Of a stretch of 64,000 nt of DNA, positions 1 through 64,000 are shown in pieces. Source of the DNA: Bacteroidales bacterium (lineage in GTDB: Bacteria > Bacteroidota > Bacteroidia > Bacteroidales > F082); NCBI GenBank assembly GCA_017553625.1, contig JAFZKP010000016.1, forward strand, positions 1 through 64,000, given 5' to 3'. Made by a program: the position numbers and the translations under genes. A model generated the notes under the pieces. The model was not told the origin of the DNA and did no database searches. It saw only the letters and a program-made list of their open reading frames with translations. Every line of letters starts with the position of its first letter. The first letter of the stretch is position 1.

Positions 1-1
1 C

Positions 2-1972
2 GTTTACGTCCCTGCCGACACCTACGTCCGCTACCTCCGCATGAAAGGCGAAGACGTACTGTTTATTGGCGGTTCCGACGAACACGGAGTGCCTGTCACC
101 ATCAAAGCTGAGAAAGAAGGCGTCACACCTCAGGATATAGTCGACCGTTACCACGAGATGATTAAGAAATCGTTCGAGGATTTCGGCATGAGCTATGATA
201 TCTACTCGAGAACGACTTCGAAGATTCATCACGCAACAGCGGCTGAGTTCTTCGAGAAGCTTTACAAAGAAGGCAAGTTTATCGAGCGCGAGACTGAGCA
301 GTTTTTCGACCCTGAGCGTAACAAGTTCTTGAGCGACCGCTACATCATCGGAACATGCCCTAAATGCGGCAACGACCGCGCTTACGGCGACCAGTGCGAG
401 AAATGCGGCAGCACGCTCAGCCCAGAGGAGCTCATCGACCCGCATTCAGCAATCAGCGGCGCCAAGTTGGTGAAAAAGATGACGAAACACTGGTATCTGC
501 CTCTTGAACAGTACGAATCATGGCTCCGCCAGTGGATTCTTGAAGGACATAAAGAGTGGAAGACTAACGTCTATGGTCAGGTGAAGAGCTGGCTCGATGG
601 CGGACTACAGCCTCGTGCCGTTACCCGCGACCTCGACTGGGGCGTGCCAGTGCCTGTTAAAGGTGCTGAAGGCAAAGTTTTATATGTTTGGTTCGACGCT
701 CCTATCGGATATATCTCAAACACCAAGGAAATCTGCGAGAAACGCGGCGACAACTGGGAAAAATGGTGGAAGTCGGAAGATACCAAGATGGTGCATTTCA
801 TCGGAAAAGACAACATCGTGTTCCACTGCATCATCTTCCCATGCATGCTCAAGGCATACGGCGACGGCTTCATCGTGCCTGAAAACGTTCCTGCCAACGA
901 GTTCCTGAACCTCGAAAACGACAAGATTTCGACCTCGCGCAACTGGGCCGTTTGGTTGCATGAATATCTGCAGGAATTCCCAGGAAAACAAGACATCCTG
1001 CGCTATGTGCTGACAGCCAACGCCCCTGAGACAAAAGACAATAACTTCACTTGGAAGGATTATCAGGACAGAAACAACAACGAGTTGTTGGCCATCTTCG
1101 GAAACTTCGTCAACCGTATCTTGGTTTTGACTCACAAATATTACGAAGGTGCAGTTCCGGCATTGGAAAACCTTACCGACCGCGACAATGAAGTCATCGC
1201 TGAGATGAACCAATATCCTGAAAAGATAGGCAAACTCATCGAAAACTACAAGTTCCGTGAAGGCGTGAGCGAACTGATGAACCTCGCACGTTTGGGCAAC
1301 CGTTATCTCACCGAAAACGAGCCTTGGAAACAGTTCAAGACCGACCCTGAGCGCACCAAGACAGTGATGGCGCTTTCGTTGCAAATAGTAGCAAAACTTG
1401 CTATTTTGAGCGAGCCGTTCCTGCCATTCAGCGCAAAGAAACTCCAAAAGATGATTGGTCTTGAGGTGACCAGCTGGAATCAGGCAGATGCAACTATTTT
1501 GCTCAACTCAGGTCATGTTATCGGTCAGCCGGAGTTGCTGTTCGAAAAGATTGAAGACAGCGTGGTTGAAGCACAGATCAAGAAGCTGGAAGACACCAAG
1601 AAACAGAACGAGCTCAACGCTTGGAAACCTAACGACGTCAAGCCGAACGTGAGTTTCGACGACTTCATGAAGGTTGACATCCGCGTGGGTACCGTTTTGG
1701 AATGCACAAAGGTGCCGAAAGCCGACAAGCTGCTGCAGTTCCTCATCGACGACGGCATGGAAAAACGCACCATCGTGAGTGGAATTGCCAAGTATTACCC
1801 AGATCCGCAGGTGCTTGTTGGAAAACAAGTCTGCTTCATCGCCAACTTCGAGCCGCGTAAGCTCAAAGGCGTTGAAAGTCAGGGTATGATACTCTCGGCA
1901 GAGGACAAGGACGGCCGTTTGGTCGTAGTCACTCCAAGCCAGGTGGTAGCACCAGGCTGCAATGTGGGATAA
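2..1972 (+). CDS. metG: Methionyl-tRNA synthetase, 5'-truncated by window edge
   Basis: Class I aminoacyl-tRNA synthetase charging tRNA-Met, cytoplasmic. The frame is open from base 2 and reads [16 protein letters not shown] before the first ATG at base 41. That is internal MetRS sequence, so base 41 is not the start and the N-terminus lies outside the window. Visible landmarks in order: SDEHG in the catalytic Rossmann fold, a zinc knuckle with two CxxC pairs (CPKC and CEKC), the KMSKS loop in the form KISTS, the helical anticodon-binding domain, and a C-terminal OB-fold tRNA-binding (EMAPII/Trbp111-like) domain beginning near [11 protein letters not shown]. It converges on yraN with an 8-bp gap. 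Confidence 0.97.
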
Positions 1973-1980
1973 TCCGTTGA

Positions 1981-2355
1981 TTATCTGTGACTTAACATCG
2001 GGTAGAACGCATTTTCAATGTGATCTATCCGATGTTCGTTATTTTTATCAACCACAATAGCAACAATGTCGAAACGCACGTCAACATCAAGATTGTTGCG
2101 CTCAACATACGCCTCCGCAGCCCAAATCAAAAAACGTTGCTTAAGTTTGTCGACAGTCTCTTCAGGATCAACAAGAAACGTCACGCGGCGCGTTTTCACT
2201 TCCACAATCACAAGCTCTTTGCCATCCATCGCAATAATGTCAATCTCCTTGTGACCGCAGCTCCAATTCTGTTCCAAAATCTGATAACCCTTGGCTATCA
2301 AAAAGTCACGAGCGAGTTGCTCGCCTAATCTTCCTAAATCATTGTGTTCAGCCAT
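1981..2355 (-). CDS. yraN: YraN/UPF0102 family endonuclease-like protein
   Basis: Small (124 aa) UPF0102 protein with a predicted restriction-endonuclease-like fold. The start MAEHNDLGRLGEQLARDFL and the core EIDIIAMDGKELVIVEVKTR (an ExD...EVK nuclease-type signature) are diagnostic. The molecular role of the family is poorly defined; a nuclease role in DNA processing is inferred from the fold. It lies downstream of polA on the same strand, separated by a perfect 28-bp palindrome, and may be read from the polA transcript if that palindrome does not terminate it. The length is normal for the family. Confidence 0.93.
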   Translation of the reverse strand: MAEHNDLGRLGEQLARDFLIAKGYQILEQNWSCGHKEIDIIAMDGKELVIVEVKTRRVTFLVDPEETVDKLKQRFLIWAAEAYVERNNLDVDVRFDIVAIVVDKNNEHRIDHIENAFYPMLSHR

Positions 2356-2381
2356 AAATTTTGATTTTTGAATAATTATTT

Positions 2382-2409
2382 GTAGAGACGTACGGCCGTA
2401 CGTCTCTAC
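2382..2409. repeat. Perfect 28-bp palindrome (family B dyad)
   Basis: Self-complementary from end to end: arm GTAGAGACGTACGG followed by its exact reverse complement. It sits between the polA and yraN coding regions. The outer arms GTAGAGACG/CGTCTCTAC match the hairpins in the efflux operon near 31-35 kb, so this is another member of the same family with a different core. It could act as a terminator or processing hairpin in the polA-yraN transcript. Confidence 0.9.
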
Positions 2410-2418
2410 GGTGTATTA

Positions 2419-5259
2419 TCAATGCGCTTCCAGCCAATTCTCTCCAGTGTTCAATTCCACAACCACCGGAATGTTCAGCGGCAGCGCGTTTACCATTTTA
2501 TCGTTTACTATTTCTTTTAATGTATCTAATTCATCTTTTACCGCATCAAAAACAAGTTCGTCGTGTACCTGAAGTATCATCTTAGATTGTAATTGCTTGT
2601 CGTTCATTGCTTTATAAATGTTCGACATGGCAATTTTAATCATGTCGGCTGAGCTTCCTTGAATCGGAGCATTCACTGCGTTGCGTTCGGCGAAGTTACG
2701 CACCACGCTGTTCGACGCGTTGATGTCGCGCAGATAACGGCGCCTTCCAAGCATTGTCTCCACATATCCATGCTGACGCGCGAACTCGATATTGTTTTTG
2801 ATATATTGTTGAATACCAACGTATTCCTTGAAATAATTTTCAATAATCGAAGCCGCTTCAGAGCGTGAAATTCCTAATCTTTCAGCTAATCCAAAGGCCG
2901 ACATTCCGTAGATGATACCAAAATTCACCGCTTTTGCGTGACGGCGCATGTCTTTTGTCACCTCCTGAATCGGCACTTTATAGACACGGGCTGCTGTTGC
3001 CGCATGGATGTCGAGTCCTTCACGGAAAGCCTCGCTCATCGCAGGGTCACCACTCAGATGTGTGATAATTCGAAGCTCTATTTGCGAATAATCGGCTGCC
3101 AAAAGGATATGATTCTTGTCTCGTGGCACAAAAGCTTTGCGAATCTCACGACCTTTGTCAGTTCTCACTGGAATATTTTGCAAATTTGGATTCGTCGAAC
3201 TCAAACGTCCCGTTGCTGTAACCGCCTGATTATAAGAAGTATGCACCAAACCGTCTTCTTTGCTTATCAAAGCCGGCAATGCATCAACGTAAGTCGATTT
3301 CAGCTTCGTAAGTCCACGATAATCAAGGATTTGCTGAATTATCGGGTGCACGTTGATAATCTTCTGAAGCACCTCTTCGCCTGTCGGATACTGACCTGTT
3401 TTTGTCTTCTTGGCAGGCGCCTTAATCTTCATTTTCTCAAACAAAACCTCACCAAGCTGCTTTGGAGAAGCGATGTTAAACTCAGTTCCAGCGGCTTCAA
3501 ATATCTTATTTTCAATGTCTTGAATTTCCAACGCCTGCTGTTCGCTAATCTGTTTAAGATTATCGCTGTCGATTTTCACGCCGTTAGCCTCCATCGTGGC
3601 AAGCACTGGAACCAACGGCATCTCAATCTCATTGAAAAGCTTTTCTAACTTGTTTTCAACAAGAATCGGCTTGAACTTCTCATAAAGTTGATAAGCGACA
3701 TCGGCATTTTCGGCAGAATTGTTAGTGATGTTGTAATTCAAATAAACATCGGCAAGATAATCCATCGTGTGCCTTTGCTCTGGCTCAATGAGATAGTGCG
3801 CAATCATGGTGTCAAAGAGCTTGTTTTTCAACGAGATACCATGGCGACGCAAGATAGAAATAACAGATTTCAGGTTGTGACTGATGATGGTTTTTTCAGG
3901 ATTTGAAAAAATAGGCAGAAAACGCTGAATTATCTCGTCATTTCGACTGGCGTTTTCCTCCCCGTCATTTCGAGCGGAGCGAAGTGGAGTCGAGAAATCC
4001 TTGTTTCCCGAAATCATTTGTTTGTTTTCATTCAAAGAGGATTTCTCGACAAGCTCGAAATGACAAGAGTACGCCTCATGAGACTTAGATGCAAACGAAA
4101 TCTCATTTTGTGTGATATCAATCGCAAAAACCTCAGCTTTTTCAAGCTTTTTCAGCAAATCATCAAGCTCTTTTTCTGTTGAAACTATTTTATAATCATG
4201 CTGCACCGAAGAAACAGAATCCTTTGAAGAGAATAAGGAATACTCCAAGTTTTCAGAACTTTCTGATAGTTCCGAAAACAAATCCAATTCTTTTGGCGCC
4301 GCTTCTTTTGCCACCACCTTTGTTTCCGGCTCCTTCTTATTTGTCGTATCGGTCTCATGAGCCGTATACGCCTTATAATCCGCAACAATTCTTTTCGCAA
4401 AAGTCCTGAACTCCAGTTCTTCAAATAGTGCAAGCAACTCGTTGATATTCGGTGCTTTAAGTTTCAACTCCTCGGCATCAAACTCAACGGGAACGTCAGT
4501 GTTAATGGTCGCAAGCATCTTCGACATCCTGCCTTGTTCCTCGAAATTGATGACGTTTTCCTTCATCTTGCCCTTCAACTCGTCAACGTGCTCAAACAAA
4601 CCCTCCATTGAGCCGTATTGTTGAATGAATTTCGCGGCAGTCTTCTCGCCAACACCTGGAATTCCAGGGATATTATCAGCATCATCACCCCAAAGTCCAA
4701 GAATATCAATAAGTTGCGTCGGAGTGTTGATGCCGTATTTCTCGCATACTTCCTTCGGTCCCATTATAGTGGCAGGGTCGTTGAACTTCGCAGGTTTGTA
4801 AATGAAAATATTGTCGCTCACCAGTTGCCCGAAATCCTTGTCGGGGGTCATCATATAGGTCAAAAACCCTGCTTTTTCGGCTTTTTTTGCCAAAGTCCCG
4901 ATGACATCGTCGGCTTCAAAGCCTTCGCAAGCATAAATCGGGATGTTGAAACCTTTGATAATCTTAATGATATAAGGAATCGACGCACGCAAATCAGGCG
5001 GCATCTCCTCGCGGTTTGCCTTGTAATCGCAGAAATTGTCGGTGCGCAGGGTGGGGGCGCCAAGGTCGAAAGCTATTCCCAGATGCGACGGCTTCTCATT
5101 TTTTATGACTTCATAAAGCGTGTTCAAAAATCCGATAATCGCGGAGGTGTTTAATCCTTTCGACGTCATCCTCGGGTTTTTGTTTAAAGCAAAAAAAGCC
5201 CTGTAAATCAACGCGTAAGCATCCAAAAAGAAAACTTTTTCCGTATCTTTGGTAATCAT
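2419..5259 (-). CDS. polA: DNA polymerase I (family A) with degenerate exonuclease domain and in-frame repeat insertion
   Basis: Repair and Okazaki-fragment polymerase, about 946 aa. The N-terminal 5'-nuclease domain runs from FFLDAYALIYRAFF to about residue 290. The middle 3'-5' exonuclease domain looks inactive: motif I reads DIT where DxE is expected and motif II reads NLKSV where NLKYD is typical. The polymerase domain is intact, with motif A DYSQIELR, motif B (RRHAKAVNFGIIYG) and motif C HDE. Residues about 399-432 are encoded by a palindromic family A repeat inserted in frame. I chose the ATG at 5259 because a -7 box on this strand lies just upstream (5280-5287). The longer reading frame to 5310 would begin upstream of that promoter. 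Confidence 0.95.
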   Translation of the reverse strand: MITKDTEKVFFLDAYALIYRAFFALNKNPRMTSKGLNTSAIIGFLNTLYEVIKNEKPSHLGIAFDLGAPTLRTDNFCDYKANREEMPPDLRASIPYIIKIIKGFNIPIYACEGFEADDVIGTLAKKAEKAGFLTYMMTPDKDFGQLVSDNIFIYKPAKFNDPATIMGPKEVCEKYGINTPTQLIDILGLWGDDADNIPGIPGVGEKTAAKFIQQYGSMEGLFEHVDELKGKMKENVINFEEQGRMSKMLATINTDVPVEFDAEELKLKAPNINELLALFEELEFRTFAKRIVADYKAYTAHETDTTNKKEPETKVVAKEAAPKELDLFSELSESSENLEYSLFSSKDSVSSVQHDYKIVSTEKELDDLLKKLEKAEVFAIDITQNEISFASKSHEAYSCHFELVEKSSLNENKQMISGNKDFSTPLRSARNDGEENASRNDEIIQRFLPIFSNPEKTIISHNLKSVISILRRHGISLKNKLFDTMIAHYLIEPEQRHTMDYLADVYLNYNITNNSAENADVAYQLYEKFKPILVENKLEKLFNEIEMPLVPVLATMEANGVKIDSDNLKQISEQQALEIQDIENKIFEAAGTEFNIASPKQLGEVLFEKMKIKAPAKKTKTGQYPTGEEVLQKIINVHPIIQQILDYRGLTKLKSTYVDALPALISKEDGLVHTSYNQAVTATGRLSSTNPNLQNIPVRTDKGREIRKAFVPRDKNHILLAADYSQIELRIITHLSGDPAMSEAFREGLDIHAATAARVYKVPIQEVTKDMRRHAKAVNFGIIYGMSAFGLAERLGISRSEAASIIENYFKEYVGIQQYIKNNIEFARQHGYVETMLGRRRYLRDINASNSVVRNFAERNAVNAPIQGSSADMIKIAMSNIYKAMNDKQLQSKMILQVHDELVFDAVKDELDTLKEIVNDKMVNALPLNIPVVVELNTGENWLEAH
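3964..4064. repeat. Family A palindromic repeat inside polA
   Basis: Inverted repeat with arms GTCATTTCGAGC...GAGAAATCC (3964-4000) and GGATTTCTCGAC...GAAATGAC (4039-4064). The arm ends are exact reverse complements and the left arm carries an extra GGAGCGAAGTGGA insert. It is read in frame through polA and encodes peptides such as FELVEKSS and PLRSARNDGE. A further partial GTCATTTCGA arm lies just before it at about 3945. It belongs to the same family as copies near 7.3, 34.0, 56.2-56.9 and 63.1 kb. Confidence 0.9.
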
Positions 5260-5279
5260 AATTTCAACATAATTTTCTG

Positions 5280-5287
5280 CAAAGATA
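5280..5287 (-). promoter_or_regulatory. Bacteroidetes -7 box for polA
   Basis: TATCTTTG on the minus strand, matching the Bacteroidetes -7 consensus TAnnTTTG, 20 bp upstream of the ATG at 5259. It decides the polA start. It forms a divergent promoter pair with the radA box at 5339. Confidence 0.7.
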
Positions 5288-5338
5288 GAAAATTTCGCAT
5301 GAAAATCCACCGCGAGCGCATATTTTATAAAAAATCTG

Positions 5339-5346
5339 TATCTTTG
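5339..5346 (+). promoter_or_regulatory. Bacteroidetes -7 box for radA
   Basis: TATCTTTG, an exact match to TAnnTTTG, 42 bp upstream of the radA ATG. No clear TTTG -33 element is visible, only an AT-rich stretch. Confidence 0.7.
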
Positions 5347-5388
5347 CCAAAGCTAAAAAACCTTTAATAAATCTTTAAAAATTTAAAT

Positions 5389-6756
5389 ATGTCGAAAATA
5401 AAAACGGTATTTTTTTGCAAGGAATGCGGCAATGAATCGCCGAAATGGATAGGCCATTGCCCTGGATGCGGAGCGTGGAACAGCTATGTCGAGGAGACTG
5501 TGGTGACAGGAAAAGACAGCAAAGCCGTTTCAAAAGATGTTGATATTCAAAGTTTTAAAAGCAAGCCAACGCCGATTCGTGAAGTCACGAGCGCACAAGA
5601 GGAACGTATTGATTTGGGTTACGGCGAACTTAATCGCGTCCTCGGTGGCGGTCTTGTCCCAGGCTCCTTGATACTTCTCGGCGGCGAACCAGGCATCGGA
5701 AAATCGACCCTGCTGCTCCAGATGGCGCTGCGAATCAATAAAAAAGTGCTTTACGTCTCTGGGGAAGAGAGCCAGCAGCAAATCAAGATGCGCGCCGATA
5801 GAATCGGAATTAACAATGATAACTGTCTTATACTCAATGAGACTGACACTCAAAACATTTTAAAAAATGTAAAAGACGTGCAGCCTGACATCGTGATTAT
5901 AGACTCTATTCAGACGCTGGAATCGCCATCGGTGGAGGCAACAGCAGGAAGTATCAGCCAGATTCGTGAGACGGCGGCGGAGATGAACAAAATCGCGAAG
6001 TCGTTCCACGTGCCAGTGTTTCTCATCGGACACATCACGAAGGACGGCACCATTGCGGGACCGAAGATTTTGGAGCATATTGTCGACACCGTGCTGCAGT
6101 TTGAGGGCGACCGCCATTACGGTTTCAGGATTCTGAGAACGGTGAAGAACCGATTCGGCTCCTCGTCGGAACTCGGCATCTTCGAGATGAACGCCGAAGG
6201 ATTGCGCGAAGTCAAAAATCCCAGTGAAATATTGCTTTCGCAACGTGAGACGTCAGTCAGTGGCATCGCCATAGCCGCCATGGTGGAGGGGTTGCGCCCG
6301 ATGCTCGTGGAGACGCAGGCTCTGGTGAGCTCGGCGGCATACGGCACGCCTCAGAGGTCGAGCACCGGCTTCGATATAAGACGTTTAAACATGCTTCTTG
6401 CCGTTCTCGAAAAACGTGCAGGCTTCCGTCTCGGTGTAAAAGACGTGTTCCTGAATATCGCGGGCGGTCTTCGTGTCGACGACCCTGCCATGGATCTCGC
6501 TGTCGTGGCGGCAGTGCTGTCGTCGAGTGAAGACGTCGCCATCGACGGCAGGTGCGCTTTCGCCGCTGAAGTCGGACTGTCTGGTGAAGTTAGAGCCGTC
6601 AATAGGGTGGAGGCGCGCATCGCAGAAGCCGACAAACTCGGTTTCGATAAGATTTTCATCTCGAAATACAGTGCCAAAGGTCTCGACACCAACAAATACA
6701 AGATAAAAGTAGTGCCGATTGCCACAATAGGGCAACTATTTAAAGAGTTATTTTAA
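5389..6756 (+). CDS. radA: DNA repair protein RadA/Sms
   Basis: RecA-related ATPase that promotes branch migration and processing of recombination intermediates in the cytoplasm. Domains in order: N-terminal C4 zinc finger (C10, C13, C24, C27), RecA-like ATPase with Walker A GEPGIGKST (about 99-107), the RadA-specific KNRFG motif (about 253-257), and a C-terminal Lon-protease-like domain. The 455-residue length is normal. It is divergent from polA with both promoters in the shared spacer. A hairpin array directly follows its stop codon. Confidence 0.97.
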   Translation: MSKIKTVFFCKECGNESPKWIGHCPGCGAWNSYVEETVVTGKDSKAVSKDVDIQSFKSKPTPIREVTSAQEERIDLGYGELNRVLGGGLVPGSLILLGGEPGIGKSTLLLQMALRINKKVLYVSGEESQQQIKMRADRIGINNDNCLILNETDTQNILKNVKDVQPDIVIIDSIQTLESPSVEATAGSISQIRETAAEMNKIAKSFHVPVFLIGHITKDGTIAGPKILEHIVDTVLQFEGDRHYGFRILRTVKNRFGSSSELGIFEMNAEGLREVKNPSEILLSQRETSVSGIAIAAMVEGLRPMLVETQALVSSAAYGTPQRSSTGFDIRRLNMLLAVLEKRAGFRLGVKDVFLNIAGGLRVDDPAMDLAVVAAVLSSSEDVAIDGRCAFAAEVGLSGEVRAVNRVEARIAEADKLGFDKIFISKYSAKGLDTNKYKIKVVPIATIGQLFKELF

Positions 6757-6908
6757 TGTGTCACTCACTTCGTTCGTGAAATGTGCTGCTTCGCAGAATA
6801 TGCCGCTTTGCGGAATGTGTGGGCTTCGCCCCTGTCCGGAGGACACACATTTTGCGCAGCAACACATTAGCCGCAGGCTACACATTGCGACCGAAGGGAG
6901 CACACATT
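6757..6908. repeat. Array of short hairpins separated by AATGTG / ACACATT (family C)
   Basis: The whole radA-ldcA spacer is a chain of small perfect stems with mostly three-base loops: CTGC-TTC-GCAG, CCGC-TTT-GCGG, GGGC-TTC-GCCC, TGTCC-GGA-GGACA, TTGC-GCA-GCAA, AGCC-GCA-GGCT. The linkers read AATGTG in the left half and ACACATT in the right half, so the array as a whole is also roughly palindromic. It sits between convergent genes, where it could terminate both transcripts. A related array is at 37451-37579. Confidence 0.85.
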
Positions 6909-6910
6909 AA

Positions 6911-7762
6911 TCAACCGAGCACTATTGCGAGGTTATTATCCACATGTCCTGCCGGATAATCCCCAATCACAGGGTATCCGTATTCTTTCACTTTATCGAA
7001 AATGATTTCTTTGGCGGTCATGCCGAATGGGATGGTGTTGTCGTGCATGTCGGTGAACGCCCCTACGAGCAATGCCTTCAGATGTGCCAGTTTTCCGGCG
7101 CGTTTCAACGCCATCATCATGCGGTCGATATGGTAAAGATATTCGTCCAAATCCTCGATAAACAAAATTTTGCCGTCCGTATCCGGAAACAGGTCGGAAC
7201 CCAGCATGGAATACAAAACGGAGAGGTTTCCACCAACGATAGGAACGTTATTCAATGCGGTTGTCATTCCGAGCGGAGCGAGGAACCCGCCAACCGTTTT
7301 GTGTTTGCCAACCAAAACGTCATATAATGATTCCAGCGCCTCCTTCGTATTCTTCTCGAAATTTATTGCCATCGTCCCGTGAATGCTTTGATAACCAAGC
7401 TGTTGCATCTTGGCATGCAGCACTGTCACGTCACTGTATCCGACAATCCATTTCGGGTGTTTTTTAAACTTCGTGAAGTCGAGTTTGTCGACGATTCTGA
7501 TTGTTCCGTAACCGCCGCGAACGCATAAAATCGCATCAATGTCATCTCTGTCGAGATAATCTTGCAGCACGCTTGCGCGGAAATCGTCATCACCAGCAAG
7601 TTGGTGATACTCAGCGAATAATCGGTCGTCATACACAGCGACAAATCCGTGATTCTCTATCCATGAGACGGCAGCAGAAATCTCCTCGCGGCTGATTTTG
7701 CGTGCTGGCGCGACGAAGGCAATTTTAGAGCCTTTTTTAAGATATTCAGGATGTTGCATCAA
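6911..7762 (-). CDS. ldcA: Muramoyltetrapeptide LD-carboxypeptidase (peptidase S66) with in-frame repeat insertion
   Basis: Cleaves the terminal D-Ala from tetrapeptides during peptidoglycan recycling. The S66 catalytic triad can be placed: Ser110 in GYSDVT, Glu203 in FIEDLDEYL, His273 in AGHVDNN. Residues about 157-168 (VGGFLAPLGMTT) are encoded by a family A repeat lying just before the conserved GGNLSVLYSMLG segment, so they are likely an insertion. The C-terminus stops a few residues after the catalytic His, earlier than in most family members, and the stop codon abuts the hairpin array; the end may have been trimmed when the array arrived. All catalytic residues remain, so I do not call it a pseudogene. 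Confidence 0.88.
   Translation of the reverse strand: MMQHPEYLKKGSKIAFVAPARKISREEISAAVSWIENHGFVAVYDDRLFAEYHQLAGDDDFRASVLQDYLDRDDIDAILCVRGGYGTIRIVDKLDFTKFKKHPKWIVGYSDVTVLHAKMQQLGYQSIHGTMAINFEKNTKEALESLYDVLVGKHKTVGGFLAPLGMTTALNNVPIVGGNLSVLYSMLGSDLFPDTDGKILFIEDLDEYLYHIDRMMMALKRAGKLAHLKALLVGAFTDMHDNTIPFGMTAKEIIFDKVKEYGYPVIGDYPAGHVDNNLAIVLG
7263..7288. repeat. Family A repeat inside ldcA
   Basis: GTCATTCCGAGCGGAGCGAG followed by GAACC: a short form of the family A dyad, read in frame in ldcA. The same core GTCATTCCGAGC recurs at 33997 and around 56.2-56.9 kb. Confidence 0.85.
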
Positions 7763-7766
7763 ATAG

Positions 7767-8285
7767 CTACTTTACAAGACGAATGGAATGCTTGTTGACA
7801 TTCATGCTGTGTGTTATAGTATAATCTTCTGATAAAGCTCCGCCACTGAACTGGAGGTGATATGAGTAGTTGTCGTTTTTTGCTGTGCTCGACCAATAGA
7901 AACCCATCACATCAGGAGAAGTTAAATGTCCTTCATAATCTAATTTACCTTCGGCTTTCAGGAAGATGGAATTGCCATTCGGACCTGAAATAATATAGCC
8001 GTTATCTTCCCAATCCCAAGTACACTCATCAATCAGCTCATAAAACTGTTCATCTGATGGCAGTTGGTCTCCAAACGTGCTTATTGCATCATTATAAGTA
8101 TAAAAATTACCCTCATTGTAGTTTTTCCACAATGTGCCGCTTGTCAGCCCGAGATCCACAAATTCTTCATCGTCATCGACGATTTCAACTACCACGCTTT
8201 TGTCGTCTTTATTGCAAGATGCAATGACTAAAATCAGCAGAGAAACAACCATCATGCCTTGTAACACTTTGTAAACAGTCTTCAT
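7767..8285 (-). CDS. Small lipoprotein with VDLGL/FISUMP-like domain
   Basis: Predicted lipoprotein of 172 aa. A hydrophobic signal ends in the lipobox VIASC, making Cys24 the lipidated residue. The mature part begins EEFVDLGLTSGTLW and ends in GFYWSST...HSIRLVK, the layout of the short VDLGLPSG-type domains (related to FISUMP/DUF1566) abundant in Bacteroidales surface proteins, here in a compact form. Function is unknown; envelope location is inferred from the signal. It is 4 bp upstream of ldcA on the same strand and may be co-transcribed with it. Confidence 0.75.
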   Translation of the reverse strand: MKTVYKVLQGMMVVSLLILVIASCNKDDKSVVVEIVDDDEEFVDLGLTSGTLWKNYNEGNFYTYNDAISTFGDQLPSDEQFYELIDECTWDWEDNGYIISGPNGNSIFLKAEGKLDYEGHLTSPDVMGFYWSSTAKNDNYSYHLQFSGGALSEDYTITHSMNVNKHSIRLVK

Positions 8286-8467
8286 CTTTTCATTTTACGT
8301 CCTCTCCTTACGGACAATTTGTTTATAATTTGATTAAGTTGTTGTTTTTGCAAATGTTATCAATAACCATTGCAAAAATACACGATTTTTCAAAGAATTT
8401 CAAAAATTTTTGAAAAAAACATAATTTCATGGCTACGCTCTCACGTCGCTTCGCGGTGCGGTGGCCT

Positions 8468-8500
8468 GCGAAATTCGGCGGTTCGAGCTTCGAATTTCGC
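8468..8500. repeat. Inverted repeat GCGAAATTCG ... CGAATTTCGC
   Basis: Ten-base perfect arms around a 13-base loop. It is preceded by GC-rich short dyads (TCGCTTCGCGG) that recall the hairpin-array units. It is located about 100 bp upstream of the guaB promoter. Confidence 0.7.
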
Positions 8501-8512
8501 TTGATCTTTTGG

Positions 8513-8539
8513 CTACTTTTCCATCAAGGGAAAAGTAAC
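8513..8539. repeat. Inverted repeat ACTTTTCC ... GGAAAAGT
   Basis: Stem CTACTTTTCC / GGAAAAGTAA with a six-base loop, about 35 bp upstream of the guaB -7 box. An alternative pairing TTGAT/ATCAA overlaps it. It may be a mobile repeat remnant or an operator-like dyad; nothing shows regulation directly. Confidence 0.65.
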
Positions 8540-8573
8540 ATAAAAAAATACCTTATATAAAAGAAATTTTTCG

Positions 8574-8581
8574 TATCTTTG
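8574..8581 (+). promoter_or_regulatory. Bacteroidetes -7 box for guaB
   Basis: TATCTTTG, a perfect TAnnTTTG match, 36 bp upstream of the guaB ATG. Confidence 0.7.
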
Positions 8582-8617
8582 CCGATTAATTAAACGAATA
8601 AATTAAAACTCCATACT

Positions 8618-10090
8618 ATGTCAAAAAATGAAAAATTTGTCGAAGAAGGCTTGACTTACGACGACGTTTTGCTGATTCCGGCTTATAGCGACATCATCCC
8701 GCGCGATGCCGATTTGAGAACGAATTTCTCACGCCGCATCAGGCTGAATATCCCTATCGTCACTGCCGGCATGGATACCGTCACCGAGGCTCCGATGGCT
8801 ATCGCTATCGCTCAGGAAGGCGGCATCGGCGTTCTGCACAAAAACATGACAATCGAGCAGCAGGCCGCTGAAGTCACCAAGGTGAAACGCGCTGAAAACG
8901 GCATGATTATCAACCCGGTGACAATCAAAGAAGGCGCTCTCGTCCGAGACGCTCTCAAAATCATGAACGAATATCACATCGGCGGCATCCCGGTTGTCAA
9001 CGACGACAACAAACTCGTGGGTATCGTCACCAACCGTGACCTTCGCTTTGAACGTAAGACCGATCGTCCGATTTCGGAAGTGATGACAAAAGACAACCTC
9101 ATCACAACGACAGAGTTCACCGATTTCGCCACTGCCGCTGACATTCTTCAGGAACATAAAATCGAGAAGCTGCCTGTCGTCGACAAACAGAATCACCTCA
9201 TCGGACTTATCACTTACAAAGACATCATAAAAATCAAGGCGCGTCCTAACGCTTCGAAAGACGAGCACGGCCGTCTTCGCGTCGCTGCAGCAGTGGGCAT
9301 CACCTACAACACCATGGAACGCGCACAGGCGTTGGTGGACGCCGGCGTTGACGCTATCGTCGTCGACACCGCGCATGGTCACTCGAAGAACGTTTTCAAC
9401 ATCACGAAACAGCTCCGTCAGGCGTTCCCTAACATCGACCTCGTCATCGGTAACATCGCGACAGCGGAAGCAGCGCGCGACCTCGCCAAACTCGACGTCG
9501 ACGCCATCAAAGTCGGTATCGGACCGGGTTCAATCTGCACCACACGTATCATCGCAGGTATCGGCGTGCCACAGCTCACAGCTGTCTACAACGTCTCCGA
9601 GGCTCTCAAAGGCAGTGGCATCCCCGTTATCGCCGACGGCGGCATCCGTTACACTGGCGACATCGTGAAAGCTATCGCGGCAGGCGCCTCGACAATCATG
9701 GCAGGCTCGTTGTTCGCTGGCGTCAACGAATCTCCAGGCGACACCATCATCTTCGAAGGCCGTAAATACAAGACATACCGTGGCATGGGCTCACTCGAGG
9801 CTATGCAGCATGGCTCGAAAGACCGTTACTTCCAGGATATGGAAGACGACATCAAGAAACTCGTGCCGGAAGGCATCGTCGGTCGCGTTCCGTACAAAGG
9901 AAGCCTCTCGGAAGTGGTCTATCAGATGGTCGGCGGACTCCGCGCAGGCATGGGCTACACAGGCTCGCACACTATCGAGGAGCTGCATAACGCACGCTTC
10001 ATCAAGATCACTGCATCTGGCATGAACGAAAGCCATCCACACGACATCACAATCACACAGGAATCACCGAATTACAGCCGTAAAGCGTAA
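8618..10090 (+). CDS. guaB: IMP dehydrogenase
   Basis: Oxidises IMP to XMP with NAD+, the committed step to GTP. Standard 490-aa form: TIM barrel beginning [14 protein letters not shown], two CBS domains inserted at about residues 95-205, the catalytic loop [18 protein letters not shown] with nucleophile Cys307, and the mobile flap near RVPYKGSL. It has its own -7 box and stands alone, with a 77-bp spacer containing a dyad before the next gene. Confidence 0.98.
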
Positions 10091-10133
10091 TAAATAAAAG
10101 ATTAATAACGTTAACAATAATTGTAAAACGTAA

Positions 10134-10153
10134 AGATGCGATTCATCGCATCT
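10134..10153. repeat. Perfect hairpin AGATGCGA-TTCA-TCGCATCT (family B-like)
   Basis: Eight-base perfect stem with a four-base loop in the guaB to PPIase spacer. The build (stem, short A/T loop, AGA...TCT outer end) parallels the AGACGGAT-GAAA-ATCCGTCT hairpins of the efflux operon. It may act as a transcript end or processing site. Confidence 0.8.
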
Positions 10154-10167
10154 CAAACAAACAAAAC

Positions 10168-12168
10168 ATGAAAAAACTATTAGTTCTTTTAGCAGTAATG
10201 ATGCCAGCTCTTCTCTTTGCTCAGGGTTGGAAATCCAAGACTCTTATAAAGATGGGCGATAAGAATATCTCCGCCAACGAGTTTATGGAGGTTTATGAGA
10301 AAAACAATGTCAAAAATGAAGTCATCGACAAGAAAAACGTCGACGAATATCTTGAAATGTATATCAATTTCAAGCTGAAAGTCACTGAGGCTGAGAACCT
10401 TAAGATGGACACACTGCCGAAGTTCGTCAAGGAATACCAAGGCTATCGCAAACAGCTCGCAAAGCCGTATTTCTCAAACGACGCAGTTAATGAAAAACTT
10501 ATCGTTGAGGCTTACGACAGGATGCAATGGGACATCAACGCCTCGCATATCCTTATAAAATGTGACGTCAACGCCGTTCCTGCAGACACTCTCAAGGCTT
10601 ACAACAAGGCGATGGAGCTTCGTAACCGCATCATCAAAGGTGAGGACTTCAACGATGTAGCCGTAGAGGCTTCAGAAGACCCTTCAGCACGCGACATTAA
10701 GGAAATCCCGGGCAAACAGCGTGCTTACAAGGGAAACAGAGGCAACCTCGGATATTTCTCTGTATTCGACATGGTTTATCCTTTCGAGACAGGAGCCTAC
10801 AACACAAAAGAAGGCGAGATTTCGATGCCAGTCCGTTCAGACTTTGGCTATCATCTCATCAGAGTTAATTCAAAGACTCCCGCATGCGGCTTGATAAAAG
10901 CTGCTCACATCTTCCTCATCGTTGATGAAAACGACCCGATGAAGACCGACTCGCTGGTGAGAGCAAAGGCGATGAATATCTACAACGAGATTGATAAAAA
11001 CGGCGAGAATTGGGATGTCATCGTGAAGAAATATTCTGATGACAAAGGCTCGGCTCAAAACGGTGGCGTGCTTAACCCGTTCAAAGTCAGTCAGATAGTT
11101 CCTGAGTTCATTACAGAAATCAAAAAACTTGATAAAGATCAGATTTCTGAGCCAATCAAGACAAACTACGGCTATCATATCATCAAGCTTATTGCAAAAT
11201 CAGGCGTAAAGAGTTTTGAAGATGAAAAAGAAAACATCGGGAAACGTGTAGAGAAGGATATGCGCGCCAAGGTGAGCGAGGATGTTGTCATGAAAACCAT
11301 CATGAAGGAAAACAAATTCAAGGAATACATAAAGGTGAAAGACGCTTTTATCGCTACCATCGACAGCACTTTGAAAAAAGGCGAATATGTCATGGCTGAA
11401 GGTGTCGACACCACGAAAGTCCTTTTCAAATTTGAAAAGAAGAACTATACAATCGGCGATTTTGTGAATTTCATCAAACAAAACCAAGTCAGCCAGCCGT
11501 TCATGTCTGAAGCTTCCTACGCTTACAAATTGTATGACGAATATGTGAAACAGGAAGTGTTTGCTTACGAAGACGCTCATCTTGAAGAGAAATACCCAGA
11601 GTTCAGAATGCTTGTCCAGGAATACCATGACGGAATTCTTCTGTTTGACTTGATGGACAAGGAAGTTTGGAAAAAAGCAGAGAAAGACACCACAGGCCTC
11701 AATAACTATTATGAGGAGCACAAGGCTGAATACATGTGGGGCAAACGCATCAAAACCATAGTAATCACAGTTAATGCCAAAGATAATCTGTCAAGAGCCG
11801 AAGAGCTTATAAAACAAGACCTCAATGCCGATTCGATAAAAGCAATCGTCAAAAACGAAGAGTTGCGTGGTATAGGCGTTCGTCAAACTTATTTCCAGAA
11901 AGGCGACAATGTTGACGCTGACGAGATTGAATGGGTGCCTGGTACTATCAAGGTTATCCCTTCGACAGTCGACAACACCACAAAAATCATCAAGGTTTTG
12001 GAGGTGCGCGAGCCGGAGCCTAAGACTTTGAAAGAAGCGAAAGGCGTTATCACATCGGCATATCAGGCAAAACTTGAAGCTGACTGGCTTAAAGAGCTTA
12101 ACGCCAAATATCCTGTCACCGTGGATGAAAAACTCTTGAATAAAGTCAGGAAAAACTATTCAAAATGA
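10168..12168 (+). CDS. Periplasmic peptidyl-prolyl isomerase with two parvulin domains
   Basis: Exported folding factor of 666 aa. Signal peptide MKKLLVLLAVMMPALLFAQ. A SurA/PrsA-like N-terminal helical part is followed by two PpiC parvulin domains, at about residues 123-235 (starting INASHILIK, ending GYHLIRV) and 243-347 (starting AAHIFLIV, ending GYHIIKL). A C-terminal region of about 300 residues has no domain I recognise. It is the first of three parvulin/SurA-type genes in one operon; the next gene overlaps its stop by 4 bp (ATGA). The likely role is chaperoning outer-membrane and secreted proteins, inferred from family. Confidence 0.92.
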   Translation: MKKLLVLLAVMMPALLFAQGWKSKTLIKMGDKNISANEFMEVYEKNNVKNEVIDKKNVDEYLEMYINFKLKVTEAENLKMDTLPKFVKEYQGYRKQLAKPYFSNDAVNEKLIVEAYDRMQWDINASHILIKCDVNAVPADTLKAYNKAMELRNRIIKGEDFNDVAVEASEDPSARDIKEIPGKQRAYKGNRGNLGYFSVFDMVYPFETGAYNTKEGEISMPVRSDFGYHLIRVNSKTPACGLIKAAHIFLIVDENDPMKTDSLVRAKAMNIYNEIDKNGENWDVIVKKYSDDKGSAQNGGVLNPFKVSQIVPEFITEIKKLDKDQISEPIKTNYGYHIIKLIAKSGVKSFEDEKENIGKRVEKDMRAKVSEDVVMKTIMKENKFKEYIKVKDAFIATIDSTLKKGEYVMAEGVDTTKVLFKFEKKNYTIGDFVNFIKQNQVSQPFMSEASYAYKLYDEYVKQEVFAYEDAHLEEKYPEFRMLVQEYHDGILLFDLMDKEVWKKAEKDTTGLNNYYEEHKAEYMWGKRIKTIVITVNAKDNLSRAEELIKQDLNADSIKAIVKNEELRGIGVRQTYFQKGDNVDADEIEWVPGTIKVIPSTVDNTTKIIKVLEVREPEPKTLKEAKGVITSAYQAKLEADWLKELNAKYPVTVDEKLLNKVRKNYSK

Positions 12169-12680
12169 GAAAACTTGTAGTCGGATTGGTGTTTTTTATG
12201 GCATTTGTTTCATGTAATAATGTAAACAATGGCAATGGAGACCGCGTTGTGGCTTCCATTTATGACAAGACATTGCATCAATCCGATTTGCAAAGTGTTC
12301 TGTATGAGGGGATTAGCGTAAACGACAGCCTCGTCAGGACAAAAGCTTTCATCAATAATTGGATTCGTGCACAGCTTATCATCCATCAGGCTGAGAAGAA
12401 TATCGACAAATCAGAACTTGACTTTTCAAGACAGATTGAAGATTATCGTAACTCGTTGATAATCTATAAGTACGAGTCTCAACTTATTGAACAAAACCTT
12501 GATACCGTTGTTTCTGACGAGGAGATAGCGAAGTATCTTGAAGATAACGCGCCTCTTGAGCTTGAAAAGGATGCTGTTCGTACTATCATATTGAATATCA
12601 GGAAGAAAGCATTCATTGAGGAAATGAACAAAAGTCTTTACAACAAGGCGGTTAAGGAACGTTTATTTGTAATTTACTAA
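12165..12680 (+). CDS. SurA N-domain-like lipoprotein
   Basis: Lipoprotein of 171 aa with lipobox AFVSC (Cys17). The mature sequence (VVASIYDKTLHQSDLQSVL...SLVRTKAFINNWIRAQLIIHQAE) has the repeated-helix pattern of the SurA/PpiC N-terminal domain but no parvulin domain. It is translationally coupled to the upstream isomerase by a 4-bp overlap and followed 10 bp later by the SurA homologue. It is probably a periplasmic chaperone partner; the function is inferred from position and weak family likeness. Confidence 0.75.
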   Translation: MRKLVVGLVFFMAFVSCNNVNNGNGDRVVASIYDKTLHQSDLQSVLYEGISVNDSLVRTKAFINNWIRAQLIIHQAEKNIDKSELDFSRQIEDYRNSLIIYKYESQLIEQNLDTVVSDEEIAKYLEDNAPLELEKDAVRTIILNIRKKAFIEEMNKSLYNKAVKERLFVIY

Positions 12681-12690
12681 TTATCAAATC

Positions 12691-14046
12691 ATGAAGTTAA
12701 GAAGGGTTTTTGCTTTAGTTGCTTTTATAACTTTATATGTTTCAACGGCTTACGCTCAACAAACACAAGTCATTGACAGAATTGTGGCGGTCGTTGGAAA
12801 CAATATCATCATGCAGTCGGATATTGAGGAGCAATATATGCAATACAGGCTTCAGGGTGGTGTTAAGGGAAGCGCGAGCAGCATCCGCTGTGAGATTCTT
12901 GAAGACATGCTTTTCCGCAAACTGATGCTCAATCAGGCGGAGCTCGACAGTATCACGGTCACGGATGAGCAAATCGATTCAGAAGTCGAGAGATACATCC
13001 GTTATTATATCAGTCAACTCGGCTCTCAGGAAAAACTTGAGAAATATTACAACAAAACGATGGCTGAAATCAAGGAAGACCTTAGGAAAACGCTGAAAGA
13101 GAAGCAGCTGATGGAAGAGGTGCAGCGCGGCATCGTTTCTGGTGTCAACGCCACTCCTAACGACGTGCGCGAGTTCTACAACAGCATCCCGAAAGACTCC
13201 GTCCCGATGGTAAGCGCTCAGTACGAGATTGCACAGCTGGTGAAAAAACCGCCGATTACCCTTGACGAAAAACTCGCTGTCAAAGAAAAACTGTATGGTT
13301 TGCGCGACCGTATTCTTAAAGGCGAGCGTTTCTCGACCATGGCGTTGCTTTATTCGGAAGACCCGGGTTCCGCTAAGAAAGGCGGAGAACTTGGTTTTCA
13401 GGGAAGAGGCGAGCTGGTGCCGGAATTCGAGGCTGTCGCGTTCTCCTTGAAAGACGGTGAGATTTCGGAAGTGGTTGAAACAGAATATGGTTTTCATATC
13501 CTTCAACTCATTGAACGTCGCGGCGATTATGTCAATGTGCGCCATATACTTCTCACGGTGAAGGTGTCGGCAACGGCTTTGGAACAGGCTTACAACGAGC
13601 TTGACTCCATCGCAAGACTCATCAGAAATGACAGCATCACTTTTGACGAAGCAGTGATGAAATTCAGCGACGAAGACGACAAGGTGAATGGCGGTTATCT
13701 CGTGAATCCTAACACTGGCAGCACCATGTTTGCCGCCGAAGACCTCGACCAGCAGGTTTCTGTTGTCGTCAACAGGCTCAATGTCGGGGAGGTGAGCAAT
13801 CCTGTGCCGATGAAGACGAAAAACGACAAAGACGCTTACAGATTATTGATTATCAAGAAGAAAACTACACCGCATAAAGCCAATCTGAAAGAAGACTACG
13901 CCCTGATCCAGCAGTGGACGATGCAGAAAAAACGTCAGGAAGCAATCAACAAATGGATTGACTCGAAGTCGAATCAGGCATACGTGAAGATAATCGACGA
14001 CTATTGCGACTGTGATTTTCAATTTGACTGGAACATTAATAAATAG
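12691..14046 (+). CDS. surA: SurA-type periplasmic chaperone / peptidyl-prolyl isomerase
   Basis: SurA homologue of 451 aa that escorts outer-membrane proteins through the periplasm. Signal peptide ends near VSTAYAQQ. The SurA signature DRIVAVVGNNIIMQSDIEEQ is followed by the helical chaperone domain (to about 170), parvulin 1 (about 175-282) and parvulin 2 (about 285-395). The C-terminus contains the unusual Cys cluster DDYCDCDFQFDW. Last gene of the three-gene folding operon. A repeat array begins at its stop codon. Confidence 0.93.
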   Translation: MKLRRVFALVAFITLYVSTAYAQQTQVIDRIVAVVGNNIIMQSDIEEQYMQYRLQGGVKGSASSIRCEILEDMLFRKLMLNQAELDSITVTDEQIDSEVERYIRYYISQLGSQEKLEKYYNKTMAEIKEDLRKTLKEKQLMEEVQRGIVSGVNATPNDVREFYNSIPKDSVPMVSAQYEIAQLVKKPPITLDEKLAVKEKLYGLRDRILKGERFSTMALLYSEDPGSAKKGGELGFQGRGELVPEFEAVAFSLKDGEISEVVETEYGFHILQLIERRGDYVNVRHILLTVKVSATALEQAYNELDSIARLIRNDSITFDEAVMKFSDEDDKVNGGYLVNPNTGSTMFAAEDLDQQVSVVVNRLNVGEVSNPVPMKTKNDKDAYRLLIIKKKTTPHKANLKEDYALIQQWTMQKKRQEAINKWIDSKSNQAYVKIIDDYCDCDFQFDWNINK

Positions 14047-14130
14047 TTAATCAGTTAGTCAGTTAATCAGTTGTTCAGTTTTGGACAATCAATTAACTGA
14101 CTAACTGAACAACTGACTAACTGAACAACT
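14047..14130. repeat. AGTTAGTC/AACTGACT tandem dyad array upstream of moxR (family D)
   Basis: Fills the whole surA-moxR gap: direct copies of AATCAGTTAGTCAGTT on the left, a short centre (TTTTGGACAATC), then the reverse complement AACTGACTAACTGAACAACT repeated. It can form a long hairpin. It runs right up to the moxR ATG, so no Shine-Dalgarno sequence is present. The same units flank moxR on the other side. Confidence 0.9.
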
Positions 14131-15093
14131 ATGTACAATTCTGATGTTGAAGGCGCGAAAGCCCTTGTAAATAAATACGAATCCTTAAAAAAAGAGATAG
14201 GAAAGGTCATCATCGGACAAAACGAGGTGATTCATGATACTATCTTGTCGATTTTCTGTCAGGGTCACGTTCTTTTGGTCGGTGTCCCGGGTCTCGCCAA
14301 GACATTGCTGATAAACACCATCGGACAGGCTTTGGGATTGAGTTTCAGCCGTATCCAGTTCACTCCCGACCTGATGCCGTCCGACATCGTCGGAACTGAA
14401 ATCCTTGACGAGTCGCGTCAGTTTAAATTCGTGAAAGGTCCAGTGTTTGCTAACATTATCTTGGCTGATGAGATTAACCGTACACCTCCTAAGACACAGG
14501 CGGCGTTGCTTGAGGCGATGCAGGAGAAAAACGTCACCGTTTCAGGTAAGACGTACAAGCTGAGCGAGCCGTTTTTTGTGCTTGCAACCCAGAACCCTAT
14601 CGAGCAGGAAGGAACATATCCGCTTCCTGAAGCGCAGCTCGACCGTTTCATGTTCAATCTCTTGCTTGACTATCCTTCTTACGAAGAGGAAATCGCCGTC
14701 GTGAAAAACACCACGGCAGCTATTAATAATAAGGTGGAAGCCGTGATGAACGCTGAAGAGATTCTGTATTTCCAGCAGCTCGTACGACGCGTGCCGGTTC
14801 CGGATAATGTCTACGAATACGCAGTCAGTCTCGTTTCAAAGACGCGTCCGAACACTGAACGCGCTCACGAATGGGCGAACAAATATCTTAGTTGGGGCGC
14901 AGGTCCTCGCGCGTCGCAGTATCTCATCATCGGTGCAAAAGCCAACGCCCTGATGAGCGGCAAGTTCTCGCCCGACATCGAAGACGTGAAAAAAGTAGCG
15001 GTGCCCGTTCTCAGACACCGCCTTGTTCGTAACTACACCGCTCAAGCTGAAGGAATCATGATTGATGATATAATCAATCAGTTAGCCAGTTAG
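14131..15093 (+). CDS. MoxR family AAA+ ATPase
   Basis: AAA_3/MoxR chaperone-like ATPase, 320 aa. Walker A GVPGLAKT (about 51-58), Walker B IILADEINRTPP, sensor region LATQNPIEQEGTYPLPEAQ, and a C-terminal lid domain. In Bacteroidota such genes usually head a cluster with DUF58 and VWA-domain genes (Bat-type); here none follow, only a repeat array and a convergent gene. The last codons (N-Q-L-A-S-stop) are read from repeat units, so the original C-terminus may have been altered. Confidence 0.92.
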   Translation: MYNSDVEGAKALVNKYESLKKEIGKVIIGQNEVIHDTILSIFCQGHVLLVGVPGLAKTLLINTIGQALGLSFSRIQFTPDLMPSDIVGTEILDESRQFKFVKGPVFANIILADEINRTPPKTQAALLEAMQEKNVTVSGKTYKLSEPFFVLATQNPIEQEGTYPLPEAQLDRFMFNLLLDYPSYEEEIAVVKNTTAAINNKVEAVMNAEEILYFQQLVRRVPVPDNVYEYAVSLVSKTRPNTERAHEWANKYLSWGAGPRASQYLIIGAKANALMSGKFSPDIEDVKKVAVPVLRHRLVRNYTAQAEGIMIDDIINQLAS

Positions 15094-15226
15094 CCAGTTA
15101 GCCAGTTAGCCAGTTAGTCAGTTAGCCAGTTAATCAGTTGTTCAGTTGACTGGTCAAAACTGACTAACTGAACAACTGACTAACTGAACAACTGACTAAC
15201 TGAACAACTGACTAACTGAACAACTA
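15077..15226. repeat. CAGTTAGC tandem dyad array between moxR and the C69 peptidase gene (family D)
   Basis: Left half: several 8-bp CAGTTAGC units. Centre: GACTGGTC. Right half: four copies of AACTGACTAACTGAAC. The halves are reverse-complementary. It overlaps the last moxR codons and ends next to the stop codon of the convergent peptidase gene. Same family as 14047-14130. Confidence 0.9.
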
Positions 15227-16966
15227 TTAATAAACTTTCAGTTTGTCGCCCGTTTCGTTGATAATCGCCTTGTAGAATTCGTCGCTGTATTTCGGCTGTA
15301 CCACCTTTGGAGCGTAATATTTGTAACCCTTAGGAGTGATACGGTCGGTTTTGACGTTTCCGTCCATATATTTCACAAAGAGATACTGATAAAATGCCTT
15401 CCAGTCGGCACAAAGCTTCATCGCTTCGTTGTTTGAATATTCGGTGAGGTACTTCACAGCCTCTGCCGGGTCTTTTGCGTAGATGTTAGAAGCCTTGACG
15501 TTGATTTTTTGCGTCTCTTTAACCCATCCTTGCTCATATTCCGCTTGTTTTTCAGCTATTTCCGGATGGATGAAGTCATATTTTGTGTAGGCGAAATTCG
15601 ACACCTGGTTGAAAATCCAGAAGCCTGCCGTCTCTGAAAACTCCATCATCGAGCCGTTTCCGACGCGATAGCAGAGCGGAATTTCTGTCATGCAGGTGTA
15701 CATCGGGCAATAAACGGTGCTTGCTGCATCGTCGACGCCCCACCAGATGATACCGCCAATCTCAGGGATGCTGTTGGCGTTGCTCTGTGAAACGAATGAG
15801 AAACCTGTCTGCTGGGTTGCTGTTGTTCTTTCGTGGACGTAACTTACTCCGTCGACTTCAAAACCCATTGGGCGCCAACGATATGGGCAGTGGAACGGAC
15901 CTGCACCGAGGTCTTTCGACATGTCGAGTTCTGTACCTTCGAGATGGTCGCGCATGAAATTCATCATGTCCAAAACCGACACCTTATCATTAGGCTTCAC
16001 CCAAAGAGGCATTCTGTTGCTTGGGAAGTTCTCAACAGTCTGTGGCTTGCCTTGCTCGTATGGCTTTGCGCGCTTGATGTCACGTCCGGTAGCATAGTCC
16101 CAATAAGCGTCCATGCCGTCAGCGACTTTGTTGAACATAGCCCACACACGTAACTCGCAGCCACGGGCGGCACCGAAGTCAACAGGAGCGTAAACGTCTG
16201 AGAATGAGAAGTCTTCGTCTTTTCCGACATAGAAGTTATTCTTCTTTGCGAATGAAATAACGTCTTCCGCATAGATGCAGTCGATGTTGGTGTCTGTCAT
16301 GAACTTCTTGAAATCCTTTGATGTGACAGAAGTTTTGTTGCTTTTTGCAAGCGGGAAAGTCGTGATGCGTGCCTGGTTGGCGTGACCGCAGACATATCCG
16401 TCAGGGATACGGCGTGCTACCCAAACCATGCCTTTTTCAAACGTGCCTTTTCCAATCATTTCCATAATCCAGACCTCTTCGGTGTCGGCAATCGAGAATG
16501 ACTCGCCTTCGCTGATATAGCCGTATGCAGCTGTGAGTTCGGCGATGTTTTTGATGGCCTCGCGTGCAGTCTTGCAGCGTTGTAAAGAGATGTAAATCAA
16601 TGTGCCATAATCCATCAGACCGTCACCTTCCCAAAGGCTCTCAAGACCTCCGTAAGTCGTTTCGCCTATGGCGAGCTGCCACTCGTTCATGTTGCCTACC
16701 ACGTTGTAGGTGTGACGCACTTCCGGAATCTCACCGAGGTATCTTCCACTGTCCCAGTCATAAAGTTTGCGCATAGCTCCTTCCGGATAATCGGATGCCG
16801 GATAGTGATATAATTCACCGTAAAGCACATGAGAATCAGCGGCATACGAAATCATGGTCGAGCCGTATGCCGATGCGCCCTTGGTGACAAGGAAGTTGGT
16901 GCATGCAACCGCCTTCGTCATCCCGAGAAGGCTTAAAATTGCAACTAATGTTAAGATTTTCTTCAT
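15227..16966 (-). CDS. Secreted C69-family dipeptidase
   Basis: PepD-like N-terminal nucleophile hydrolase of 579 aa. The signal peptide ends immediately before Cys22 in AVACTNFLVTKGAS; in C69 enzymes this Cys becomes the N-terminal nucleophile after processing, and the following TNFLVTKGASA segment is diagnostic. It likely cleaves dipeptides in the periplasm or outside the cell, supporting amino-acid supply. It overlaps the ribF stop codon by 4 bp (ATGA), so it is the last gene of an asd-ribF-dipeptidase group. Confidence 0.93.
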   Translation of the reverse strand: MKKILTLVAILSLLGMTKAVACTNFLVTKGASAYGSTMISYAADSHVLYGELYHYPASDYPEGAMRKLYDWDSGRYLGEIPEVRHTYNVVGNMNEWQLAIGETTYGGLESLWEGDGLMDYGTLIYISLQRCKTAREAIKNIAELTAAYGYISEGESFSIADTEEVWIMEMIGKGTFEKGMVWVARRIPDGYVCGHANQARITTFPLAKSNKTSVTSKDFKKFMTDTNIDCIYAEDVISFAKKNNFYVGKDEDFSFSDVYAPVDFGAARGCELRVWAMFNKVADGMDAYWDYATGRDIKRAKPYEQGKPQTVENFPSNRMPLWVKPNDKVSVLDMMNFMRDHLEGTELDMSKDLGAGPFHCPYRWRPMGFEVDGVSYVHERTTATQQTGFSFVSQSNANSIPEIGGIIWWGVDDAASTVYCPMYTCMTEIPLCYRVGNGSMMEFSETAGFWIFNQVSNFAYTKYDFIHPEIAEKQAEYEQGWVKETQKINVKASNIYAKDPAEAVKYLTEYSNNEAMKLCADWKAFYQYLFVKYMDGNVKTDRITPKGYKYYAPKVVQPKYSDEFYKAIINETGDKLKVY

Positions 16967-17898
16967 ACTATTTGATTTAGAATGTTAATAATTTTTTTCT
17001 CATCAATGCTAATCTGTCGTTTCAAAGCGTCTGTGTCGTCAAATTTCTTGTCATCCCTCACAAAATCGACAAATCTCAGTTTTATTTCTTTATCATAAAG
17101 GTTTCCGTCGAAGTTAATCAAATAAGACTCAATGCTTTGCGGACGGTTATCATGCAGTGTCGGGCGGTTTCCGATATATGTCATCGCAGGATATGATTTT
17201 CCGTCAAAATCAACGAAAGTGGCATAAACACCTGGTTTTTCGATGAGTTTAAACTCATCTTCAACCTCAATGTTCGCCGTCGGATACCCCATTTTATGTC
17301 CAACCCCTTGACCGTGAATGACTTTGCCCGTGTAAGAAAAATGATACCCGAGAAGTTTGTTCGCCTTTTTTATATCTCCATTTTCTAAAAAATGACGTAT
17401 TTTTGTCGAGCTAATCGCCACATTTTCAATGTCTTGCTCCTGAATCTTATCAACTTTGAAATTATAAATGTTTCCAAGTTCGTAAAGCATGTCAAAATCA
17501 CCCTGACGGTTGTTCCCGAAATGATGGTCGTAACCGATAATCAGCACTGCCGGTTGGATGTTTTTTACGATGTAATTTTTGATAAAATCTTCGGAAGAGG
17601 TGCTTGCAAACTCTTTTGTAAAATTTATAATGATAAGATTATCAATGCCTAACGCTTCCAGATGACTGATTTTTTCTTCCTGTGTGGAAATGAAACGGAT
17701 GCTGGAATCATGGCTGAGAACCTGCCTCGGATGCGGGTAAAAAGTAACCACGACGCTCTCGCCATCAACCTCTTTTGCCTTGTTCACAAGGTTTTTCAAA
17801 ATCACCTGATGCCCAAGATGCACACCGTCGAACGTCCCGATGGTAACCACCGCATTCGGCACTTTTTGAAAATTCTCTATGTCGTAATATATTTTCAT
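16963..17898 (-). CDS. ribF: Bifunctional riboflavin kinase / FAD synthetase
   Basis: Makes FMN and then FAD. The N-terminal FMN adenylyltransferase domain carries GTFDGVHLGHQ; the C-terminal flavokinase domain carries GQGVGHKMGYPTANI. I place the start at the ATG at 17898 (MKIYYDIENF). The in-frame ATG six codons upstream lies next to a palindromic repeat and adds residues not typical of the family. About 311 aa, normal length. The stop overlaps the next gene's start. No FMN riboswitch is seen upstream. Confidence 0.94.
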   Translation of the reverse strand: MKIYYDIENFQKVPNAVVTIGTFDGVHLGHQVILKNLVNKAKEVDGESVVVTFYPHPRQVLSHDSSIRFISTQEEKISHLEALGIDNLIIINFTKEFASTSSEDFIKNYIVKNIQPAVLIIGYDHHFGNNRQGDFDMLYELGNIYNFKVDKIQEQDIENVAISSTKIRHFLENGDIKKANKLLGYHFSYTGKVIHGQGVGHKMGYPTANIEVEDEFKLIEKPGVYATFVDFDGKSYPAMTYIGNRPTLHDNRPQSIESYLINFDGNLYDKEIKLRFVDFVRDDKKFDDTDALKRQISIDEKKIINILNQIV

Positions 17899-17906
17899 GT
17901 CATCTT

Positions 17907-17934
17907 GTACGGACAAGGCATGTCTTGTCCCTAC
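17907..17934. repeat. Palindromic repeat GGACAAG...CTTGTCC with CTAC end (family B)
   Basis: GTACGGACAAGGCATG then TCTTGTCCCTAC: arms GGACAAG/CTTGTCC around CATG, with the CCCTAC outer end typical of family B. It fills the asd-ribF gap and provides the asd stop codon (TAG at 17931-17933 on the minus strand). Confidence 0.8.
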
Positions 17935-18917
17935 TTGAATTTTTTAATTAAATATTCCGCTATTTCAACGGCATTCGTCGCCGCACCTTTTCTAATATTA
18001 TCGCTTACAACCCAGAAATTGAATCCATTTTCGATGCTGTTGTCGCGTCGCATTCTTCCCACAAAAACCTCATCTTTGTCGTATGCCATCAGCGGTGTCG
18101 GATAAAGATTCTCGCTTGGATTGTCGGCGACGATAACTCCTGGGGTGTTTTCCAAAATATTTCTAATTTCCTGAATGTCAAATGGTTGTGAAAACTCAAC
18201 ATTAACTGACTCGGAATGTCCGCCGTAGACGGGAACGCGTGCCACCGTTGCAGAAACAGCGATATTTGAATGTAATATTTTGTTTGTCTCAAAAATAAGC
18301 TTGTCTTCTTCGGTCGTATTGCCGTCTTCCAAGAAATTGCCGCCATGAGGTATGATGTTCTCGTGAATCTGATGCGGGTACGCAGGATTTTCCGCTTTTT
18401 CGCCACGCTGCTCGCAGTGAAGTTGGTTTAAACCTTTGATTCCGCTGCCGCTAACTGACTGATACGTTGACACCACGATACGTTTTATTCCATAGCGGCG
18501 ATGCATTGGTGCCAGTGCCATCACGAGCCCGATTGTCGAGCAGTTTGGATTCGCAATGATATGAGTGTCAACGGTTATGTCATCGGCGTTGATTTCAGGA
18601 ACGACAAGCGGAATGCCTTCAATTTTGCGCCATGCCGAGCTGTTGTCGACGACGTAAGTGCCTTTTTCCGCGAAAAGAGGAGCGTATTTTTTTGATGCGT
18701 CGGCACCAGCGGAGAAAATAGCGATGTCGGGACGTTTTTCTATCGCCTCTTCAACTGAAATCAAGGTGTGCTCCTTGCCTTTAAACAAGGTTTTTTTGCC
18801 GATGGAACGCTCTGATGCCGCAACAATAAGTTCGTCAATTGGCAAATTACGCTCTGCCAATACCTGAAGCATCTTCTGTCCTACAAGTCCTGTTGCTCCT
18901 ATGACAGCTATTTTCAT
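17931..18917 (-). CDS. asd: Aspartate-semialdehyde dehydrogenase
   Basis: Reduces aspartyl phosphate to aspartate semialdehyde for lysine/DAP, threonine and methionine synthesis. N-terminal Rossmann GATGLVGQKMLQVL; catalytic Cys126 in ANPNCSTIG; the substrate-binding region includes GGHSESVNVEF. 328 aa, normal length. A clear Shine-Dalgarno (GGAGG on the minus strand, complement of 18926-18930) lies 8 nt before the ATG, which is uncommon in Bacteroidota. The stop codon lies in a palindromic repeat. Confidence 0.97.
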   Translation of the reverse strand: MKIAVIGATGLVGQKMLQVLAERNLPIDELIVAASERSIGKKTLFKGKEHTLISVEEAIEKRPDIAIFSAGADASKKYAPLFAEKGTYVVDNSSAWRKIEGIPLVVPEINADDITVDTHIIANPNCSTIGLVMALAPMHRRYGIKRIVVSTYQSVSGSGIKGLNQLHCEQRGEKAENPAYPHQIHENIIPHGGNFLEDGNTTEEDKLIFETNKILHSNIAVSATVARVPVYGGHSESVNVEFSQPFDIQEIRNILENTPGVIVADNPSENLYPTPLMAYDKDEVFVGRMRRDNSIENGFNFWVVSDNIRKGAATNAVEIAEYLIKKFK

Positions 18918-18925
18918 GTTTTAGA

Positions 18926-18930
18926 CCTCC
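18926..18930 (-). promoter_or_regulatory. Strong Shine-Dalgarno for asd
   Basis: GGAGG on the minus strand with an 8-nt spacer to the asd ATG. Most genes in this window start after A-rich leaders without such a motif, so it stands out. Confidence 0.6.
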
Positions 18931-19053
18931 TAAAATGTTAAATTTTTTTAACAAATATGCCGTTTTTTCTTAAAATTTTTTAACAATTGCCCGTTTTCTC
19001 GCCTTCAAATGTTAAATTATGTTAAAAATGACACTCGTTAAAAAATAATGTTA

Positions 19054-19061
19054 TACTTTTG
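19054..19061 (+). promoter_or_regulatory. Bacteroidetes -7 box for the lamin-tail protein gene
   Basis: TACTTTTG matches TAnnTTTG and lies 36 bp before the ATG at 19098. Confidence 0.65.
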
Positions 19062-19097
19062 CGCAAAAGTACATAAAAAAACTCAAACATTTAAGTT

Positions 19098-21668
19098 ATG
19101 GATGTAAAAATGTTACGGTTTCTGGCATACCTTATATTAATAATGCCGCTGTCGGGCCTTGCGCAGGTTTATGATGATTTTTCGGATGGTGATTTTACTG
19201 CCAATCCCGTCTGGACCGGAACCGAATCATTATTTATGGTAAACGCTAACGGACAGCTGCAGCTTAATGCGGAATCTGGTGGCGATGCTTGTTTGTTTTG
19301 TGAAAACACGAACCAAAACTCAGGTATTACTGATTTTGAATGGCGTTTTTGGTTGCGTGAAGCCTTTGCTCCTTCGGGAAAGAATTTTTGCGATGTGGTT
19401 CTTTGTGATAAATACTTTGTTCGCTTTGGAGAGGCGGGAAGTGGCGATGTGGTTGACTTACAACGTGTTGACGGCGCTTCAAGCGTGAGCGTGTGTCGCG
19501 GCACAGACACTTTTATCGCGTCTGCGTTTTCTGCCTCCTTCAAAGTCACCCGTGACGCTGAAGGCTTATGGAAGATTTTCGTTGACAAAACGGGTTCCGG
19601 CGACTATCAAATCGAGGCGCAAGGTGTTGATAAAAACTGTGAGCCGACTGGCGATTTTGGCATAAAAATTACTTTTACATCGAGTAACGCGAAAAAAGTC
19701 TATCTCGACGATGTATATTTCGGACCAAAGATAATAGATACCGAACCGCCATGTTTAAAGAATCTTACAGTGTTGAAATACAATAAGATACAACTTGATT
19801 TTTCTGAACCAATTGATGAGCTATATGCTCTTGACAGCGATAATTATTCTATTGATAATGGTCTTGGAAAACCGATGTATGCAGAGTTTGCCTGGAGCAA
19901 GTCTACTTTGATTTTGTCTTATTCAAACAAGATTCAGGAAGATATAAATTACACGTTGAAAATCAACAAAATACAGGATTTATCAGGAAATATTGCGGAA
20001 AATCTGCAGCGTTCTTTCGTTCATCATACCGTCCATGAAAATGATATTGTGATAAATGAAATAATGGCGGATCCTGAGCCGTCAGTCGGACTGCCTTCAT
20101 TTGAATATGTTGAATTGTTCAACACGACGGAAGCTCCGATAAACATCAAAGACTGGTTTTTTACTGTTGGAAACAGTGAAAAAACTATAACTGAAGACGT
20201 TGTGATTCAGGGAAATGGCTATTTGATATTATGTAAAAATGATGCAGTGCAATATTTAAACGAGTATGGCGATTGTTATGGTTTTTCATCTCTTTCAATA
20301 ACAAATGCTGGCGTTTATATGTCATTGAAAAACTCTGACGATGTTTTGGTTTCCGATGTCAACTTCAACATGTCATGGTATCATGATAATGAAAAATCCG
20401 AAGGAGGATGGTCGCTTGAACAAATTGACCCGTATTCGCCTTGTGCCGGTGAATCAAATTGGAAGGCGAGCTGCGACAGAAACGGCGGCACTCCTGGAAA
20501 AATCAATTCTGTTGACGATGACAATCCTGTTGCACCTTCTGTTGACTACGTAAACGTGTTGTCTTCTAATACGATAGAGTTGGTTTTTAATCAAAAAATG
20601 GATAGAAATGAATTATCGAATACATATAATTACACTCTTGAGGATTATGACATCCATCCGTATGACGCAGTTGTCCCAGATGGCAAATCTGATCGAGTGC
20701 AGTTGTATTTTGAACAAGGCTTTATTAATCAATCTGTTTTTATAATTTTGGTTTTTGGTTCTTCGTGTTCGGGAATGCCTTTGCCGTCTGGCCACAGATG
20801 CGCATTTGGACTACCGGACGAGGCGGTTGGAGGCGATGTGGTCATTAATGAAATACTTTTTGATCCCATCGCGCCAGCCGCTGATTTTATCGAATTGTTT
20901 AACAAATCTGATAAGATAGTAAATATCAGCAGATTAAAAATAGGTATGGTGAAAACATCTTTTCCAAGTCCTCCTGACACTACGGTGAAGAGGATTTGTG
21001 AAGAAAACCGGTTACTTTTGCCGCATGAATACTTGCTTTTGACAAAAACACCCGATGAGATTGCTTCCCAATACGAGTGTTCTGCTGATAATTTTATAAA
21101 AATGGAGAGTTTTCCGTCTTATCCGAACGACGGTGCTAAGGCGGTTTTATACTACGATGATGAAATCATCGACATCATGAGTTATGATGATGATTCCCAT
21201 TATCCTTTGCTAACTGTTACAAAAGGTGTTTCTCTTGAGCGGGTCAATCCTGATTTCAGCTCTTCTGACCCCGATAACTGGCATTCTGCTGCTGCTCCTT
21301 TGTACGGAACACCTGGATATAAAAACTCTGTTTTCCTCGAAAATCCTGGAGACAACGCCGAAGTGGTCGTTTTTCCTCCGGTTTTTTCCCCCGACAATGA
21401 CGGCTTTGATGACGTAACCACGATAAATTTGACATCTTTCAGCAGTGACTATTCTGCAAGTGTTTTGGTTCTTAATTCTCATGGAGGTTTCATAAATAAT
21501 TTGGTTCATGGTCAAAATATCGGTCATCAAAGCCTTTTTGTTTGGAACGGTACGGATGAAAACGGAAATATTGTACCCGTTGGAATCTATATTATATATA
21601 TTGAACTGTTTGATACACAAGGAGTTGTGAAAAGGTTGAAAAAGACGGTGGTTGTCGCATGCAAATAA
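19098..21668 (+). CDS. Large secreted lamin-tail-domain protein with T9SS-type C-terminus
   Basis: Exported protein of 856 aa. The signal is MLRFLAYLILIMPLSGLAQ, so the true start may be the ATG four codons downstream. Order: a concanavalin-like N-terminal region, a bacterial Ig/SbsA-like segment (IQLDFSEPIDELYALDSDNY), a lamin-tail domain starting NDIVINEIMADPEPS, a second Ig-like segment, a second lamin-tail domain (GDVVINEILFDPIAP), and a C-terminal gliding-type/FlgD-like sorting domain (FSPDNDGFDD...WNGTDENGNIVPVGIY). That end fits the type B T9SS signal, so surface or extracellular location is likely. Substrate or partner is unknown. Confidence 0.88.
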   Translation: MDVKMLRFLAYLILIMPLSGLAQVYDDFSDGDFTANPVWTGTESLFMVNANGQLQLNAESGGDACLFCENTNQNSGITDFEWRFWLREAFAPSGKNFCDVVLCDKYFVRFGEAGSGDVVDLQRVDGASSVSVCRGTDTFIASAFSASFKVTRDAEGLWKIFVDKTGSGDYQIEAQGVDKNCEPTGDFGIKITFTSSNAKKVYLDDVYFGPKIIDTEPPCLKNLTVLKYNKIQLDFSEPIDELYALDSDNYSIDNGLGKPMYAEFAWSKSTLILSYSNKIQEDINYTLKINKIQDLSGNIAENLQRSFVHHTVHENDIVINEIMADPEPSVGLPSFEYVELFNTTEAPINIKDWFFTVGNSEKTITEDVVIQGNGYLILCKNDAVQYLNEYGDCYGFSSLSITNAGVYMSLKNSDDVLVSDVNFNMSWYHDNEKSEGGWSLEQIDPYSPCAGESNWKASCDRNGGTPGKINSVDDDNPVAPSVDYVNVLSSNTIELVFNQKMDRNELSNTYNYTLEDYDIHPYDAVVPDGKSDRVQLYFEQGFINQSVFIILVFGSSCSGMPLPSGHRCAFGLPDEAVGGDVVINEILFDPIAPAADFIELFNKSDKIVNISRLKIGMVKTSFPSPPDTTVKRICEENRLLLPHEYLLLTKTPDEIASQYECSADNFIKMESFPSYPNDGAKAVLYYDDEIIDIMSYDDDSHYPLLTVTKGVSLERVNPDFSSSDPDNWHSAAAPLYGTPGYKNSVFLENPGDNAEVVVFPPVFSPDNDGFDDVTTINLTSFSSDYSASVLVLNSHGGFINNLVHGQNIGHQSLFVWNGTDENGNIVPVGIYIIYIELFDTQGVVKRLKKTVVVACK

Positions 21669-21702
21669 AAGAAAAGATATTTTTGATTTAAAAATATTTT
21701 TG

Positions 21703-21710
21703 TACTTTTG
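21703..21710 (+). promoter_or_regulatory. Bacteroidetes promoter for the LysE-type gene
   Basis: -7 box TACTTTTG, with a TTTG -33 element at 21682-21685, a spacing of about 17 bp. This is one of the more complete promoter matches in the window. Confidence 0.7.
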
Positions 21711-21734
21711 TAGTTTCGAGAAAAGTATAAAAAT

Positions 21735-22463
21735 ATGGTGTTTTTTCATGGCGCTTTGATGGGTTTGACCCTGGCGACAGTTTTCGGAATCGGACCGGCG
21801 TTTTTTCTGCTAATCCAAACAAGCATAAGCAAAGGCTTCAGAAAAGCCCTGATGTTTGATGTTGGCGTTATGCTGAGCGATATCATCGTCGTCGTCCTGA
21901 TGATGATGACCTCCATCCAGCTGACATTTGATGGCGGTGGAAACGGGCTTGTCGCAGGAATCACTGCGGGTTTAATAGTCATCGGATTCGGCATCTTCAC
22001 GTATTATAGCAAACCAGAAAAGATAGTGGCACGCTCGGAGAAAAAAAGCGCTCAACTTGAAGAAGTCGAGAAGAAGTTCGAGAAAATAGACCAGCATCTT
22101 GACAAGCTTGACGAGAAATTTGACATAAAACGTGAAGGACCGCGATGGTACGTCTATCTTTCAAAAGGCTTTGTGATGAATATCTTCAATCCTTTTGTCT
22201 GGGTCTTTTGGATGGGTAGCGTGGCAACGGTTTCAGGCTCAGATGTTTATAACGGCAACGAAACTCTTGTGGCACTGTTTTTCCTGGGCACTTTCGCCAC
22301 GGTTTTCTCCATCGACATTTTGAAAATATTAGGAGCGTACTCCCTGAAACGCTTTTTCACCGAACGCCGCATGAAACTCCTAAACCAGGGCACGGGAATC
22401 GTCCTTGCTCTCTGCGGGGTGATACTAATTGTTAGGGTGATAGTTAAAACTTTATGTCTTTGA
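21735..22463 (+). CDS. LysE/RhtB family exporter
   Basis: Integral membrane protein of 242 aa, probably exporting amino acids or related small molecules. It starts GALMGLTLATVFGIGPAFFLLIQ, the LysE-fold first helix with its GP motif, and shows about six hydrophobic segments. Between helices 3 and 4 there is a charged, probably coiled-coil loop (KKSAQLEEVEKKFEKIDQHL and onward, about residues 98-135), longer than in simple LysE proteins. Its last 20 bp overlap the convergent recJ 3' end. The substrate cannot be read from sequence. Confidence 0.85.
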   Translation: MVFFHGALMGLTLATVFGIGPAFFLLIQTSISKGFRKALMFDVGVMLSDIIVVVLMMMTSIQLTFDGGGNGLVAGITAGLIVIGFGIFTYYSKPEKIVARSEKKSAQLEEVEKKFEKIDQHLDKLDEKFDIKREGPRWYVYLSKGFVMNIFNPFVWVFWMGSVATVSGSDVYNGNETLVALFFLGTFATVFSIDILKILGAYSLKRFFTERRMKLLNQGTGIVLALCGVILIVRVIVKTLCL

Positions 22464-24207
22464 CATTCAGCTGCAGCGAAGTCTTTCCCTGCCAGAAATT
22501 TTCTTCAATGTAATAGCACATCGAGAAAGGCTCCTTATCGTGGATTCTTTCATAAAGATCTCCTTTCTGGAAAGCGATTCCAGAGAAGACACATTCAGTG
22601 TTGCCTTGCTGCATGACGCTGAGTTTCAAGTGCTTGCGGTTGCCGACAGCGCGTGAGAACCCTGCGTCGATAACGTTTTTGGTAAGGAAAACAGGCGACA
22701 AGTTACCTGGTCCGAACGGGGCGAACTGCTTGAGAATACGCACAAACTTCGGTGTGATGCTTGTGAAATCCATCTGGATGTCGACGTTGAGCTCAGGTGT
22801 CAAGTCGTCTTCCTCAATATGTTCGGATACGTATTTCTCAAAGCGTTCGGAAAACTCTTCCAAATGTTCCGGCTTCAAAGAAAGTCCTGCTGCATATTTG
22901 TGTCCTCCGAAGTGTTCCAGAATGTCGGAACACGAATCGATGGCGTCGTAGATGTCGAAATTCTTGATTGAGCGTGCCGAGCCTGTGATGAGGTTGCCTG
23001 AGCGCGTCAACACTATCGTAGGACGGTAGTAGGAGTCGGTGAGCCTAGAAGCCACGATTCCGATAACGCCCTTGTGCCAGTTTTCATTGAAAATCACGGT
23101 GCTCTTGGCGTTTTTCATCTTCTCGTCGGCGTCAATCATCTGAAGAGCCTCTTCTGTGATGGCGTTGTCAAACTCACGGCGCTTCACGTTGAGGTCGTTG
23201 ATGCTCGATGCGAGTTTCTCGGCATGGTCGTAGTTGGTGGCAAGAAGCAGTCTCACGGAGTCGCTGGCTTTTTCCAAACGTCCTGCTGCGTTGATACGCG
23301 GACCGATTAAAAACACCAAGTCGCTGATTGTCAGCTCTCTTTCAAGGACGTTCTGCGTGTCGACTTCTGAATTGGATTCTTCGTCGCGACGGTGTATGTT
23401 AGCGTGACGCAGCACCGCCTCAATACCCGGACGCGGGTTCTTGTTGAGGAGCTTTAATCCGAAATATGCCAAAACCCTGTTCTCTCCTGTTATCGGCACG
23501 ATGTCGGCAGCGATGCTGACAGCCACGTAATCAAGGAGCTCGTAGACTTCTTCAATAGGTCTGCCAAGTCGCATCGACAAAGCCGTGATGAGTTTGAAAC
23601 CGACACCGCAACCCGAAAGCTCCTTGTAAGGATACTCGCAGTCAGGACGCTTGGAGTCGAGGACTGCTGCAGCACGCGGGATGACATCGTCGGGACGATG
23701 GTGGTCGCAGATGATGAAGTCGACACCGCGCTCGTTGGCGTAGTCGATTTTCTCGACAGCCTTGATGCCGCAGTCGAGGACGATGACAAGACCGAATCCG
23801 TTGTCGGCAGCGTAGTCAATGCCTTTGTATGAAATTCCGTAACCTTCTTCGTAACGATCAGGGATGTAAAACTCGATTTTCTTTTTGTTGACGAAATTCT
23901 TCAGATACGTGTAAATCAAGGCGACAGCGGTGGTCCCGTCCACGTCGTAGTCACCGTAGATGAGGATTTTCTCACCTTCGTTCATCGCCTTTTGAAGACG
24001 GTCGACAGCCTTGTCCATGTCTTTCATCAGGAACGGGTCGTGAAGATGCTCGAGCGACGGCCTGAAGAAGTTTTTCGCCTCGTTGTAATTGGTGATGTCA
24101 CGCTGAACTAACAAAGTAGCCAGATTCTCATCGATGCCCAACGACTCCGATAGACTCTTAACTATTTGTTTATCTACATCTTTTGCTATAATCCAGCGCG
24201 TTTCCAA
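22444..24207 (-). CDS. recJ: Single-stranded-DNA-specific exonuclease RecJ
   Basis: 5'-3' ssDNA exonuclease in recombination and mismatch repair, 587 aa. Motifs: DYDVDGTTAVALIY (motif I), the CDHH motif in FIICDHHRPDD, DHHA1 motif GGHKYAAGLSL, and a C-terminal OB-fold. It converges on the LysE-type gene with a 20-bp tail overlap. The upstream region (24208-24396) is very AT-rich and shared with divergent purH. Confidence 0.97.
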   Translation of the reverse strand: METRWIIAKDVDKQIVKSLSESLGIDENLATLLVQRDITNYNEAKNFFRPSLEHLHDPFLMKDMDKAVDRLQKAMNEGEKILIYGDYDVDGTTAVALIYTYLKNFVNKKKIEFYIPDRYEEGYGISYKGIDYAADNGFGLVIVLDCGIKAVEKIDYANERGVDFIICDHHRPDDVIPRAAAVLDSKRPDCEYPYKELSGCGVGFKLITALSMRLGRPIEEVYELLDYVAVSIAADIVPITGENRVLAYFGLKLLNKNPRPGIEAVLRHANIHRRDEESNSEVDTQNVLERELTISDLVFLIGPRINAAGRLEKASDSVRLLLATNYDHAEKLASSINDLNVKRREFDNAITEEALQMIDADEKMKNAKSTVIFNENWHKGVIGIVASRLTDSYYRPTIVLTRSGNLITGSARSIKNFDIYDAIDSCSDILEHFGGHKYAAGLSLKPEHLEEFSERFEKYVSEHIEEDDLTPELNVDIQMDFTSITPKFVRILKQFAPFGPGNLSPVFLTKNVIDAGFSRAVGNRKHLKLSVMQQGNTECVFSGIAFQKGDLYERIHDKEPFSMCYYIEENFWQGKTSLQLNVKDIKF

Positions 24208-24366
24208 AATTCAATATTTTTAACTCGCAAAAATATAAAAAAAAGTTTTTTTTAACAAGAAAAAAATTCAAAAAAATTAAACTTTTTGAAATGCTCTAAT
24301 TTACAAATATTTACATATAAACACAAAAAAACTTAATAATTATATCCCGACTCTCAAAAGTTTTAT

Positions 24367-24374
24367 TATATTTG
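24367..24374 (+). promoter_or_regulatory. Bacteroidetes -7 box for purH
   Basis: TATATTTG, an exact TAnnTTTG match, 22 bp before the purH ATG. Confidence 0.7.
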
Positions 24375-24396
24375 CACTTCAAAACGAGAAATAATT

Positions 24397-25890
24397 ATGT
24401 CTTTTAAAAAAATCACAAGTGCTTTAATATCAGTGTTTTATAAGACTGATCTTGATAAGATAGTCGCTCTTTTGAAGAAGAACGGGGTTCAGATTTATGC
24501 AACGGGTGGAACGCTTGATTTTATCAGGAAAATCGATGACAGCGTACGTTCTGTTGAATCGCTTACAGGCTATCCTTCCATCCTGGGCGGTCGTGTCAAA
24601 ACATTGCATCCTAAAGTGTTTGGCGGCATACTCGGACGTCTTGACAACGAATCGGATCTCGCCGAAATGAAACAATATGATATTCCGGCTTTCGACCTCG
24701 TTATCGTCGATCTTTATCCTTTTGAGGAAACAGTCAGAAATACTGATGACGAAGCCCAGATTATTGAAAAAATCGACATCGGCGGCATCTCTCTCATCCG
24801 CGCTGGAGCGAAAAACTTCAACGACTGCCTCATCGTACCTTCGTCGGATTACTATAAGGAATTTATGGAAATCTATGAGCGTCAGGACGGATGCACGACT
24901 TTGGAAGACAGAAAACGTTTCGCGAAATATGCGTTTGCAACCAGTTCTCATTATGATACAGCCATTTACAACTGGTTCGCTGGCGAAAAAGTCACTCCGT
25001 TGAGATATGGCGAAAACCCTCACCAACAGGCTGTATTCAAAGGCAATCTTGACGAGGTTTTTGAAAAGCTTCACGGAAAAGACCTGTCATACAACAACTT
25101 GCTTGACCTTGAAGCGGGCTTGAACCTCATCCGTGAGTTCGACGAGCCTACTTTCGCGATTTTGAAGCATAACAACCCTTGCGGAATCGCCTCGAGAGAC
25201 ACCATTTCCGAGGCTTACGACGCTGCTCTTGCCGGCGACCCGGTATCGGCTTTCGGCGGCGTGTTTGTAAGCAACCGTACAATAGATGTAAAGACTGCCG
25301 AGGAGATGAACAAGATGTTTTTCGAGGTCTGTGTCGCTCCTGGCTACGAAGACGGTGTCCTCGACATTCTCTTCTCAAAGAAAAACCGCATCGTCCTTAA
25401 ACTGAAATCTAACGATTTTCCTGTAAAGGTTTATAAATCAGCACTTAACGGACTTCTTGAACAGGATCGCGACCTTCATATCGAAAACGCATCGGATTTT
25501 AAGCCTGTTACTGATAAACTTGTTGATAACCAACAGGATATAGATGATTTGATATTTGCAAACAAAATTGTGAAACATAGCCGCTCCAACGCTATCGTCC
25601 TTGCCAAAAACAAACAGCTTTACGCTTCTGGCATAGGTCAGACTTCGCGCGTCGACTCGCTGCGTCAGGCTATTGCCAAGGCGAAGAGTTTCAATTTCGA
25701 CCTCAACGGCGCGGTGCTGGCATCAGACGCATTTTTCCCGTTCTCCGACTGTGTGGAGATTGCAAGCGAAGCGGGCATAAAAGCAATAGTGCAGCCTGGT
25801 GGCTCGGTGCGCGACCAGGAGTCTGTCGATGCATGCAACAAACTCGGCGTGGCAATGGTATTCACTGGATTCAGACATTTTAAACATTAA
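24397..25890 (+). CDS. purH: Bifunctional AICAR transformylase / IMP cyclohydrolase
   Basis: Catalyses the last two steps of de novo IMP synthesis; with guaB in the same window it covers AICAR to XMP. The N-terminal MGS-like cyclohydrolase domain (IYATGGTLDFIR, GGRVKTLHPKVFGGIL) is followed by the AICARFT domain with RYGENPHQQA, KHNNPCGIA, DPVSAFGG and a C-terminal AIVQPGGSVRDQE. 497 aa, close to the usual Bacteroidota length. mreB begins 4 bp after its stop, so the two may share a transcript. Confidence 0.97.
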   Translation: MSFKKITSALISVFYKTDLDKIVALLKKNGVQIYATGGTLDFIRKIDDSVRSVESLTGYPSILGGRVKTLHPKVFGGILGRLDNESDLAEMKQYDIPAFDLVIVDLYPFEETVRNTDDEAQIIEKIDIGGISLIRAGAKNFNDCLIVPSSDYYKEFMEIYERQDGCTTLEDRKRFAKYAFATSSHYDTAIYNWFAGEKVTPLRYGENPHQQAVFKGNLDEVFEKLHGKDLSYNNLLDLEAGLNLIREFDEPTFAILKHNNPCGIASRDTISEAYDAALAGDPVSAFGGVFVSNRTIDVKTAEEMNKMFFEVCVAPGYEDGVLDILFSKKNRIVLKLKSNDFPVKVYKSALNGLLEQDRDLHIENASDFKPVTDKLVDNQQDIDDLIFANKIVKHSRSNAIVLAKNKQLYASGIGQTSRVDSLRQAIAKAKSFNFDLNGAVLASDAFFPFSDCVEIASEAGIKAIVQPGGSVRDQESVDACNKLGVAMVFTGFRHFKH

Positions 25891-25894
25891 TTAT

Positions 25895-26917
25895 ATGGGA
25901 CTGTTTTCATTTTTCGATAAAGAGATGGCAATTGACCTCGGTACTGCCAACACCATCATCATGTATAATGACAAGGTGGTTGTCGACGAGCCTTCAATTG
26001 TTGCCATAAAACGTGATACACAGCAAATCATGGCAGTGGGCAAACGCGCTATGATGATGCATGGTAAGACTCACGAAAACATCAAGACCATCCGTCCTTT
26101 GCGTGATGGTGTCATCGCCGACTTCCAGGCAGCGGAGTTTATGTTGAGGGAAATGATTAAGATGATTAATTTCCACAACACCCTGTTCCCGCCAGCGCTG
26201 AAGATGGTCATCTGCATCCCTTCAGGTATCACCGAAGTGGAAGAGAGGGCCGTTAAGGACAGTGCCGAACAGGCTGGAGCCAAGGAAGTGCGTCTTATCC
26301 ATGAGCCAATGGCGGCAGCTATCGGTATCGGTATCGACGTTCTTGAACCAATGGGAAATATGATAGTTGACATCGGAGGCGGCACCTCTGAAATCGCAGT
26401 CATCGCTCTTGGCGGTATCGTCACCAACAAATCCATCCGTATCGCTGGCGATGACTTCACTGATGAAATCGTGGAATATATGCGTAAGGAGCATAACCTC
26501 AACGTTGGTGAACGTACTGCAGAGCTTATCAAGATAGAAGTGGGCGCAGCAATTCAGGACCTTGACAACCCGCCAGAGGATTACGCGGTTCACGGACGCG
26601 ACATGCTTACCGGTATTCCAAAGGAAATCAAAGTCAACTATAAGGAAATCGCACACTGCCTCGACAAGAGCGTCTCAAAAATCGAGACAGCCGTTCTTAA
26701 CACTCTCGAGACAACACCACCAGAGCTTTCCGCTGATATCTACCGCACAGGTATCTATCTTACTGGCGGCGGCGCTTTGCTGAGAGGACTTGACAAACGT
26801 TTGCATGAAAAAACACAGCTGCCTATCCACGTTGCCGAAGACCCGTTGAGAGCAGTGGCGCGCGGTACAGGCATCGCTTTGAAAAACTTCGACGGTTTCC
26901 CGTTCCTGATAAAGTAA
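25895..26917 (+). CDS. mreB: Rod shape-determining protein MreB
   Basis: Actin-like cytoskeletal filament protein guiding lateral wall synthesis. The start chosen is the ATG giving MGLFSFFDKEMAIDLGTANT (340 aa, normal). A longer in-frame opening from 25799 would overlap purH by 92 bp and is not homologous. Actin-fold phosphate loops are visible (DLGTANT; DIGGGTSEIAV; adenosine motif TGGGALLRGL). It heads mreBCD with short gaps. Confidence 0.97.
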   Translation: MGLFSFFDKEMAIDLGTANTIIMYNDKVVVDEPSIVAIKRDTQQIMAVGKRAMMMHGKTHENIKTIRPLRDGVIADFQAAEFMLREMIKMINFHNTLFPPALKMVICIPSGITEVEERAVKDSAEQAGAKEVRLIHEPMAAAIGIGIDVLEPMGNMIVDIGGGTSEIAVIALGGIVTNKSIRIAGDDFTDEIVEYMRKEHNLNVGERTAELIKIEVGAAIQDLDNPPEDYAVHGRDMLTGIPKEIKVNYKEIAHCLDKSVSKIETAVLNTLETTPPELSADIYRTGIYLTGGGALLRGLDKRLHEKTQLPIHVAEDPLRAVARGTGIALKNFDGFPFLIK

Positions 26918-26930
26918 TCGGGGATTTTCG

Positions 26931-27731
26931 ATGTATAACTTATTCATTTTCATAAAAAAATACAGCGCAGTAATTCTTTTTATTCTGCTGGAATTGCTAT
27001 GCTTCCTTATGGTAGCGTATAGCCTTCCGTATCAGAATAGAAAAATGGTGAGCGTGTCGAACAGCATCGCTGGAGGCATATACAAAACCACCTCCAACTG
27101 GAATGATTATCTGCATCTGAAAAGTGAAAATGAAAAGCTCGCCAAACAAAATGCACTGCTGATGAATATGTTAGGCGAGGATTATTCGGAAGATGACACT
27201 CTCATAACCAATGGGATGTATTCCTTTGTCCCGGCTCATGTGATAAAAAACAGCATCTACGAACTGAATAATTACATGGTCATTGATAAGGGTCGCGCTG
27301 ACGGGGTAGAAGCGGATATGGGCGTCATTTGCGCAGAAGGAATCGTCGGTATTGTGGTGAATGTAAGCAACCATTACGCGTCGGTGATGAGCTTGCTGAA
27401 CTCCAACACAGTCGTCAGTGCAAGATTTGTTGATAACCAATATGTTGCGAATGTGTTGTGGGATAACCAAAACTACCATTTCGGCGTAGTCAAAGACATT
27501 CCTTCACACCTTATTATTAATAAAGGCGACACCCTCGTGACGAGCGGATTCTCGAATTCTTATCCGCCGGATATTATGGTTGGGACAATTGAAGAGACGG
27601 AGGACAACACAAACGAAATGTTCAGTACCGCAAAACTGAAATTCTCTACAAACTTCAGCACCCTGCGGCACGTGTTTATAGTTAAAAACAATTATCAGGA
27701 GGAGATTGACTCATTATGTATAACACATTGA
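26931..27731 (+). CDS. mreC: Rod shape-determining protein MreC
   Basis: Bitopic inner-membrane scaffold linking MreB to the wall elongation enzymes, 266 aa. One N-terminal transmembrane segment (VILFILLELLCFLMVAYSLP), a periplasmic coiled coil (LKSENEKLAKQNALLMN), then the MreC beta domains with VIDKGRADGVEADMGVI. It overlaps mreD by 16 bp, indicating translational coupling. Confidence 0.95.
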   Translation: MYNLFIFIKKYSAVILFILLELLCFLMVAYSLPYQNRKMVSVSNSIAGGIYKTTSNWNDYLHLKSENEKLAKQNALLMNMLGEDYSEDDTLITNGMYSFVPAHVIKNSIYELNNYMVIDKGRADGVEADMGVICAEGIVGIVVNVSNHYASVMSLLNSNTVVSARFVDNQYVANVLWDNQNYHFGVVKDIPSHLIINKGDTLVTSGFSNSYPPDIMVGTIEETEDNTNEMFSTAKLKFSTNFSTLRHVFIVKNNYQEEIDSLCITH

Positions 27732-28228
27732 CACGCAACATATTAAGATTTGTGGGTCTGCTCCTTCTGCAGATTTTGGTTTTCGACAACATTCGTCTCG
27801 GGAATTATGTGCATCCTTACGTGTACGTTCTGTTTGTCATGATTCTGCCTTTTGACACTGAACGTTGGAAACTGATTATCAACGGCTTTCTGATAGGATT
27901 CGCTGTTGATATATTCAGTGGCACACCAGGATTGAATGCGGCGGCAACAGTGTTTGTGGCTTTTTTGAGACCGTTTATAATTAATGTTACAACCAGAAAA
28001 AGCGATATCGAAGGAAAAACAGCCCCTACGGTTTCTGAAATGGGTCTCAAATGGTTCTTTTTCTACACACTGTTCCTGCTCGTGTTTCATAATCTGTTGC
28101 TGTTTTGGCTGGAAGCGTTCAGCGTCAAGCTGTTGGGACTTGTGATGCTTGAAGTCCTGATGAGCGTCCCCGCTTCTTTGTTCGTGATAATTTTGGTAAT
28201 TTATATTTTTCAACCTATAAAAAAGTAA
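27716..28228 (+). CDS. mreD: Rod shape-determining protein MreD
   Basis: Polytopic inner-membrane protein of 170 aa with about five hydrophobic helices, MreD-like (YVHPYVYVLFVMILPFDT; GFAVDIFSGTPGLNAAATVF). It follows and overlaps mreC. The usual Bacteroidota continuation with PBP2 (mrdA) and RodA is absent here; a thioredoxin-fold lipoprotein gene comes next after 10 bp. Confidence 0.92.
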   Translation: MYNTLTRNILRFVGLLLLQILVFDNIRLGNYVHPYVYVLFVMILPFDTERWKLIINGFLIGFAVDIFSGTPGLNAAATVFVAFLRPFIINVTTRKSDIEGKTAPTVSEMGLKWFFFYTLFLLVFHNLLLFWLEAFSVKLLGLVMLEVLMSVPASLFVIILVIYIFQPIKK

Positions 28229-28238
28229 ATCATTTGTT

Positions 28239-29246
28239 ATGAAAAAATTATTAATTGCTTTGTTGGTCATGGTCGGATTAGTATCATGCAACGGTGGCAG
28301 ATCATTCAAAATCAATGTAAATCTTGAAAATTCAAACGGAAAAACTGTTTATCTTAACAGATATGACAACGATAAGATGGTGACTTTGGATTCAGTGGTC
28401 GCAAAAGACAATGTCGCTGTTTTCAAAGTTAAGCAAAGCTCAAATCTTGACGCTCTGCATATAATGATGAATGGTTGGAGAAGACCTTTGACATTCTTCG
28501 CCGATAACCAGGATGTTACAATCACAGGCGACTGCCAGAAATATAACGGAATAAAAGTTTTGGCTTCCGAAAACCAAAACAAACTCAATCAGTTTATGGC
28601 TGATGTCGATAAAATCGATGACGAAAAGGAATTATTCTACTTTGTTCTTGATTTTGTGAAACAGAATATTGACAATCCTATCGGAGCCTATGCCTTGTAT
28701 CGTTATAAATGGGCTTTCCAGCTTAACGATTTGGAGAATCTTTATGAGGTGATACCTGCCGATTTGCAGAGTGGCTATAAATATCTGGTTCTTGAATACA
28801 TGAAAGGTCTTCAAAGAACACGTCAAGGCATGCCTTATCTCGATTTCAAACTTAATGATGTTAACGGAAATGAGTTTGCAATGGCAAGCGTTTTCGATGA
28901 GTCAAAAGTTGTGATTCTTGACTTCTGGGCTTCATGGTGTCCTGACTGCCGCAAGGCTAATCCGGAACTTGTTGCTATTTATAACGAATTCAAAAACAAG
29001 GGCTTAAATATCGTAAGCGTGTCTCTCGACACTGACGCTAATGCATGGAAAAAAGCTATCGAAGATGACAATCTTTCATGGAAACACCATGTTTCTGATT
29101 TAAAAGGATGGTCATGCTATGTAGCAGAATTATACACTATAGCATATATTCCACAAACTCTTGTCATCGACAAAAACGGTATTATTGTCGAGAAAAACCT
29201 GCCAGTTGAGAAGATGAGAGAATTAATTTCCTCACTTGTTAAATAA
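28239..29246 (+). CDS. Thioredoxin-fold lipoprotein (TlpA/ResA type with DUF4369-like N-domain)
   Basis: Lipoprotein of 335 aa with lipobox GLVSC (Cys17). The N-terminal beta-rich DUF4369-like domain (VNLENSNGKTVYLNRYDNDK) is followed by a redoxin domain with the active site FWASWCPDCRKANPE (Cys234 and Cys237) and the cis-Pro region AYIPQTLVIDKNG. It likely reduces or isomerises disulfides in the periplasm. It follows mreD by 10 bp and may ride on the mre transcript. A hairpin follows the gene. Confidence 0.9.
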   Translation: MKKLLIALLVMVGLVSCNGGRSFKINVNLENSNGKTVYLNRYDNDKMVTLDSVVAKDNVAVFKVKQSSNLDALHIMMNGWRRPLTFFADNQDVTITGDCQKYNGIKVLASENQNKLNQFMADVDKIDDEKELFYFVLDFVKQNIDNPIGAYALYRYKWAFQLNDLENLYEVIPADLQSGYKYLVLEYMKGLQRTRQGMPYLDFKLNDVNGNEFAMASVFDESKVVILDFWASWCPDCRKANPELVAIYNEFKNKGLNIVSVSLDTDANAWKKAIEDDNLSWKHHVSDLKGWSCYVAELYTIAYIPQTLVIDKNGIIVEKNLPVEKMRELISSLVK

Positions 29247-29250
29247 AAAT

Positions 29251-29273
29251 TTTGCTGTTTTATGCAGCAAAAC
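29251..29273 (+). terminator. Candidate terminator hairpin after the thioredoxin-like gene
   Basis: TTTTGCTG / CAGCAAAA stem with a seven-base loop beginning 5 bp after the stop codon. It lacks a long T-run, so termination is moderate-confidence. A fragment of it (ATGCAGCAAAA) recurs at about 35452. Confidence 0.5.
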
Positions 29274-29345
29274 CGTTGATTTTACGTTATAAAAGTTGTC
29301 AAGAAAAATTTTTTCATTTTTTTCTTGCATGTAAAAAATTTTGAC

Positions 29346-29353
29346 TATTTTTG
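29346..29353 (+). promoter_or_regulatory. Bacteroidetes -7 box for the MacB-type operon
   Basis: TATTTTTG matches TAnnTTTG, 25 bp before the ATPase gene ATG. It is the only convincing promoter of the five-gene export operon. Confidence 0.65.
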
Positions 29354-29378
29354 CAGTGTCTTAGATAAGTAATACACT

Positions 29379-30086
29379 ATGATAAAACTTGAAAATATAA
29401 ACAAGACATATTTCGGGGCGCAGCCTCTGCACGTGCTGAAGGGTATAAATCTCGAGGTGGGCGATGGTGAGTTGGTTTCAATCATGGGAGCTTCAGGTTC
29501 AGGCAAGTCCACCTTATTAAATATATTGGGTATTCTTGACAACTACGACGAAGGCGATTATTACCTTGCCGGAAAATTAGTGAAAAACCTTTCTGAGAAT
29601 CAAGCGGCTGAGTTTCGCAACAAGCTTATCGGCTTCATTTTCCAGTCGTTTAACCTGATTCCGTTTAAAACAGCACTCGAAAACGTCGCGCTTCCGTTGT
29701 TTTATCAAGGTGTGAACCGCAAGAAACGCAATACTATGGCGATGGAGTATCTTGAACGTTTCGGACTGAAAGACTGGGCTGACCATTATCCGAACGAGCT
29801 TTCCGGCGGTCAGAAACAGCGAGTGTCAATAGCACGTGCTCTCGTCACTTCACCGAAAATCATCCTCGCCGACGAGCCTACCGGCGCTCTCGACAGCAAA
29901 ACGTCGGCGGAAGTGATGCAGATTCTTCGTGACGTGAACGCCTCAGGAATCACAATGGTGATTGTGACACATGAAAGAGGCATCGCTAACCTGACAAAAA
30001 AAATAGTGTATCTGAAAGATGGTGTCATCGAGTCGATTAGCGAAAACGACCCGGATAAAATGGATTTCACAAAAGAGATAAAATAA
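29379..30086 (+). CDS. ABC transporter ATP-binding protein (MacB/LolD type)
   Basis: Cytoplasmic ATPase of 235 aa driving the adjacent permeases. Walker A GASGSGKST (about 36-44), Q-loop in IFQSFNLIP, signature LSGGQKQRVSIARAL, Walker B with IILADEPTGALD, and H-loop VTHE. The separate ATPase plus FtsX-like permeases plus adaptor plus TolC order is that of MacAB-TolC-type tripartite exporters or mechanotransmission systems. Its stop shares one base with the next ATG (TAATG), so translation is coupled. Confidence 0.93.
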   Translation: MIKLENINKTYFGAQPLHVLKGINLEVGDGELVSIMGASGSGKSTLLNILGILDNYDEGDYYLAGKLVKNLSENQAAEFRNKLIGFIFQSFNLIPFKTALENVALPLFYQGVNRKKRNTMAMEYLERFGLKDWADHYPNELSGGQKQRVSIARALVTSPKIILADEPTGALDSKTSAEVMQILRDVNASGITMVIVTHERGIANLTKKIVYLKDGVIESISENDPDKMDFTKEIK

Positions 30087-31342
30087 TGTTCAACAGGGAT
30101 TTTTGGTCGGAGATTTTCATGGCGCTCAGACGTAACAAGCTGAGAACCATTCTCACGGGATTCGCCATCTCGTGGGGAATTTTCATGCTGATAATCCTGC
30201 TCTCTGCCGGCAACGGACTGAAAAACGGCGTCACAAACAACTTCAGCGACCGAATCAAAAACACCTACACGATATGGTCGAGCTCTACAGAGCTTCCTTA
30301 TAAAGGACACAAGGCTGGACGTTTTATCATGTTGAATAACAAAGACGTACAACTCATCGAATCATTATATCAGGTTGAAGAGGTGTCGCCGGTATTGTCG
30401 AAAGGCGGCACAATCGTCTTCGGTGAAAAATCACGTTCTGTCGAGATGGAGGGGGTGAAGCCTATCTATAAAAAAATCGATGGAATAAAGATTCTTGAAG
30501 GTCGTTTCATCAATGAAAACGACATGAAGAACAAGATGAAGGTGGTGGTGCTTGACAAAGACTCCAATGATGAGCTTCTGCGTACAACTGGAGAGACTTC
30601 TTTGATAGGCAAAACGGTGTATATCAACGATTTGAGTTTTACGGTGATAGGTGTTTCAAAAGGAATGGCTTTTGGTGAGATGGGACAGTGTTACGCGCCA
30701 TATTCTACGTTGAAGATAGTTTTCAATGTTAATGATTTTTATCAGCTCTCTTTTACCACCAAAGGCTTGAATACCGAAAAGGATAATGAGTTGTTTAAAA
30801 CCGAACTGAAGCGAAAACTGGCCGCTCTTCACGATTTCTCGCCTGAAGACAAACGTGGTGTGTGGATTGATAGCCAGATGCTTAACTCGTTGGAGGCAAT
30901 GAGGATTTTCAATACAATCAACATCTTCATCTGGGTCATCGGCATCGCGATGTTGATTTCCGGTGTGGTTGGTGTTAGTAACATCATGCGAATTACTGTG
31001 AAAGAGCGCACTAATGAAATAGGAATCCGCAAGGCGTTAGGAGCAAAACCACGTTCAATTCTTCTTTCAATAGTGATGGAATCATTGGTAATAACTACCA
31101 TTTTCGGATATATCGGCATGATTTGCGGCATCGGCGTGATGGAACTTGTGAATATGGTTTTGGAGTCGAGCGGAAACATGAGCGATAGCAACGGGATGTC
31201 GGTGTTTATGAACCCGACAGTGGATATAAGCATAGTGATTTCAGCCACATTGGTGTTGATAATAAGTGGCGTGGCGGCGGGATTCGCCCCTGCCTGGAAA
31301 TCGGTAAAGGTTAAACCAATCGAGGCAATGAATTATCGGTAA
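30086..31342 (+). CDS. MacB-type permease subunit 1
   Basis: FtsX/MacB-type permease of 418 aa. N-terminal transmembrane helix (LRTILTGFAISWGIFMLIIL), MacB periplasmic core domain (about 50-250), then three C-terminal helices with the typical NIMRITVKERTNEIGIRKAL coupling segment. It pairs with the second permease downstream, probably as a heterodimer, since the two are similar in length and layout but clearly different in sequence. Followed by two family B hairpins. Confidence 0.92.
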   Translation: MFNRDFWSEIFMALRRNKLRTILTGFAISWGIFMLIILLSAGNGLKNGVTNNFSDRIKNTYTIWSSSTELPYKGHKAGRFIMLNNKDVQLIESLYQVEEVSPVLSKGGTIVFGEKSRSVEMEGVKPIYKKIDGIKILEGRFINENDMKNKMKVVVLDKDSNDELLRTTGETSLIGKTVYINDLSFTVIGVSKGMAFGEMGQCYAPYSTLKIVFNVNDFYQLSFTTKGLNTEKDNELFKTELKRKLAALHDFSPEDKRGVWIDSQMLNSLEAMRIFNTINIFIWVIGIAMLISGVVGVSNIMRITVKERTNEIGIRKALGAKPRSILLSIVMESLVITTIFGYIGMICGIGVMELVNMVLESSGNMSDSNGMSVFMNPTVDISIVISATLVLIISGVAAGFAPAWKSVKVKPIEAMNYR

Positions 31343-31348
31343 ATATGT

Positions 31349-31407
31349 GTAGAGACGGATGAAAATCCGTCTATAAAATGGTGTAGAAACGGATGAAAAT
31401 CCGTCTA
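31349..31407. repeat. Two family B hairpins in the permease1-permease2 gap
   Basis: Two adjacent copies of the AGACGGAT-GAAA-ATCCGTCT hairpin; the second has arm ACGGAT. They fill the 76-bp gap. The same hairpin is in the following gaps of this operon. Confidence 0.9.
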
Positions 31408-31418
31408 AAATAAAAAAT

Positions 31419-32684
31419 ATGTTTGACATAGACAGCATAACAGAAATTTGGCAGACGATAGCCCGAAACAAGACCCGCAGCATCTTGACGGCGTTCGGCG
31501 TGTTCTGGGGTATCTTCATCCTGGTGATTCTTCTGGCGTGTGGCAACGGATTCGATAACGGATTGCGCAGTAATATAGAGGGTTTCTCCACCAATTCGAC
31601 GTTTATGATTCCGAGTTTCACCACAGAACCATATAAAGGTTATCAAAAAGGACGTGATTGGAGTCTGAATATGTCTGACATGGAGGCGATAAAAAGAAAA
31701 GTCAAGGGTGTGGATATGATTTCTCCTATTTCGAGCATTTATTCATATAATGGCGAAAAAAACGTTTTTTATGGTACAAAAGGCGGCAACTTCAGCATGA
31801 AAGGAGTGATGCCGAATTATAATGAAATCGACAGGGGTAAGATTGTTTATGGACGTTTCATCAACGAGACAGATATTGCCGAGTCGCGAAAAGTGTGTGT
31901 CTTGGGAAAGAAAGTTTACGAAGACTTGATTGGTGCCGACAAGAATCCTCTTGGAATGATGATAAAGGCAAACGGCATTTATTATCAGGTGATAGGGGTT
32001 ATTCAGGCATATAACGACCATGTGAACATCAGCGGCGCTACAAGCGAAACGGTCATCCTTCCTCTGACAACAATGCAGCTGGCATATCACACCGGCGACA
32101 AATTCGATTTCTTTATGTTCACGACAGCAAGAGGTCATAACACCAAGGACATACAGGATGAGGTGAAGGCGTTGCTGCGTGAGCGTCACGATATCGCTCC
32201 AACCGATGAAGGTGCCATCTGGTGCTTTGACTTCGAGGAGATGTTTAACATGTTTGAGTATTTGTTCCTTGGAATAAAGATATTGATTTGGATTGTGGGT
32301 ATCGGCACTCTGCTTTCTGGCGTAGTCGGCGTGAGCAACATCATGCTTGTCACCATTAAGGAGAGGACACGCGAAATCGGCGTGCGGCGCGCACTCGGCG
32401 CGAAGCCGTCTCTTATTATCCGCCAGGTGATGGCAGAGAGCCTGTTGTTGACGGTTTTGGCGGGTATCGTTGGTCTTGTCATTGGTGTGGCGATAATGGC
32501 AGTGGTGGCGGGAGTTGTCGGCAACACGCCGTCGGAAGATGTGATGTTCCTCAACCCGCAAATCGGTTTCGGAGCAGCAATTGTGGCAACGGTGATAATT
32601 GTGTTGTCAGGGTTGTTGGCCGGCGTTTTGCCAGCAATGCGCGCAATCCAAATCAAAGCCATCGACGCAATTAGGGAGGAATAA
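31419..32684 (+). CDS. MacB-type permease subunit 2
   Basis: Second FtsX/MacB-type permease, 421 aa. N-terminal helix (SILTAFGVFWGIFILVILLA), periplasmic core, three C-terminal helices and the coupling segment NIMLVTIKERTREIGVRRAL. It is a paralogue of the upstream permease. It works with the ATPase and adaptor to push substrate into the TolC-like channel; the substrate is unknown. Confidence 0.92.
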   Translation: MFDIDSITEIWQTIARNKTRSILTAFGVFWGIFILVILLACGNGFDNGLRSNIEGFSTNSTFMIPSFTTEPYKGYQKGRDWSLNMSDMEAIKRKVKGVDMISPISSIYSYNGEKNVFYGTKGGNFSMKGVMPNYNEIDRGKIVYGRFINETDIAESRKVCVLGKKVYEDLIGADKNPLGMMIKANGIYYQVIGVIQAYNDHVNISGATSETVILPLTTMQLAYHTGDKFDFFMFTTARGHNTKDIQDEVKALLRERHDIAPTDEGAIWCFDFEEMFNMFEYLFLGIKILIWIVGIGTLLSGVVGVSNIMLVTIKERTREIGVRRALGAKPSLIIRQVMAESLLLTVLAGIVGLVIGVAIMAVVAGVVGNTPSEDVMFLNPQIGFGAAIVATVIIVLSGLLAGVLPAMRAIQIKAIDAIREE

Positions 32685-32690
32685 AACGGT

Positions 32691-32752
32691 GTAGAGACGG
32701 ATGAAAATCCGTCTCTAAAATGGGTGTAAAGACGGATGAAAATCCGTCTCTA
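32691..32752. repeat. Two family B hairpins in the permease2-adaptor gap
   Basis: GTAGAGACGGATGAAAATCC plus GTCTCTA, and a near copy beginning GTGTAAAGACGG. They occupy almost the whole gap before the adaptor gene. Confidence 0.9.
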
Positions 32753-32787
32753 AAATGGTAAAACAGAAAATATTAAAATTAAAAAAT

Positions 32788-33861
32788 ATGAAAAAAGTTC
32801 TTAAAGCATTGTTTTTCATCGCGTTAATCGCGGCAGTAGTATGGACGTTCATCTACCTTTTCAAGAAATCGCAGCCAAAGGAAAAGGAATATGCCGAAGT
32901 GGAAGCCGTTATCGGCACGATACAGAAAAAGACTGTCATCACAGGTCAGATCAACCCTCGTGACGAGGTGGCGATAAAGCCGCAGGTGTCAGGTATCATC
33001 TCCCAAATCTATAAGGAAGCCGGTCAGATGGTGAAAAAAGACGAGGTCATAGCGATGGTGAAAATCATCCCTGACGTGGCAAATCTCGCCGCCACAGAGT
33101 CGCAGGTGAAACTCGCGAAACTCAATCTCGACAACGTGGAGAAGTCGTTTAACCGTCAGAAGGCGCTGAAAGACAAGGGCTTGATTGCAGCCGAGGAGTT
33201 CGAGAATTCGCAGCTCGAATACGAACAGGCAAAGGAAAACTATAACAACGCCCTCGACCAGCTCAACATCGTGAAGGAAGGCATCTCTAAAAACGCCTCT
33301 GAATACACTAACACCTCGATAAAATCTACCATCGACGGCATGATTCTCGATATTCCGGTGAAGGTCGGAAACAGCGTCATCAACGCTAACACGTTCAACG
33401 ACGGAACAACCATAGCTACCGTCGCCGACATGCGCGACATGATATTCGAGGGCAAGATGGACGAGACAGAGGTCGGGCGCATCAACGAGGGAATGCCAAT
33501 GGTCATCACCATCGGTGCCATGAACGACAGGCGTTTTGATGCGGTCCTCGAATATATCGCGCCCAAGGGGACATCAGAAAGCGGTGCCGTTTTCTTCCAG
33601 ATGAAGGCAAGGCTTATCATCCCCGATGGCGTCAATCTGCGCGCAGGATACAGTGCCAACGGCGAGATTATCACCGAACAGGCGGTCGACGCAATCACCG
33701 TACCGGAAAGCTGTATCGAATATAGCAACGACAGTACCTTTGTTTACAAAGACAACATTAAAACACCAGTGAAGACAGGTCTTTCCGATGGCGTCAACAT
33801 CGTCGTCACAGAAGGTCTTCAAGTTGGTGACAAAATCAGAGGCAATGAAATTTTTAAATAA
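32788..33861 (+). CDS. Periplasmic adaptor (membrane fusion) subunit of the exporter
   Basis: MacA/HlyD-type adaptor of about 357 aa joining the inner-membrane permeases to the outer-membrane channel. I use the ATG at 32788 (MKKVLKALFFIALIAAVVW), since the longer opening at 32755 starts inside a repeat. N-terminal anchor helix, lipoyl half (GQINPRDEVAIKPQVSGIIS), alpha-helical hairpin (about 100-165), second lipoyl half and beta-barrel (ITIGAMNDRRFDAVLEYI). Followed by a long repeat cluster. Confidence 0.93.
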   Translation: MKKVLKALFFIALIAAVVWTFIYLFKKSQPKEKEYAEVEAVIGTIQKKTVITGQINPRDEVAIKPQVSGIISQIYKEAGQMVKKDEVIAMVKIIPDVANLAATESQVKLAKLNLDNVEKSFNRQKALKDKGLIAAEEFENSQLEYEQAKENYNNALDQLNIVKEGISKNASEYTNTSIKSTIDGMILDIPVKVGNSVINANTFNDGTTIATVADMRDMIFEGKMDETEVGRINEGMPMVITIGAMNDRRFDAVLEYIAPKGTSESGAVFFQMKARLIIPDGVNLRAGYSANGEIITEQAVDAITVPESCIEYSNDSTFVYKDNIKTPVKTGLSDGVNIVVTEGLQVGDKIRGNEIFK

Positions 33862-33867
33862 AACACT

Positions 33868-33984
33868 GTAGAGACGGATGAAAATCCGTCTCAATATCTG
33901 ATGAAAATCCGTCTCAATATCTGATGAAAATCCGTCTCAATATCTGAGAAAATCCGTCTCAATATCTGATGAAAATCCGTCTCT
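33868..33984. repeat. Family B hairpin followed by degenerate 23-bp tandem copies
   Basis: One full GTAGAGACGGATGAAAATCC hairpin, then four tandem partial units of period about 23 bp built on CTGATGAAAATCCGTCTCAA (one lacks GAT). The half-units keep the right arm only, as if the hairpin had been expanded by slippage or recombination. Confidence 0.9.
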
Positions 33985-33996
33985 TTTAAAGAAATT

Positions 33997-34020
33997 GTCA
34001 TTCCGAGCGAAGCGAAGAAA
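33997..34020. repeat. Family A half-element upstream of the TolC-like gene
   Basis: GTCATTCCGAGCGAAGCGAA follows immediately after the family B cluster; this is the left arm of the family A dyad without its partner. It lies 24 bp before the TolC-like ATG. Confidence 0.75.
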
Positions 34021-34044
34021 CTAATAAAAATATTTAAATACTAT

Positions 34045-35355
34045 ATGAAAAAACTAATTCTTATAATTTCAATAATAACCTTGTCTTTTGCGAGCCAAGC
34101 GCAAAAGGTCTGGACTCTCGACGAGTGCGTCGACTACGCCATCGAGCATAACGTCTCCATCTTGCAAAGCGTCCTCAGCCAGAACAACGCCGAGTTCCAA
34201 TATAAGATGTCGAAAAACGCATGGCTTCCTACCGTTAGCGCCGACGCCACCCAGAGTTTCGGCTTCGGACAGTCGCCTTCTGCCAATGGTGTCTACGTCT
34301 CCGACAACTCTGCGTCCACTTCTCTGGGAATATCAGTGGGAATGCCACTTTTCAATGGTCTGAGCCTTTACCATCAGACGAAAGCTAACAGTCTGAATCT
34401 CGATGCCTCGAAGAAAGACCTCGAAGCGGCAAAATACGATCTGAAACTCCTTATTATGTCGTATTACATGCAAGTCGTTTATAATAAGGAACTTAAATCA
34501 GTGGCTGAAAAGCAGCTGACTTTGACGGAGGAGCAGCATGCCAAAACGCAACAGCTTTTTGAGTTGGGTAAAGTCGCCGAGTCGAACGTCTATGAGAGCG
34601 CGGCACAGGTCGCCACGGCGAAATCGTCTCTCGTGCAAGCCGACAACGCGTTGATGCTCAGTATATTGGACATCGTCCAGGCTCTCGAACTTGATGACAT
34701 CGACAACTTCGACGTGGTGTCGCCGGAGTCGTTTGCTTCGATTGATGCGCAGACTTTGCCTTCGCATGAGACCACATACCGTTTTGCGCTGAATCATCAT
34801 CCGAGAATGGAAGCCGAAAACATACGTCTCGAAAAGGCTTATCTCGACGTAAAAGCCACAAAATCAGCGTGGTATCCGTCGTTGAGTCTGTTCGCGGGCT
34901 ACTCGACAGGTTATTACAACTACTTTACTTCGGGTTATTACAATCCGCCGTTTTCCGACCAACTCAGCAACAACGGCAGAACCAGCTTCGGCTTAAGGCT
35001 GAGCGTGCCGATTTTCAATGCTATGCAGACTAAATATAATGTTGAGATGTCGAAGCTTTCCATTCAAAATCAGGAACTTGCGATAAACACGGTGCAGAAG
35101 GAACTGAAAAAGGACATCCAGCAGGCGTTTTATAATGCGGTGGCGGCAGAGCAGAAATACAAGGCTGCTGAAGAGACCTACAACGCCGCTGCAGTGGCTT
35201 ATCGCTTGTCAAATGAGAGCTTCGCCGCAGGCAAGTCAACGTTGCTTGAACTCAACGAAAGCAAAAACCGCCTCTTCAAGTCGGAAAGCGAGATGCTTCA
35301 AGCAAAATATGAATATCTTTATAGAGTGGAAGTATTGAAATATTATAATCAATAA
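34045..35355 (+). CDS. TolC-family outer-membrane efflux protein
   Basis: Outer-membrane factor of 436 aa completing the tripartite exporter. Signal peptide (IISIITLSFASQAQ), then WTLDECVDYAIEHN, the typical TolC/OEP start, and two OEP repeats each with long helices and a beta-strand pair (LGISVGMPLFNG; FGLRLSVPIFNA). The second repeat ends with FAAGKSTLLELNESKNRLF. Last gene of the operon, followed by another family B hairpin. Confidence 0.94.
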   Translation: MKKLILIISIITLSFASQAQKVWTLDECVDYAIEHNVSILQSVLSQNNAEFQYKMSKNAWLPTVSADATQSFGFGQSPSANGVYVSDNSASTSLGISVGMPLFNGLSLYHQTKANSLNLDASKKDLEAAKYDLKLLIMSYYMQVVYNKELKSVAEKQLTLTEEQHAKTQQLFELGKVAESNVYESAAQVATAKSSLVQADNALMLSILDIVQALELDDIDNFDVVSPESFASIDAQTLPSHETTYRFALNHHPRMEAENIRLEKAYLDVKATKSAWYPSLSLFAGYSTGYYNYFTSGYYNPPFSDQLSNNGRTSFGLRLSVPIFNAMQTKYNVEMSKLSIQNQELAINTVQKELKKDIQQAFYNAVAAEQKYKAAEETYNAAAVAYRLSNESFAAGKSTLLELNESKNRLFKSESEMLQAKYEYLYRVEVLKYYNQ

Positions 35356-35377
35356 TTTAAATAATATTTGATTTATT

Positions 35378-35402
35378 GTAGAGACGGATGATAATCCGTC
35401 TC
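35378..35402. repeat. Family B hairpin downstream of the TolC-like gene
   Basis: GTAGAGACGGATGATAATCC then GTCTC, one copy, loop GATA rather than GAAA. It closes the set of family B elements along the export operon. Confidence 0.88.
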
Positions 35403-35466
35403 CCTATTTCGAAACAAACGTATTAAAAATGTTTTGAATTTTTTTCAAACTATGCAGCAAAATCCA

Positions 35467-35474
35467 TAATTTTG
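35467..35474 (+). promoter_or_regulatory. Bacteroidetes -7 box for the outer-membrane protein gene
   Basis: TAATTTTG matches TAnnTTTG and lies 33 bp before the ATG at 35508. It overlaps the alternative TTG start at 35472, which therefore cannot be used from this promoter. Confidence 0.65.
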
Positions 35475-35507
35475 CGTTCTGTAATTGAATTGATTAACAT
35501 AAAAAAT

Positions 35508-36296
35508 ATGAAGAAACATTTACTTTTTGCAGCTTTCATGCTGTTCGCAACAGCAAGCTTATTCGCACAGAAGACAGAAAAAACAGTTATTATCAGAGAA
35601 GGTAGCAATGGCGACGAAAAAGTTACCATCGTCCAGAAGATTTTCAAAAGCGAGCTACATCAGACTCTTCCGGATTTGTACTACGGCAAACTGAATTTGT
35701 ACAGTGGTCCTTTTGGTCCTGAGGCACACATGCCACTTCGTTCATCATCATTCGAATGGGGTACTTATAACCAGCATACCATTTTTATGGAAAAAAGCGG
35801 TCATTTCGGAATGGCTTGGGGTCTCGGTATCAGCAACAGCTACAACTATTTTTCACACGATCGAGTTTTGAGACTTGATGAAGAAGGAAAAGCTTATCTC
35901 CAGTCGTTGAACGCTTATTCGTCAGAAGAAGGCAACGGTCCGGTAAACAATTTAGCTCACAGAAGCTTCTTGCGTTACTGGAGTTTGCGCCTCCCTGTTT
36001 TGATGCAGGTTCAGTGGGATATCGACGGCACACCTTTGGCAATAGCAGCTGGTGTTGAAGCCGAATGGCGCTTCGGTGTCCGCTCATTCGCAAGATACGG
36101 CGGCTCAAAACATCTCGTCACCAACAGCCTCGACTACAATCCTGTAGGCTTGAACGCCCTGTTTTCAATAGCCGGTGACGACGGTATCATTTTTGCAAGA
36201 TTTGGCCTCACCGACTTCTTCAGCGTCAAAGACAGCTGGAATGATTTCAGCGATATGTACCAGATGACAATCGGTTTCGGATTTAATTTTGACTAA
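35508..36296 (+). CDS. Predicted outer-membrane beta-barrel protein
   Basis: Exported protein of 262 aa (signal MKKHLLFAAFMLFATASLFAQ). The mature part has alternating hydrophobic strands and aromatic girdle-like segments (FGMAWGLGISNSYNYF; LAIAAGVEAEWRFGVRSFARY) and ends FGFNFD with a terminal aromatic, as in outer-membrane barrels of the PorT/OmpW-like size class. No family can be named with certainty. The start at 35508 rather than a TTG 36 bp upstream follows from the promoter and signal peptide. Confidence 0.75.
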   Translation: MKKHLLFAAFMLFATASLFAQKTEKTVIIREGSNGDEKVTIVQKIFKSELHQTLPDLYYGKLNLYSGPFGPEAHMPLRSSSFEWGTYNQHTIFMEKSGHFGMAWGLGISNSYNYFSHDRVLRLDEEGKAYLQSLNAYSSEEGNGPVNNLAHRSFLRYWSLRLPVLMQVQWDIDGTPLAIAAGVEAEWRFGVRSFARYGGSKHLVTNSLDYNPVGLNALFSIAGDDGIIFARFGLTDFFSVKDSWNDFSDMYQMTIGFGFNFD

Positions 36297-36321
36297 AGAT
36301 ATTTCGTGACGAAAAAATGTT

Positions 36322-36329
36322 TATTTTTG
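36322..36329 (+). promoter_or_regulatory. Bacteroidetes -7 box directly at the meaB start
   Basis: TATTTTTG ends 4 nt before the meaB ATG at 36334. Transcription from it would start at or next to the ATG, implying a leaderless or nearly leaderless mRNA. Confidence 0.55.
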
Positions 36330-36333
36330 CCAC

Positions 36334-37446
36334 ATGGTAGAAAATGAACATTTTGAAAATCAGAAGCACGAATGGGAATCTGCATTGCAGGTGACTGGCA
36401 GCGACCAGCCTGCAGTGCAGGTTAACCCTAAGGCGTTGGAACGTCTGATGCTCAGCCGTCAGAAACTCCTTCCGTTGAAAGAATATGTCGACGGCATACT
36501 TGCTGGAGATATCACCATATTGAGCAAGGCTATCACATTGGTTGAGAGTTCTTTGCCTGCTCATCAGAAATTAGCACAAGAAATCATCGCGGAGTGCATA
36601 CCATATAGCGGTAAGGCGCTTCGTTTAGGTATTACCGGTGTTCCTGGTGCTGGAAAAAGCACCTTCATCGAGGCTCTCGGCATGGAGCTGTGCCGCCAGA
36701 ACAAACGCATCGCCGTGCTCGCCATCGACCCGAGTTCGCAACGTTCCAAGGGCTCAATCCTCGGCGACAAGACGCGCATGGAAGAACTGTCGCAGCAGCG
36801 TAACGCCTACATCCGACCGTCAGCGTCGGCAGGCACATTGGGCGGCGTGGCACGCAAGACGCGCGAGGCTATCATCCTCTGCGAGGCTGCCGGTTTCGAC
36901 ACCATCATCGTCGAAACTGTCGGTGTCGGACAGAGCGAGACAGCCGTATATTCCATGGTCGATTACTTTCTTCTCGTGCTTATCGGCGGTGCCGGCGACG
37001 AGCTGCAGGGCATCAAACGCGGCATCATGGAGATGGCTGACGGCATCGTCGTCAACAAAGCCGACGGCGACAATGTGAACCGCGCCAACCGCGCCGCCGC
37101 CGAGATACGCAACGCCGTGCATCTGTTCCCGCCTTCCGAATCGGGACAGGAAGTGAAGGTGACAACATGCTCCGCCATGACACACTACAACGTGCCAGAG
37201 GTCTGGAACATGGTGCTAACCCACGTCGAAAATATCAAAAAATCAGGCTATCTCGACGAAAAACGCGCCCGCCAGGACGTCCAGATGATGCTCGACACCA
37301 TCGAAAACACCCTGAAATCTAACTTCTACGAGAACGAAAAAATCAAAAACTGGCTCGGCATCGTAGAGAAAAACGTCGAAGAAAAAAAAATCAGCGCCTA
37401 CGAAGGAGCCCGACGATTGCTTAATATGTACTCGCTGCGCTCGTAA
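36334..37446 (+). CDS. meaB: MeaB/ArgK family GTPase (methylmalonyl-CoA mutase chaperone)
   Basis: G3E-type GTPase of 370 aa that protects and reloads B12-dependent methylmalonyl-CoA mutase. Walker A GVPGAGKST (about 102-110), AIDPSSQRSKGSILGDKTRM, VETVGVGQSE, and the VVNKADGD base-specificity motif. The mutase genes are not in this window. The final residues (M-Y-S-L-R-S-stop) are read from a hairpin-array unit, so the native C-terminus may have been changed. The start sits 4 nt after its -7 box. Confidence 0.92.
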   Translation: MVENEHFENQKHEWESALQVTGSDQPAVQVNPKALERLMLSRQKLLPLKEYVDGILAGDITILSKAITLVESSLPAHQKLAQEIIAECIPYSGKALRLGITGVPGAGKSTFIEALGMELCRQNKRIAVLAIDPSSQRSKGSILGDKTRMEELSQQRNAYIRPSASAGTLGGVARKTREAIILCEAAGFDTIIVETVGVGQSETAVYSMVDYFLLVLIGGAGDELQGIKRGIMEMADGIVVNKADGDNVNRANRAAAEIRNAVHLFPPSESGQEVKVTTCSAMTHYNVPEVWNMVLTHVENIKKSGYLDEKRARQDVQMMLDTIENTLKSNFYENEKIKNWLGIVEKNVEEKKISAYEGARRLLNMYSLRS

Positions 37447-37450
37447 AAAG

Positions 37451-37579
37451 TGTACTCACTTCGTTCGTAATGTGCAGCTTTTGGCTGAATGTGAGCGCTT
37501 TGCGCTATGGGCAAAGCCCACACATTCCGCGAAGCGGCGCATTTCGCGAAGCGGAACATTGCCTGAAAGGCATCATATT
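37451..37579. repeat. Array of short hairpins separated by AATGTG / ACATT (family C, second copy)
   Basis: Begins TACTCACTTCGTTCGTAATG, close to the start of the array at 6757. Stems: CAGC/GCTG, AGCGC-TTT-GCGCT, GGGC-AAA-GCCC, CCGC-GAA-GCGG, GCCT-GAA-AGGC. Linkers switch from AATGTG to ACATT in the middle. Stem sequences differ from the first array while linkers and layout agree. It sits between meaB and the glnA promoter. Confidence 0.85.
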
Positions 37580-37634
37580 TCCATATTGTTGATAAAATTG
37601 TTGAAAAAATTGTCGCCCGTATAGTTTTTTGCCA

Positions 37635-37642
37635 TATCTTTG
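37635..37642 (+). promoter_or_regulatory. Bacteroidetes -7 box for glnA
   Basis: TATCTTTG, an exact TAnnTTTG match, with a TTG-containing -33 region near 37610. The leader to the ATG is about 55 nt. Confidence 0.7.
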
Positions 37643-37698
37643 CAAGTCCAATTACATTGTAAAATTAATTTAATAAATATAAAATTTTGCAACTTATC

Positions 37699-39210
37699 AT
37701 GGACGCAAGAATTCAGATGAATCCCAACCTGCTGGTTCGCTTTCTCCAGAAACCGGCAGCAGAGTTCACAAAGCTCGACATCATGCGCTATTGTGAAGAA
37801 AATCAAGTGGAATTTATTAACTTTCATTACTGCGGATGGGACGGACGCCTTAAAACCCTTAACTTCGTGATCCACAGCCTCGAACACCTCGACAACATAC
37901 TCTCGGCAGGAGAACGCGTCGACGGCTCGAGCCTCTTCCCGTTCATCGAAGCAGGAAAATCGGACCTCTACGTCATGCCGAAGTTCAGGACCGCCTTCCG
38001 TAACCCGTTCACCGAAATCCCGACGGTCGACATCCTATGCTCGTTCTACAACCGCGACGGAGAACCGTTCGAGAGCTCACCGGAGTATATCCTCCACAAG
38101 GCTCACACAGTGTTCCAACACACCACAGGCCTCAAGATGGAGACGATGGGAGAACTCGAATACTATATCATCGCCGACGACGAGGAGACTTATGAAGTGC
38201 CTGACCAGAAAGGCTATCACGAGAGCGCACCGTTTAACAAGTTCACCGATTACCGCGTGGAAGCAATGCGCCTCATAGCTCAGGCTGGCGGTCTCATCAA
38301 ATACGGCCATTCGGAAGTGGGTAACTTCACAAAAGACGGCAAGATTTATGAACAGAACGAGATAGAATTCCTGCCTACAAACATCGAAGATGCAGCCGAC
38401 CAACTCGTTGTGGCTAAATGGATTATGCGCCAGTTGGCATACCAGTACGGCGTCACCATCACCTTCGCCCCGAAGATCACAGTGGGCAAGGCTGGAAGCG
38501 GTCTCCACGTACACTGCAAGTTCACCAAGAACGGCAAGTCTGTCATGGTGAGAAACGGCGAGCTCACCGACTACGCAAAGAAAGCTATCGCAGGCTATAT
38601 GATGGCAGGTACGTCATTGCCGGCGTTTGGCAACCCTAACCCGTTGTCATTCATGCGTTTGGTGCCTCATCAGGAAGCCCCGACATCGCTCTGCTGGTCG
38701 TTCTCAAACCGCAGCGCCTTGGTGCGCGTGCCTCTCGGCTGGATCAACAACGGAAAAGACATGCTCGCCAACTGCAACCCGCTTGAAAAAGCGTCAAATC
38801 GCGACTTCAGCGACAAGCAAACATTTGAGTGGAGAGCCTCAGACGGCTGCGCAGACCTCTATCTGCTCATGGCGGCATTGTGCGCGGCGGCTCGCTACGG
38901 CATGGAACACCCCGACGCGCTCAAAGTGGCTGAAAAGACCTACGTGGGTCTCGGCGTCAACATCCATGACGACAAAAACAAGGCGGTGGCGGAAGCTCTC
39001 GAACAACTCCCGGATTCATGCGTGAGAGCAGCCGAAGAGCTTGAAAAAGATAGAGTTATCTACACAGCAAAGGGCGTGTTCTCAGACAGCATCATCGATT
39101 ATCTCATCAAATATCTGAGAAATTTCAACGATGCGAACCTCCGTGCCGAACTCGGTAACGACGAGGAAAAAATCATGAAACTTGTGAAAGAAAATATCCA
39201 CGTCGGATAA
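37699..39210 (+). CDS. glnA: Glutamine synthetase type I
   Basis: ATP-dependent glutamine synthesis from glutamate and ammonia. About 503 aa, the Bacteroidota GSI form. Motifs: DGSSLFPFIEAGKSDLYVMP (beta-grasp), the catalytic metal-site segment AMRL...GHSEVGNFTKDG, SGLHVHCKF, PNPLSFMRLVPHQEAP and an R-site segment FSNRSALVRVPLG. I start at the ATG at 37699 rather than a TTG four codons upstream. Confidence 0.95.
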   Translation: MDARIQMNPNLLVRFLQKPAAEFTKLDIMRYCEENQVEFINFHYCGWDGRLKTLNFVIHSLEHLDNILSAGERVDGSSLFPFIEAGKSDLYVMPKFRTAFRNPFTEIPTVDILCSFYNRDGEPFESSPEYILHKAHTVFQHTTGLKMETMGELEYYIIADDEETYEVPDQKGYHESAPFNKFTDYRVEAMRLIAQAGGLIKYGHSEVGNFTKDGKIYEQNEIEFLPTNIEDAADQLVVAKWIMRQLAYQYGVTITFAPKITVGKAGSGLHVHCKFTKNGKSVMVRNGELTDYAKKAIAGYMMAGTSLPAFGNPNPLSFMRLVPHQEAPTSLCWSFSNRSALVRVPLGWINNGKDMLANCNPLEKASNRDFSDKQTFEWRASDGCADLYLLMAALCAAARYGMEHPDALKVAEKTYVGLGVNIHDDKNKAVAEALEQLPDSCVRAAEELEKDRVIYTAKGVFSDSIIDYLIKYLRNFNDANLRAELGNDEEKIMKLVKENIHVG

Positions 39211-39271
39211 AAAAATGCAGGTCTGTTGATAAAAAAATGAAAAAAACGCACGCGCGTATCAAAAAAGTCCG

Positions 39272-39279
39272 TATATTTG
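39272..39279 (+). promoter_or_regulatory. Bacteroidetes -7 box for the first giant adhesin
   Basis: TATATTTG matches TAnnTTTG; the leader to the ATG is about 80 nt and very A-rich. Confidence 0.65.
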
Positions 39280-39342
39280 CGAGTTAAAATTGTACAAAAA
39301 AAGGTTTGAAAAACTTTAAAAATAGAAGACAATTAACAAATT

Positions 39343-39355
39343 TTATTAACAAAAT
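39343..39355 (+). promoter_or_regulatory. Leader motif TTATTAACAAAAT before giant adhesin 1
   Basis: The same 13-base motif occurs before giant adhesin 2 at 46284-46296, in both cases exactly 9 nt before the ATG. A-rich leaders can aid initiation in Bacteroidota, which rarely use Shine-Dalgarno sequences; a translation-enhancing role is inference. Confidence 0.5.
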
Positions 39356-39364
39356 CATTAAATT

Positions 39365-42300
39365 ATGAGTAAAAAACTTATTCTCTTTTTGATGGTGCTC
39401 TTGTTAGGAAGTACAAGCTTCCTGAGAGCAGAAGAACTCACAGTTCATGATGGAACAGCTACAAGTAGCTACGTTCCAGCGTATGGTTTCTACGCCGACG
39501 CATATCTGAAATGTGAGATGGTATTCCCAGCTGCAGAGTTGGCCGACATGAGTAACGGCTCAATCAGCGGAATAACATTCTATGCCTCATCTCCAGCAGC
39601 TGATGTTTGGGGTGGTTCATGGCAAGTGTTTGTCAAGGAAGTTGCCGATGCAACCATCAGCGAGTATGCCGGTCCTGGCACAGTCGTTTATGAAGGTGAG
39701 TTGGATGGCACACAATCCACAATGACAATTACCTTTACTGCACCTTACACCTACAATGGCGGCAACTTGCTCGTTGGTGTATATCGTACACAAACAGGTA
39801 GTTACAAGTCGATTTCATGGTTGGGCGAAGCAGTTGATGGCTCAAGTATTCAGGGCTACAACTACAGCTCACTGGGAGATGTTCCAGCTGCACAGCGTAA
39901 CTTCCTGCCTAAGACCACTTTCAACTACACAGCAGGCGGTCCAACACCTCCAACACCTCCAACACCAACAGGAGAACTCGTTGTTACTCCAAGTACATTT
40001 GCTTTGGGCGAGAGACCAACAAACGCTTGGATGGAACCATTCGCTGTTACAATCTACAACGGTGGTGACGAGACAACTATCAACGGTACAATCAGCAACA
40101 CATCAGGTCAGGAGCCATTCGTGTTGAGCCAGACAATCGACGGTGTTGTTCTTGCAACAGAAGAAAGCCTCGAATTCACAGTCAATGTCAACGCTAACGC
40201 AGCCGATGGCACCTACGGAGAAGAATTCACATTGTTCTACACTGGCAAGAGCGTCATGACAATCCCTGCAACAGCTACATACTACACAGCTGGCTGGGCA
40301 GACGTCGTCGAGAAAGCTGAACCTATCGTTCTGTCATATACAGACGGTGTGGCTCAATTCTCAGAGACTCCAGAAAATCTTCATGCAAACTACATGCTCC
40401 AGGGCATGAACGCAATGATGACAGACGCTGTTTATTCATTCACAATTGCAAAAGACAGCCACATTTCAGTTAATGCTGGTAGCAACGTCATCGCAATTTA
40501 TAACAAGGTGTTAGATTTCCACCCAACAGCGGATGCTGAACCTGTTATTATCGTTAACAACGGCGTTATTGACAACCAGATCATCCTCGCAGGTGACTAC
40601 TACATGATCGTTGCAAGCAACAACATTGAAACAGTTGAAGGTACAGTTGAGCAAATTGCAGCTCCTACAGAGATTACAAACATTGCTCCTGCTAACTACG
40701 CAACAAATGTTGCAGCTCCTGTGACCCTCACATGGGAAGGTGGCGACAACGCTACACAGTATCAGGTTTTGTTCGGAACATCACCTATCAACATGGCTGT
40801 TGTTCAGGACTGGACAATGGTTGATGACAACTACGGTTCATACACCATCACAAACCTTACACAAAACACACAGTACTTCTGGCAGATCAAAGCCAAGAAC
40901 TCAAACGGCACAGTGACAGGTCCAAGATGGGGCTTCACATCAACATTGATCGCTCCTAACAACGTTACAGCTTCTGAGACAGAAATCTTCACAGACGAAA
41001 GCACTCTCATCAAGTGGAAACTCGCTGGTACAGGCGGCTTCACAGGTGAACTCACAGTCGCTGACGGTACAGTGACCAACAGCTACGTTCCTGTCTATGG
41101 TCTCTGGGCAGACTACTACACAAGAAGCGAAACAATCTATCCAGCTGAAATGCTCGAAGAGATGGAAGGCGGTGAAATCACATCATTGGTTTACTACCTC
41201 AGCTCACCAGCAACAGCAACATGGGCACCAGACGTGTTCCAGGTCTACATGATGGAAGTTGACGGCACAACATTGTCATCATACTACACAGCAGCTAATG
41301 CTGACATCGTTTACACTGGCTACCTCGATGGAACCACCGCAACAATGACAATCGAACTTGATACACCTTATCAATATAATGGAGGTAACCTCCTCGTCGG
41401 TATCCAGGAGACAGTGAAAGGCACATACAAGTCAGCAACATTCATTGGTATCACAGCAACAGGTGCTTCAGCATCAGGTTACAACAGCAGTGCATTAGCT
41501 TCAGTTACATTCAACCAGCGTAACTTCATCCCTAAGACCACATTCGTTTGCGGCGGCAAGAGCGTTGCTAACCGTGGCATCCAGGGCTTCAACGTTTACT
41601 ACGGCGATGTGAAAGCTAACGACGAACTCATCACTGAAAACAAATTCAACCTCAGCAACCTCCCATACAACATGGAAGGCCATGAAGTTGCAGTTAGCGC
41701 AGTTTACAGCGAAGGTGAATCTTCATTATCAGATCCAGTTATCGTCAACGTTTCAGGTTACGGTACAATCAACGGTACTGTTACAGAACTTATCAGCGGC
41801 GCTCCAGTAGCCGGTGTTAATGTTAAGTTCAGCGGTAAAGACGAGTTCAATAACTCAGTTTCATTCGAGGCTGTTACAAACGCACAAGGTTTCTACACAA
41901 TGACAGCTAAAGCTGGTAACTACACAGGTCTTGCTTCACTCGCAGACATGGAACCAGTTCATTCAGAACCTCTCACACTCGCAAACGATGCAACAGAAAC
42001 AGTTGAATTCGTAATGCACGAGACATACAAGCCAGTTAAGAGCGTGTATGCAGAAGAGATGGATCCTACAATGTCAAAGGTGTCATGGTCAATGACAACA
42101 ACAATCACCGGTGGTGGTAACGGTGGTAACGGCGGCGGCACAAACGTCGGTACACTTAACTACAACTTCGACGGTGGAATGGAAGGCTGGACAAATATTG
42201 ACGCCAACAACGACGGTTATGTATGGGTTCTCGGTTCAGCATGCGGTGGTGTCTATCTGGCATCAGGCGCAAGCCTCGCCGGCACAGGCCACAACTCATC

Positions 42301-45300
42301 AGCTGACATGGTCTGCTCAGGTTCATACAGCAATGCAACATCAATGGCTATCACACCTGATAACTACCTCGTATCACCACAGAAGGCTGGTTACACACAG
42401 ATTAAGTTCTGGGCATGCGCACAGGATGCTTCATACGCAGCAGAACACTACGGTGTCGCAGTTTCAACAAACGGCAACACATCAGCAGCTGACTTCACAA
42501 CAGTCGCTGAATGGACAATGACATCAAAGGGTTCAGGCATCAACAGCATCGGCCGCGACGGTCAGACAAGAGCACAGGGTTCATGGTATGAAAAGACCGT
42601 TGACCTCAGCTCATACGCAGGTCAGGACATCTGGGTCGCTATCCGTCACTTCAACTGCAACGACATGTTCATCCTCAACGTTGACGATGTCGAGTTGTCA
42701 AGCGGAACAAAAGACCGCGGTGTCAACCACTATGCAGTCTACAGAAAAGCTATCCTTAAAGAAGGTGGCGTAACTCCAGCTGATTCAGTGCTTCTTAACG
42801 ATAACGAAACAGACACAGTGATGGCCGACTTCGGTTGGAACAATGTTGAAGCAGGTCTCTACCAGTATGGTGTTTCAGCTATCTACCCAATGCCAGCAGG
42901 CGACAAGGGCAACCGCGAAGAAGTCATCATCGGTGAAGGCACAGCTACAAACAGCTATGTTCCTACATACAACCTCTACAACTACTCATGCACCAACCAG
43001 ATCTACACAGCTGAGGAAATCGGTGGCGCTGGCACAATCAACAGCATCGCTTTCATGCCTGCTACAGTCAACGCAGCTTCACGTAACCTCAACATCTACA
43101 TGGTGAACACAGACAAGACCGCCTTCTCTGGCGCAACAGACTGGATCCCTGTAACAGATGCAGACCTCGTTTACTCAGGCAATGTCAACTGGGTTGCTAA
43201 CGAGTGGTCAACAATCCAACTTACAACTCCATTCGCATTCGACGGAACTAACCTCTGCATTGTTGTTAACGACCTCACAGGTTCATGGACATCATCGAAC
43301 CAGTACTATGTGTTCAACGCAGCAAATCAGGCTCTCCGTATTTACCAGGATGCAGCAGCTTACAACCCTGCAGCACCAGGTAGCGGCGCAGTTCTCTCAG
43401 TTAAGAACCAGCTGAAGCTCGACATCACATTAGGTGGTGGCGGTGGCGGCAACGACAACCCTGTGACAGATATCACATGGTCAAATGTCCTTCCAAAGGA
43501 TATGGAGACAACAGTCACAGTTAACGGTCATGTCACTATCGGTTCAGTTGAAGGCGCAACAGTAACATTCACCAACAAAGTTGAAGACCTCGTTATCACA
43601 GGCGAACTCGATGAGAACGGTACAGTGACATTCGAAGACTTCCGTAAAGGTGAATACACACTCACAGTTGAACTCGAAGGCTTCGAATCAACACTCAATG
43701 GTGAAGATGTCAGCATCTGGGGTGAAGAGACATTCGATGCAACATTCACAGAAATCTTTGCACCAGTTGATGAATTGGTTGTTTCTGGAACAGGTTATGC
43801 AAGATGGACAAATGTCATCCCACAGCAAGACAGAGTCGCTGAGAAATACAGCGTGAAATTGAACAACGTTTACCAGGGTGAGACAACAGACAACTACATG
43901 CAGCTCGACATCACCGGCCTCACAGTCGGTCAGACATACACAGCAGCAGTTGCAGTTATCTACACAACAGGTATGAGTGCTTACACAAATGCATCATTCA
44001 CATTGATTGACTGCTCAACAGTTGCATCACAGGTTGAAGAACTTGAAGGCTATGCAAACTGCACAGAGGTCGTTCTCACATGGAACGGTGGCACACCTAA
44101 CCCAGGTCCAGGTCCAAATCCTCCAACACCAACACCTCCAACAGGAGAAACAACAACATTCGACAATGGTACAATGGAAGGCTGGACAACAATCGACGCT
44201 AACAACGACGGTTATGACTGGGTCCTCGGTTCAGAAATCGGCGGTATCTACTTAGTATCAGGCGCAAGCCTCGCAGGTACAGGTCACAACTCATCAGCTG
44301 ACATGGTCTGCTCAGGTTCATACAGCAATGCTACATCATCAGCTATCACACCTGATAACTACCTCGTATCACCAGCCAAGGCTGAATACACAGGCATCAC
44401 ATTCTATGCATGCGCTCAGGATGCTTCATACGCAGCAGAACACTACGGTGTTGCAGTTTCAACTGGCGGCGCAACAGCATCAGAATTCACAATGGTTCAG
44501 GAATGGACAATGACATCAAAGAGCTCTGGCATCAACAGCATCGGTCGCGATGGTAAGTCAAGAGCACAGGGTTCATGGTATGAGAAGACAGTTGACCTCA
44601 GCGCATACGCAGGCCAGGAAATCTGGGTTGCTATCCGTCACTTCAACTGCAACGACCAGTTCATCCTCAATGTTGACGATATCACATTAGGCGTTCCTCA
44701 GACAAAGAGCGCTTACGCAGACGCAGAGGTTAGCGGTACAAATATTGCTACAGAACCTGCAAGAGATATGTGGGACTTCATCACATCATTCAATGCAGCA
44801 GAAGGCGGCCAGTATGGTATTGCTACAGACGGTGAGTTCTTCTACACCAGCAACTGGGGCTACAGCAGTGCAGCACACCAATTCTGGAAATATGACCAGA
44901 ACGGTACTCAGATTGAAGGCTTCGAAATCGCAGGTTGCGGTACACTCCGCGGTATGGCATACGACGGTGACTACTTCTATGGTGTCGCCAACTCAGCAAC
45001 AGTCTACTGTGTCGACTTTGCTAACCACGCTTTGGTTTCATCATTCACCACAAGCTACGGTGCAATGCGTTGCATCACTTACGACCCTGTAAGAGACGGC
45101 TTCTGGGTAGTCGGTAACTGGTCAGGCAACTTGACACTCATCGACCGTACAGGTGCTATCCAGCAGGTCGGTCCAGAGCCATCAAGCGCTTCAGACGTCG
45201 CTTACTACAAAGACGCTAACGGTGAAGAGCACGTGTATGTGTTCTGCCAGCCAAGCAGCAACTGCTTACTCTATGACTACAACATCACAACAGGTGTTTA

Positions 45301-46192
45301 CAGCTCAAGCCCAATCCTCGACTTCTCAAGCAACACACCAGGCTGTTCAGGTAGCTCAGGCGGATGCTTCGTCGGCAACTACAACGGAATGACATGCTTC
45401 TTCGGCAACAGCCAGCAGAGCCCGAACCTCATCGGTATCTATGAACTCGGCGCAGCAGGCCCAAGCGGTGGCTCAACATCAGACATCACACCTAACAAGT
45501 TCAACATCTTCAGAGATGGCGAAGTTATCGGTGCAACAGCTGACAGCTACTATGTGTTCGAAGCAGACGACCTTGACGAGCACGTTTACGAAGTCATCTT
45601 CGTCGACGCAAGCTACAACTTCTCATGCCCAGCAGAAGTGACAGTAGCAGCCGGTACAGTCGCTAGCGTGACAGACCTTGACTACGAATTCAATGATCCT
45701 TCAATGACTGTCACATGGAACGGCATCGCCGAATCATACAAGATTTGGGCTGGTATCGCTGACATGTCAACAGGTATGGTGACATTGAACGTTGTCGGTG
45801 AGACAACAGAGATGGAATACACCATCGAAACACTCGGTGACGAAGCAGGTTACTATGTAATAGTTGTCCAGTCAGTGACAGGCGAATGCGAGTCAGACCT
45901 CAACGAGGAACTTGCAAACAACAACTACATCTTGTTTGAATACGACCTCGTTTCAGAAAACGAAATCGTAAGCGCAATCTATCCTAACCCAACAAGCGGC
46001 GATGTCAACATCAAGGCTGAAGCAATGAAGCACATCAGTGTTTACAATGCAATGGGTCAGATGGTTTACGACCAGGATGTCGACACAGACGAAATGATCC
46101 TCAACATGGGTCAGTATGAATCAGGTGTCTACATGGTCAACATCGTTACTGAGAACGGTACAAGTGTCAAACGCGTTACTGTTACCAAGTAA
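39365..46192 (+). CDS. Giant T9SS-secreted modular adhesin 1 (HagA/gingipain-type modules)
   Basis: Surface or extracellular protein of 2275 aa. Signal peptide 1-22. Order: TNSYVPxY-type module (about 23-190), PTPPTPPTP linker, Ig-like region (205-310), FN3-like domain (430-545), second TNSYVP module (560-735), carboxypeptidase-regulatory-like domain (800-900), cleaved-adhesin domain (about 935-1115), third TNSYVP module (1185-1360), another regulatory-like domain, second cleaved-adhesin domain (about 1597-1780), a propeller-like segment (1795-2035), FN3-like region, and a type A T9SS sorting domain (about 2198-2275, IYPNPTSGDVNIKAE). The adhesin domains have the DNYLVSP, FYACAQDASYAAEHYGVAVS and IRHFNCND blocks of gingipain/HagA adhesins. 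No protease domain is present. Codon use is strongly skewed to ACA, TCA, GCA and CCA. Confidence 0.9.
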   Translation: MSKKLILFLMVLLLGSTSFLRAEELTVHDGTATSSYVPAYGFYADAYLKCEMVFPAAELADMSNGSISGITFYASSPAADVWGGSWQVFVKEVADATISEYAGPGTVVYEGELDGTQSTMTITFTAPYTYNGGNLLVGVYRTQTGSYKSISWLGEAVDGSSIQGYNYSSLGDVPAAQRNFLPKTTFNYTAGGPTPPTPPTPTGELVVTPSTFALGERPTNAWMEPFAVTIYNGGDETTINGTISNTSGQEPFVLSQTIDGVVLATEESLEFTVNVNANAADGTYGEEFTLFYTGKSVMTIPATATYYTAGWADVVEKAEPIVLSYTDGVAQFSETPENLHANYMLQGMNAMMTDAVYSFTIAKDSHISVNAGSNVIAIYNKVLDFHPTADAEPVIIVNNGVIDNQIILAGDYYMIVASNNIETVEGTVEQIAAPTEITNIAPANYATNVAAPVTLTWEGGDNATQYQVLFGTSPINMAVVQDWTMVDDNYGSYTITNLTQNTQYFWQIKAKNSNGTVTGPRWGFTSTLIAPNNVTASETEIFTDESTLIKWKLAGTGGFTGELTVADGTVTNSYVPVYGLWADYYTRSETIYPAEMLEEMEGGEITSLVYYLSSPATATWAPDVFQVYMMEVDGTTLSSYYTAANADIVYTGYLDGTTATMTIELDTPYQYNGGNLLVGIQETVKGTYKSATFIGITATGASASGYNSSALASVTFNQRNFIPKTTFVCGGKSVANRGIQGFNVYYGDVKANDELITENKFNLSNLPYNMEGHEVAVSAVYSEGESSLSDPVIVNVSGYGTINGTVTELISGAPVAGVNVKFSGKDEFNNSVSFEAVTNAQGFYTMTAKAGNYTGLASLADMEPVHSEPLTLANDATETVEFVMHETYKPVKSVYAEEMDPTMSKVSWSMTTTITGGGNGGNGGGTNVGTLNYNFDGGMEGWTNIDANNDGYVWVLGSACGGVYLASGASLAGTGHNSSADMVCSGSYSNATSMAITPDNYLVSPQKAGYTQIKFWACAQDASYAAEHYGVAVSTNGNTSAADFTTVAEWTMTSKGSGINSIGRDGQTRAQGSWYEKTVDLSSYAGQDIWVAIRHFNCNDMFILNVDDVELSSGTKDRGVNHYAVYRKAILKEGGVTPADSVLLNDNETDTVMADFGWNNVEAGLYQYGVSAIYPMPAGDKGNREEVIIGEGTATNSYVPTYNLYNYSCTNQIYTAEEIGGAGTINSIAFMPATVNAASRNLNIYMVNTDKTAFSGATDWIPVTDADLVYSGNVNWVANEWSTIQLTTPFAFDGTNLCIVVNDLTGSWTSSNQYYVFNAANQALRIYQDAAAYNPAAPGSGAVLSVKNQLKLDITLGGGGGGNDNPVTDITWSNVLPKDMETTVTVNGHVTIGSVEGATVTFTNKVEDLVITGELDENGTVTFEDFRKGEYTLTVELEGFESTLNGEDVSIWGEETFDATFTEIFAPVDELVVSGTGYARWTNVIPQQDRVAEKYSVKLNNVYQGETTDNYMQLDITGLTVGQTYTAAVAVIYTTGMSAYTNASFTLIDCSTVASQVEELEGYANCTEVVLTWNGGTPNPGPGPNPPTPTPPTGETTTFDNGTMEGWTTIDANNDGYDWVLGSEIGGIYLVSGASLAGTGHNSSADMVCSGSYSNATSSAITPDNYLVSPAKAEYTGITFYACAQDASYAAEHYGVAVSTGGATASEFTMVQEWTMTSKSSGINSIGRDGKSRAQGSWYEKTVDLSAYAGQEIWVAIRHFNCNDQFILNVDDITLGVPQTKSAYADAEVSGTNIATEPARDMWDFITSFNAAEGGQYGIATDGEFFYTSNWGYSSAAHQFWKYDQNGTQIEGFEIAGCGTLRGMAYDGDYFYGVANSATVYCVDFANHALVSSFTTSYGAMRCITYDPVRDGFWVVGNWSGNLTLIDRTGAIQQVGPEPSSASDVAYYKDANGEEHVYVFCQPSSNCLLYDYNITTGVYSSSPILDFSSNTPGCSGSSGGCFVGNYNGMTCFFGNSQQSPNLIGIYELGAAGPSGGSTSDITPNKFNIFRDGEVIGATADSYYVFEADDLDEHVYEVIFVDASYNFSCPAEVTVAAGTVASVTDLDYEFNDPSMTVTWNGIAESYKIWAGIADMSTGMVTLNVVGETTEMEYTIETLGDEAGYYVIVVQSVTGECESDLNEELANNNYILFEYDLVSENEIVSAIYPNPTSGDVNIKAEAMKHISVYNAMGQMVYDQDVDTDEMILNMGQYESGVYMVNIVTENGTSVKRVTVTK
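42165..42710 (+). other. Cleaved-adhesin domain copy A (adhesin 1)
   Basis: Encodes the block from NFDGGMEGWTNIDANNDGYV to LNVDDVELSSG. Nearly identical in DNA to copies in the second giant gene. Confidence 0.85.
44155..44700 (+). other. Cleaved-adhesin domain copy B (adhesin 1)
   Basis: Encodes FDNGTMEGWTTIDANNDGYD to LNVDDITLG; preceded by a PGPGPNPPTPTPP linker and followed by the propeller-like segment. Confidence 0.85.
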
Positions 46193-46211
46193 TTGAACAC
46201 CTATTAATAAT

Positions 46212-46249
46212 AATAAGGAACGTCACCCTAAAAAGTGACGCTCCTTATT
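46212..46249. terminator. Strong bidirectional hairpin between the two giant adhesin genes
   Basis: Stem AATAAGGA-a-CGTCAC paired with GTGACG-c-TCCTTATT: 14 paired bases with one 1x1 mismatch and an eight-base loop. It begins 19 bp after the first gene's stop codon. It likely terminates or attenuates transcription, so the second gene may need its own promoter, which I could not identify. Confidence 0.8.
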
Positions 46250-46283
46250 GGAGTTAAATGAAAAATTGAGAAAATTAACATAA

Positions 46284-46296
46284 TTATTAACAAAAT
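46284..46296 (+). promoter_or_regulatory. Leader motif TTATTAACAAAAT before giant adhesin 2
   Basis: Same motif and same 9-nt spacing to the ATG as at 39343-39355. Confidence 0.5.
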
Positions 46297-46305
46297 TTTT
46301 CTAAC

Positions 46306-49300
46306 ATGAAAAAAGTTTTTCTATTTCTGACGATGCTTTTGTTCGCCTTCACAGGTGTAATGAGAGCTGGTGTAGATGTGGAAGTGGGTATGGCTTCGTC
46401 AACCAACAGCTATCTCCCAGATTACACATACTACGACTACGCAGTATCACAGCAGATTTACACTGCCAGTGAGATTGGAATGGGCGGTACCATCAACGCC
46501 ATCAGCTTTGATGTCGCTTCAGGTTCTGCCACACGTTCATTGAAAGTGTACATGAAACATGTTACGAAGAGCGTTTTCGGTGGCACAACAGCCAGCGAGT
46601 GGGCACAGTTCTCCACATCAGACGTTCTTTTTGAAGGAAATGTTACATGGGCAGCCGGTTGGGTTACAATCACACTCGATACCCCATTCGAGTATAATGG
46701 AACAGACAACCTGCTCGTTTGTGTTCAGGATGCAACAGGTAGCTATGTTTCATCACAGTCATTTCGTGTTTATTCATCTTCATACGCTGCATTGCGCGCT
46801 TATCGTGATGGTACACCATACGATATCAGCAATTTGAGCGGTGGTTCACGTATTTCTTACAAGAACCATATCAAGTTGAACATGGAACTCGGACCAGCTA
46901 ACATCACAGCTACTCCGAATCCTGTTGAACTCGGCTTGCGTCCAAACGGCGCTTGGATGAGACCAGGCACATTTACACTCAATAACGGTGGCAACAACGC
47001 TACAGTTACAGCACTTGAGACAAACAACAGCTACTTCACTGTTAACTCAACAGTTCCTTTCGCAGTGAACTTCGGTGAACCAGTTGAAGTTGAAGTTACA
47101 ACAGGTACAACCAACGCAGGTGAAGTCACAGGACAGCTCATGTTCGCTTATTCAGACAGAACTTTCGGAATGGTTGACGTTACAGCTACAGCATACGACC
47201 CGGTTGACGGTGATGTTGCTGAGACAGCTATCGTTGTCAATGAAATGCCATTCCAGGGCAATGCTCCTCAGGGCATCTACAAGAACTATGTTCTTCCAGT
47301 TGCAACAGAAGGTGCAGACGCTGTTTACAAAGTGACATTTGACGAGCCAGTTCTCTTCAGTGCAGGTACTCCAGGTGATGCTCCAGCAGCAGCACTTTAC
47401 ACAGAAGATTTCAATGGTGTCGGCGGTCCTGACGCAGAAAACAACTATGTGTACAATGGTCCACAGGTGAACCCAGGTCCAACCAATATGTGGTTCAGCT
47501 ACGCTTACACAGGCAGCAACACATGGTACGGCACATCAGCAGGTGGCGGATTCTACTTCGGCTACAATATTCCTGTAGAATACATTGCTGAATTAGGTCT
47601 TGCAGGTACAACTATCACAACAGTTGAGGCAGCAGCTCGCGAGGCTTATCCATACGAGTGCTTCATCTTAGAAGGTGGTAGCAATCCTGACGAAGCTACA
47701 TTTATCGGCTATGGTGCTATTGAGAACACAATAGCTCAGTATTTCTTCGACATCAACCTCGAAGTTCCTGCATACGTAAGCGGTGAAAACAACATTTGGG
47801 TTATGTTCTATTCAAACAGCCCATACGCAGCATACTGCGGAAAGAATTTAGTTGATGTTAACAACGCTAAGATTTGGACATACAATCCAAACGCTACATC
47901 ACCAGCATGGAGCAGCAACACAACTTACACTCCTGTTATCTACACTCGTTTCATCGAGCTTCCTACAGGTCGCGAGACTACAGTGAACCTTGCTGAAATG
48001 AACATGAAGAAAGGTAACGGCGTTGTCAGCGAAATTGCAGCTCTCGACGGCGCAGCAATGGGTACTCCAAAAGCTGAAATGAAGAAAGCTAACCGTGGCA
48101 ACCGCGACATGCAGACCGTTTTTGAAGAAGGTTTCGAAGGCGGTTCAATGCCAACAGGTTGGACAACAACAGGTTCATACTGGACAATTACTTCAGGTAC
48201 AGGTAATTCAGGCTACACTGGTTCAGCAAATGGTAGCTACAATGCAGGTTGCAACATCCCTTCTTACAGCGGTAATGATGATCTCATCACACCTGCTATG
48301 GATTTGAGCGAAGCTACATCAGCCACTTTGACATTCAACTTCTGGAATACAAACTGGGGTGGTGATATCAACACCTTGAATGTATATTACAGTACAAATG
48401 GTAGCACATGGAACTTACTTGAAAGCTATGATACAGAAGTTAGCCCATGGGCATCAAAGAGCATTGCTCTTGAAGGTTTGGCAGCTAACTACCAGATTAG
48501 ATTCCAGTGCGTTGCCAACTATAGCTATGGTATGGGTATTGACGACGTTGTCGTAACAGCTGACATCACATCAGGCGGTGGCACTCCAGAGCCTCCAACA
48601 GCAACATATCAGATTGAAGACATGTATGTCCCAGCAGGTACATACTACTTGGCAGTTGCTTCAACAACTGACAACTTCCAGGTCGACATGGCAGTTGCAG
48701 AGGTTCCAGTTCCAGAACAGGCTATTGTTATCGCTCCAAACGATGGCGAGACATTTGTTGAGGCTCCGTATCTCGCAGAGTGGATCCTTGGCGACTACAC
48801 AGCAGAGATGCAGGTTTTGGTTGGTACACAGTATCCTCCACAAACAGCATTAATCGACTGGACAGACGAACTCGTCGAGTCAGCATTCTTGATGGATCTC
48901 GAGAACAACCAGACATACTTCATGCAGGTTAACTGCCGTAACGCAGCTGGCACAACAGAAGGTGAGATTTATGTCTTCTCAACACCTATTGACCCAGTTG
49001 AGGGCTTCGCAGTAGAGACAGAGGAACTCTATCCAGGTGATGCAGCAGTGTTCACATGGAATGCCAACCGTACACTCCAGGGCTACAACCTCTACATGAA
49101 CGGTGAAAAGGTTAACGAGGCACCTATCGCAGAAAACACATACAGTGTTGAAGGTCTTGAATACAACATGGATGGCTACAGCTTCCAGATTACAGCTGTT
49201 TATGACGCTGGTGAGTCAATGCCATCAAATGCTATCACTGTTTACATGACAGGCGAAGGCTCAGTGAACGGTCATGTTTATGACACAGACGTTGAGCATC

Positions 49301-52300
49301 CAATCGCTGGCGCAACAGTTATTGCAAACGGTGCTGACCAGTTCGGTGTTGAACAGACATACGAATTCACAACAGACGAAAACGGCTTCTATGAGGGTGA
49401 ACTCCTCTCAGGTCAATACCTCATCTCAATTGCTACAGAAGGCTATGAGAACGAAGGCGTTGTTGCAAATATCGTTTACAACGAGTTGACAGAAGCTGAA
49501 GACATCATCACACACGAGTTCTACTATCCACTCGGTATGATTACAGCAGCTGAAGAAGAAGCTGGTGTTAATGTTGAATGGTCATGGACACCTGCAGAAT
49601 TAGTTGTTGACTTTGAGACAGGCGACTTCTCACAGGCCAACTTCGTTTTGCCAACAACATATCCATGGACAGTTACAACAACCAACCCACACGAAGGCAC
49701 ATACTGCATGAAGTCAACATGCGAAGGTATTGCAAGCGGCACATCAGAGGTCGAGGTGACAGTTGATGTTCCTTACGACGGCAAGATGGGCTTCTGGGTA
49801 AGAGTTTCTTCAGAAGCTAACTATGACAAGTTCCACTTCTTCATCGACGGTGTTGAGAAGGGTGCAGCTATCAGCGGCCAGCAGGCATACGCATACAAAG
49901 AGTTCGATGTAACAGAAGGCACACACACATACAAGTGGCAGTATGCAAAAGACAGCTCAGTCAACAGCAATGACGACTGCGCATACGTCGACGATGTTAC
50001 ACTCTACAGATATGAGGAACCACTTCCACCAGTCGTTGGTGCAACAACATACGACTTTGATGACGACACAATGATGGGTTGGACATCAATCGACGCTGAC
50101 AACGACGGTAACGGTTGGGTATCAAGTGCAAATCCTGGTATCTACCACAATTCAGGCGTGAACTTGTCAGGTACAGGTCACAATGAGTCAGAGGCATACG
50201 TTATTTCAGGTTCATACGCTAACCAGACAGGTGCAGCTTTGACACCAGATAACTACCTCGTTTCTCCAGCAGCTATTTCAGCTGAGGCAGGTGCACAGAT
50301 TCAGTTCTGGGCATGCGCACAGGATGCAAGCTATGCAGCAGAGCACTTCGGTGTCGCTGTTTCAACAACAACAGCTACAGCAGCAGCATTCACAACAATC
50401 CAGGAATGGACAATGACAGCCAAGGGTGACCGTTCAGCTGACGCTTACAGCGCAGTCCGCGGCACAAGACAAGGCACATGGTATCAGTATTCAGTTGACC
50501 TCAGCGCATACGCAGGCCAGGACATCTGGGTTGCTATCCGTCACTTCAACTGCACAGACATGTTCATCTTGAACGTTGATGATATCACATTGGCAACAGG
50601 CGGTACAAAGCTTGCAAACGGCGACCGTACATTCCAGAGCTTCAACCTCTATCGTCGTAACAACATTACGAACGAAACTCCAGAGTTGATTGTTGAAGGT
50701 ACAACAGATTTCGAATATGTAGATGCTGAATGGGCAACATTGCCATACGGTGAGTATCAGTGGGGCGTTGCAGCCACATACGAAGGCTATGCACCAGTTC
50801 CTGAGAATCGTGAATCAGCTACATTCGGCTTCGAAGGTGGCTTAGAAGGTTGGACAGGCATTGTCGTCAACACAGCCGGTGGCGAGTGGATCCACAGCGA
50901 TGACAACCTCGGTGGTTATGACTACACAGAACTTGCACACACTGGCACAGGCTTCGCAATGTGCTACTCATATGTTGACTATGTTGGCGCATACGATACA
51001 GATGCATATCTCGTATCACCTCAGAAGTACAGCGTTGATGCCAACTCATCAATTGCATTCTGGGCAGACAATGCAAATGACTCATATCCAGAGAACTTCT
51101 CAGTTTGTGTTGCAACAGCAGCCAATCCAACAGCAGCCGACTTCACAGAGATTTGGAGCGGTGGTGCTAAGGGTACAGGCAACGGTGGCGCAGCAGTACG
51201 TCGCAGCGAAAACCGTTATGAGAACTGGCGTTCACACAATGTCAGCTTGGCAGCATACGCAGGTCAGGAGATCTGGATTGCATTCCACGATGTGAACTAC
51301 GATGCATACGAAATCTGGATTGATGATGTTACAATCACATACGCAGGAACTCCAGGTCCAGGCCCAGGCCCAACACCAGGTCCAACAGGTTCAGGTATTT
51401 CAGAGATCCTCTGGTCAAATGTGATCGAGAAGGATATGACATCAGATCTTACATTCAATGTTTCATTGAACAACGGTCAGAACGCAGCTGGTGTTGCTGT
51501 TACAGTTGCTAACGAAGAGCACACATACACAGCTACAGTCGACGAGACAGGTGTTGCAGAGTTGACAGTCCGCAAGGGCGTCTACGACATCACAGTTGCA
51601 ATGACTGGCTATGTTGAATACTTAATTGTTGATGAAGCTATTGAAGAGAACACAATGGAATACAATGTCGTTCTCAACGAAATCGTTGCTCCAGTTGATG
51701 GTCTCTACGTATCACCAACAGGTTGGGCAATGTGGGAAGGCGCAACACCAACTCCAACACCAGGTCCAGGTCCACAACCAGGCGGTGATGAGTCATACGA
51801 CTTCGACGATGCTACAATGATGGGTTGGACAACAATCGACGCTAACAACGACGGTTATGACTGGGTGATGGGTTCACAGATTGGTGGTATCTACTTGGCA
51901 TCAGGCGCAAGCCTCGCCGGCACAGGCCACAACTCATCAGCAGACATGGTTTGCTCAGGTTCATACAGCAATGCAACATCAATGGCTATCACACCTGATA
52001 ACTACCTCGTATCACCTAACAAGGCTCGTTACTCAAGCATTACATTCTATGCATGCGCTCAGGATGCAAGCTATGCAGCAGAGCACTATGGTGTAGCAGT
52101 TTCAACAGCTGGTAACACATCAGCATCAGACTTCACAATGGTTCAGGAATGGACAATGACATCCAAGGGTTCAGGCGTCAACAGCTTCGGCCGTGACGGT
52201 CAGACAAGAGCTCAGGGTTCATGGTATGAGAAGACAGTTGACCTCAGCGCATACGCAGGACAAGACATCTATGTCGCTATCCGCCACTTCAACTGCAACG

Positions 52301-54642
52301 ACCAGTTCATCTTGAATGTTGATGACGTAACACTCACAGCAGGTTCAAAGGATCGCGCTCCATTGTACTACAAAGTCATGTGCGACAACACATACCTTGG
52401 CGAGACAGAATATCCATTCTATCAGATGCCAGTTGAGGGTATGGAAGAAGGTTCAGAGCACACCACAGCAGTTGCAGCATTCTATGCAACAGGTATGGGT
52501 GACTGGATGAGCTACGATTGGACATACGCTCCATGCAGCAACTACGCTGGTACAACAGAATACAATGTTACAGCTAACGGCAACGATGTCACACTCACAT
52601 GGACATTGAACGGCACACCAGGTCCAGGTCCACAACCAGGTCCAGGTACAGACGAGTCATACGACTTCGAAGATGGCACATTCCAAGGCTGGACAACAAT
52701 CGACGCTAACAACGACGGTTATGACTGGGTGATGGGTTCACAGATTGGTGGTATCTACTTGGCATCAGGCGCAAGCCTCGCCGGCACAGGCCACAACTCA
52801 TCAGCAGACATGGTTTGCTCAGGCTCATACAGCAATGCAACATCAATGGCTATCACACCTGATAACTACCTCGTATCACCTAACAAGGGTGCATACCAGA
52901 GCATCACATTCTATGCATGCGCACAGGATGCAAGCTATGCAGCTGAACACTACGGTGTAGCAGTTTCAACAGGTGGTGCAACAGCATCAGAATTCACAAT
53001 GGTTCAGGAGTGGACAATGACAGCCAAGGGTTCAGGCATCAACAGCCTCGGCCGTGACGGTCAGACAAGAGCTCAGGGTTCATGGTATGAGAAGACCGTT
53101 GACCTCAGCGCATACGCAGGCCAGCAGATCTGGGTTGCTATCCGCCACTTCAACTGCAACGACCAGTTCATCCTCAATGTTGATGACATTACACTCACAG
53201 CAGCTACAAAGGGTGAAAGAGAAATGTGGGATCTTGTTTACTCATTCCAGGGCACATCAGGCTATCAGTATGGTGTTGCAACAGATGGTAACAACATCTA
53301 CACAAGCTCATGGTCAGCAAGCTCAACATCAATGTTCTACAAGTATGACATGCAGGGCAACTTCGTTGAGGAATTCAACATTTCAGGTTGCGGTCAGCTC
53401 CGCGGTATGACATACGACGGTGAGTACTTCTATGGCGTTGCCAACTCATCAACAGTCTACTGTGTTGACCTTGCAAACCAGACATTGGTTGCTTCATTCA
53501 GCACAAGCTACGGTGCAATGCGTTGCATCACTTACGATCCAGTAAGAGACGGCTTCTGGGTAGTCGGTAACTGGTCAGGCAACTTGACCCTCATCGACCG
53601 TACAGGTGCTATCGTCCAGACAGCTGCTGCTCCAACAAGCGCATCAGATGTTGCTTACTACAAGGATTCAGACGATGTCGAGCACATTTACTACATCAAG
53701 AACGAATCCGGCAACGGTGAAGTTTACGAGTACAACATCACAACTGGTACAATGGGTTCAACACCTGTTTACAACTGCTTGAACACAACAGGCGGTGCAG
53801 CATCATGGACTGGTAGTTCAGGTGGATGCTTCGTTGCTGAATACGATGGCAAGATGTGCTTCTTCGCAGATGCACAGCAGTCACCACAGTTGATCAACAT
53901 CTATGAGCTCAGCGCTGACGCTCCGGGTCCAGGTCCAGGTCCACAACCAGGCAATATCCTCGGCGTTATGATTTGGCGTGACGGCGAGCCTATCACTATG
54001 GCTCCAGTTTCTGGCACATCATACGTTGACGCAGGTGTTGAGAACGGCGAACATGAATATTGCGTAAGAGTTGTTTACAGCGACTATGCAATGTCATGCG
54101 ACGAGTGCGAGACAGTAGAAGTCGGCGGTACAGTTGTTTGCGATCCTGTAACCAACTTGACAGCTTACTACTATTTTGACGCAACATACGGCGATGGTGC
54201 TATGATTGAATGGGATGGCAACGAAAATGCTGTTTCATACGGTATTTATGTTGGTGGCCAGTATCTCGGTTCAACAACAGAAGAGAGCGTATTCCTCTAT
54301 GGTCTCACCTATGGTGCAACATACACATTAGGTATTGTTGCCGAGTACGCTAACTGCGAATCAGAAATGGTTACAATCCAGTACACACATGATGATGGTG
54401 TGGAAGAGAACGCTATTGTCAGCGAGATCTATCCTAACCCAACAAGTGGCAACCTCAACATCAAGGCTACAGCAATGACTCAGATCAGCATCTACAATGC
54501 AATGGGTCAGATGGTGTACAGCCAGGATGTTAACGCTGACGAAATGGTTATCGACATGAGCCAGTTCGAGGCCGGTGTTTACATGGTGAACATCATTACT
54601 GAAAACGGTAGCGCAGTCAAACGCATTACAGTTGTAAAGTAA
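46306..54642 (+). CDS. Giant T9SS-secreted modular adhesin 2 (HagA/gingipain-type modules)
   Basis: Paralogue of the preceding gene, 2778 aa. Signal peptide 1-21. Order: TNSYLPDY module (22-197), Ig-like domain (200-313), a region with an embedded FNGVGGPDAENNYVY segment (about 365-580), divergent MAM/adhesin-like domain (605-760), FN3-like region, regulatory-like domain (985-1070), adhesin-like domain (1095-1240), cleaved-adhesin copy C (1245-1435), divergent copy (1505-1685), regulatory-like domain (1700-1800), copies D (1828-2020) and E (2115-2305), propeller-like segment (2305-2550), and T9SS sorting domain (about 2700-2778). PGPGPQPG linkers separate modules. It shares the ACA/TCA/GCA/CCA codon skew. 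Adhesion or host-glycoprotein and haem binding is suggested by family likeness only. Confidence 0.9.
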   Translation: MKKVFLFLTMLLFAFTGVMRAGVDVEVGMASSTNSYLPDYTYYDYAVSQQIYTASEIGMGGTINAISFDVASGSATRSLKVYMKHVTKSVFGGTTASEWAQFSTSDVLFEGNVTWAAGWVTITLDTPFEYNGTDNLLVCVQDATGSYVSSQSFRVYSSSYAALRAYRDGTPYDISNLSGGSRISYKNHIKLNMELGPANITATPNPVELGLRPNGAWMRPGTFTLNNGGNNATVTALETNNSYFTVNSTVPFAVNFGEPVEVEVTTGTTNAGEVTGQLMFAYSDRTFGMVDVTATAYDPVDGDVAETAIVVNEMPFQGNAPQGIYKNYVLPVATEGADAVYKVTFDEPVLFSAGTPGDAPAAALYTEDFNGVGGPDAENNYVYNGPQVNPGPTNMWFSYAYTGSNTWYGTSAGGGFYFGYNIPVEYIAELGLAGTTITTVEAAAREAYPYECFILEGGSNPDEATFIGYGAIENTIAQYFFDINLEVPAYVSGENNIWVMFYSNSPYAAYCGKNLVDVNNAKIWTYNPNATSPAWSSNTTYTPVIYTRFIELPTGRETTVNLAEMNMKKGNGVVSEIAALDGAAMGTPKAEMKKANRGNRDMQTVFEEGFEGGSMPTGWTTTGSYWTITSGTGNSGYTGSANGSYNAGCNIPSYSGNDDLITPAMDLSEATSATLTFNFWNTNWGGDINTLNVYYSTNGSTWNLLESYDTEVSPWASKSIALEGLAANYQIRFQCVANYSYGMGIDDVVVTADITSGGGTPEPPTATYQIEDMYVPAGTYYLAVASTTDNFQVDMAVAEVPVPEQAIVIAPNDGETFVEAPYLAEWILGDYTAEMQVLVGTQYPPQTALIDWTDELVESAFLMDLENNQTYFMQVNCRNAAGTTEGEIYVFSTPIDPVEGFAVETEELYPGDAAVFTWNANRTLQGYNLYMNGEKVNEAPIAENTYSVEGLEYNMDGYSFQITAVYDAGESMPSNAITVYMTGEGSVNGHVYDTDVEHPIAGATVIANGADQFGVEQTYEFTTDENGFYEGELLSGQYLISIATEGYENEGVVANIVYNELTEAEDIITHEFYYPLGMITAAEEEAGVNVEWSWTPAELVVDFETGDFSQANFVLPTTYPWTVTTTNPHEGTYCMKSTCEGIASGTSEVEVTVDVPYDGKMGFWVRVSSEANYDKFHFFIDGVEKGAAISGQQAYAYKEFDVTEGTHTYKWQYAKDSSVNSNDDCAYVDDVTLYRYEEPLPPVVGATTYDFDDDTMMGWTSIDADNDGNGWVSSANPGIYHNSGVNLSGTGHNESEAYVISGSYANQTGAALTPDNYLVSPAAISAEAGAQIQFWACAQDASYAAEHFGVAVSTTTATAAAFTTIQEWTMTAKGDRSADAYSAVRGTRQGTWYQYSVDLSAYAGQDIWVAIRHFNCTDMFILNVDDITLATGGTKLANGDRTFQSFNLYRRNNITNETPELIVEGTTDFEYVDAEWATLPYGEYQWGVAATYEGYAPVPENRESATFGFEGGLEGWTGIVVNTAGGEWIHSDDNLGGYDYTELAHTGTGFAMCYSYVDYVGAYDTDAYLVSPQKYSVDANSSIAFWADNANDSYPENFSVCVATAANPTAADFTEIWSGGAKGTGNGGAAVRRSENRYENWRSHNVSLAAYAGQEIWIAFHDVNYDAYEIWIDDVTITYAGTPGPGPGPTPGPTGSGISEILWSNVIEKDMTSDLTFNVSLNNGQNAAGVAVTVANEEHTYTATVDETGVAELTVRKGVYDITVAMTGYVEYLIVDEAIEENTMEYNVVLNEIVAPVDGLYVSPTGWAMWEGATPTPTPGPGPQPGGDESYDFDDATMMGWTTIDANNDGYDWVMGSQIGGIYLASGASLAGTGHNSSADMVCSGSYSNATSMAITPDNYLVSPNKARYSSITFYACAQDASYAAEHYGVAVSTAGNTSASDFTMVQEWTMTSKGSGVNSFGRDGQTRAQGSWYEKTVDLSAYAGQDIYVAIRHFNCNDQFILNVDDVTLTAGSKDRAPLYYKVMCDNTYLGETEYPFYQMPVEGMEEGSEHTTAVAAFYATGMGDWMSYDWTYAPCSNYAGTTEYNVTANGNDVTLTWTLNGTPGPGPQPGPGTDESYDFEDGTFQGWTTIDANNDGYDWVMGSQIGGIYLASGASLAGTGHNSSADMVCSGSYSNATSMAITPDNYLVSPNKGAYQSITFYACAQDASYAAEHYGVAVSTGGATASEFTMVQEWTMTAKGSGINSLGRDGQTRAQGSWYEKTVDLSAYAGQQIWVAIRHFNCNDQFILNVDDITLTAATKGEREMWDLVYSFQGTSGYQYGVATDGNNIYTSSWSASSTSMFYKYDMQGNFVEEFNISGCGQLRGMTYDGEYFYGVANSSTVYCVDLANQTLVASFSTSYGAMRCITYDPVRDGFWVVGNWSGNLTLIDRTGAIVQTAAAPTSASDVAYYKDSDDVEHIYYIKNESGNGEVYEYNITTGTMGSTPVYNCLNTTGGAASWTGSSGGCFVAEYDGKMCFFADAQQSPQLINIYELSADAPGPGPGPQPGNILGVMIWRDGEPITMAPVSGTSYVDAGVENGEHEYCVRVVYSDYAMSCDECETVEVGGTVVCDPVTNLTAYYYFDATYGDGAMIEWDGNENAVSYGIYVGGQYLGSTTEESVFLYGLTYGATYTLGIVAEYANCESEMVTIQYTHDDGVEENAIVSEIYPNPTSGNLNIKATAMTQISIYNAMGQMVYSQDVNADEMVIDMSQFEAGVYMVNIITENGSAVKRITVVK
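50040..50620 (+). other. Cleaved-adhesin domain copy C (adhesin 2)
   Basis: Encodes FDDDTMMGWTSIDADNDGNG through LNVDDITLATGG, including AVRGTRQGTWYQYSVDLS; somewhat diverged from copies A, B, D and E, and closest to the gingipain form RGTRAQGTWYQK as I recall it. Confidence 0.8.
51795..52345 (+). other. Cleaved-adhesin domain copy D (adhesin 2)
   Basis: Encodes FDDATMMGWTTIDANNDGYD through LNVDDVTLTAG. Its DNA is almost identical to copy E over the first half. Confidence 0.85.
52660..53210 (+). other. Cleaved-adhesin domain copy E (adhesin 2)
   Basis: Encodes FEDGTFQGWTTIDANNDGYD through LNVDDITLTAA. Directly followed by the propeller-like segment, the same order as copy B in adhesin 1. 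Confidence 0.85.
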
Positions 54643-54652
54643 TTGACACAAT

Positions 54653-54718
54653 GTAGGGGCGAATGTTATTCGCCCTTATGAAATTGAAATGTGGGGGCAA
54701 ATGATTATTTGCCCCTAC
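54653..54718. repeat. Two family B dyads GTAGGGGCGAAT.. and GTGGGGGCAAAT..
   Basis: Dyad 1: GGGCGAAT-GTT-ATTCGCCC (54653-54678). Dyad 2: GGGGGCAAATGATTATTTGCCCC region ending CCTAC (54691-54718). They follow the second giant gene and could end its transcript. Confidence 0.85.
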
Positions 54719-54838
54719 ATTTTTTTATGGGATGTTAAAAATTTTTAATAAAATTTTTTAAGAATTAAAAAACATAGAGATTTGGAAAAACCTTTTGTAA
54801 CGTGTTGTCAGTCAGAATGTTACGAGGGTGTTTGAAAA

Positions 54839-54873
54839 TTAGTCGTTTTTCGTACGACTAATTATTTTTTTTG
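54839..54873 (+). terminator. Hairpin plus T-run upstream of ssb
   Basis: Stem TTAGTCGT / ACGACTAA with a seven-base loop followed by a run of T residues: a classical intrinsic terminator shape. It separates the adhesin region from ssb. Confidence 0.7.
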
Positions 54874-54876
54874 TTA

Positions 54877-54884
54877 TATTTTTG
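54877..54884 (+). promoter_or_regulatory. Bacteroidetes -7 box for ssb
   Basis: TATTTTTG matches TAnnTTTG, 40 bp before the ATG at 54925. Confidence 0.65.
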
Positions 54885-54924
54885 CAGAGTCAAAACAAAT
54901 AACAACACTAAAAACATTAACAAA

Positions 54925-55269
54925 ATGGGAACCTTAAGGAATTCAGTTCATCTGATTGGGCGACCGGGCATGAATCCGGAAGTCAAGACATTCGGCGAGG
55001 GCAGGAAGCTCGCGAAATTCACATTAGCCACCAACGAGAAGCACTACAACGAGAAGATGGAGCTTGTAGAGGAGACGGAGTGGCATAACATCCTTGCGTT
55101 CGGAAAGACGGCTGAGAACGTCGAGAAGCTTGTCAGGAAGGGTCTTTTGATGGCGATTGAGGGCAAGATACAGACGCGGCAGTATGAGGACAGCAACAAG
55201 AACAAGCGTTATTTCACGGAGATTGTGATGGACGAGTTCATGCTTGTTGAAAAGATGAGCGCCGAATAG
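54925..55269 (+). CDS. ssb: Single-stranded DNA-binding protein, short form without acidic tail
   Basis: SSB OB-fold protein of 114 aa: NSVHLIGRPGMNPEVKTFGE, KFTLATNEKHYNEK, WHNILAFGKTAENVEKLV, GLLMAIEGKIQTRQYED. It ends EFMLVEKMSAE right after the OB-fold, without the disordered linker and acidic tip (DDDIPF type) that recruits partners in canonical SSB. It is therefore a paralogue or specialised SSB; short forms of this kind are known in Bacteroidota. I place the start at 54925; the longer opening at 54871 runs through the promoter. Confidence 0.9.
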   Translation: MGTLRNSVHLIGRPGMNPEVKTFGEGRKLAKFTLATNEKHYNEKMELVEETEWHNILAFGKTAENVEKLVRKGLLMAIEGKIQTRQYEDSNKNKRYFTEIVMDEFMLVEKMSAE

Positions 55270-55289
55270 CGTGATTAAGAAAAAAAGAC

Positions 55290-55297
55290 TATCTTTG
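55290..55297 (+). promoter_or_regulatory. Bacteroidetes -7 box for the D-2-hydroxyacid dehydrogenase
   Basis: TATCTTTG, an exact match, 30 bp before the ATG at 55328. It rules out the GTG opening at 55271 when this promoter is used. Confidence 0.65.
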
Positions 55298-55327
55298 TTG
55301 TTTGAAACAACAAAAAAACGTAGAACG

Positions 55328-56260
55328 ATGAAGATAGTCTTTTTGGAGCCGTTAGGACTCAAGGTAGAAGCCATAGAGAAGGCTTGTGACGATTTAAAGA
55401 AGCGTGGTCATGAGGTCGTGATATATCCCGACAGAAGGCCAGAGAAGAACATTGAGCGCGCTGAGGGAGCGGATGTCGTTGTGGAGAGCAACATGCCGTT
55501 GCGCAAGGACTTTTTTGACGCTTGTCCGAACCTGAAGATGCTTTCGATAGCGTTTACGGGCTTGGACCATATCGACATGGAGGAATGCAAGCGTCGCAAT
55601 ATCATAGTGAAGAACGCTGCGGGATATTCGACGGAGGCTGTGGCGGAGGAGACGATATGCATGATGATAGGGCTGTACCGTCATGTTATCGAGAACGACC
55701 GGATAACGCGCAGCTGCAAAGGCCCTTCTATTGCCCCTGGGCGCGAGATTGGCGGCAAGACGGTGGGCATCATCGGGATGGGAGCCATCGGGCAGCGTAC
55801 GGCGGCGTTGGCGCAGGCTTTCGGGTGCAAGGTGATAGCATGGAACCGCACACCGAAAGAGGTGCCTGGAGTGACGTTTGTCGACAAGGAGACGTTGCTT
55901 AAGGACGCTGACATCGTGGCACTTCATATCGCGCTGAACAACGAGACACGTGACTTCATTACTGCTAAGGATTTCGCTATCATGAAGAAGACAGCAATTA
56001 TCGTGAACGCGGCGAGGGGTCCTGTGGTGAACACCAAGGATTTGGCGGAGGCGCTGAAAAACGGGACGATAGCGGGGGCTGCATTGGATGTTTATGACGG
56101 GGAGCCGCCGCTTGATAGCAGCAATCCGATACTTGAGGCACCGAATACGATGCTGATGCCGCATGTGGGGTTTGCGACGGAGGAGGCGTTTGAATTAAGA
56201 TTGGGGATTGTTGTAGATAACATAATGAGGTTCCTCGCTCCCTGCGGTCGCTCGGAATGA
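55328..56260 (+). CDS. D-2-hydroxyacid dehydrogenase (NAD-dependent)
   Basis: About 310 aa. Rossmann motif VGIIGMGAIGQRTAALAQ; catalytic Arg in NAARGPVV, Glu in YDGEPPL and His in MPHVGFAT, the expected triad. The substrate could be a phosphoglycerate, glycerate or a 2-keto acid; no serA-type regulatory ACT domain is present. The reading frame runs into a family A repeat, which encodes the last residues RFLAPCGRSE and provides the TGA stop. The native C-terminus was probably shorter or different. Confidence 0.9.
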   Translation: MKIVFLEPLGLKVEAIEKACDDLKKRGHEVVIYPDRRPEKNIERAEGADVVVESNMPLRKDFFDACPNLKMLSIAFTGLDHIDMEECKRRNIIVKNAAGYSTEAVAEETICMMIGLYRHVIENDRITRSCKGPSIAPGREIGGKTVGIIGMGAIGQRTAALAQAFGCKVIAWNRTPKEVPGVTFVDKETLLKDADIVALHIALNNETRDFITAKDFAIMKKTAIIVNAARGPVVNTKDLAEALKNGTIAGAALDVYDGEPPLDSSNPILEAPNTMLMPHVGFATEEAFELRLGIVVDNIMRFLAPCGRSE

Positions 56261-56261
56261 C
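56227..56261. repeat. Family A repeat at the dehydrogenase 3' end
   Basis: GAGGTTCCTCGC...GGAATGAC orientation, with an inner hairpin CTCCCTGCGGTCG. It overlaps the last ten codons and the stop. Confidence 0.85.
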
Positions 56262-56286
56262 AGGGGAACGAAAAAAGTGACAATTT

Positions 56287-56452
56287 GAGGTTACTTGATG
56301 GGGTTCCTCACCCCTAAAGGGGTTCGGAATGACAAGAGCTTTAAACGTGAACAATGTGGCGCGGCTTGACGATTAATGATAAAACCTTGAGACGTTGTGC
56401 CGCGCCAAAATATAATAAGAGGTTGTCATTCCGAGCACGAAGTGCGAGGAAT
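56287..56452. repeat. Left 166-bp direct repeat flanking the GIY-YIG gene
   Basis: Composite: a family A dyad with hairpin CCCC-TAAA-GGGG (about 56303-56333), a long stem-loop with arms TGGCGCGGC (56357-56365) and GCCGCGCCA (56399-56407), and a second family A element GTCATTCCGAGCACGAAGTG (from 56425). The right copy is the same length and differs at about eight positions, all in the first 70 bases by my reading. Confidence 0.93.
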
Positions 56453-56475
56453 TTCATTAAATAAAAACAAAATTT

Positions 56476-56802
56476 ATGAAATCAAAAAAATACTACATTT
56501 ACATAATGACAAACAAATACAGAAAAGTTCTGTATATTGGTGTTACCGGTAATTTAGAAGAGCGAATTAGGCAACATAAAAACCATCAATTTAAAAACTC
56601 ATTTACAGATAAATATAATTGTGAATATTGTATTTATTATGAAGAGTTTAATTACATAAACAATGCTATTGATAGGGAAACAGAGCTAAAAAAATGGAAT
56701 CGAAAGAAAAAGGAAGCTCTGATAAATAAGTTAAATCCTGAATGGAGAGAGATTGTTAATGAAAGAGGTTATATAAGACAAGGAGTTTCGTCGTATGGTT
56801 GA
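56476..56802 (+). CDS. Small GIY-YIG nuclease domain protein
   Basis: Single-domain GIY-YIG endonuclease of 108 aa (YhbQ/UvrC-N-like class). Motifs: YYIYIMTN and VLYIGVTGNL for GIY and YIG, catalytic Arg in LEERIRQHK, metal-binding Glu in DRETELKKW, and KLNPEW. All catalytic positions look intact. The gene is AT-richer than its neighbours and lies alone between two 166-bp direct repeats; its stop codon is 1 bp from the right copy. The family is not assigned a firm cellular role. The context suggests a mobile cassette; see findings. Confidence 0.9.
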   Translation: MKSKKYYIYIMTNKYRKVLYIGVTGNLEERIRQHKNHQFKNSFTDKYNCEYCIYYEEFNYINNAIDRETELKKWNRKKKEALINKLNPEWREIVNERGYIRQGVSSYG

Positions 56803-56803
56803 T

Positions 56804-56969
56804 GAGGTTGCTTGATGAGGTTTCTCATCCCCGAAGGGGTTCGGAATGACATGAGCTTTAAACGGGAACAATGTGGCGCGGCTTGACGATTAATGATAAA
56901 ACCTTGAGACGTTGTGCCGCGCCAAAATATAATAAGAGGTTGTCATTCCGAGCACGAAGTGCGAGGAAT
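56804..56969. repeat. Right 166-bp direct repeat flanking the GIY-YIG gene
   Basis: Same orientation and length as 56287-56452, including the GGCGCGGC stem-loop and the terminal GTCATTCCGAGCACGAAGTG element. The last ~97 bp appear identical between copies. It ends 9 bp before the dnaG stop codon. Confidence 0.93.
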
Positions 56970-56977
56970 ACCATAAA

Positions 56978-58915
56978 CTATTTTGTAATTACGATTCCGA
57001 GGTCGCGGTTGATGCGGTTGCGGATGTCGTCGAGGTGTTTCTTTTTTTTGAGGAGGATGAGCTGTTCGTCGAGGTCGGCGGTTTCTTTCATCTCTTTCAT
57101 GATTTCGGCGCGGCGGTCTTCAATGACCATATCTTTGAAGCGCAGTATGGACATGAGGACGGTTTTCTTGAGGACGTCGTCTTCGGTTTTGACCACGATA
57201 CGGTGACGGAGCCAGTCGTCGAGCTTGTATTGCGTGCTGAGAAGGTTAGCGGTCAGTTCGGCGACATCTTGGTCTTCACTTGATATGAATTGCTGTATTG
57301 TCGGGAGTTCGCCGGTGTCGAGACCGCGGTCGAAGGCATCGAAAATCTTTTTGTGCGTCTCATTTTTGAAGAGAAGACCGTCGTTTTTAAGGTCGTCGAT
57401 GATGAGAGAAGCTATGGTGGTGGTGTAGTCATCCAACTCGATGGTGTCGGTGCCGTGAGTGAGGAGGAGTTTCACGAGTTCCTGCTCCTGATAGAAGCCG
57501 ATAGGGACTGAATCTTGCTCAACTGGAGGCTGCTGAGAGGACGGATAGGGCTCATAGGACGGAGAGGTCTGATAGGAGCCTTGTGAAGGATCCATTCCCA
57601 ACTGTTTGCGGTATTTTGCGCGTAGGAGCTTGTTGAGCTCGTTCATCAGGGTTTGCTCGGCGACTTCAAGCATGCGGCTGCATTCCTTGACGTAGGTGGC
57701 GCGATAAATCGGGTCGGGGATGACGGAGATGGTCTCCACGATGTCTTTTATGACGGCGGCTTTCTTTATCGGGTCGTTTTTGGCGTCTTTCAGGAGAAGA
57801 TTCGTCTTGAAGCTGATAAAATCCTTGGCGTTGTCAGCCAGGTATTTGGTGACGACTTCGATAGGGTTGTTCTGCACGAAGGAGTCGGGGTCGTCTTCAG
57901 GAGGCAGCACCACGATACGCACATTCATGCCTTCTTCGAGAATCATGTTCGTGCCACGCAGAGCGGCGTGAATACCGGCAGCGTCGCCATCGTAGAGCAT
58001 CGTTATATTTTTGGTATAACGGCTTATCATACGGATTTGCTCTGTTGTAAGCGAGGTGCCTGAGCTTGCCACGACGTTTTCAATTCCTGCCTGGTGCATC
58101 GACAGCACGTCGGCGTAACCTTCAACGAGGATACAGTTGTCAAGGCGTGAAATCTCATTTCTGGCAAAGAAAATTCCGTAAAGGGTCTGACTTTTATTAT
58201 AAATCTCCGATTCAGGAGAGTTGACGTATTTTGCCTTGGTTTTTTCGGAAGTGAGAATACGTCCTCCGAAGCCGATGACTTTTCCGGTAAGGTTATGAAT
58301 CGGGAAAATGACGCGTCCCTGATAACGGTCGTAGAGGCGGTTTTCGTAGCTTCCAGTGAGACCGACTTTGATGAGAAGGTCTTTGTCGTAGCCGTGTTTG
58401 ATGGCGTAATCGGTGAAGGCAGAGCCGCTATTTGGACAATATCCGAGTTGGAACTTGTTGATGATTGCATCTCTGAAGCCGCGTCCGCGGAAGTATGAGA
58501 GACCGACGGACAGGCCTTCATCGGAGTTCATCATGATATTTGAGAAATAGTCTTGCGCGAAGCTGTTGATGTTGAACATACGTTCGCGTTCGTTCTGCGC
58601 CGCCAGTTCTTCGGGAGTCTGCTCGCGTTCCTCAATCTTGATGCCGTATTTCTTAGCGAGATAACGGAGCGCCTCTTGGAAAGAATAATGCTCGTGCTCC
58701 ATGATGAAACGCACGGAGTCGCCAGCTTTTCCGCAGCCGAAGCATTTGAAGATGTTGCGGGCGGGGTTGACATTGAACGAAGGTGTCTTTTCCTTATGGA
58801 AAGGGCATACGCCGATGAGGTTGGAGCCGCGTTTTTTAAGCGTGACGAACTCGCTCACCACGTCTTCGATGCGTGCTGTCTCGAGAATCTGGTTTATGGT
58901 GTCGCGCGGTATCAT
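56978..58915 (-). CDS. dnaG: DNA primase
   Basis: Synthesises RNA primers at the replication fork, 645 aa. N-terminal CHC2 zinc finger (C37, H40, C58, C61), RNA-polymerase core, TOPRIM motifs ILVEGYADVLSMHQAG and MLYDGDAAG, then a Pro/Ser/Tyr-rich linker (about 440-475) and a C-terminal helicase-interacting region. Its ATG overlaps the atoE stop by 4 bp, so it is translated as the third gene of a leftward group, an unusual setting for primase. Confidence 0.97.
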   Translation of the reverse strand: MIPRDTINQILETARIEDVVSEFVTLKKRGSNLIGVCPFHKEKTPSFNVNPARNIFKCFGCGKAGDSVRFIMEHEHYSFQEALRYLAKKYGIKIEEREQTPEELAAQNERERMFNINSFAQDYFSNIMMNSDEGLSVGLSYFRGRGFRDAIINKFQLGYCPNSGSAFTDYAIKHGYDKDLLIKVGLTGSYENRLYDRYQGRVIFPIHNLTGKVIGFGGRILTSEKTKAKYVNSPESEIYNKSQTLYGIFFARNEISRLDNCILVEGYADVLSMHQAGIENVVASSGTSLTTEQIRMISRYTKNITMLYDGDAAGIHAALRGTNMILEEGMNVRIVVLPPEDDPDSFVQNNPIEVVTKYLADNAKDFISFKTNLLLKDAKNDPIKKAAVIKDIVETISVIPDPIYRATYVKECSRMLEVAEQTLMNELNKLLRAKYRKQLGMDPSQGSYQTSPSYEPYPSSQQPPVEQDSVPIGFYQEQELVKLLLTHGTDTIELDDYTTTIASLIIDDLKNDGLLFKNETHKKIFDAFDRGLDTGELPTIQQFISSEDQDVAELTANLLSTQYKLDDWLRHRIVVKTEDDVLKKTVLMSILRFKDMVIEDRRAEIMKEMKETADLDEQLILLKKKKHLDDIRNRINRDLGIVITK

Positions 58916-60336
58916 ATTGCCCAGATTAGAAGTCCGCCGATGATGATGATTCCGGAAACGACGAGGTCAATGAGGCAGAACCCCATGATATCCTTTGCGT
59001 TGAGTTTCGCTATAGCGAGAGCGGGCAGAGCCCAGAACGGCTGGATGAGGTTGGTCCAAGCGTCGCCCCAAGCTATTGCCATGCCCGTGAGTCCGTGGTC
59101 GACGTTGAGCGCTTCGCCGGCGGCGAACATGATAGGCGCTTGAATAGCCCAGTGACCGCCACCAGAAGGGACGAACATGTTGAGAATGGCAGCGCAAAGG
59201 AAGGTGTATATCGGATAAGTCGTTGACGTAGAGATGTTTACAAACGCCTCGCTAACCACTGTGCCGAGGCAGATGCCCGATGCGCCGACTCCAGTGATGA
59301 TGCCCATGATGCCAGCATAAAACGGGAACTGAAGCAGTATGCCTGCCGCGCCGCTGACGGATTTTCCGAAAGAACGGACATAGGCGATGGGCGTTTTATG
59401 TAAAATGATACCAAGGAACAGGAAAAGCAGGATAACCGAGCCGAGGTCGAAGGATTTGCCTTTAATAAACAGGCTGATGACAAGATAGGATAAGCCTAAT
59501 AAGGCCAATAGGGCGGATAGGAGACGGCTGTTTTCCAATCTCATGGCAGGGGTAACGGACGAATGATGATTCGATTCGGGCGAATGATGATTCGATTCGG
59601 GCGAATGATGATTCGATTCGGGCGAATGATGATTCGCCCCTACGACATCGTCTTCTTGCAATAAGGCGGGGTCGATGGTGACGAGGCCTGTTTTGGGGTG
59701 CATGGCAGAATTGATTGCCACGAGCGCGATGGTGACGAGCACCACCATGATGATGTTATGATAGTCGAGGATGGTGTTTGAGATGTGTATCGTGCTGGTT
59801 ATCACGCCGTTAGTGTCTTTCACGAGGTCGTTGAGGTCGGAAGCCATTTTCAGCGGGATGGAGCCGGAGATACCAGCGTGCCACACCACGAAACCGCTAT
59901 ATGCCGAAGCGATGAGGAGGCGGTAGTCGACGCCTTTGAGTTTTTTTGCTATCTCTTTGGCGAAGATGGCACCGACGATGAGTCCGAAGCCCCAGTTGAG
60001 CCAGCATGCCACGGCCGAGATGCCTGTCACGAGAGCTATTGCGCCAGCTGGCGTTTTAGGCAATGAAGCGAGTTTGCTGATACCTTTTTTGATAAATGGA
60101 GCGGCCGCTAATGTAGCGCCGGTGACGAGGACGAGAGCCATCTGCATAGAGAACCCAAGCAGATTCCACACGCCGCCGCCCCAGTTGCATACCACCTCCG
60201 TGATGCTCTGTTTGCACACCGGCATAGCCACGGCGATTGCCAAAAAAGTCAAAACGATAGCGAAAATGAAAGGCTCAGGCAGATATTTCTGCATGAAATT
60301 CACACAACCTGTTATGACTTTTTGGAAGAACTTCAT
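58912..60336 (-). CDS. atoE: AtoE-type short-chain fatty acid transporter with in-frame repeat expansion
   Basis: Polytopic inner-membrane transporter of 474 aa, about 11-12 hydrophobic segments. AtoE/SCFA family features include LPEPFIFAIVLTFLAIA at the start, ISGSIPLKMA and FVPSGGGHWAIQAPI near the end. It likely takes up acetoacetate or other short-chain acids. A hydrophilic loop near residues 232-259 consists of NHHSPES repeats encoded by an expanded family B palindrome. Its stop overlaps dnaG and its start overlaps the preceding nuclease gene (both ATGA). Confidence 0.9.
   Translation of the reverse strand: MKFFQKVITGCVNFMQKYLPEPFIFAIVLTFLAIAVAMPVCKQSITEVVCNWGGGVWNLLGFSMQMALVLVTGATLAAAPFIKKGISKLASLPKTPAGAIALVTGISAVACWLNWGFGLIVGAIFAKEIAKKLKGVDYRLLIASAYSGFVVWHAGISGSIPLKMASDLNDLVKDTNGVITSTIHISNTILDYHNIIMVVLVTIALVAINSAMHPKTGLVTIDPALLQEDDVVGANHHSPESNHHSPESNHHSPESNHHSSVTPAMRLENSRLLSALLALLGLSYLVISLFIKGKSFDLGSVILLFLFLGIILHKTPIAYVRSFGKSVSGAAGILLQFPFYAGIMGIITGVGASGICLGTVVSEAFVNISTSTTYPIYTFLCAAILNMFVPSGGGHWAIQAPIMFAAGEALNVDHGLTGMAIAWGDAWTNLIQPFWALPALAIAKLNAKDIMGFCLIDLVVSGIIIIGGLLIWAI
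59560..59643. repeat. Family B repeat expanded in tandem inside atoE
   Basis: Three 21-bp units CGAATGATGATTCGATTCGG(G), then a terminal CGAATGATGATTCGCCCCTA(C). The complete parent dyad is seen at 61660-61684. Because 21 is a multiple of three, the frame is kept and each unit adds NHHSPES. Confidence 0.92.
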
Positions 60337-61631
60337 TCTTTGATAACTTTTATGGTACCTGTCAAACCGTCAACGTTGGTGATTTTCAGGAAATACAAGC
60401 CTTTCTGAAGATTTTCGACAGGCATGACATATTCATTGACACCGTCGTTGACAAAAATATCATCGGAAAAAACGACTTGTCCTAAAGTGTTGAATAACAA
60501 GATATTAGATTTTCCAACATTATCCTGATAAAACCTGATATTTATTTTATCACTTGAAGGATTGGGGAAAATATCGAAGTTTAGCACATTGTCATTAAAT
60601 TCATTAACATCAGAACTGTTATAATTCACGACAAGTTCCATGATTACAGGAAGGTGGTCGGAATTGTTGTAGAGAGCATCGGCTACTTCTTGAGAAACGG
60701 CATAATTTTCAGGATAATTGATGCTTTTGTTGAAATGCCGTCCATCCTGACCGATGGCGAAATAGCTGCCGTTGATGTAACGGATATGGTCTCTGCCGCC
60801 GTAGATATTTTCCGACATAAGGATAAAGTCGAAGCGGTCGTCCATGCCACCTGACGAATGGCATCCGTCGTCATCCTTGTGTGTCGACTGGGTATGATAG
60901 TCCTCGAAGATGTAATTTGAGTTCCAGTTACCGACTCCGTAAGGATAAAGCGGGTCGATGAAATAGGAATTCGGGTAAGTGTTTTGGTTGGTAAGTGTCT
61001 TGTAAGCATCTTCGGAAGCCTTGTAAAGGTTGAAGTCGCCCATGATGAGGACGTTTCTCTCGCGATAGTTTTGCTCAAGGTATCTCATGACGTTTTCCGC
61101 CATTATTTTGCGTGTCCCTTCGTTGGACGAGCCTGAGCCGGCTTTAAGATGGGCCACGACGCAGGTGAAGATTATTTTTCCGCTGTCGTCGTTTTTCAGT
61201 TTGAAGTCGTAGACGTCGACGTCGCGTGTATGGCTTTGCGCCACTTTATGAGCCACGAGGGTCAACTTGGTGGAGTTGTAGAAGATGCAGTTGGTGAGGA
61301 AAGAGTTGGTAGTGTTGGAGCCGCCTTTCGTCATCCAATAGTTTGTGCCATTGATGTTCAGGTTGTTTTTGAGGAACTCGTTAGGCAGCGAGACGTTTCT
61401 GCCCATCTCGCAGACCGTAAGAATGTCAGGATAATAGGCCGAGAGGATGGTTTTGATGTAGACATCCTTGTCGGTGACGTTGTTGACGGTTTGCGGGCAA
61501 TAGCTTGTGTAGTTGCCGTAGTTGAGGAGGTTGTACTGCATCACTTTCAGCGTGTCGGATTGGGCGGACGCTGAGGAGAGAAATCCTAATAGGATTAGTG
61601 GGATTAGTAGGATGAATAGAATCTTTTTCAT
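60333..61631 (-). CDS. Secreted endonuclease/exonuclease/phosphatase-family enzyme with T9SS sorting domain
   Basis: About 432 aa. Start placed at 61631 (MKKILFILLIPLILLGFLSS, a good signal peptide); the longer frame crosses a palindromic repeat. EEP-fold motifs: MQYNLLNYG, TVCEMGRN (metal Glu), LIMGDFNLYK and a terminal SDHLPVIMEL. The C-terminal about 80 residues (FDIFPNPSSDKINIRF ... GTIKVIKE) form a type A T9SS sorting domain. It is probably an extracellular DNase or a phosphodiesterase of related fold; the substrate is not certain. First gene of the group with atoE and dnaG. Confidence 0.9.
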   Translation of the reverse strand: MKKILFILLIPLILLGFLSSASAQSDTLKVMQYNLLNYGNYTSYCPQTVNNVTDKDVYIKTILSAYYPDILTVCEMGRNVSLPNEFLKNNLNINGTNYWMTKGGSNTTNSFLTNCIFYNSTKLTLVAHKVAQSHTRDVDVYDFKLKNDDSGKIIFTCVVAHLKAGSGSSNEGTRKIMAENVMRYLEQNYRERNVLIMGDFNLYKASEDAYKTLTNQNTYPNSYFIDPLYPYGVGNWNSNYIFEDYHTQSTHKDDDGCHSSGGMDDRFDFILMSENIYGGRDHIRYINGSYFAIGQDGRHFNKSINYPENYAVSQEVADALYNNSDHLPVIMELVVNYNSSDVNEFNDNVLNFDIFPNPSSDKINIRFYQDNVGKSNILLFNTLGQVVFSDDIFVNDGVNEYVMPVENLQKGLYFLKITNVDGLTGTIKVIKE

Positions 61632-61659
61632 GGCAACAATTTTTATTTGACGAAATATT

Positions 61660-61684
61660 GGGGCGAATGATGATTCGCCCCTAC
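61660..61684. repeat. Family B dyad GGGGCGAATGATGATTCGCCCC + TAC
   Basis: Near-perfect 22-bp palindrome followed by TAC, between the pseudouridine synthase stop and the nuclease start. It is the intact form of the unit expanded in atoE. Confidence 0.9.
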
Positions 61685-61686
61685 GA

Positions 61687-62952
61687 TTATTCGATACGTT
61701 TGAGCATGGATATTTCGGCACTTGTGAGGAAACGCCAGTGTCCGCGAGGCAGGCTTTGTTTTGTGAGGCCTGCGAGCATCACGCGGTCGAGTTTTATCAC
61801 TTCGTAGCCGAGGCTTTCGAAGATACGGCGGACGATATGGTTACGTCCTGAGTGTATTTCGACGCCTATTTCGCGCATTGTAGGGTCATCGGTGACGTAG
61901 TCTATCTTGTCGACTTTTATAGGGCCGTCTTCAAGCATGAGACCGTTTTCAATCTTCTCGAAGTCGCTGTTTGTCAGAGGCTTGTTGAGCGTGACGTGAT
62001 AGAGTTTTTTCACTTCATGGCTTGGGTGTGTGAGTGTCTTGGCGAGTTCGCCGTCGTTGGTGAGCAGGAGCAGACCGAGGGTGTTACGGTCGAGGCGGCC
62101 CACCGGGTAGATGCGTTCCTGGCAGGCGTCTTGCACGAGGTCCATGACGGTGTGGCGTTCGTATGGGTCGTCGGATGTTGTTATGACGCCTTTAGGTTTG
62201 TTAAGAAGCACATAACGAAGTTTTTCACGGTTCAGAGTCTGTCCGCCATACACCACTTTGTCTGTAGTCTTTACTTTTGTGCCGAGTTCTGTGACCACTT
62301 CGCCGTTCACTGTGACAGCGCCGGCGAGGATGAGGTCGTCGGCTTCGCGGCGCGAGCAGATGCCTGAGTCGGCGAGGTATTTGTTGAGACGGATTTCGCC
62401 TGTTGCGCGCGGGCGGTCAAATTCCGGGTCTTTCTCGCGGCGGTATCCGCGACGGCCACCGAAGGATTTTCTTTCATAACGTTCTGACGTACTATCGGAT
62501 TTACGACCGAATGATTTTCTTTCGCCGAAAGGTTTTCTTTCACCTCTTTCATAACGTTCTGACGTACTATCGGATTTACGACCGAATGGTTTTCTTTCAC
62601 CAAATGGTTTTCTTTCACCTCTTTCATAACGTTCTGATGTACTATCGGATTTACGACCGAATGGTTTTCTTTCACCGAATGGTTTTCTTTCACCTCTTTC
62701 ATAACGTTCAGACGTACTATCGGATTTACGACCGAATGGTTTTCTTTCACCGAATGGTTTTCTTTCGTCGTCACGACGACCGAAACTTCTTCTTTCGCCG
62801 AAAGGTTTTCTTTCGTGGCGTTCTTCATCGCCCTCACGGCGAGCTTTTTCTCTTTCAAACTGCTCTAATCTCTCATCGCTGAATCTCCTGACTTCGGCAG
62901 TTTTTCTTCTGGCAACATGCTGACGTTTGCCGTTTCTTTCTTCGTTATTCAT
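61687..62952 (-). CDS. rluB: RsuA/RluB-family pseudouridine synthase with repetitive basic N-terminus
   Basis: Modifies uridines in rRNA. 421 aa, far longer than the usual roughly 250 because of an N-terminal Arg/Lys-rich region. Within it a 25-residue unit (KSDSTSERYER-GE-RKPFGE...) repeats at residues 76-100, 101-125 and 126-150, with a partial copy at 151-161. Then an S4 domain (RLNKYLADSGICSRREADDL) from about 187 and the catalytic domain with nucleophile Asp288 in GRLDRNTLGLL. Basic extensions of this kind occur in Bacteroidota pseudouridine synthases and may add RNA binding. Assignment to RluB rather than RsuA/RluF is tentative. Confidence 0.9.
   Translation of the reverse strand: MNNEERNGKRQHVARRKTAEVRRFSDERLEQFEREKARREGDEERHERKPFGERRSFGRRDDERKPFGERKPFGRKSDSTSERYERGERKPFGERKPFGRKSDSTSERYERGERKPFGERKPFGRKSDSTSERYERGERKPFGERKSFGRKSDSTSERYERKSFGGRRGYRREKDPEFDRPRATGEIRLNKYLADSGICSRREADDLILAGAVTVNGEVVTELGTKVKTTDKVVYGGQTLNREKLRYVLLNKPKGVITTSDDPYERHTVMDLVQDACQERIYPVGRLDRNTLGLLLLTNDGELAKTLTHPSHEVKKLYHVTLNKPLTNSDFEKIENGLMLEDGPIKVDKIDYVTDDPTMREIGVEIHSGRNHIVRRIFESLGYEVIKLDRVMLAGLTKQSLPRGHWRFLTSAEISMLKRIE
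62470..62727. repeat. 75-bp tandem repeats inside the pseudouridine synthase gene
   Basis: Three full units and one partial unit of 75 bp, nearly identical in DNA, encoding the basic 25-residue repeats. Unit number is likely to vary between strains by slippage. Confidence 0.9.
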
Positions 62953-62983
62953 TGTTAATAATTATTATAATAATTTTGGGCTG

Positions 62984-62991
62984 CAAAATTA
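62984..62991 (-). promoter_or_regulatory. Bacteroidetes -7 box for the pseudouridine synthase gene
   Basis: TAATTTTG on the minus strand, 31 bp upstream of the ATG at 62952. Confidence 0.65.
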
Positions 62992-63036
62992 CAAAAAAGT
63001 TAGAAGTTAGGAGTGAGAAGTTAGAAGTTTTTTTTG

Positions 63037-63044
63037 TATTTTTG
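63037..63044 (+). promoter_or_regulatory. Bacteroidetes -7 box for the subtilase gene
   Basis: TATTTTTG matches TAnnTTTG, 58 bp before the ATG. Upstream are two direct copies of GTTAGAAGTT (62999-63028), and a degenerate family A dyad lies in the leader. Confidence 0.6.
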
Positions 63045-63052
63045 CAAAGTTA

Positions 63053-63082
63053 ATGAGATTTCTCACTACGTTGGGAATGACA
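63053..63082. repeat. Degenerate family A dyad in the subtilase leader
   Basis: GAGATTTCTCACTACGTTGG followed by GAATGAC: the reverse orientation of the family A element, shortened. Confidence 0.65.
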
Positions 63083-63102
63083 ATTGTATTAAAAGTTGTT
63101 AT

Positions 63103-64000
63103 ATGAAAAAGTTATCATTATTAGTTATTTTAGTGGTTTGCGGCATTTTCGCGCAGGCGCAGATTGCCACGAACATTTACTGGGTGAAGTTTACTGACAA
63201 GGCCAATTCACCTTATTCCATTGACAATCCGGAGGAGTTTTTGAGTGCGAGGGCGTTGGAGCGTCGCGCGAGACTCGGCATTGAGATTGATGAGTACGAC
63301 ATTCCTGTGAATCCACAGTATTTGCAGGCTGTTGAAGATTGCGGAGCGCAGCTTCTGAACCCTTCAAAATGGCTCAACGGCGTGTCGGTTTACACAAATA
63401 GTGATGCAGTGGTTGCTGCTATCAATGAGTTGGAGTTTGTGGAGACGGTGCGCAACTGCCCTGATTTTCCGAAGGCACAGACGGACAAGGAGCGTTGGCT
63501 TGCCAATGAGATGAAGGCTGTAAAAGGAAGTGTGGCTTCAAGAGGTTATTACGGTGAAGCCGATGTCCAGGTTTATCAGCTGAGAGTCAATGAGTTGCAT
63601 GATATGGGATATGACGGAACAGGCGTTGTGATTGCTGTTTTGGACGGCGGTTTTATCGGCACGGACATTCATTCCTGTTTCGACAATATGCGTGCCGAGG
63701 GACGTTTGCTTGGCATCCGTGATTTCGTATACGGTTCAGAATCAGTGTATTCGCAGAGCACGCACGGCACTTCATGTTTGAGCACGATGGCGGCGTACGA
63801 CCCTAACAACATGGTTGGAACGGCACCGAAGGCCTCATATTATCTGTTCCATACGGAAGATGGCAACGGCGAGAACATCGTGGAAGAATACAACTGGGTT
63901 TCGGGTGCTGAATTGGCTGATTCTCTTGGCGTTGACGTATGTTCCACCTCGTTGGGATACATTGATTTTGACATGCCACAATGGGATCATCCGTTCTCAC
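63103..64000 (+). CDS. Secreted S8 (subtilisin-like) serine protease, 3'-truncated by window edge
   Basis: Only the first 299 codons are in the window; the frame is open to the end. Signal peptide MKKLSLLVILVVCGIFAQAQ, then a propeptide-like region (YWVKFTDKANSPYSIDNPEE) and the start of the S8 domain with catalytic Asp181 in VIAVLDGGF and His221 in STHGTSC. The catalytic Ser lies beyond the window. Members of this class in Bacteroidota usually end in a T9SS sorting domain, which cannot be checked here. Confidence 0.92.
   Translation, partial: MKKLSLLVILVVCGIFAQAQIATNIYWVKFTDKANSPYSIDNPEEFLSARALERRARLGIEIDEYDIPVNPQYLQAVEDCGAQLLNPSKWLNGVSVYTNSDAVVAAINELEFVETVRNCPDFPKAQTDKERWLANEMKAVKGSVASRGYYGEADVQVYQLRVNELHDMGYDGTGVVIAVLDGGFIGTDIHSCFDNMRAEGRLLGIRDFVYGSESVYSQSTHGTSCLSTMAAYDPNNMVGTAPKASYYLFHTEDGNGENIVEEYNWVSGAELADSLGVDVCSTSLGYIDFDMPQWDHPFS

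Follow-up and report, generated by a model that had tools for sequence, protein, structure and literature searches.

A small GIY-YIG nuclease gene in the genome of a Bacteroidales bacterium is enclosed by two copies of a palindromic unit. Units of the same kind, with a preferred internal geometry, are dispersed over the genome, related nucleases of other clades are accompanied by other palindromes, and alleles exist that are empty or hold a solitary unit. We read these observations as a REPtron-like selfish pair that is built on a GIY-YIG nuclease, a reading to which we assign a probability of roughly 0.7. In such a pair, the nuclease would bind and cut its own palindromes and, together with a repair step, would cause them to spread. 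A preliminary description of this DNA had already proposed that the nuclease serves its own palindromes in the manner of RAYT transposases, with an unrelated fold. This is borne out for the association and co-diversification of the two partners, with cutting and copying as the putative activities behind it.

The window, i.e. the whole stretch of 64,000 nucleotides that was analysed, belongs to a genome (G000) of 2.47 Mb in 52 contigs that is 86.7% complete. The nuclease gene (56476-56802, plus strand, 108 aa; recognized from the list of open reading frames, a match to PF01541 and conserved residues in the alignment) lies between two direct copies of a 178-nt unit on the plus strand, the left at 56286-56463 and the right at 56803-56980. 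Self-comparison of the window shows these copies to be 93% identical without gaps and spaced by 517 nt, with a longest common exact stretch of 104 nt (locus L058). The enclosure by two repeats of the same orientation had thus been correctly described, as had the presence of an identical stretch, whereas the lengths given earlier (166 bp for the repeat and about 97 bp for its identical part) fall short of those measured here. Also in agreement with the preliminary description, each unit contains two tagged dyads of family A (TGTC-ATTCC..GGAA; 56304-56333 on the minus and 56425-56451 on the plus strand in the left unit, 56821-56850 on the minus and 56942-56968 on the plus strand in the right one) as well as a central hairpin, GGCGCGGC / GCCGCGCC, with a 33-nt loop (56358-56406 and 56875-56923), similar hairpins being present in dispersed units. 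The plan of the unit is a minus-strand dyad, a GC-rich hairpin and a plus-strand dyad, with the GTC tags facing one another; folded as single-stranded DNA, the right unit reaches -31 kcal/mol (z -4.8). A third, single tagged dyad is found just upstream of the left unit by pattern counts and dyad scan (56231-56261, minus strand), and the stop codon of the nuclease gene directly adjoins the right unit (gene end 56802, unit start 56803). The neighbours of this cassette are a D-2-hydroxyacid dehydrogenase gene on one side and dnaG on the other, and a scan of 55900-57300 against Rfam gave no match to an RNA family.

Over the whole 2.47-Mb genome, GTCATTCCGAG occurs 38 times versus twice for the reversed pattern, and the full A dyad pattern 64 times versus 0 for the reversed control. 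In the window itself, the scattering of A dyads is real though weaker than had been implied: dyad scans found a single A dyad at 7263-7285 (plus strand), at a place where the relative G051 carries a different palindromic repeat, as well as degenerate A dyads at 63059-63081 (minus strand) and at 33997. To these comes an inverted pair of dyads of the sister type P (GTCATTTCGA..GAGAAATC; 3964-4064, with dyads at 3964 and 4042), which is absent from G051. Comparison with G051 revealed no clean target-site duplication at the dyad sites of the window. The repeat of G051 at the place of the 7263 dyad is a GAGACG..CGTCTC palindrome, and a GATGAAAATCCGTCTC repeat array at 33870-34036, with an A dyad at its end, is missing from G051.

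The 108-aa protein matches PF01541 with 57 bits against a cut-off of 22.6; the same Pfam scan also returned T5orf172 and, below threshold, YqbF_HeH, and Transposase_17 was absent from it. It is encoded by an intact reading frame, the sole short stand-alone GIY-YIG gene found in this genome, the other match being a frame of 591 aa. An alignment of 20 diverse members shows no variation at Tyr9, Tyr20, Gly22 and Arg30, with Glu68 and Asn87 present in at least 90%; these six residues we take to be the GIY-YIG catalytic set. The gene is under purifying selection, with dN/dS values of 0.04-0.12 in eight of 15 nuclease pairs, i.e. those in which the ratio was computable, dS being zero or saturated in the others. 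An AlphaFold2 model (mean pLDDT 90.1, pTM 0.83, single domain) agrees with a small alpha/beta nuclease domain, and no second domain was seen in the 108-aa protein. By profile comparison, the closest solved sequences are the UPF0213 proteins 1zg2 (BH0048; 5.8e-12) and 1ywl (EF2693), whose entry names give no function; UvrC and group I intron endonucleases are matched weakly. Two other identities of the gene were considered and set aside: as phage cargo, it lacks any match among 50,697 phage records, and a scan of viral contigs yielded a single partial relative; as a defence gene, its PADLOC matches are weak and partial (best E 0.00047).

From named contigs and from genomes of the genus and the order, 155 GIY-YIG genes found by profile were reduced to 136 unique ones. 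Palindromes adjoin most of these genes, and their sequence differs by nuclease clade. Nine types were distinguished: A (GTCATTCCGA..GAGGAAT), P (as given above, differing from the A dyad by one base per arm), B (ATTCCG..CGGAAT), C (ATTCCC..GGGAAT), D (GTCATTGCGAG..CAATC), E (CCTGAGCCTGTCGAAGG), G (GTCATNGCGG..CCGCNATC), H (ATGTCATTCC..GGAATCTAT) and I (TTCCCGC..GCGGGAA). These nine patterns, which were written after the flanks of many of these loci had been viewed and were then applied uniformly to all, label 115 of the 136 genes and leave 21 without a label. Where 300 bp were present on both sides (123 genes), 105 genes carry a label, and 78 of these carry it on both flanks. In a test that is free of such patterns, exact repeats of at least 14 nt between the two flanks were found for 81 of 120 GIY-YIG genes versus 6 of 454 offset windows and, with the remaining ORFs at these loci as control, for 78 of 127 GIY-YIG genes versus 6 of 143. 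Chance or an assembly artefact is ruled out, since records designated as complete show the pattern as well and it exceeds matched controls. A GTCAT tag on hairpins of both sides is rare in types B, C and E (0/6, 0/15 and 2/19 genes, respectively). At one locus (L147), nucleases of clades G and H lie about 1.2 kb apart, each next to its own palindrome type.

The dispersed copies have an architecture of their own. A survey of 22 short stretches (of 28 fetched) in G000 and G051 yielded ten solo units, with close pairs or single dyads in other stretches. In nine of the ten, the tags face each other across a gap of 90-96 nt that contains a central GC-rich hairpin (loop of 33-34 nt); L172, the remaining one, has a 122-nt gap and another hairpin. 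Across all fetched loci, the preferred geometry of neighbouring dyads differs by palindrome family: tags point inward in 26 of 28 A pairs (16 of them spaced 84-102 nt), in 27 of 41 C pairs (all 87-93 nt apart) and in only 13 of 30 B pairs (92-115 nt apart), and P pairs are outward (12, mostly 57 nt), inward (13, 10-14 nt) or tandem (5). Type G dyads formed no pair in the fetched loci. Within single P dyads, Watson-Crick pairing at the first inner position is found in 69 of 75, involving three pair types (34.9 expected from shuffling), a tandem G.A mismatch is retained in equally many (69/75), and inner pairs 2 and 3 are unpaired in simple register (pairing in 16/75 and 1/66). With a looser A pattern, which also picks up other palindrome families, the first inner pair is formed in 75 of 109 dyads (shuffled 35.2) and the G.A mismatch is present in 46 of 109; in these 109 loosely defined A-type dyads, the base preceding GTC is T in 93, C in 12 and A in 4. 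The conservation of the first inner pair and of the G.A mismatch points to selection acting on the foot of the hairpin.

An important question is whether nucleases and palindromes have diversified together or merely share the history of their hosts. On a tree of the 136 proteins, which has 111 columns and many unsure forks and on which none of P, A, B and G forms a single clade, the nine labels of the 115 genes require 10 changes, with 8 as the least possible number and a mean of 79 after shuffling of labels (none of 200 shuffles was as low as 10). Clades assigned from the protein alone equal the palindrome label in 96 of 103 genes, a comparison from which 12 reference loci were excluded that were kept in the within-genome and per-context tests; the seven mismatches comprise five proteins of A-like sequence that are accompanied by P dyads, a C protein with a B palindrome and an I protein with a G palindrome. 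In the 17 genomes with two or more clades, all 46 labelled loci are concordant, which none of 10,000 within-genome shuffles achieved, and 38 of 38 loci in 14 genomes remain concordant when the reference loci and L032 are removed. When each clade is represented by a single gene per genomic context, the match holds for 50 of 57 (seven of the 57 being reference loci), compared to a mean of 7.25 and a maximum of 19 in shuffles. The 21 unlabelled genes were dropped from the tree-change, within-genome and per-context counts. Loci were placed in genomes as follows: L032 in G019, its gene DNA being equal to that of L075, L013 in G114 and L014 in G015, each with the same protein, and L011, L012 and L016 in G051, G096 and G058. 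Given the concordance within genomes, with and without the reference loci and L032, host ancestry is not the explanation for the match between nuclease and palindrome.

Copy numbers across genomes tell a related story with more exceptions. Five palindrome types were counted in 99 genomes of the genus, and genus-wide correlations of copy number are confounded by host lineage. A dyads number 32-83 in all six genomes with an A nuclease; for the remaining 93, the median is 0. Relatives rich in these dyads that lack a nuclease of this clade, which had been named beforehand as evidence against the pairing, exist in part, as 12 of the 93 genomes without an A-clade nuclease hold at least five A dyads. 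Eight of these 12 carry the sister clade P, and in the other four (G017, G063, G067 and G110, with 7-25 A dyads) no short GIY-YIG gene was recognized. G017 has one weak sub-threshold match in a 111-aa frame, and the single match in G067 is a frame of 96 aa located at the end of a contig; it was not picked up by the profile, and we take it for a putative cut-off longer gene. Loss of the gene followed by slow decay of the palindromes could give such dyad-rich, gene-free genomes. For types C, G and D, 24 of 96, 14 of 86 and 18 of 83 genomes are rich in the palindrome without a cognate nuclease among the matches listed, in part because nucleases were scored among these matches only and assemblies are incomplete. 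The ratio of A to P dyads is 0.66-2.91 in the six genomes with an A nuclease versus 0.06-0.85 in nine with a P nuclease (p 0.0026; G041, counted as P clade with 0 P dyads, was omitted), and 0.04-0.25 in five genomes of the A/P lineage with neither nuclease.

The gene itself is patchy, being present in 16 of 40 genomes of one survey of relatives (G000 included), and it changes place. In the spacer between dnaG and the dehydrogenase gene, G000 and G051 have the full cassette and G096 has the gene with a worn right side, a lone partial unit without the gene is seen in G075 and a single dyad in G011, and nine other genomes are without a dyad. In G114, G015, G009, G001 and G040, gene order in this region differs, and no dnaG match was found in G089. 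A single repeat without the gene, which the preliminary description had proposed to look for, is found as the partial unit of G075. Locus comparison identified a second site in the spacer between meaB and the glutamine synthetase gene, which in the window (37438-37698) is free of the nuclease, as in G051, and which houses the cassette in G015, G058 and G114. In G015, the duplicated stretch extends about 30 bp into meaB, as if the unit together with its local flank had been duplicated at insertion. The number of genomic contexts per clade ranges from 2 to 13, with only three for the 22 genes of clade G. A nuclease that always lies in unrelated contexts without these repeats, the other observation named as contrary to the pairing, was not what emerged, and relatives of family A have the same dyads on their flanks as the window. 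On a plasmid of Azospirillum lipoferum 4B (L242:1495-1788), a nuclease gene with CGTC palindromes is located between sufB and sufC. The nuclease genes of G000 and G051 are 99.4% identical, which at first suggested that the cassette had recently been transferred between these genomes, yet ssb, the dehydrogenase gene and the spacer are about as alike (96-100%), and since high identity spans the whole region, the identity of the gene is no evidence of transfer. Over window positions 54800-56980, i.e. ssb, dehydrogenase and cassette, identity of G000 and G051 is mostly 96-100% per 100 bp, and it drops to 67% in parts of dnaG, which suggests that the region may hold a recombined tract.

How might such a pair operate? 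The nuclease would recognize the foot of its own tagged hairpin, i.e. C/TGTC followed by a stem starting with AT, which in family P and in typical A dyads has the conserved tandem G.A mismatch. The palindrome may be recognized in its extruded state, as a hairpin of one strand or as a cruciform, probably while the DNA is replicated, and the nuclease would then cut at or near the tag, with repair or copying from another copy multiplying the unit. The gene would move as unit-gene-unit, with the near-identical units serving as homology arms or representing a duplicated target, so that a solo unit may gain the gene and a cassette may collapse back to a solo unit. Known GIY-YIG enzymes hydrolyse DNA and are not known to have strand-transfer chemistry, and therefore this kind of spread would need host repair. 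This chemistry counts against our reading, as do the dyad-rich genomes in which no cognate nuclease was recognized, the genes without a label or with a label on one side, the scarcity of GTCAT tags in types B, C and E, the unpaired inner positions of P dyads and the failure to find a clean target-site duplication. Hairpin recognition is made likely by parallels to TnpA-REP of E. coli, for which a 5' tag and a stem mismatch are described as needed for activity (PMC8266576); E. coli REP sequences have the tag and a conserved stem mismatch (PMC2817692 and PMC8266576).

The most serious alternative, which we regard as unlikely, assigns the spread of the palindromes to something else, with the nuclease as a free-standing homing endonuclease that inserts there, cuts solo units and is copied in by repair. 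The frequent position of the gene between duplicated units, the gene-free unit at the same spacer in G075, the weak similarity of the profile to group I intron endonucleases and the existence of dyad-rich genomes without the gene would all be expected from such a parasite. It need not cause, however, the palindrome sequence to shift with the nuclease clade, even inside single genomes, or the A/P dyad ratio to track the nuclease present. Free-standing GIY-YIG homing endonucleases do share with our system the GIY-YIG domain with its conserved residues as well as a proposed selfish movement, but differ from it by having one fixed allele rather than 2 to 13 contexts per clade and dispersed cognate palindromes, and no second domain is seen in the 108 aa. 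A host housekeeping nuclease of the Slx1 or UvrC kind, clearing harmful hairpins or cruciforms and co-adapting to local palindromes, appears very improbable: the relationship to UPF0213 and, weakly, to UvrC and the ability of the unit to fold as a single strand speak for it, but a housekeeping gene would rather stay put than be patchy, change place and sit inside duplicated units. A third view, in which the hairpins act as terminators or regulators for the nuclease gene and are carried along with it by a different transposase, is the least probable: although the stop codon adjoins the right unit, most of the 64 genome copies are away from the gene, few other ORFs have such flanks (6/143) and CGTC repeats are reported near transposase genes only rarely and fortuitously (PMC3733652).

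The selfish pair of nuclease and palindrome, which we continue to prefer, may extend far beyond the Bacteroidales. The CGTC-tagged REPs are described by Di Nocera, De Gregorio and Rocco (2013; PMC3733652) as having a CGTC tag, an 8-9 bp stem beginning with AT, a 4-5-nt loop and a CCA tail, and as elements that "lack a dedicated transposase", with few and fortuitous associations with transposase genes. A plasmid collection provided 33 records of relatives of the nuclease, reduced to 17 non-redundant loci. A strictly defined C/TGTC-tagged hairpin lies at most 300 bp from the gene in 11 of these 17 named loci versus 3 of 83 control windows, a contrast that is somewhat flattered by the use of two windows per locus and one per control. 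A looser rule that allows CCTC and stems without an AT start, set after the misses of the strict rule had been seen, is satisfied by 15 of 17 loci (11 on both sides) versus 12 of 102 control windows; Planktothrix and Spirosoma were missed by both rules, with mismatched TGTCAT palindromes visible there by eye. Most strict matches have CGTC, an 8-9 bp stem starting with AT, a 4-5-nt loop and a CCA tail, and this published form is seen at loci of Neisseria, several rhizobia, Azospirillum, Aeromonas and Photobacterium. On the flanks of the Neisseria gonorrhoeae locus lies ATTCCC(N8)GGGAAT, the dRS3 pattern (PMC3898611). Two N. gonorrhoeae records of 2.17 Mb in the collection, NZ_CP119140.1 and NZ_CP119142.1, are filed as plasmids and, to judge from their size, are probably chromosomes.

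Our palindromes resemble the CGTC-tagged REPs, including dRS3 of Neisseria, in the CGTC or TGTC tag, the AT start of the stem and the inverted pairs. The tag is an unpaired CGTC, TGTC or CCTC, the nuclease-side repeats of rhizobia, Neisseria and Azospirillum have the published stem, loop and mostly also CCA tail, and head-to-head dimers predominate, as in the A pairs (26/28) if the tagged end is taken as the head. In contrast, the published account links no enzyme to these repeats (PMC3733652), and family A of the window, whose stem starts with AT, adds a tandem G.A mismatch, a variable inner stem and a central GC hairpin and has no CCA tail. With RAYT/REP systems (REPtron, REPIN, BIME), the likeness consists in a small nuclease gene with its own palindromes on both sides, numerous copies dispersed elsewhere, tagged hairpins that form inverted pairs and co-diversification of enzyme and palindrome. 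The enzyme, however, is GIY-YIG (PF01541) and not an HUH tyrosine transposase (PF01797) of the IS200/IS605 type, the tag is C/TGTC rather than GTAG, and the flanks in the window are whole units in direct orientation, each holding an inverted dyad pair. The system would thus be new by enzyme class, since it would operate in the manner of a REPtron without the HUH transposase that defines one. We lean towards the broader proposal that small GIY-YIG nucleases are the enzymes of the super-family of CGTC-tagged REPs across bacteria, including dRS3/NIME of Neisseria and the rhizobial palindromes. This would be an ancient system for spreading palindromes, independent of RAYT/REP and non-homologous to it, with a hydrolytic nuclease and host repair in place of a transposase.

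Both the palindrome class and the protein family are known, and their pairing is new as far as the literature matches listed reach, a search that covered few subscription papers and lay outside preprints: among these matches, no link between GIY-YIG and dispersed bacterial palindromes was found. The word GIY-YIG is absent from PMC3733652, 'palindrom' is absent from the phylogenomic survey of GIY-YIG proteins (PMC1564403), and a REP survey of 2025 (PMC12306157) uses neither 'nuclease' nor 'transposase'. The earlier remark that no established description of such a system was known therefore stands for the pairing of nuclease and palindrome, but not for the palindromes themselves, which resemble REPs already on record (PMC3733652). 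If our reading is correct, bacteria have a second, independent machinery for spreading palindromes, a function could be assigned to many proteins annotated as 'GIY-YIG nuclease family protein', and every clade would offer a hairpin-specific nuclease ready for use, with its target evident from the palindromes beside the gene. Candidates for living REPtrons of an unexpected enzyme class are present in the window as well as on replicons of the cultured Sinorhizobium meliloti and Azospirillum lipoferum, and since the latter are plant- and soil-associated bacteria in culture, the question can be addressed with a purified protein (roughly 95-110 aa) and an oligonucleotide that forms the hairpin.

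Several observations concern repeats of other kinds. In G005 (L190:3539-3889), a gene of the 23S rRNA-intervening-sequence type (PF05635, tested in this genome) lies between AGTTTGAAGTTTGAAG-like repeat tracts, and such a gene with such tracts is seemingly also present in the same dnaG spacer of G110 and G063; this is possibly a second pairing of a gene with repeats. Elsewhere in the window, AGTTAGTCAGTTAATCAG tracts at 14042-14126 and 15093-15197 are shorter in or absent from G051, an ORF for 2778 aa at 46306-54642 has internal repeats that align many-to-many with G051, and a predicted protein of 474 aa (58912-60336, minus strand) contains in-frame NHHSPES repeats.
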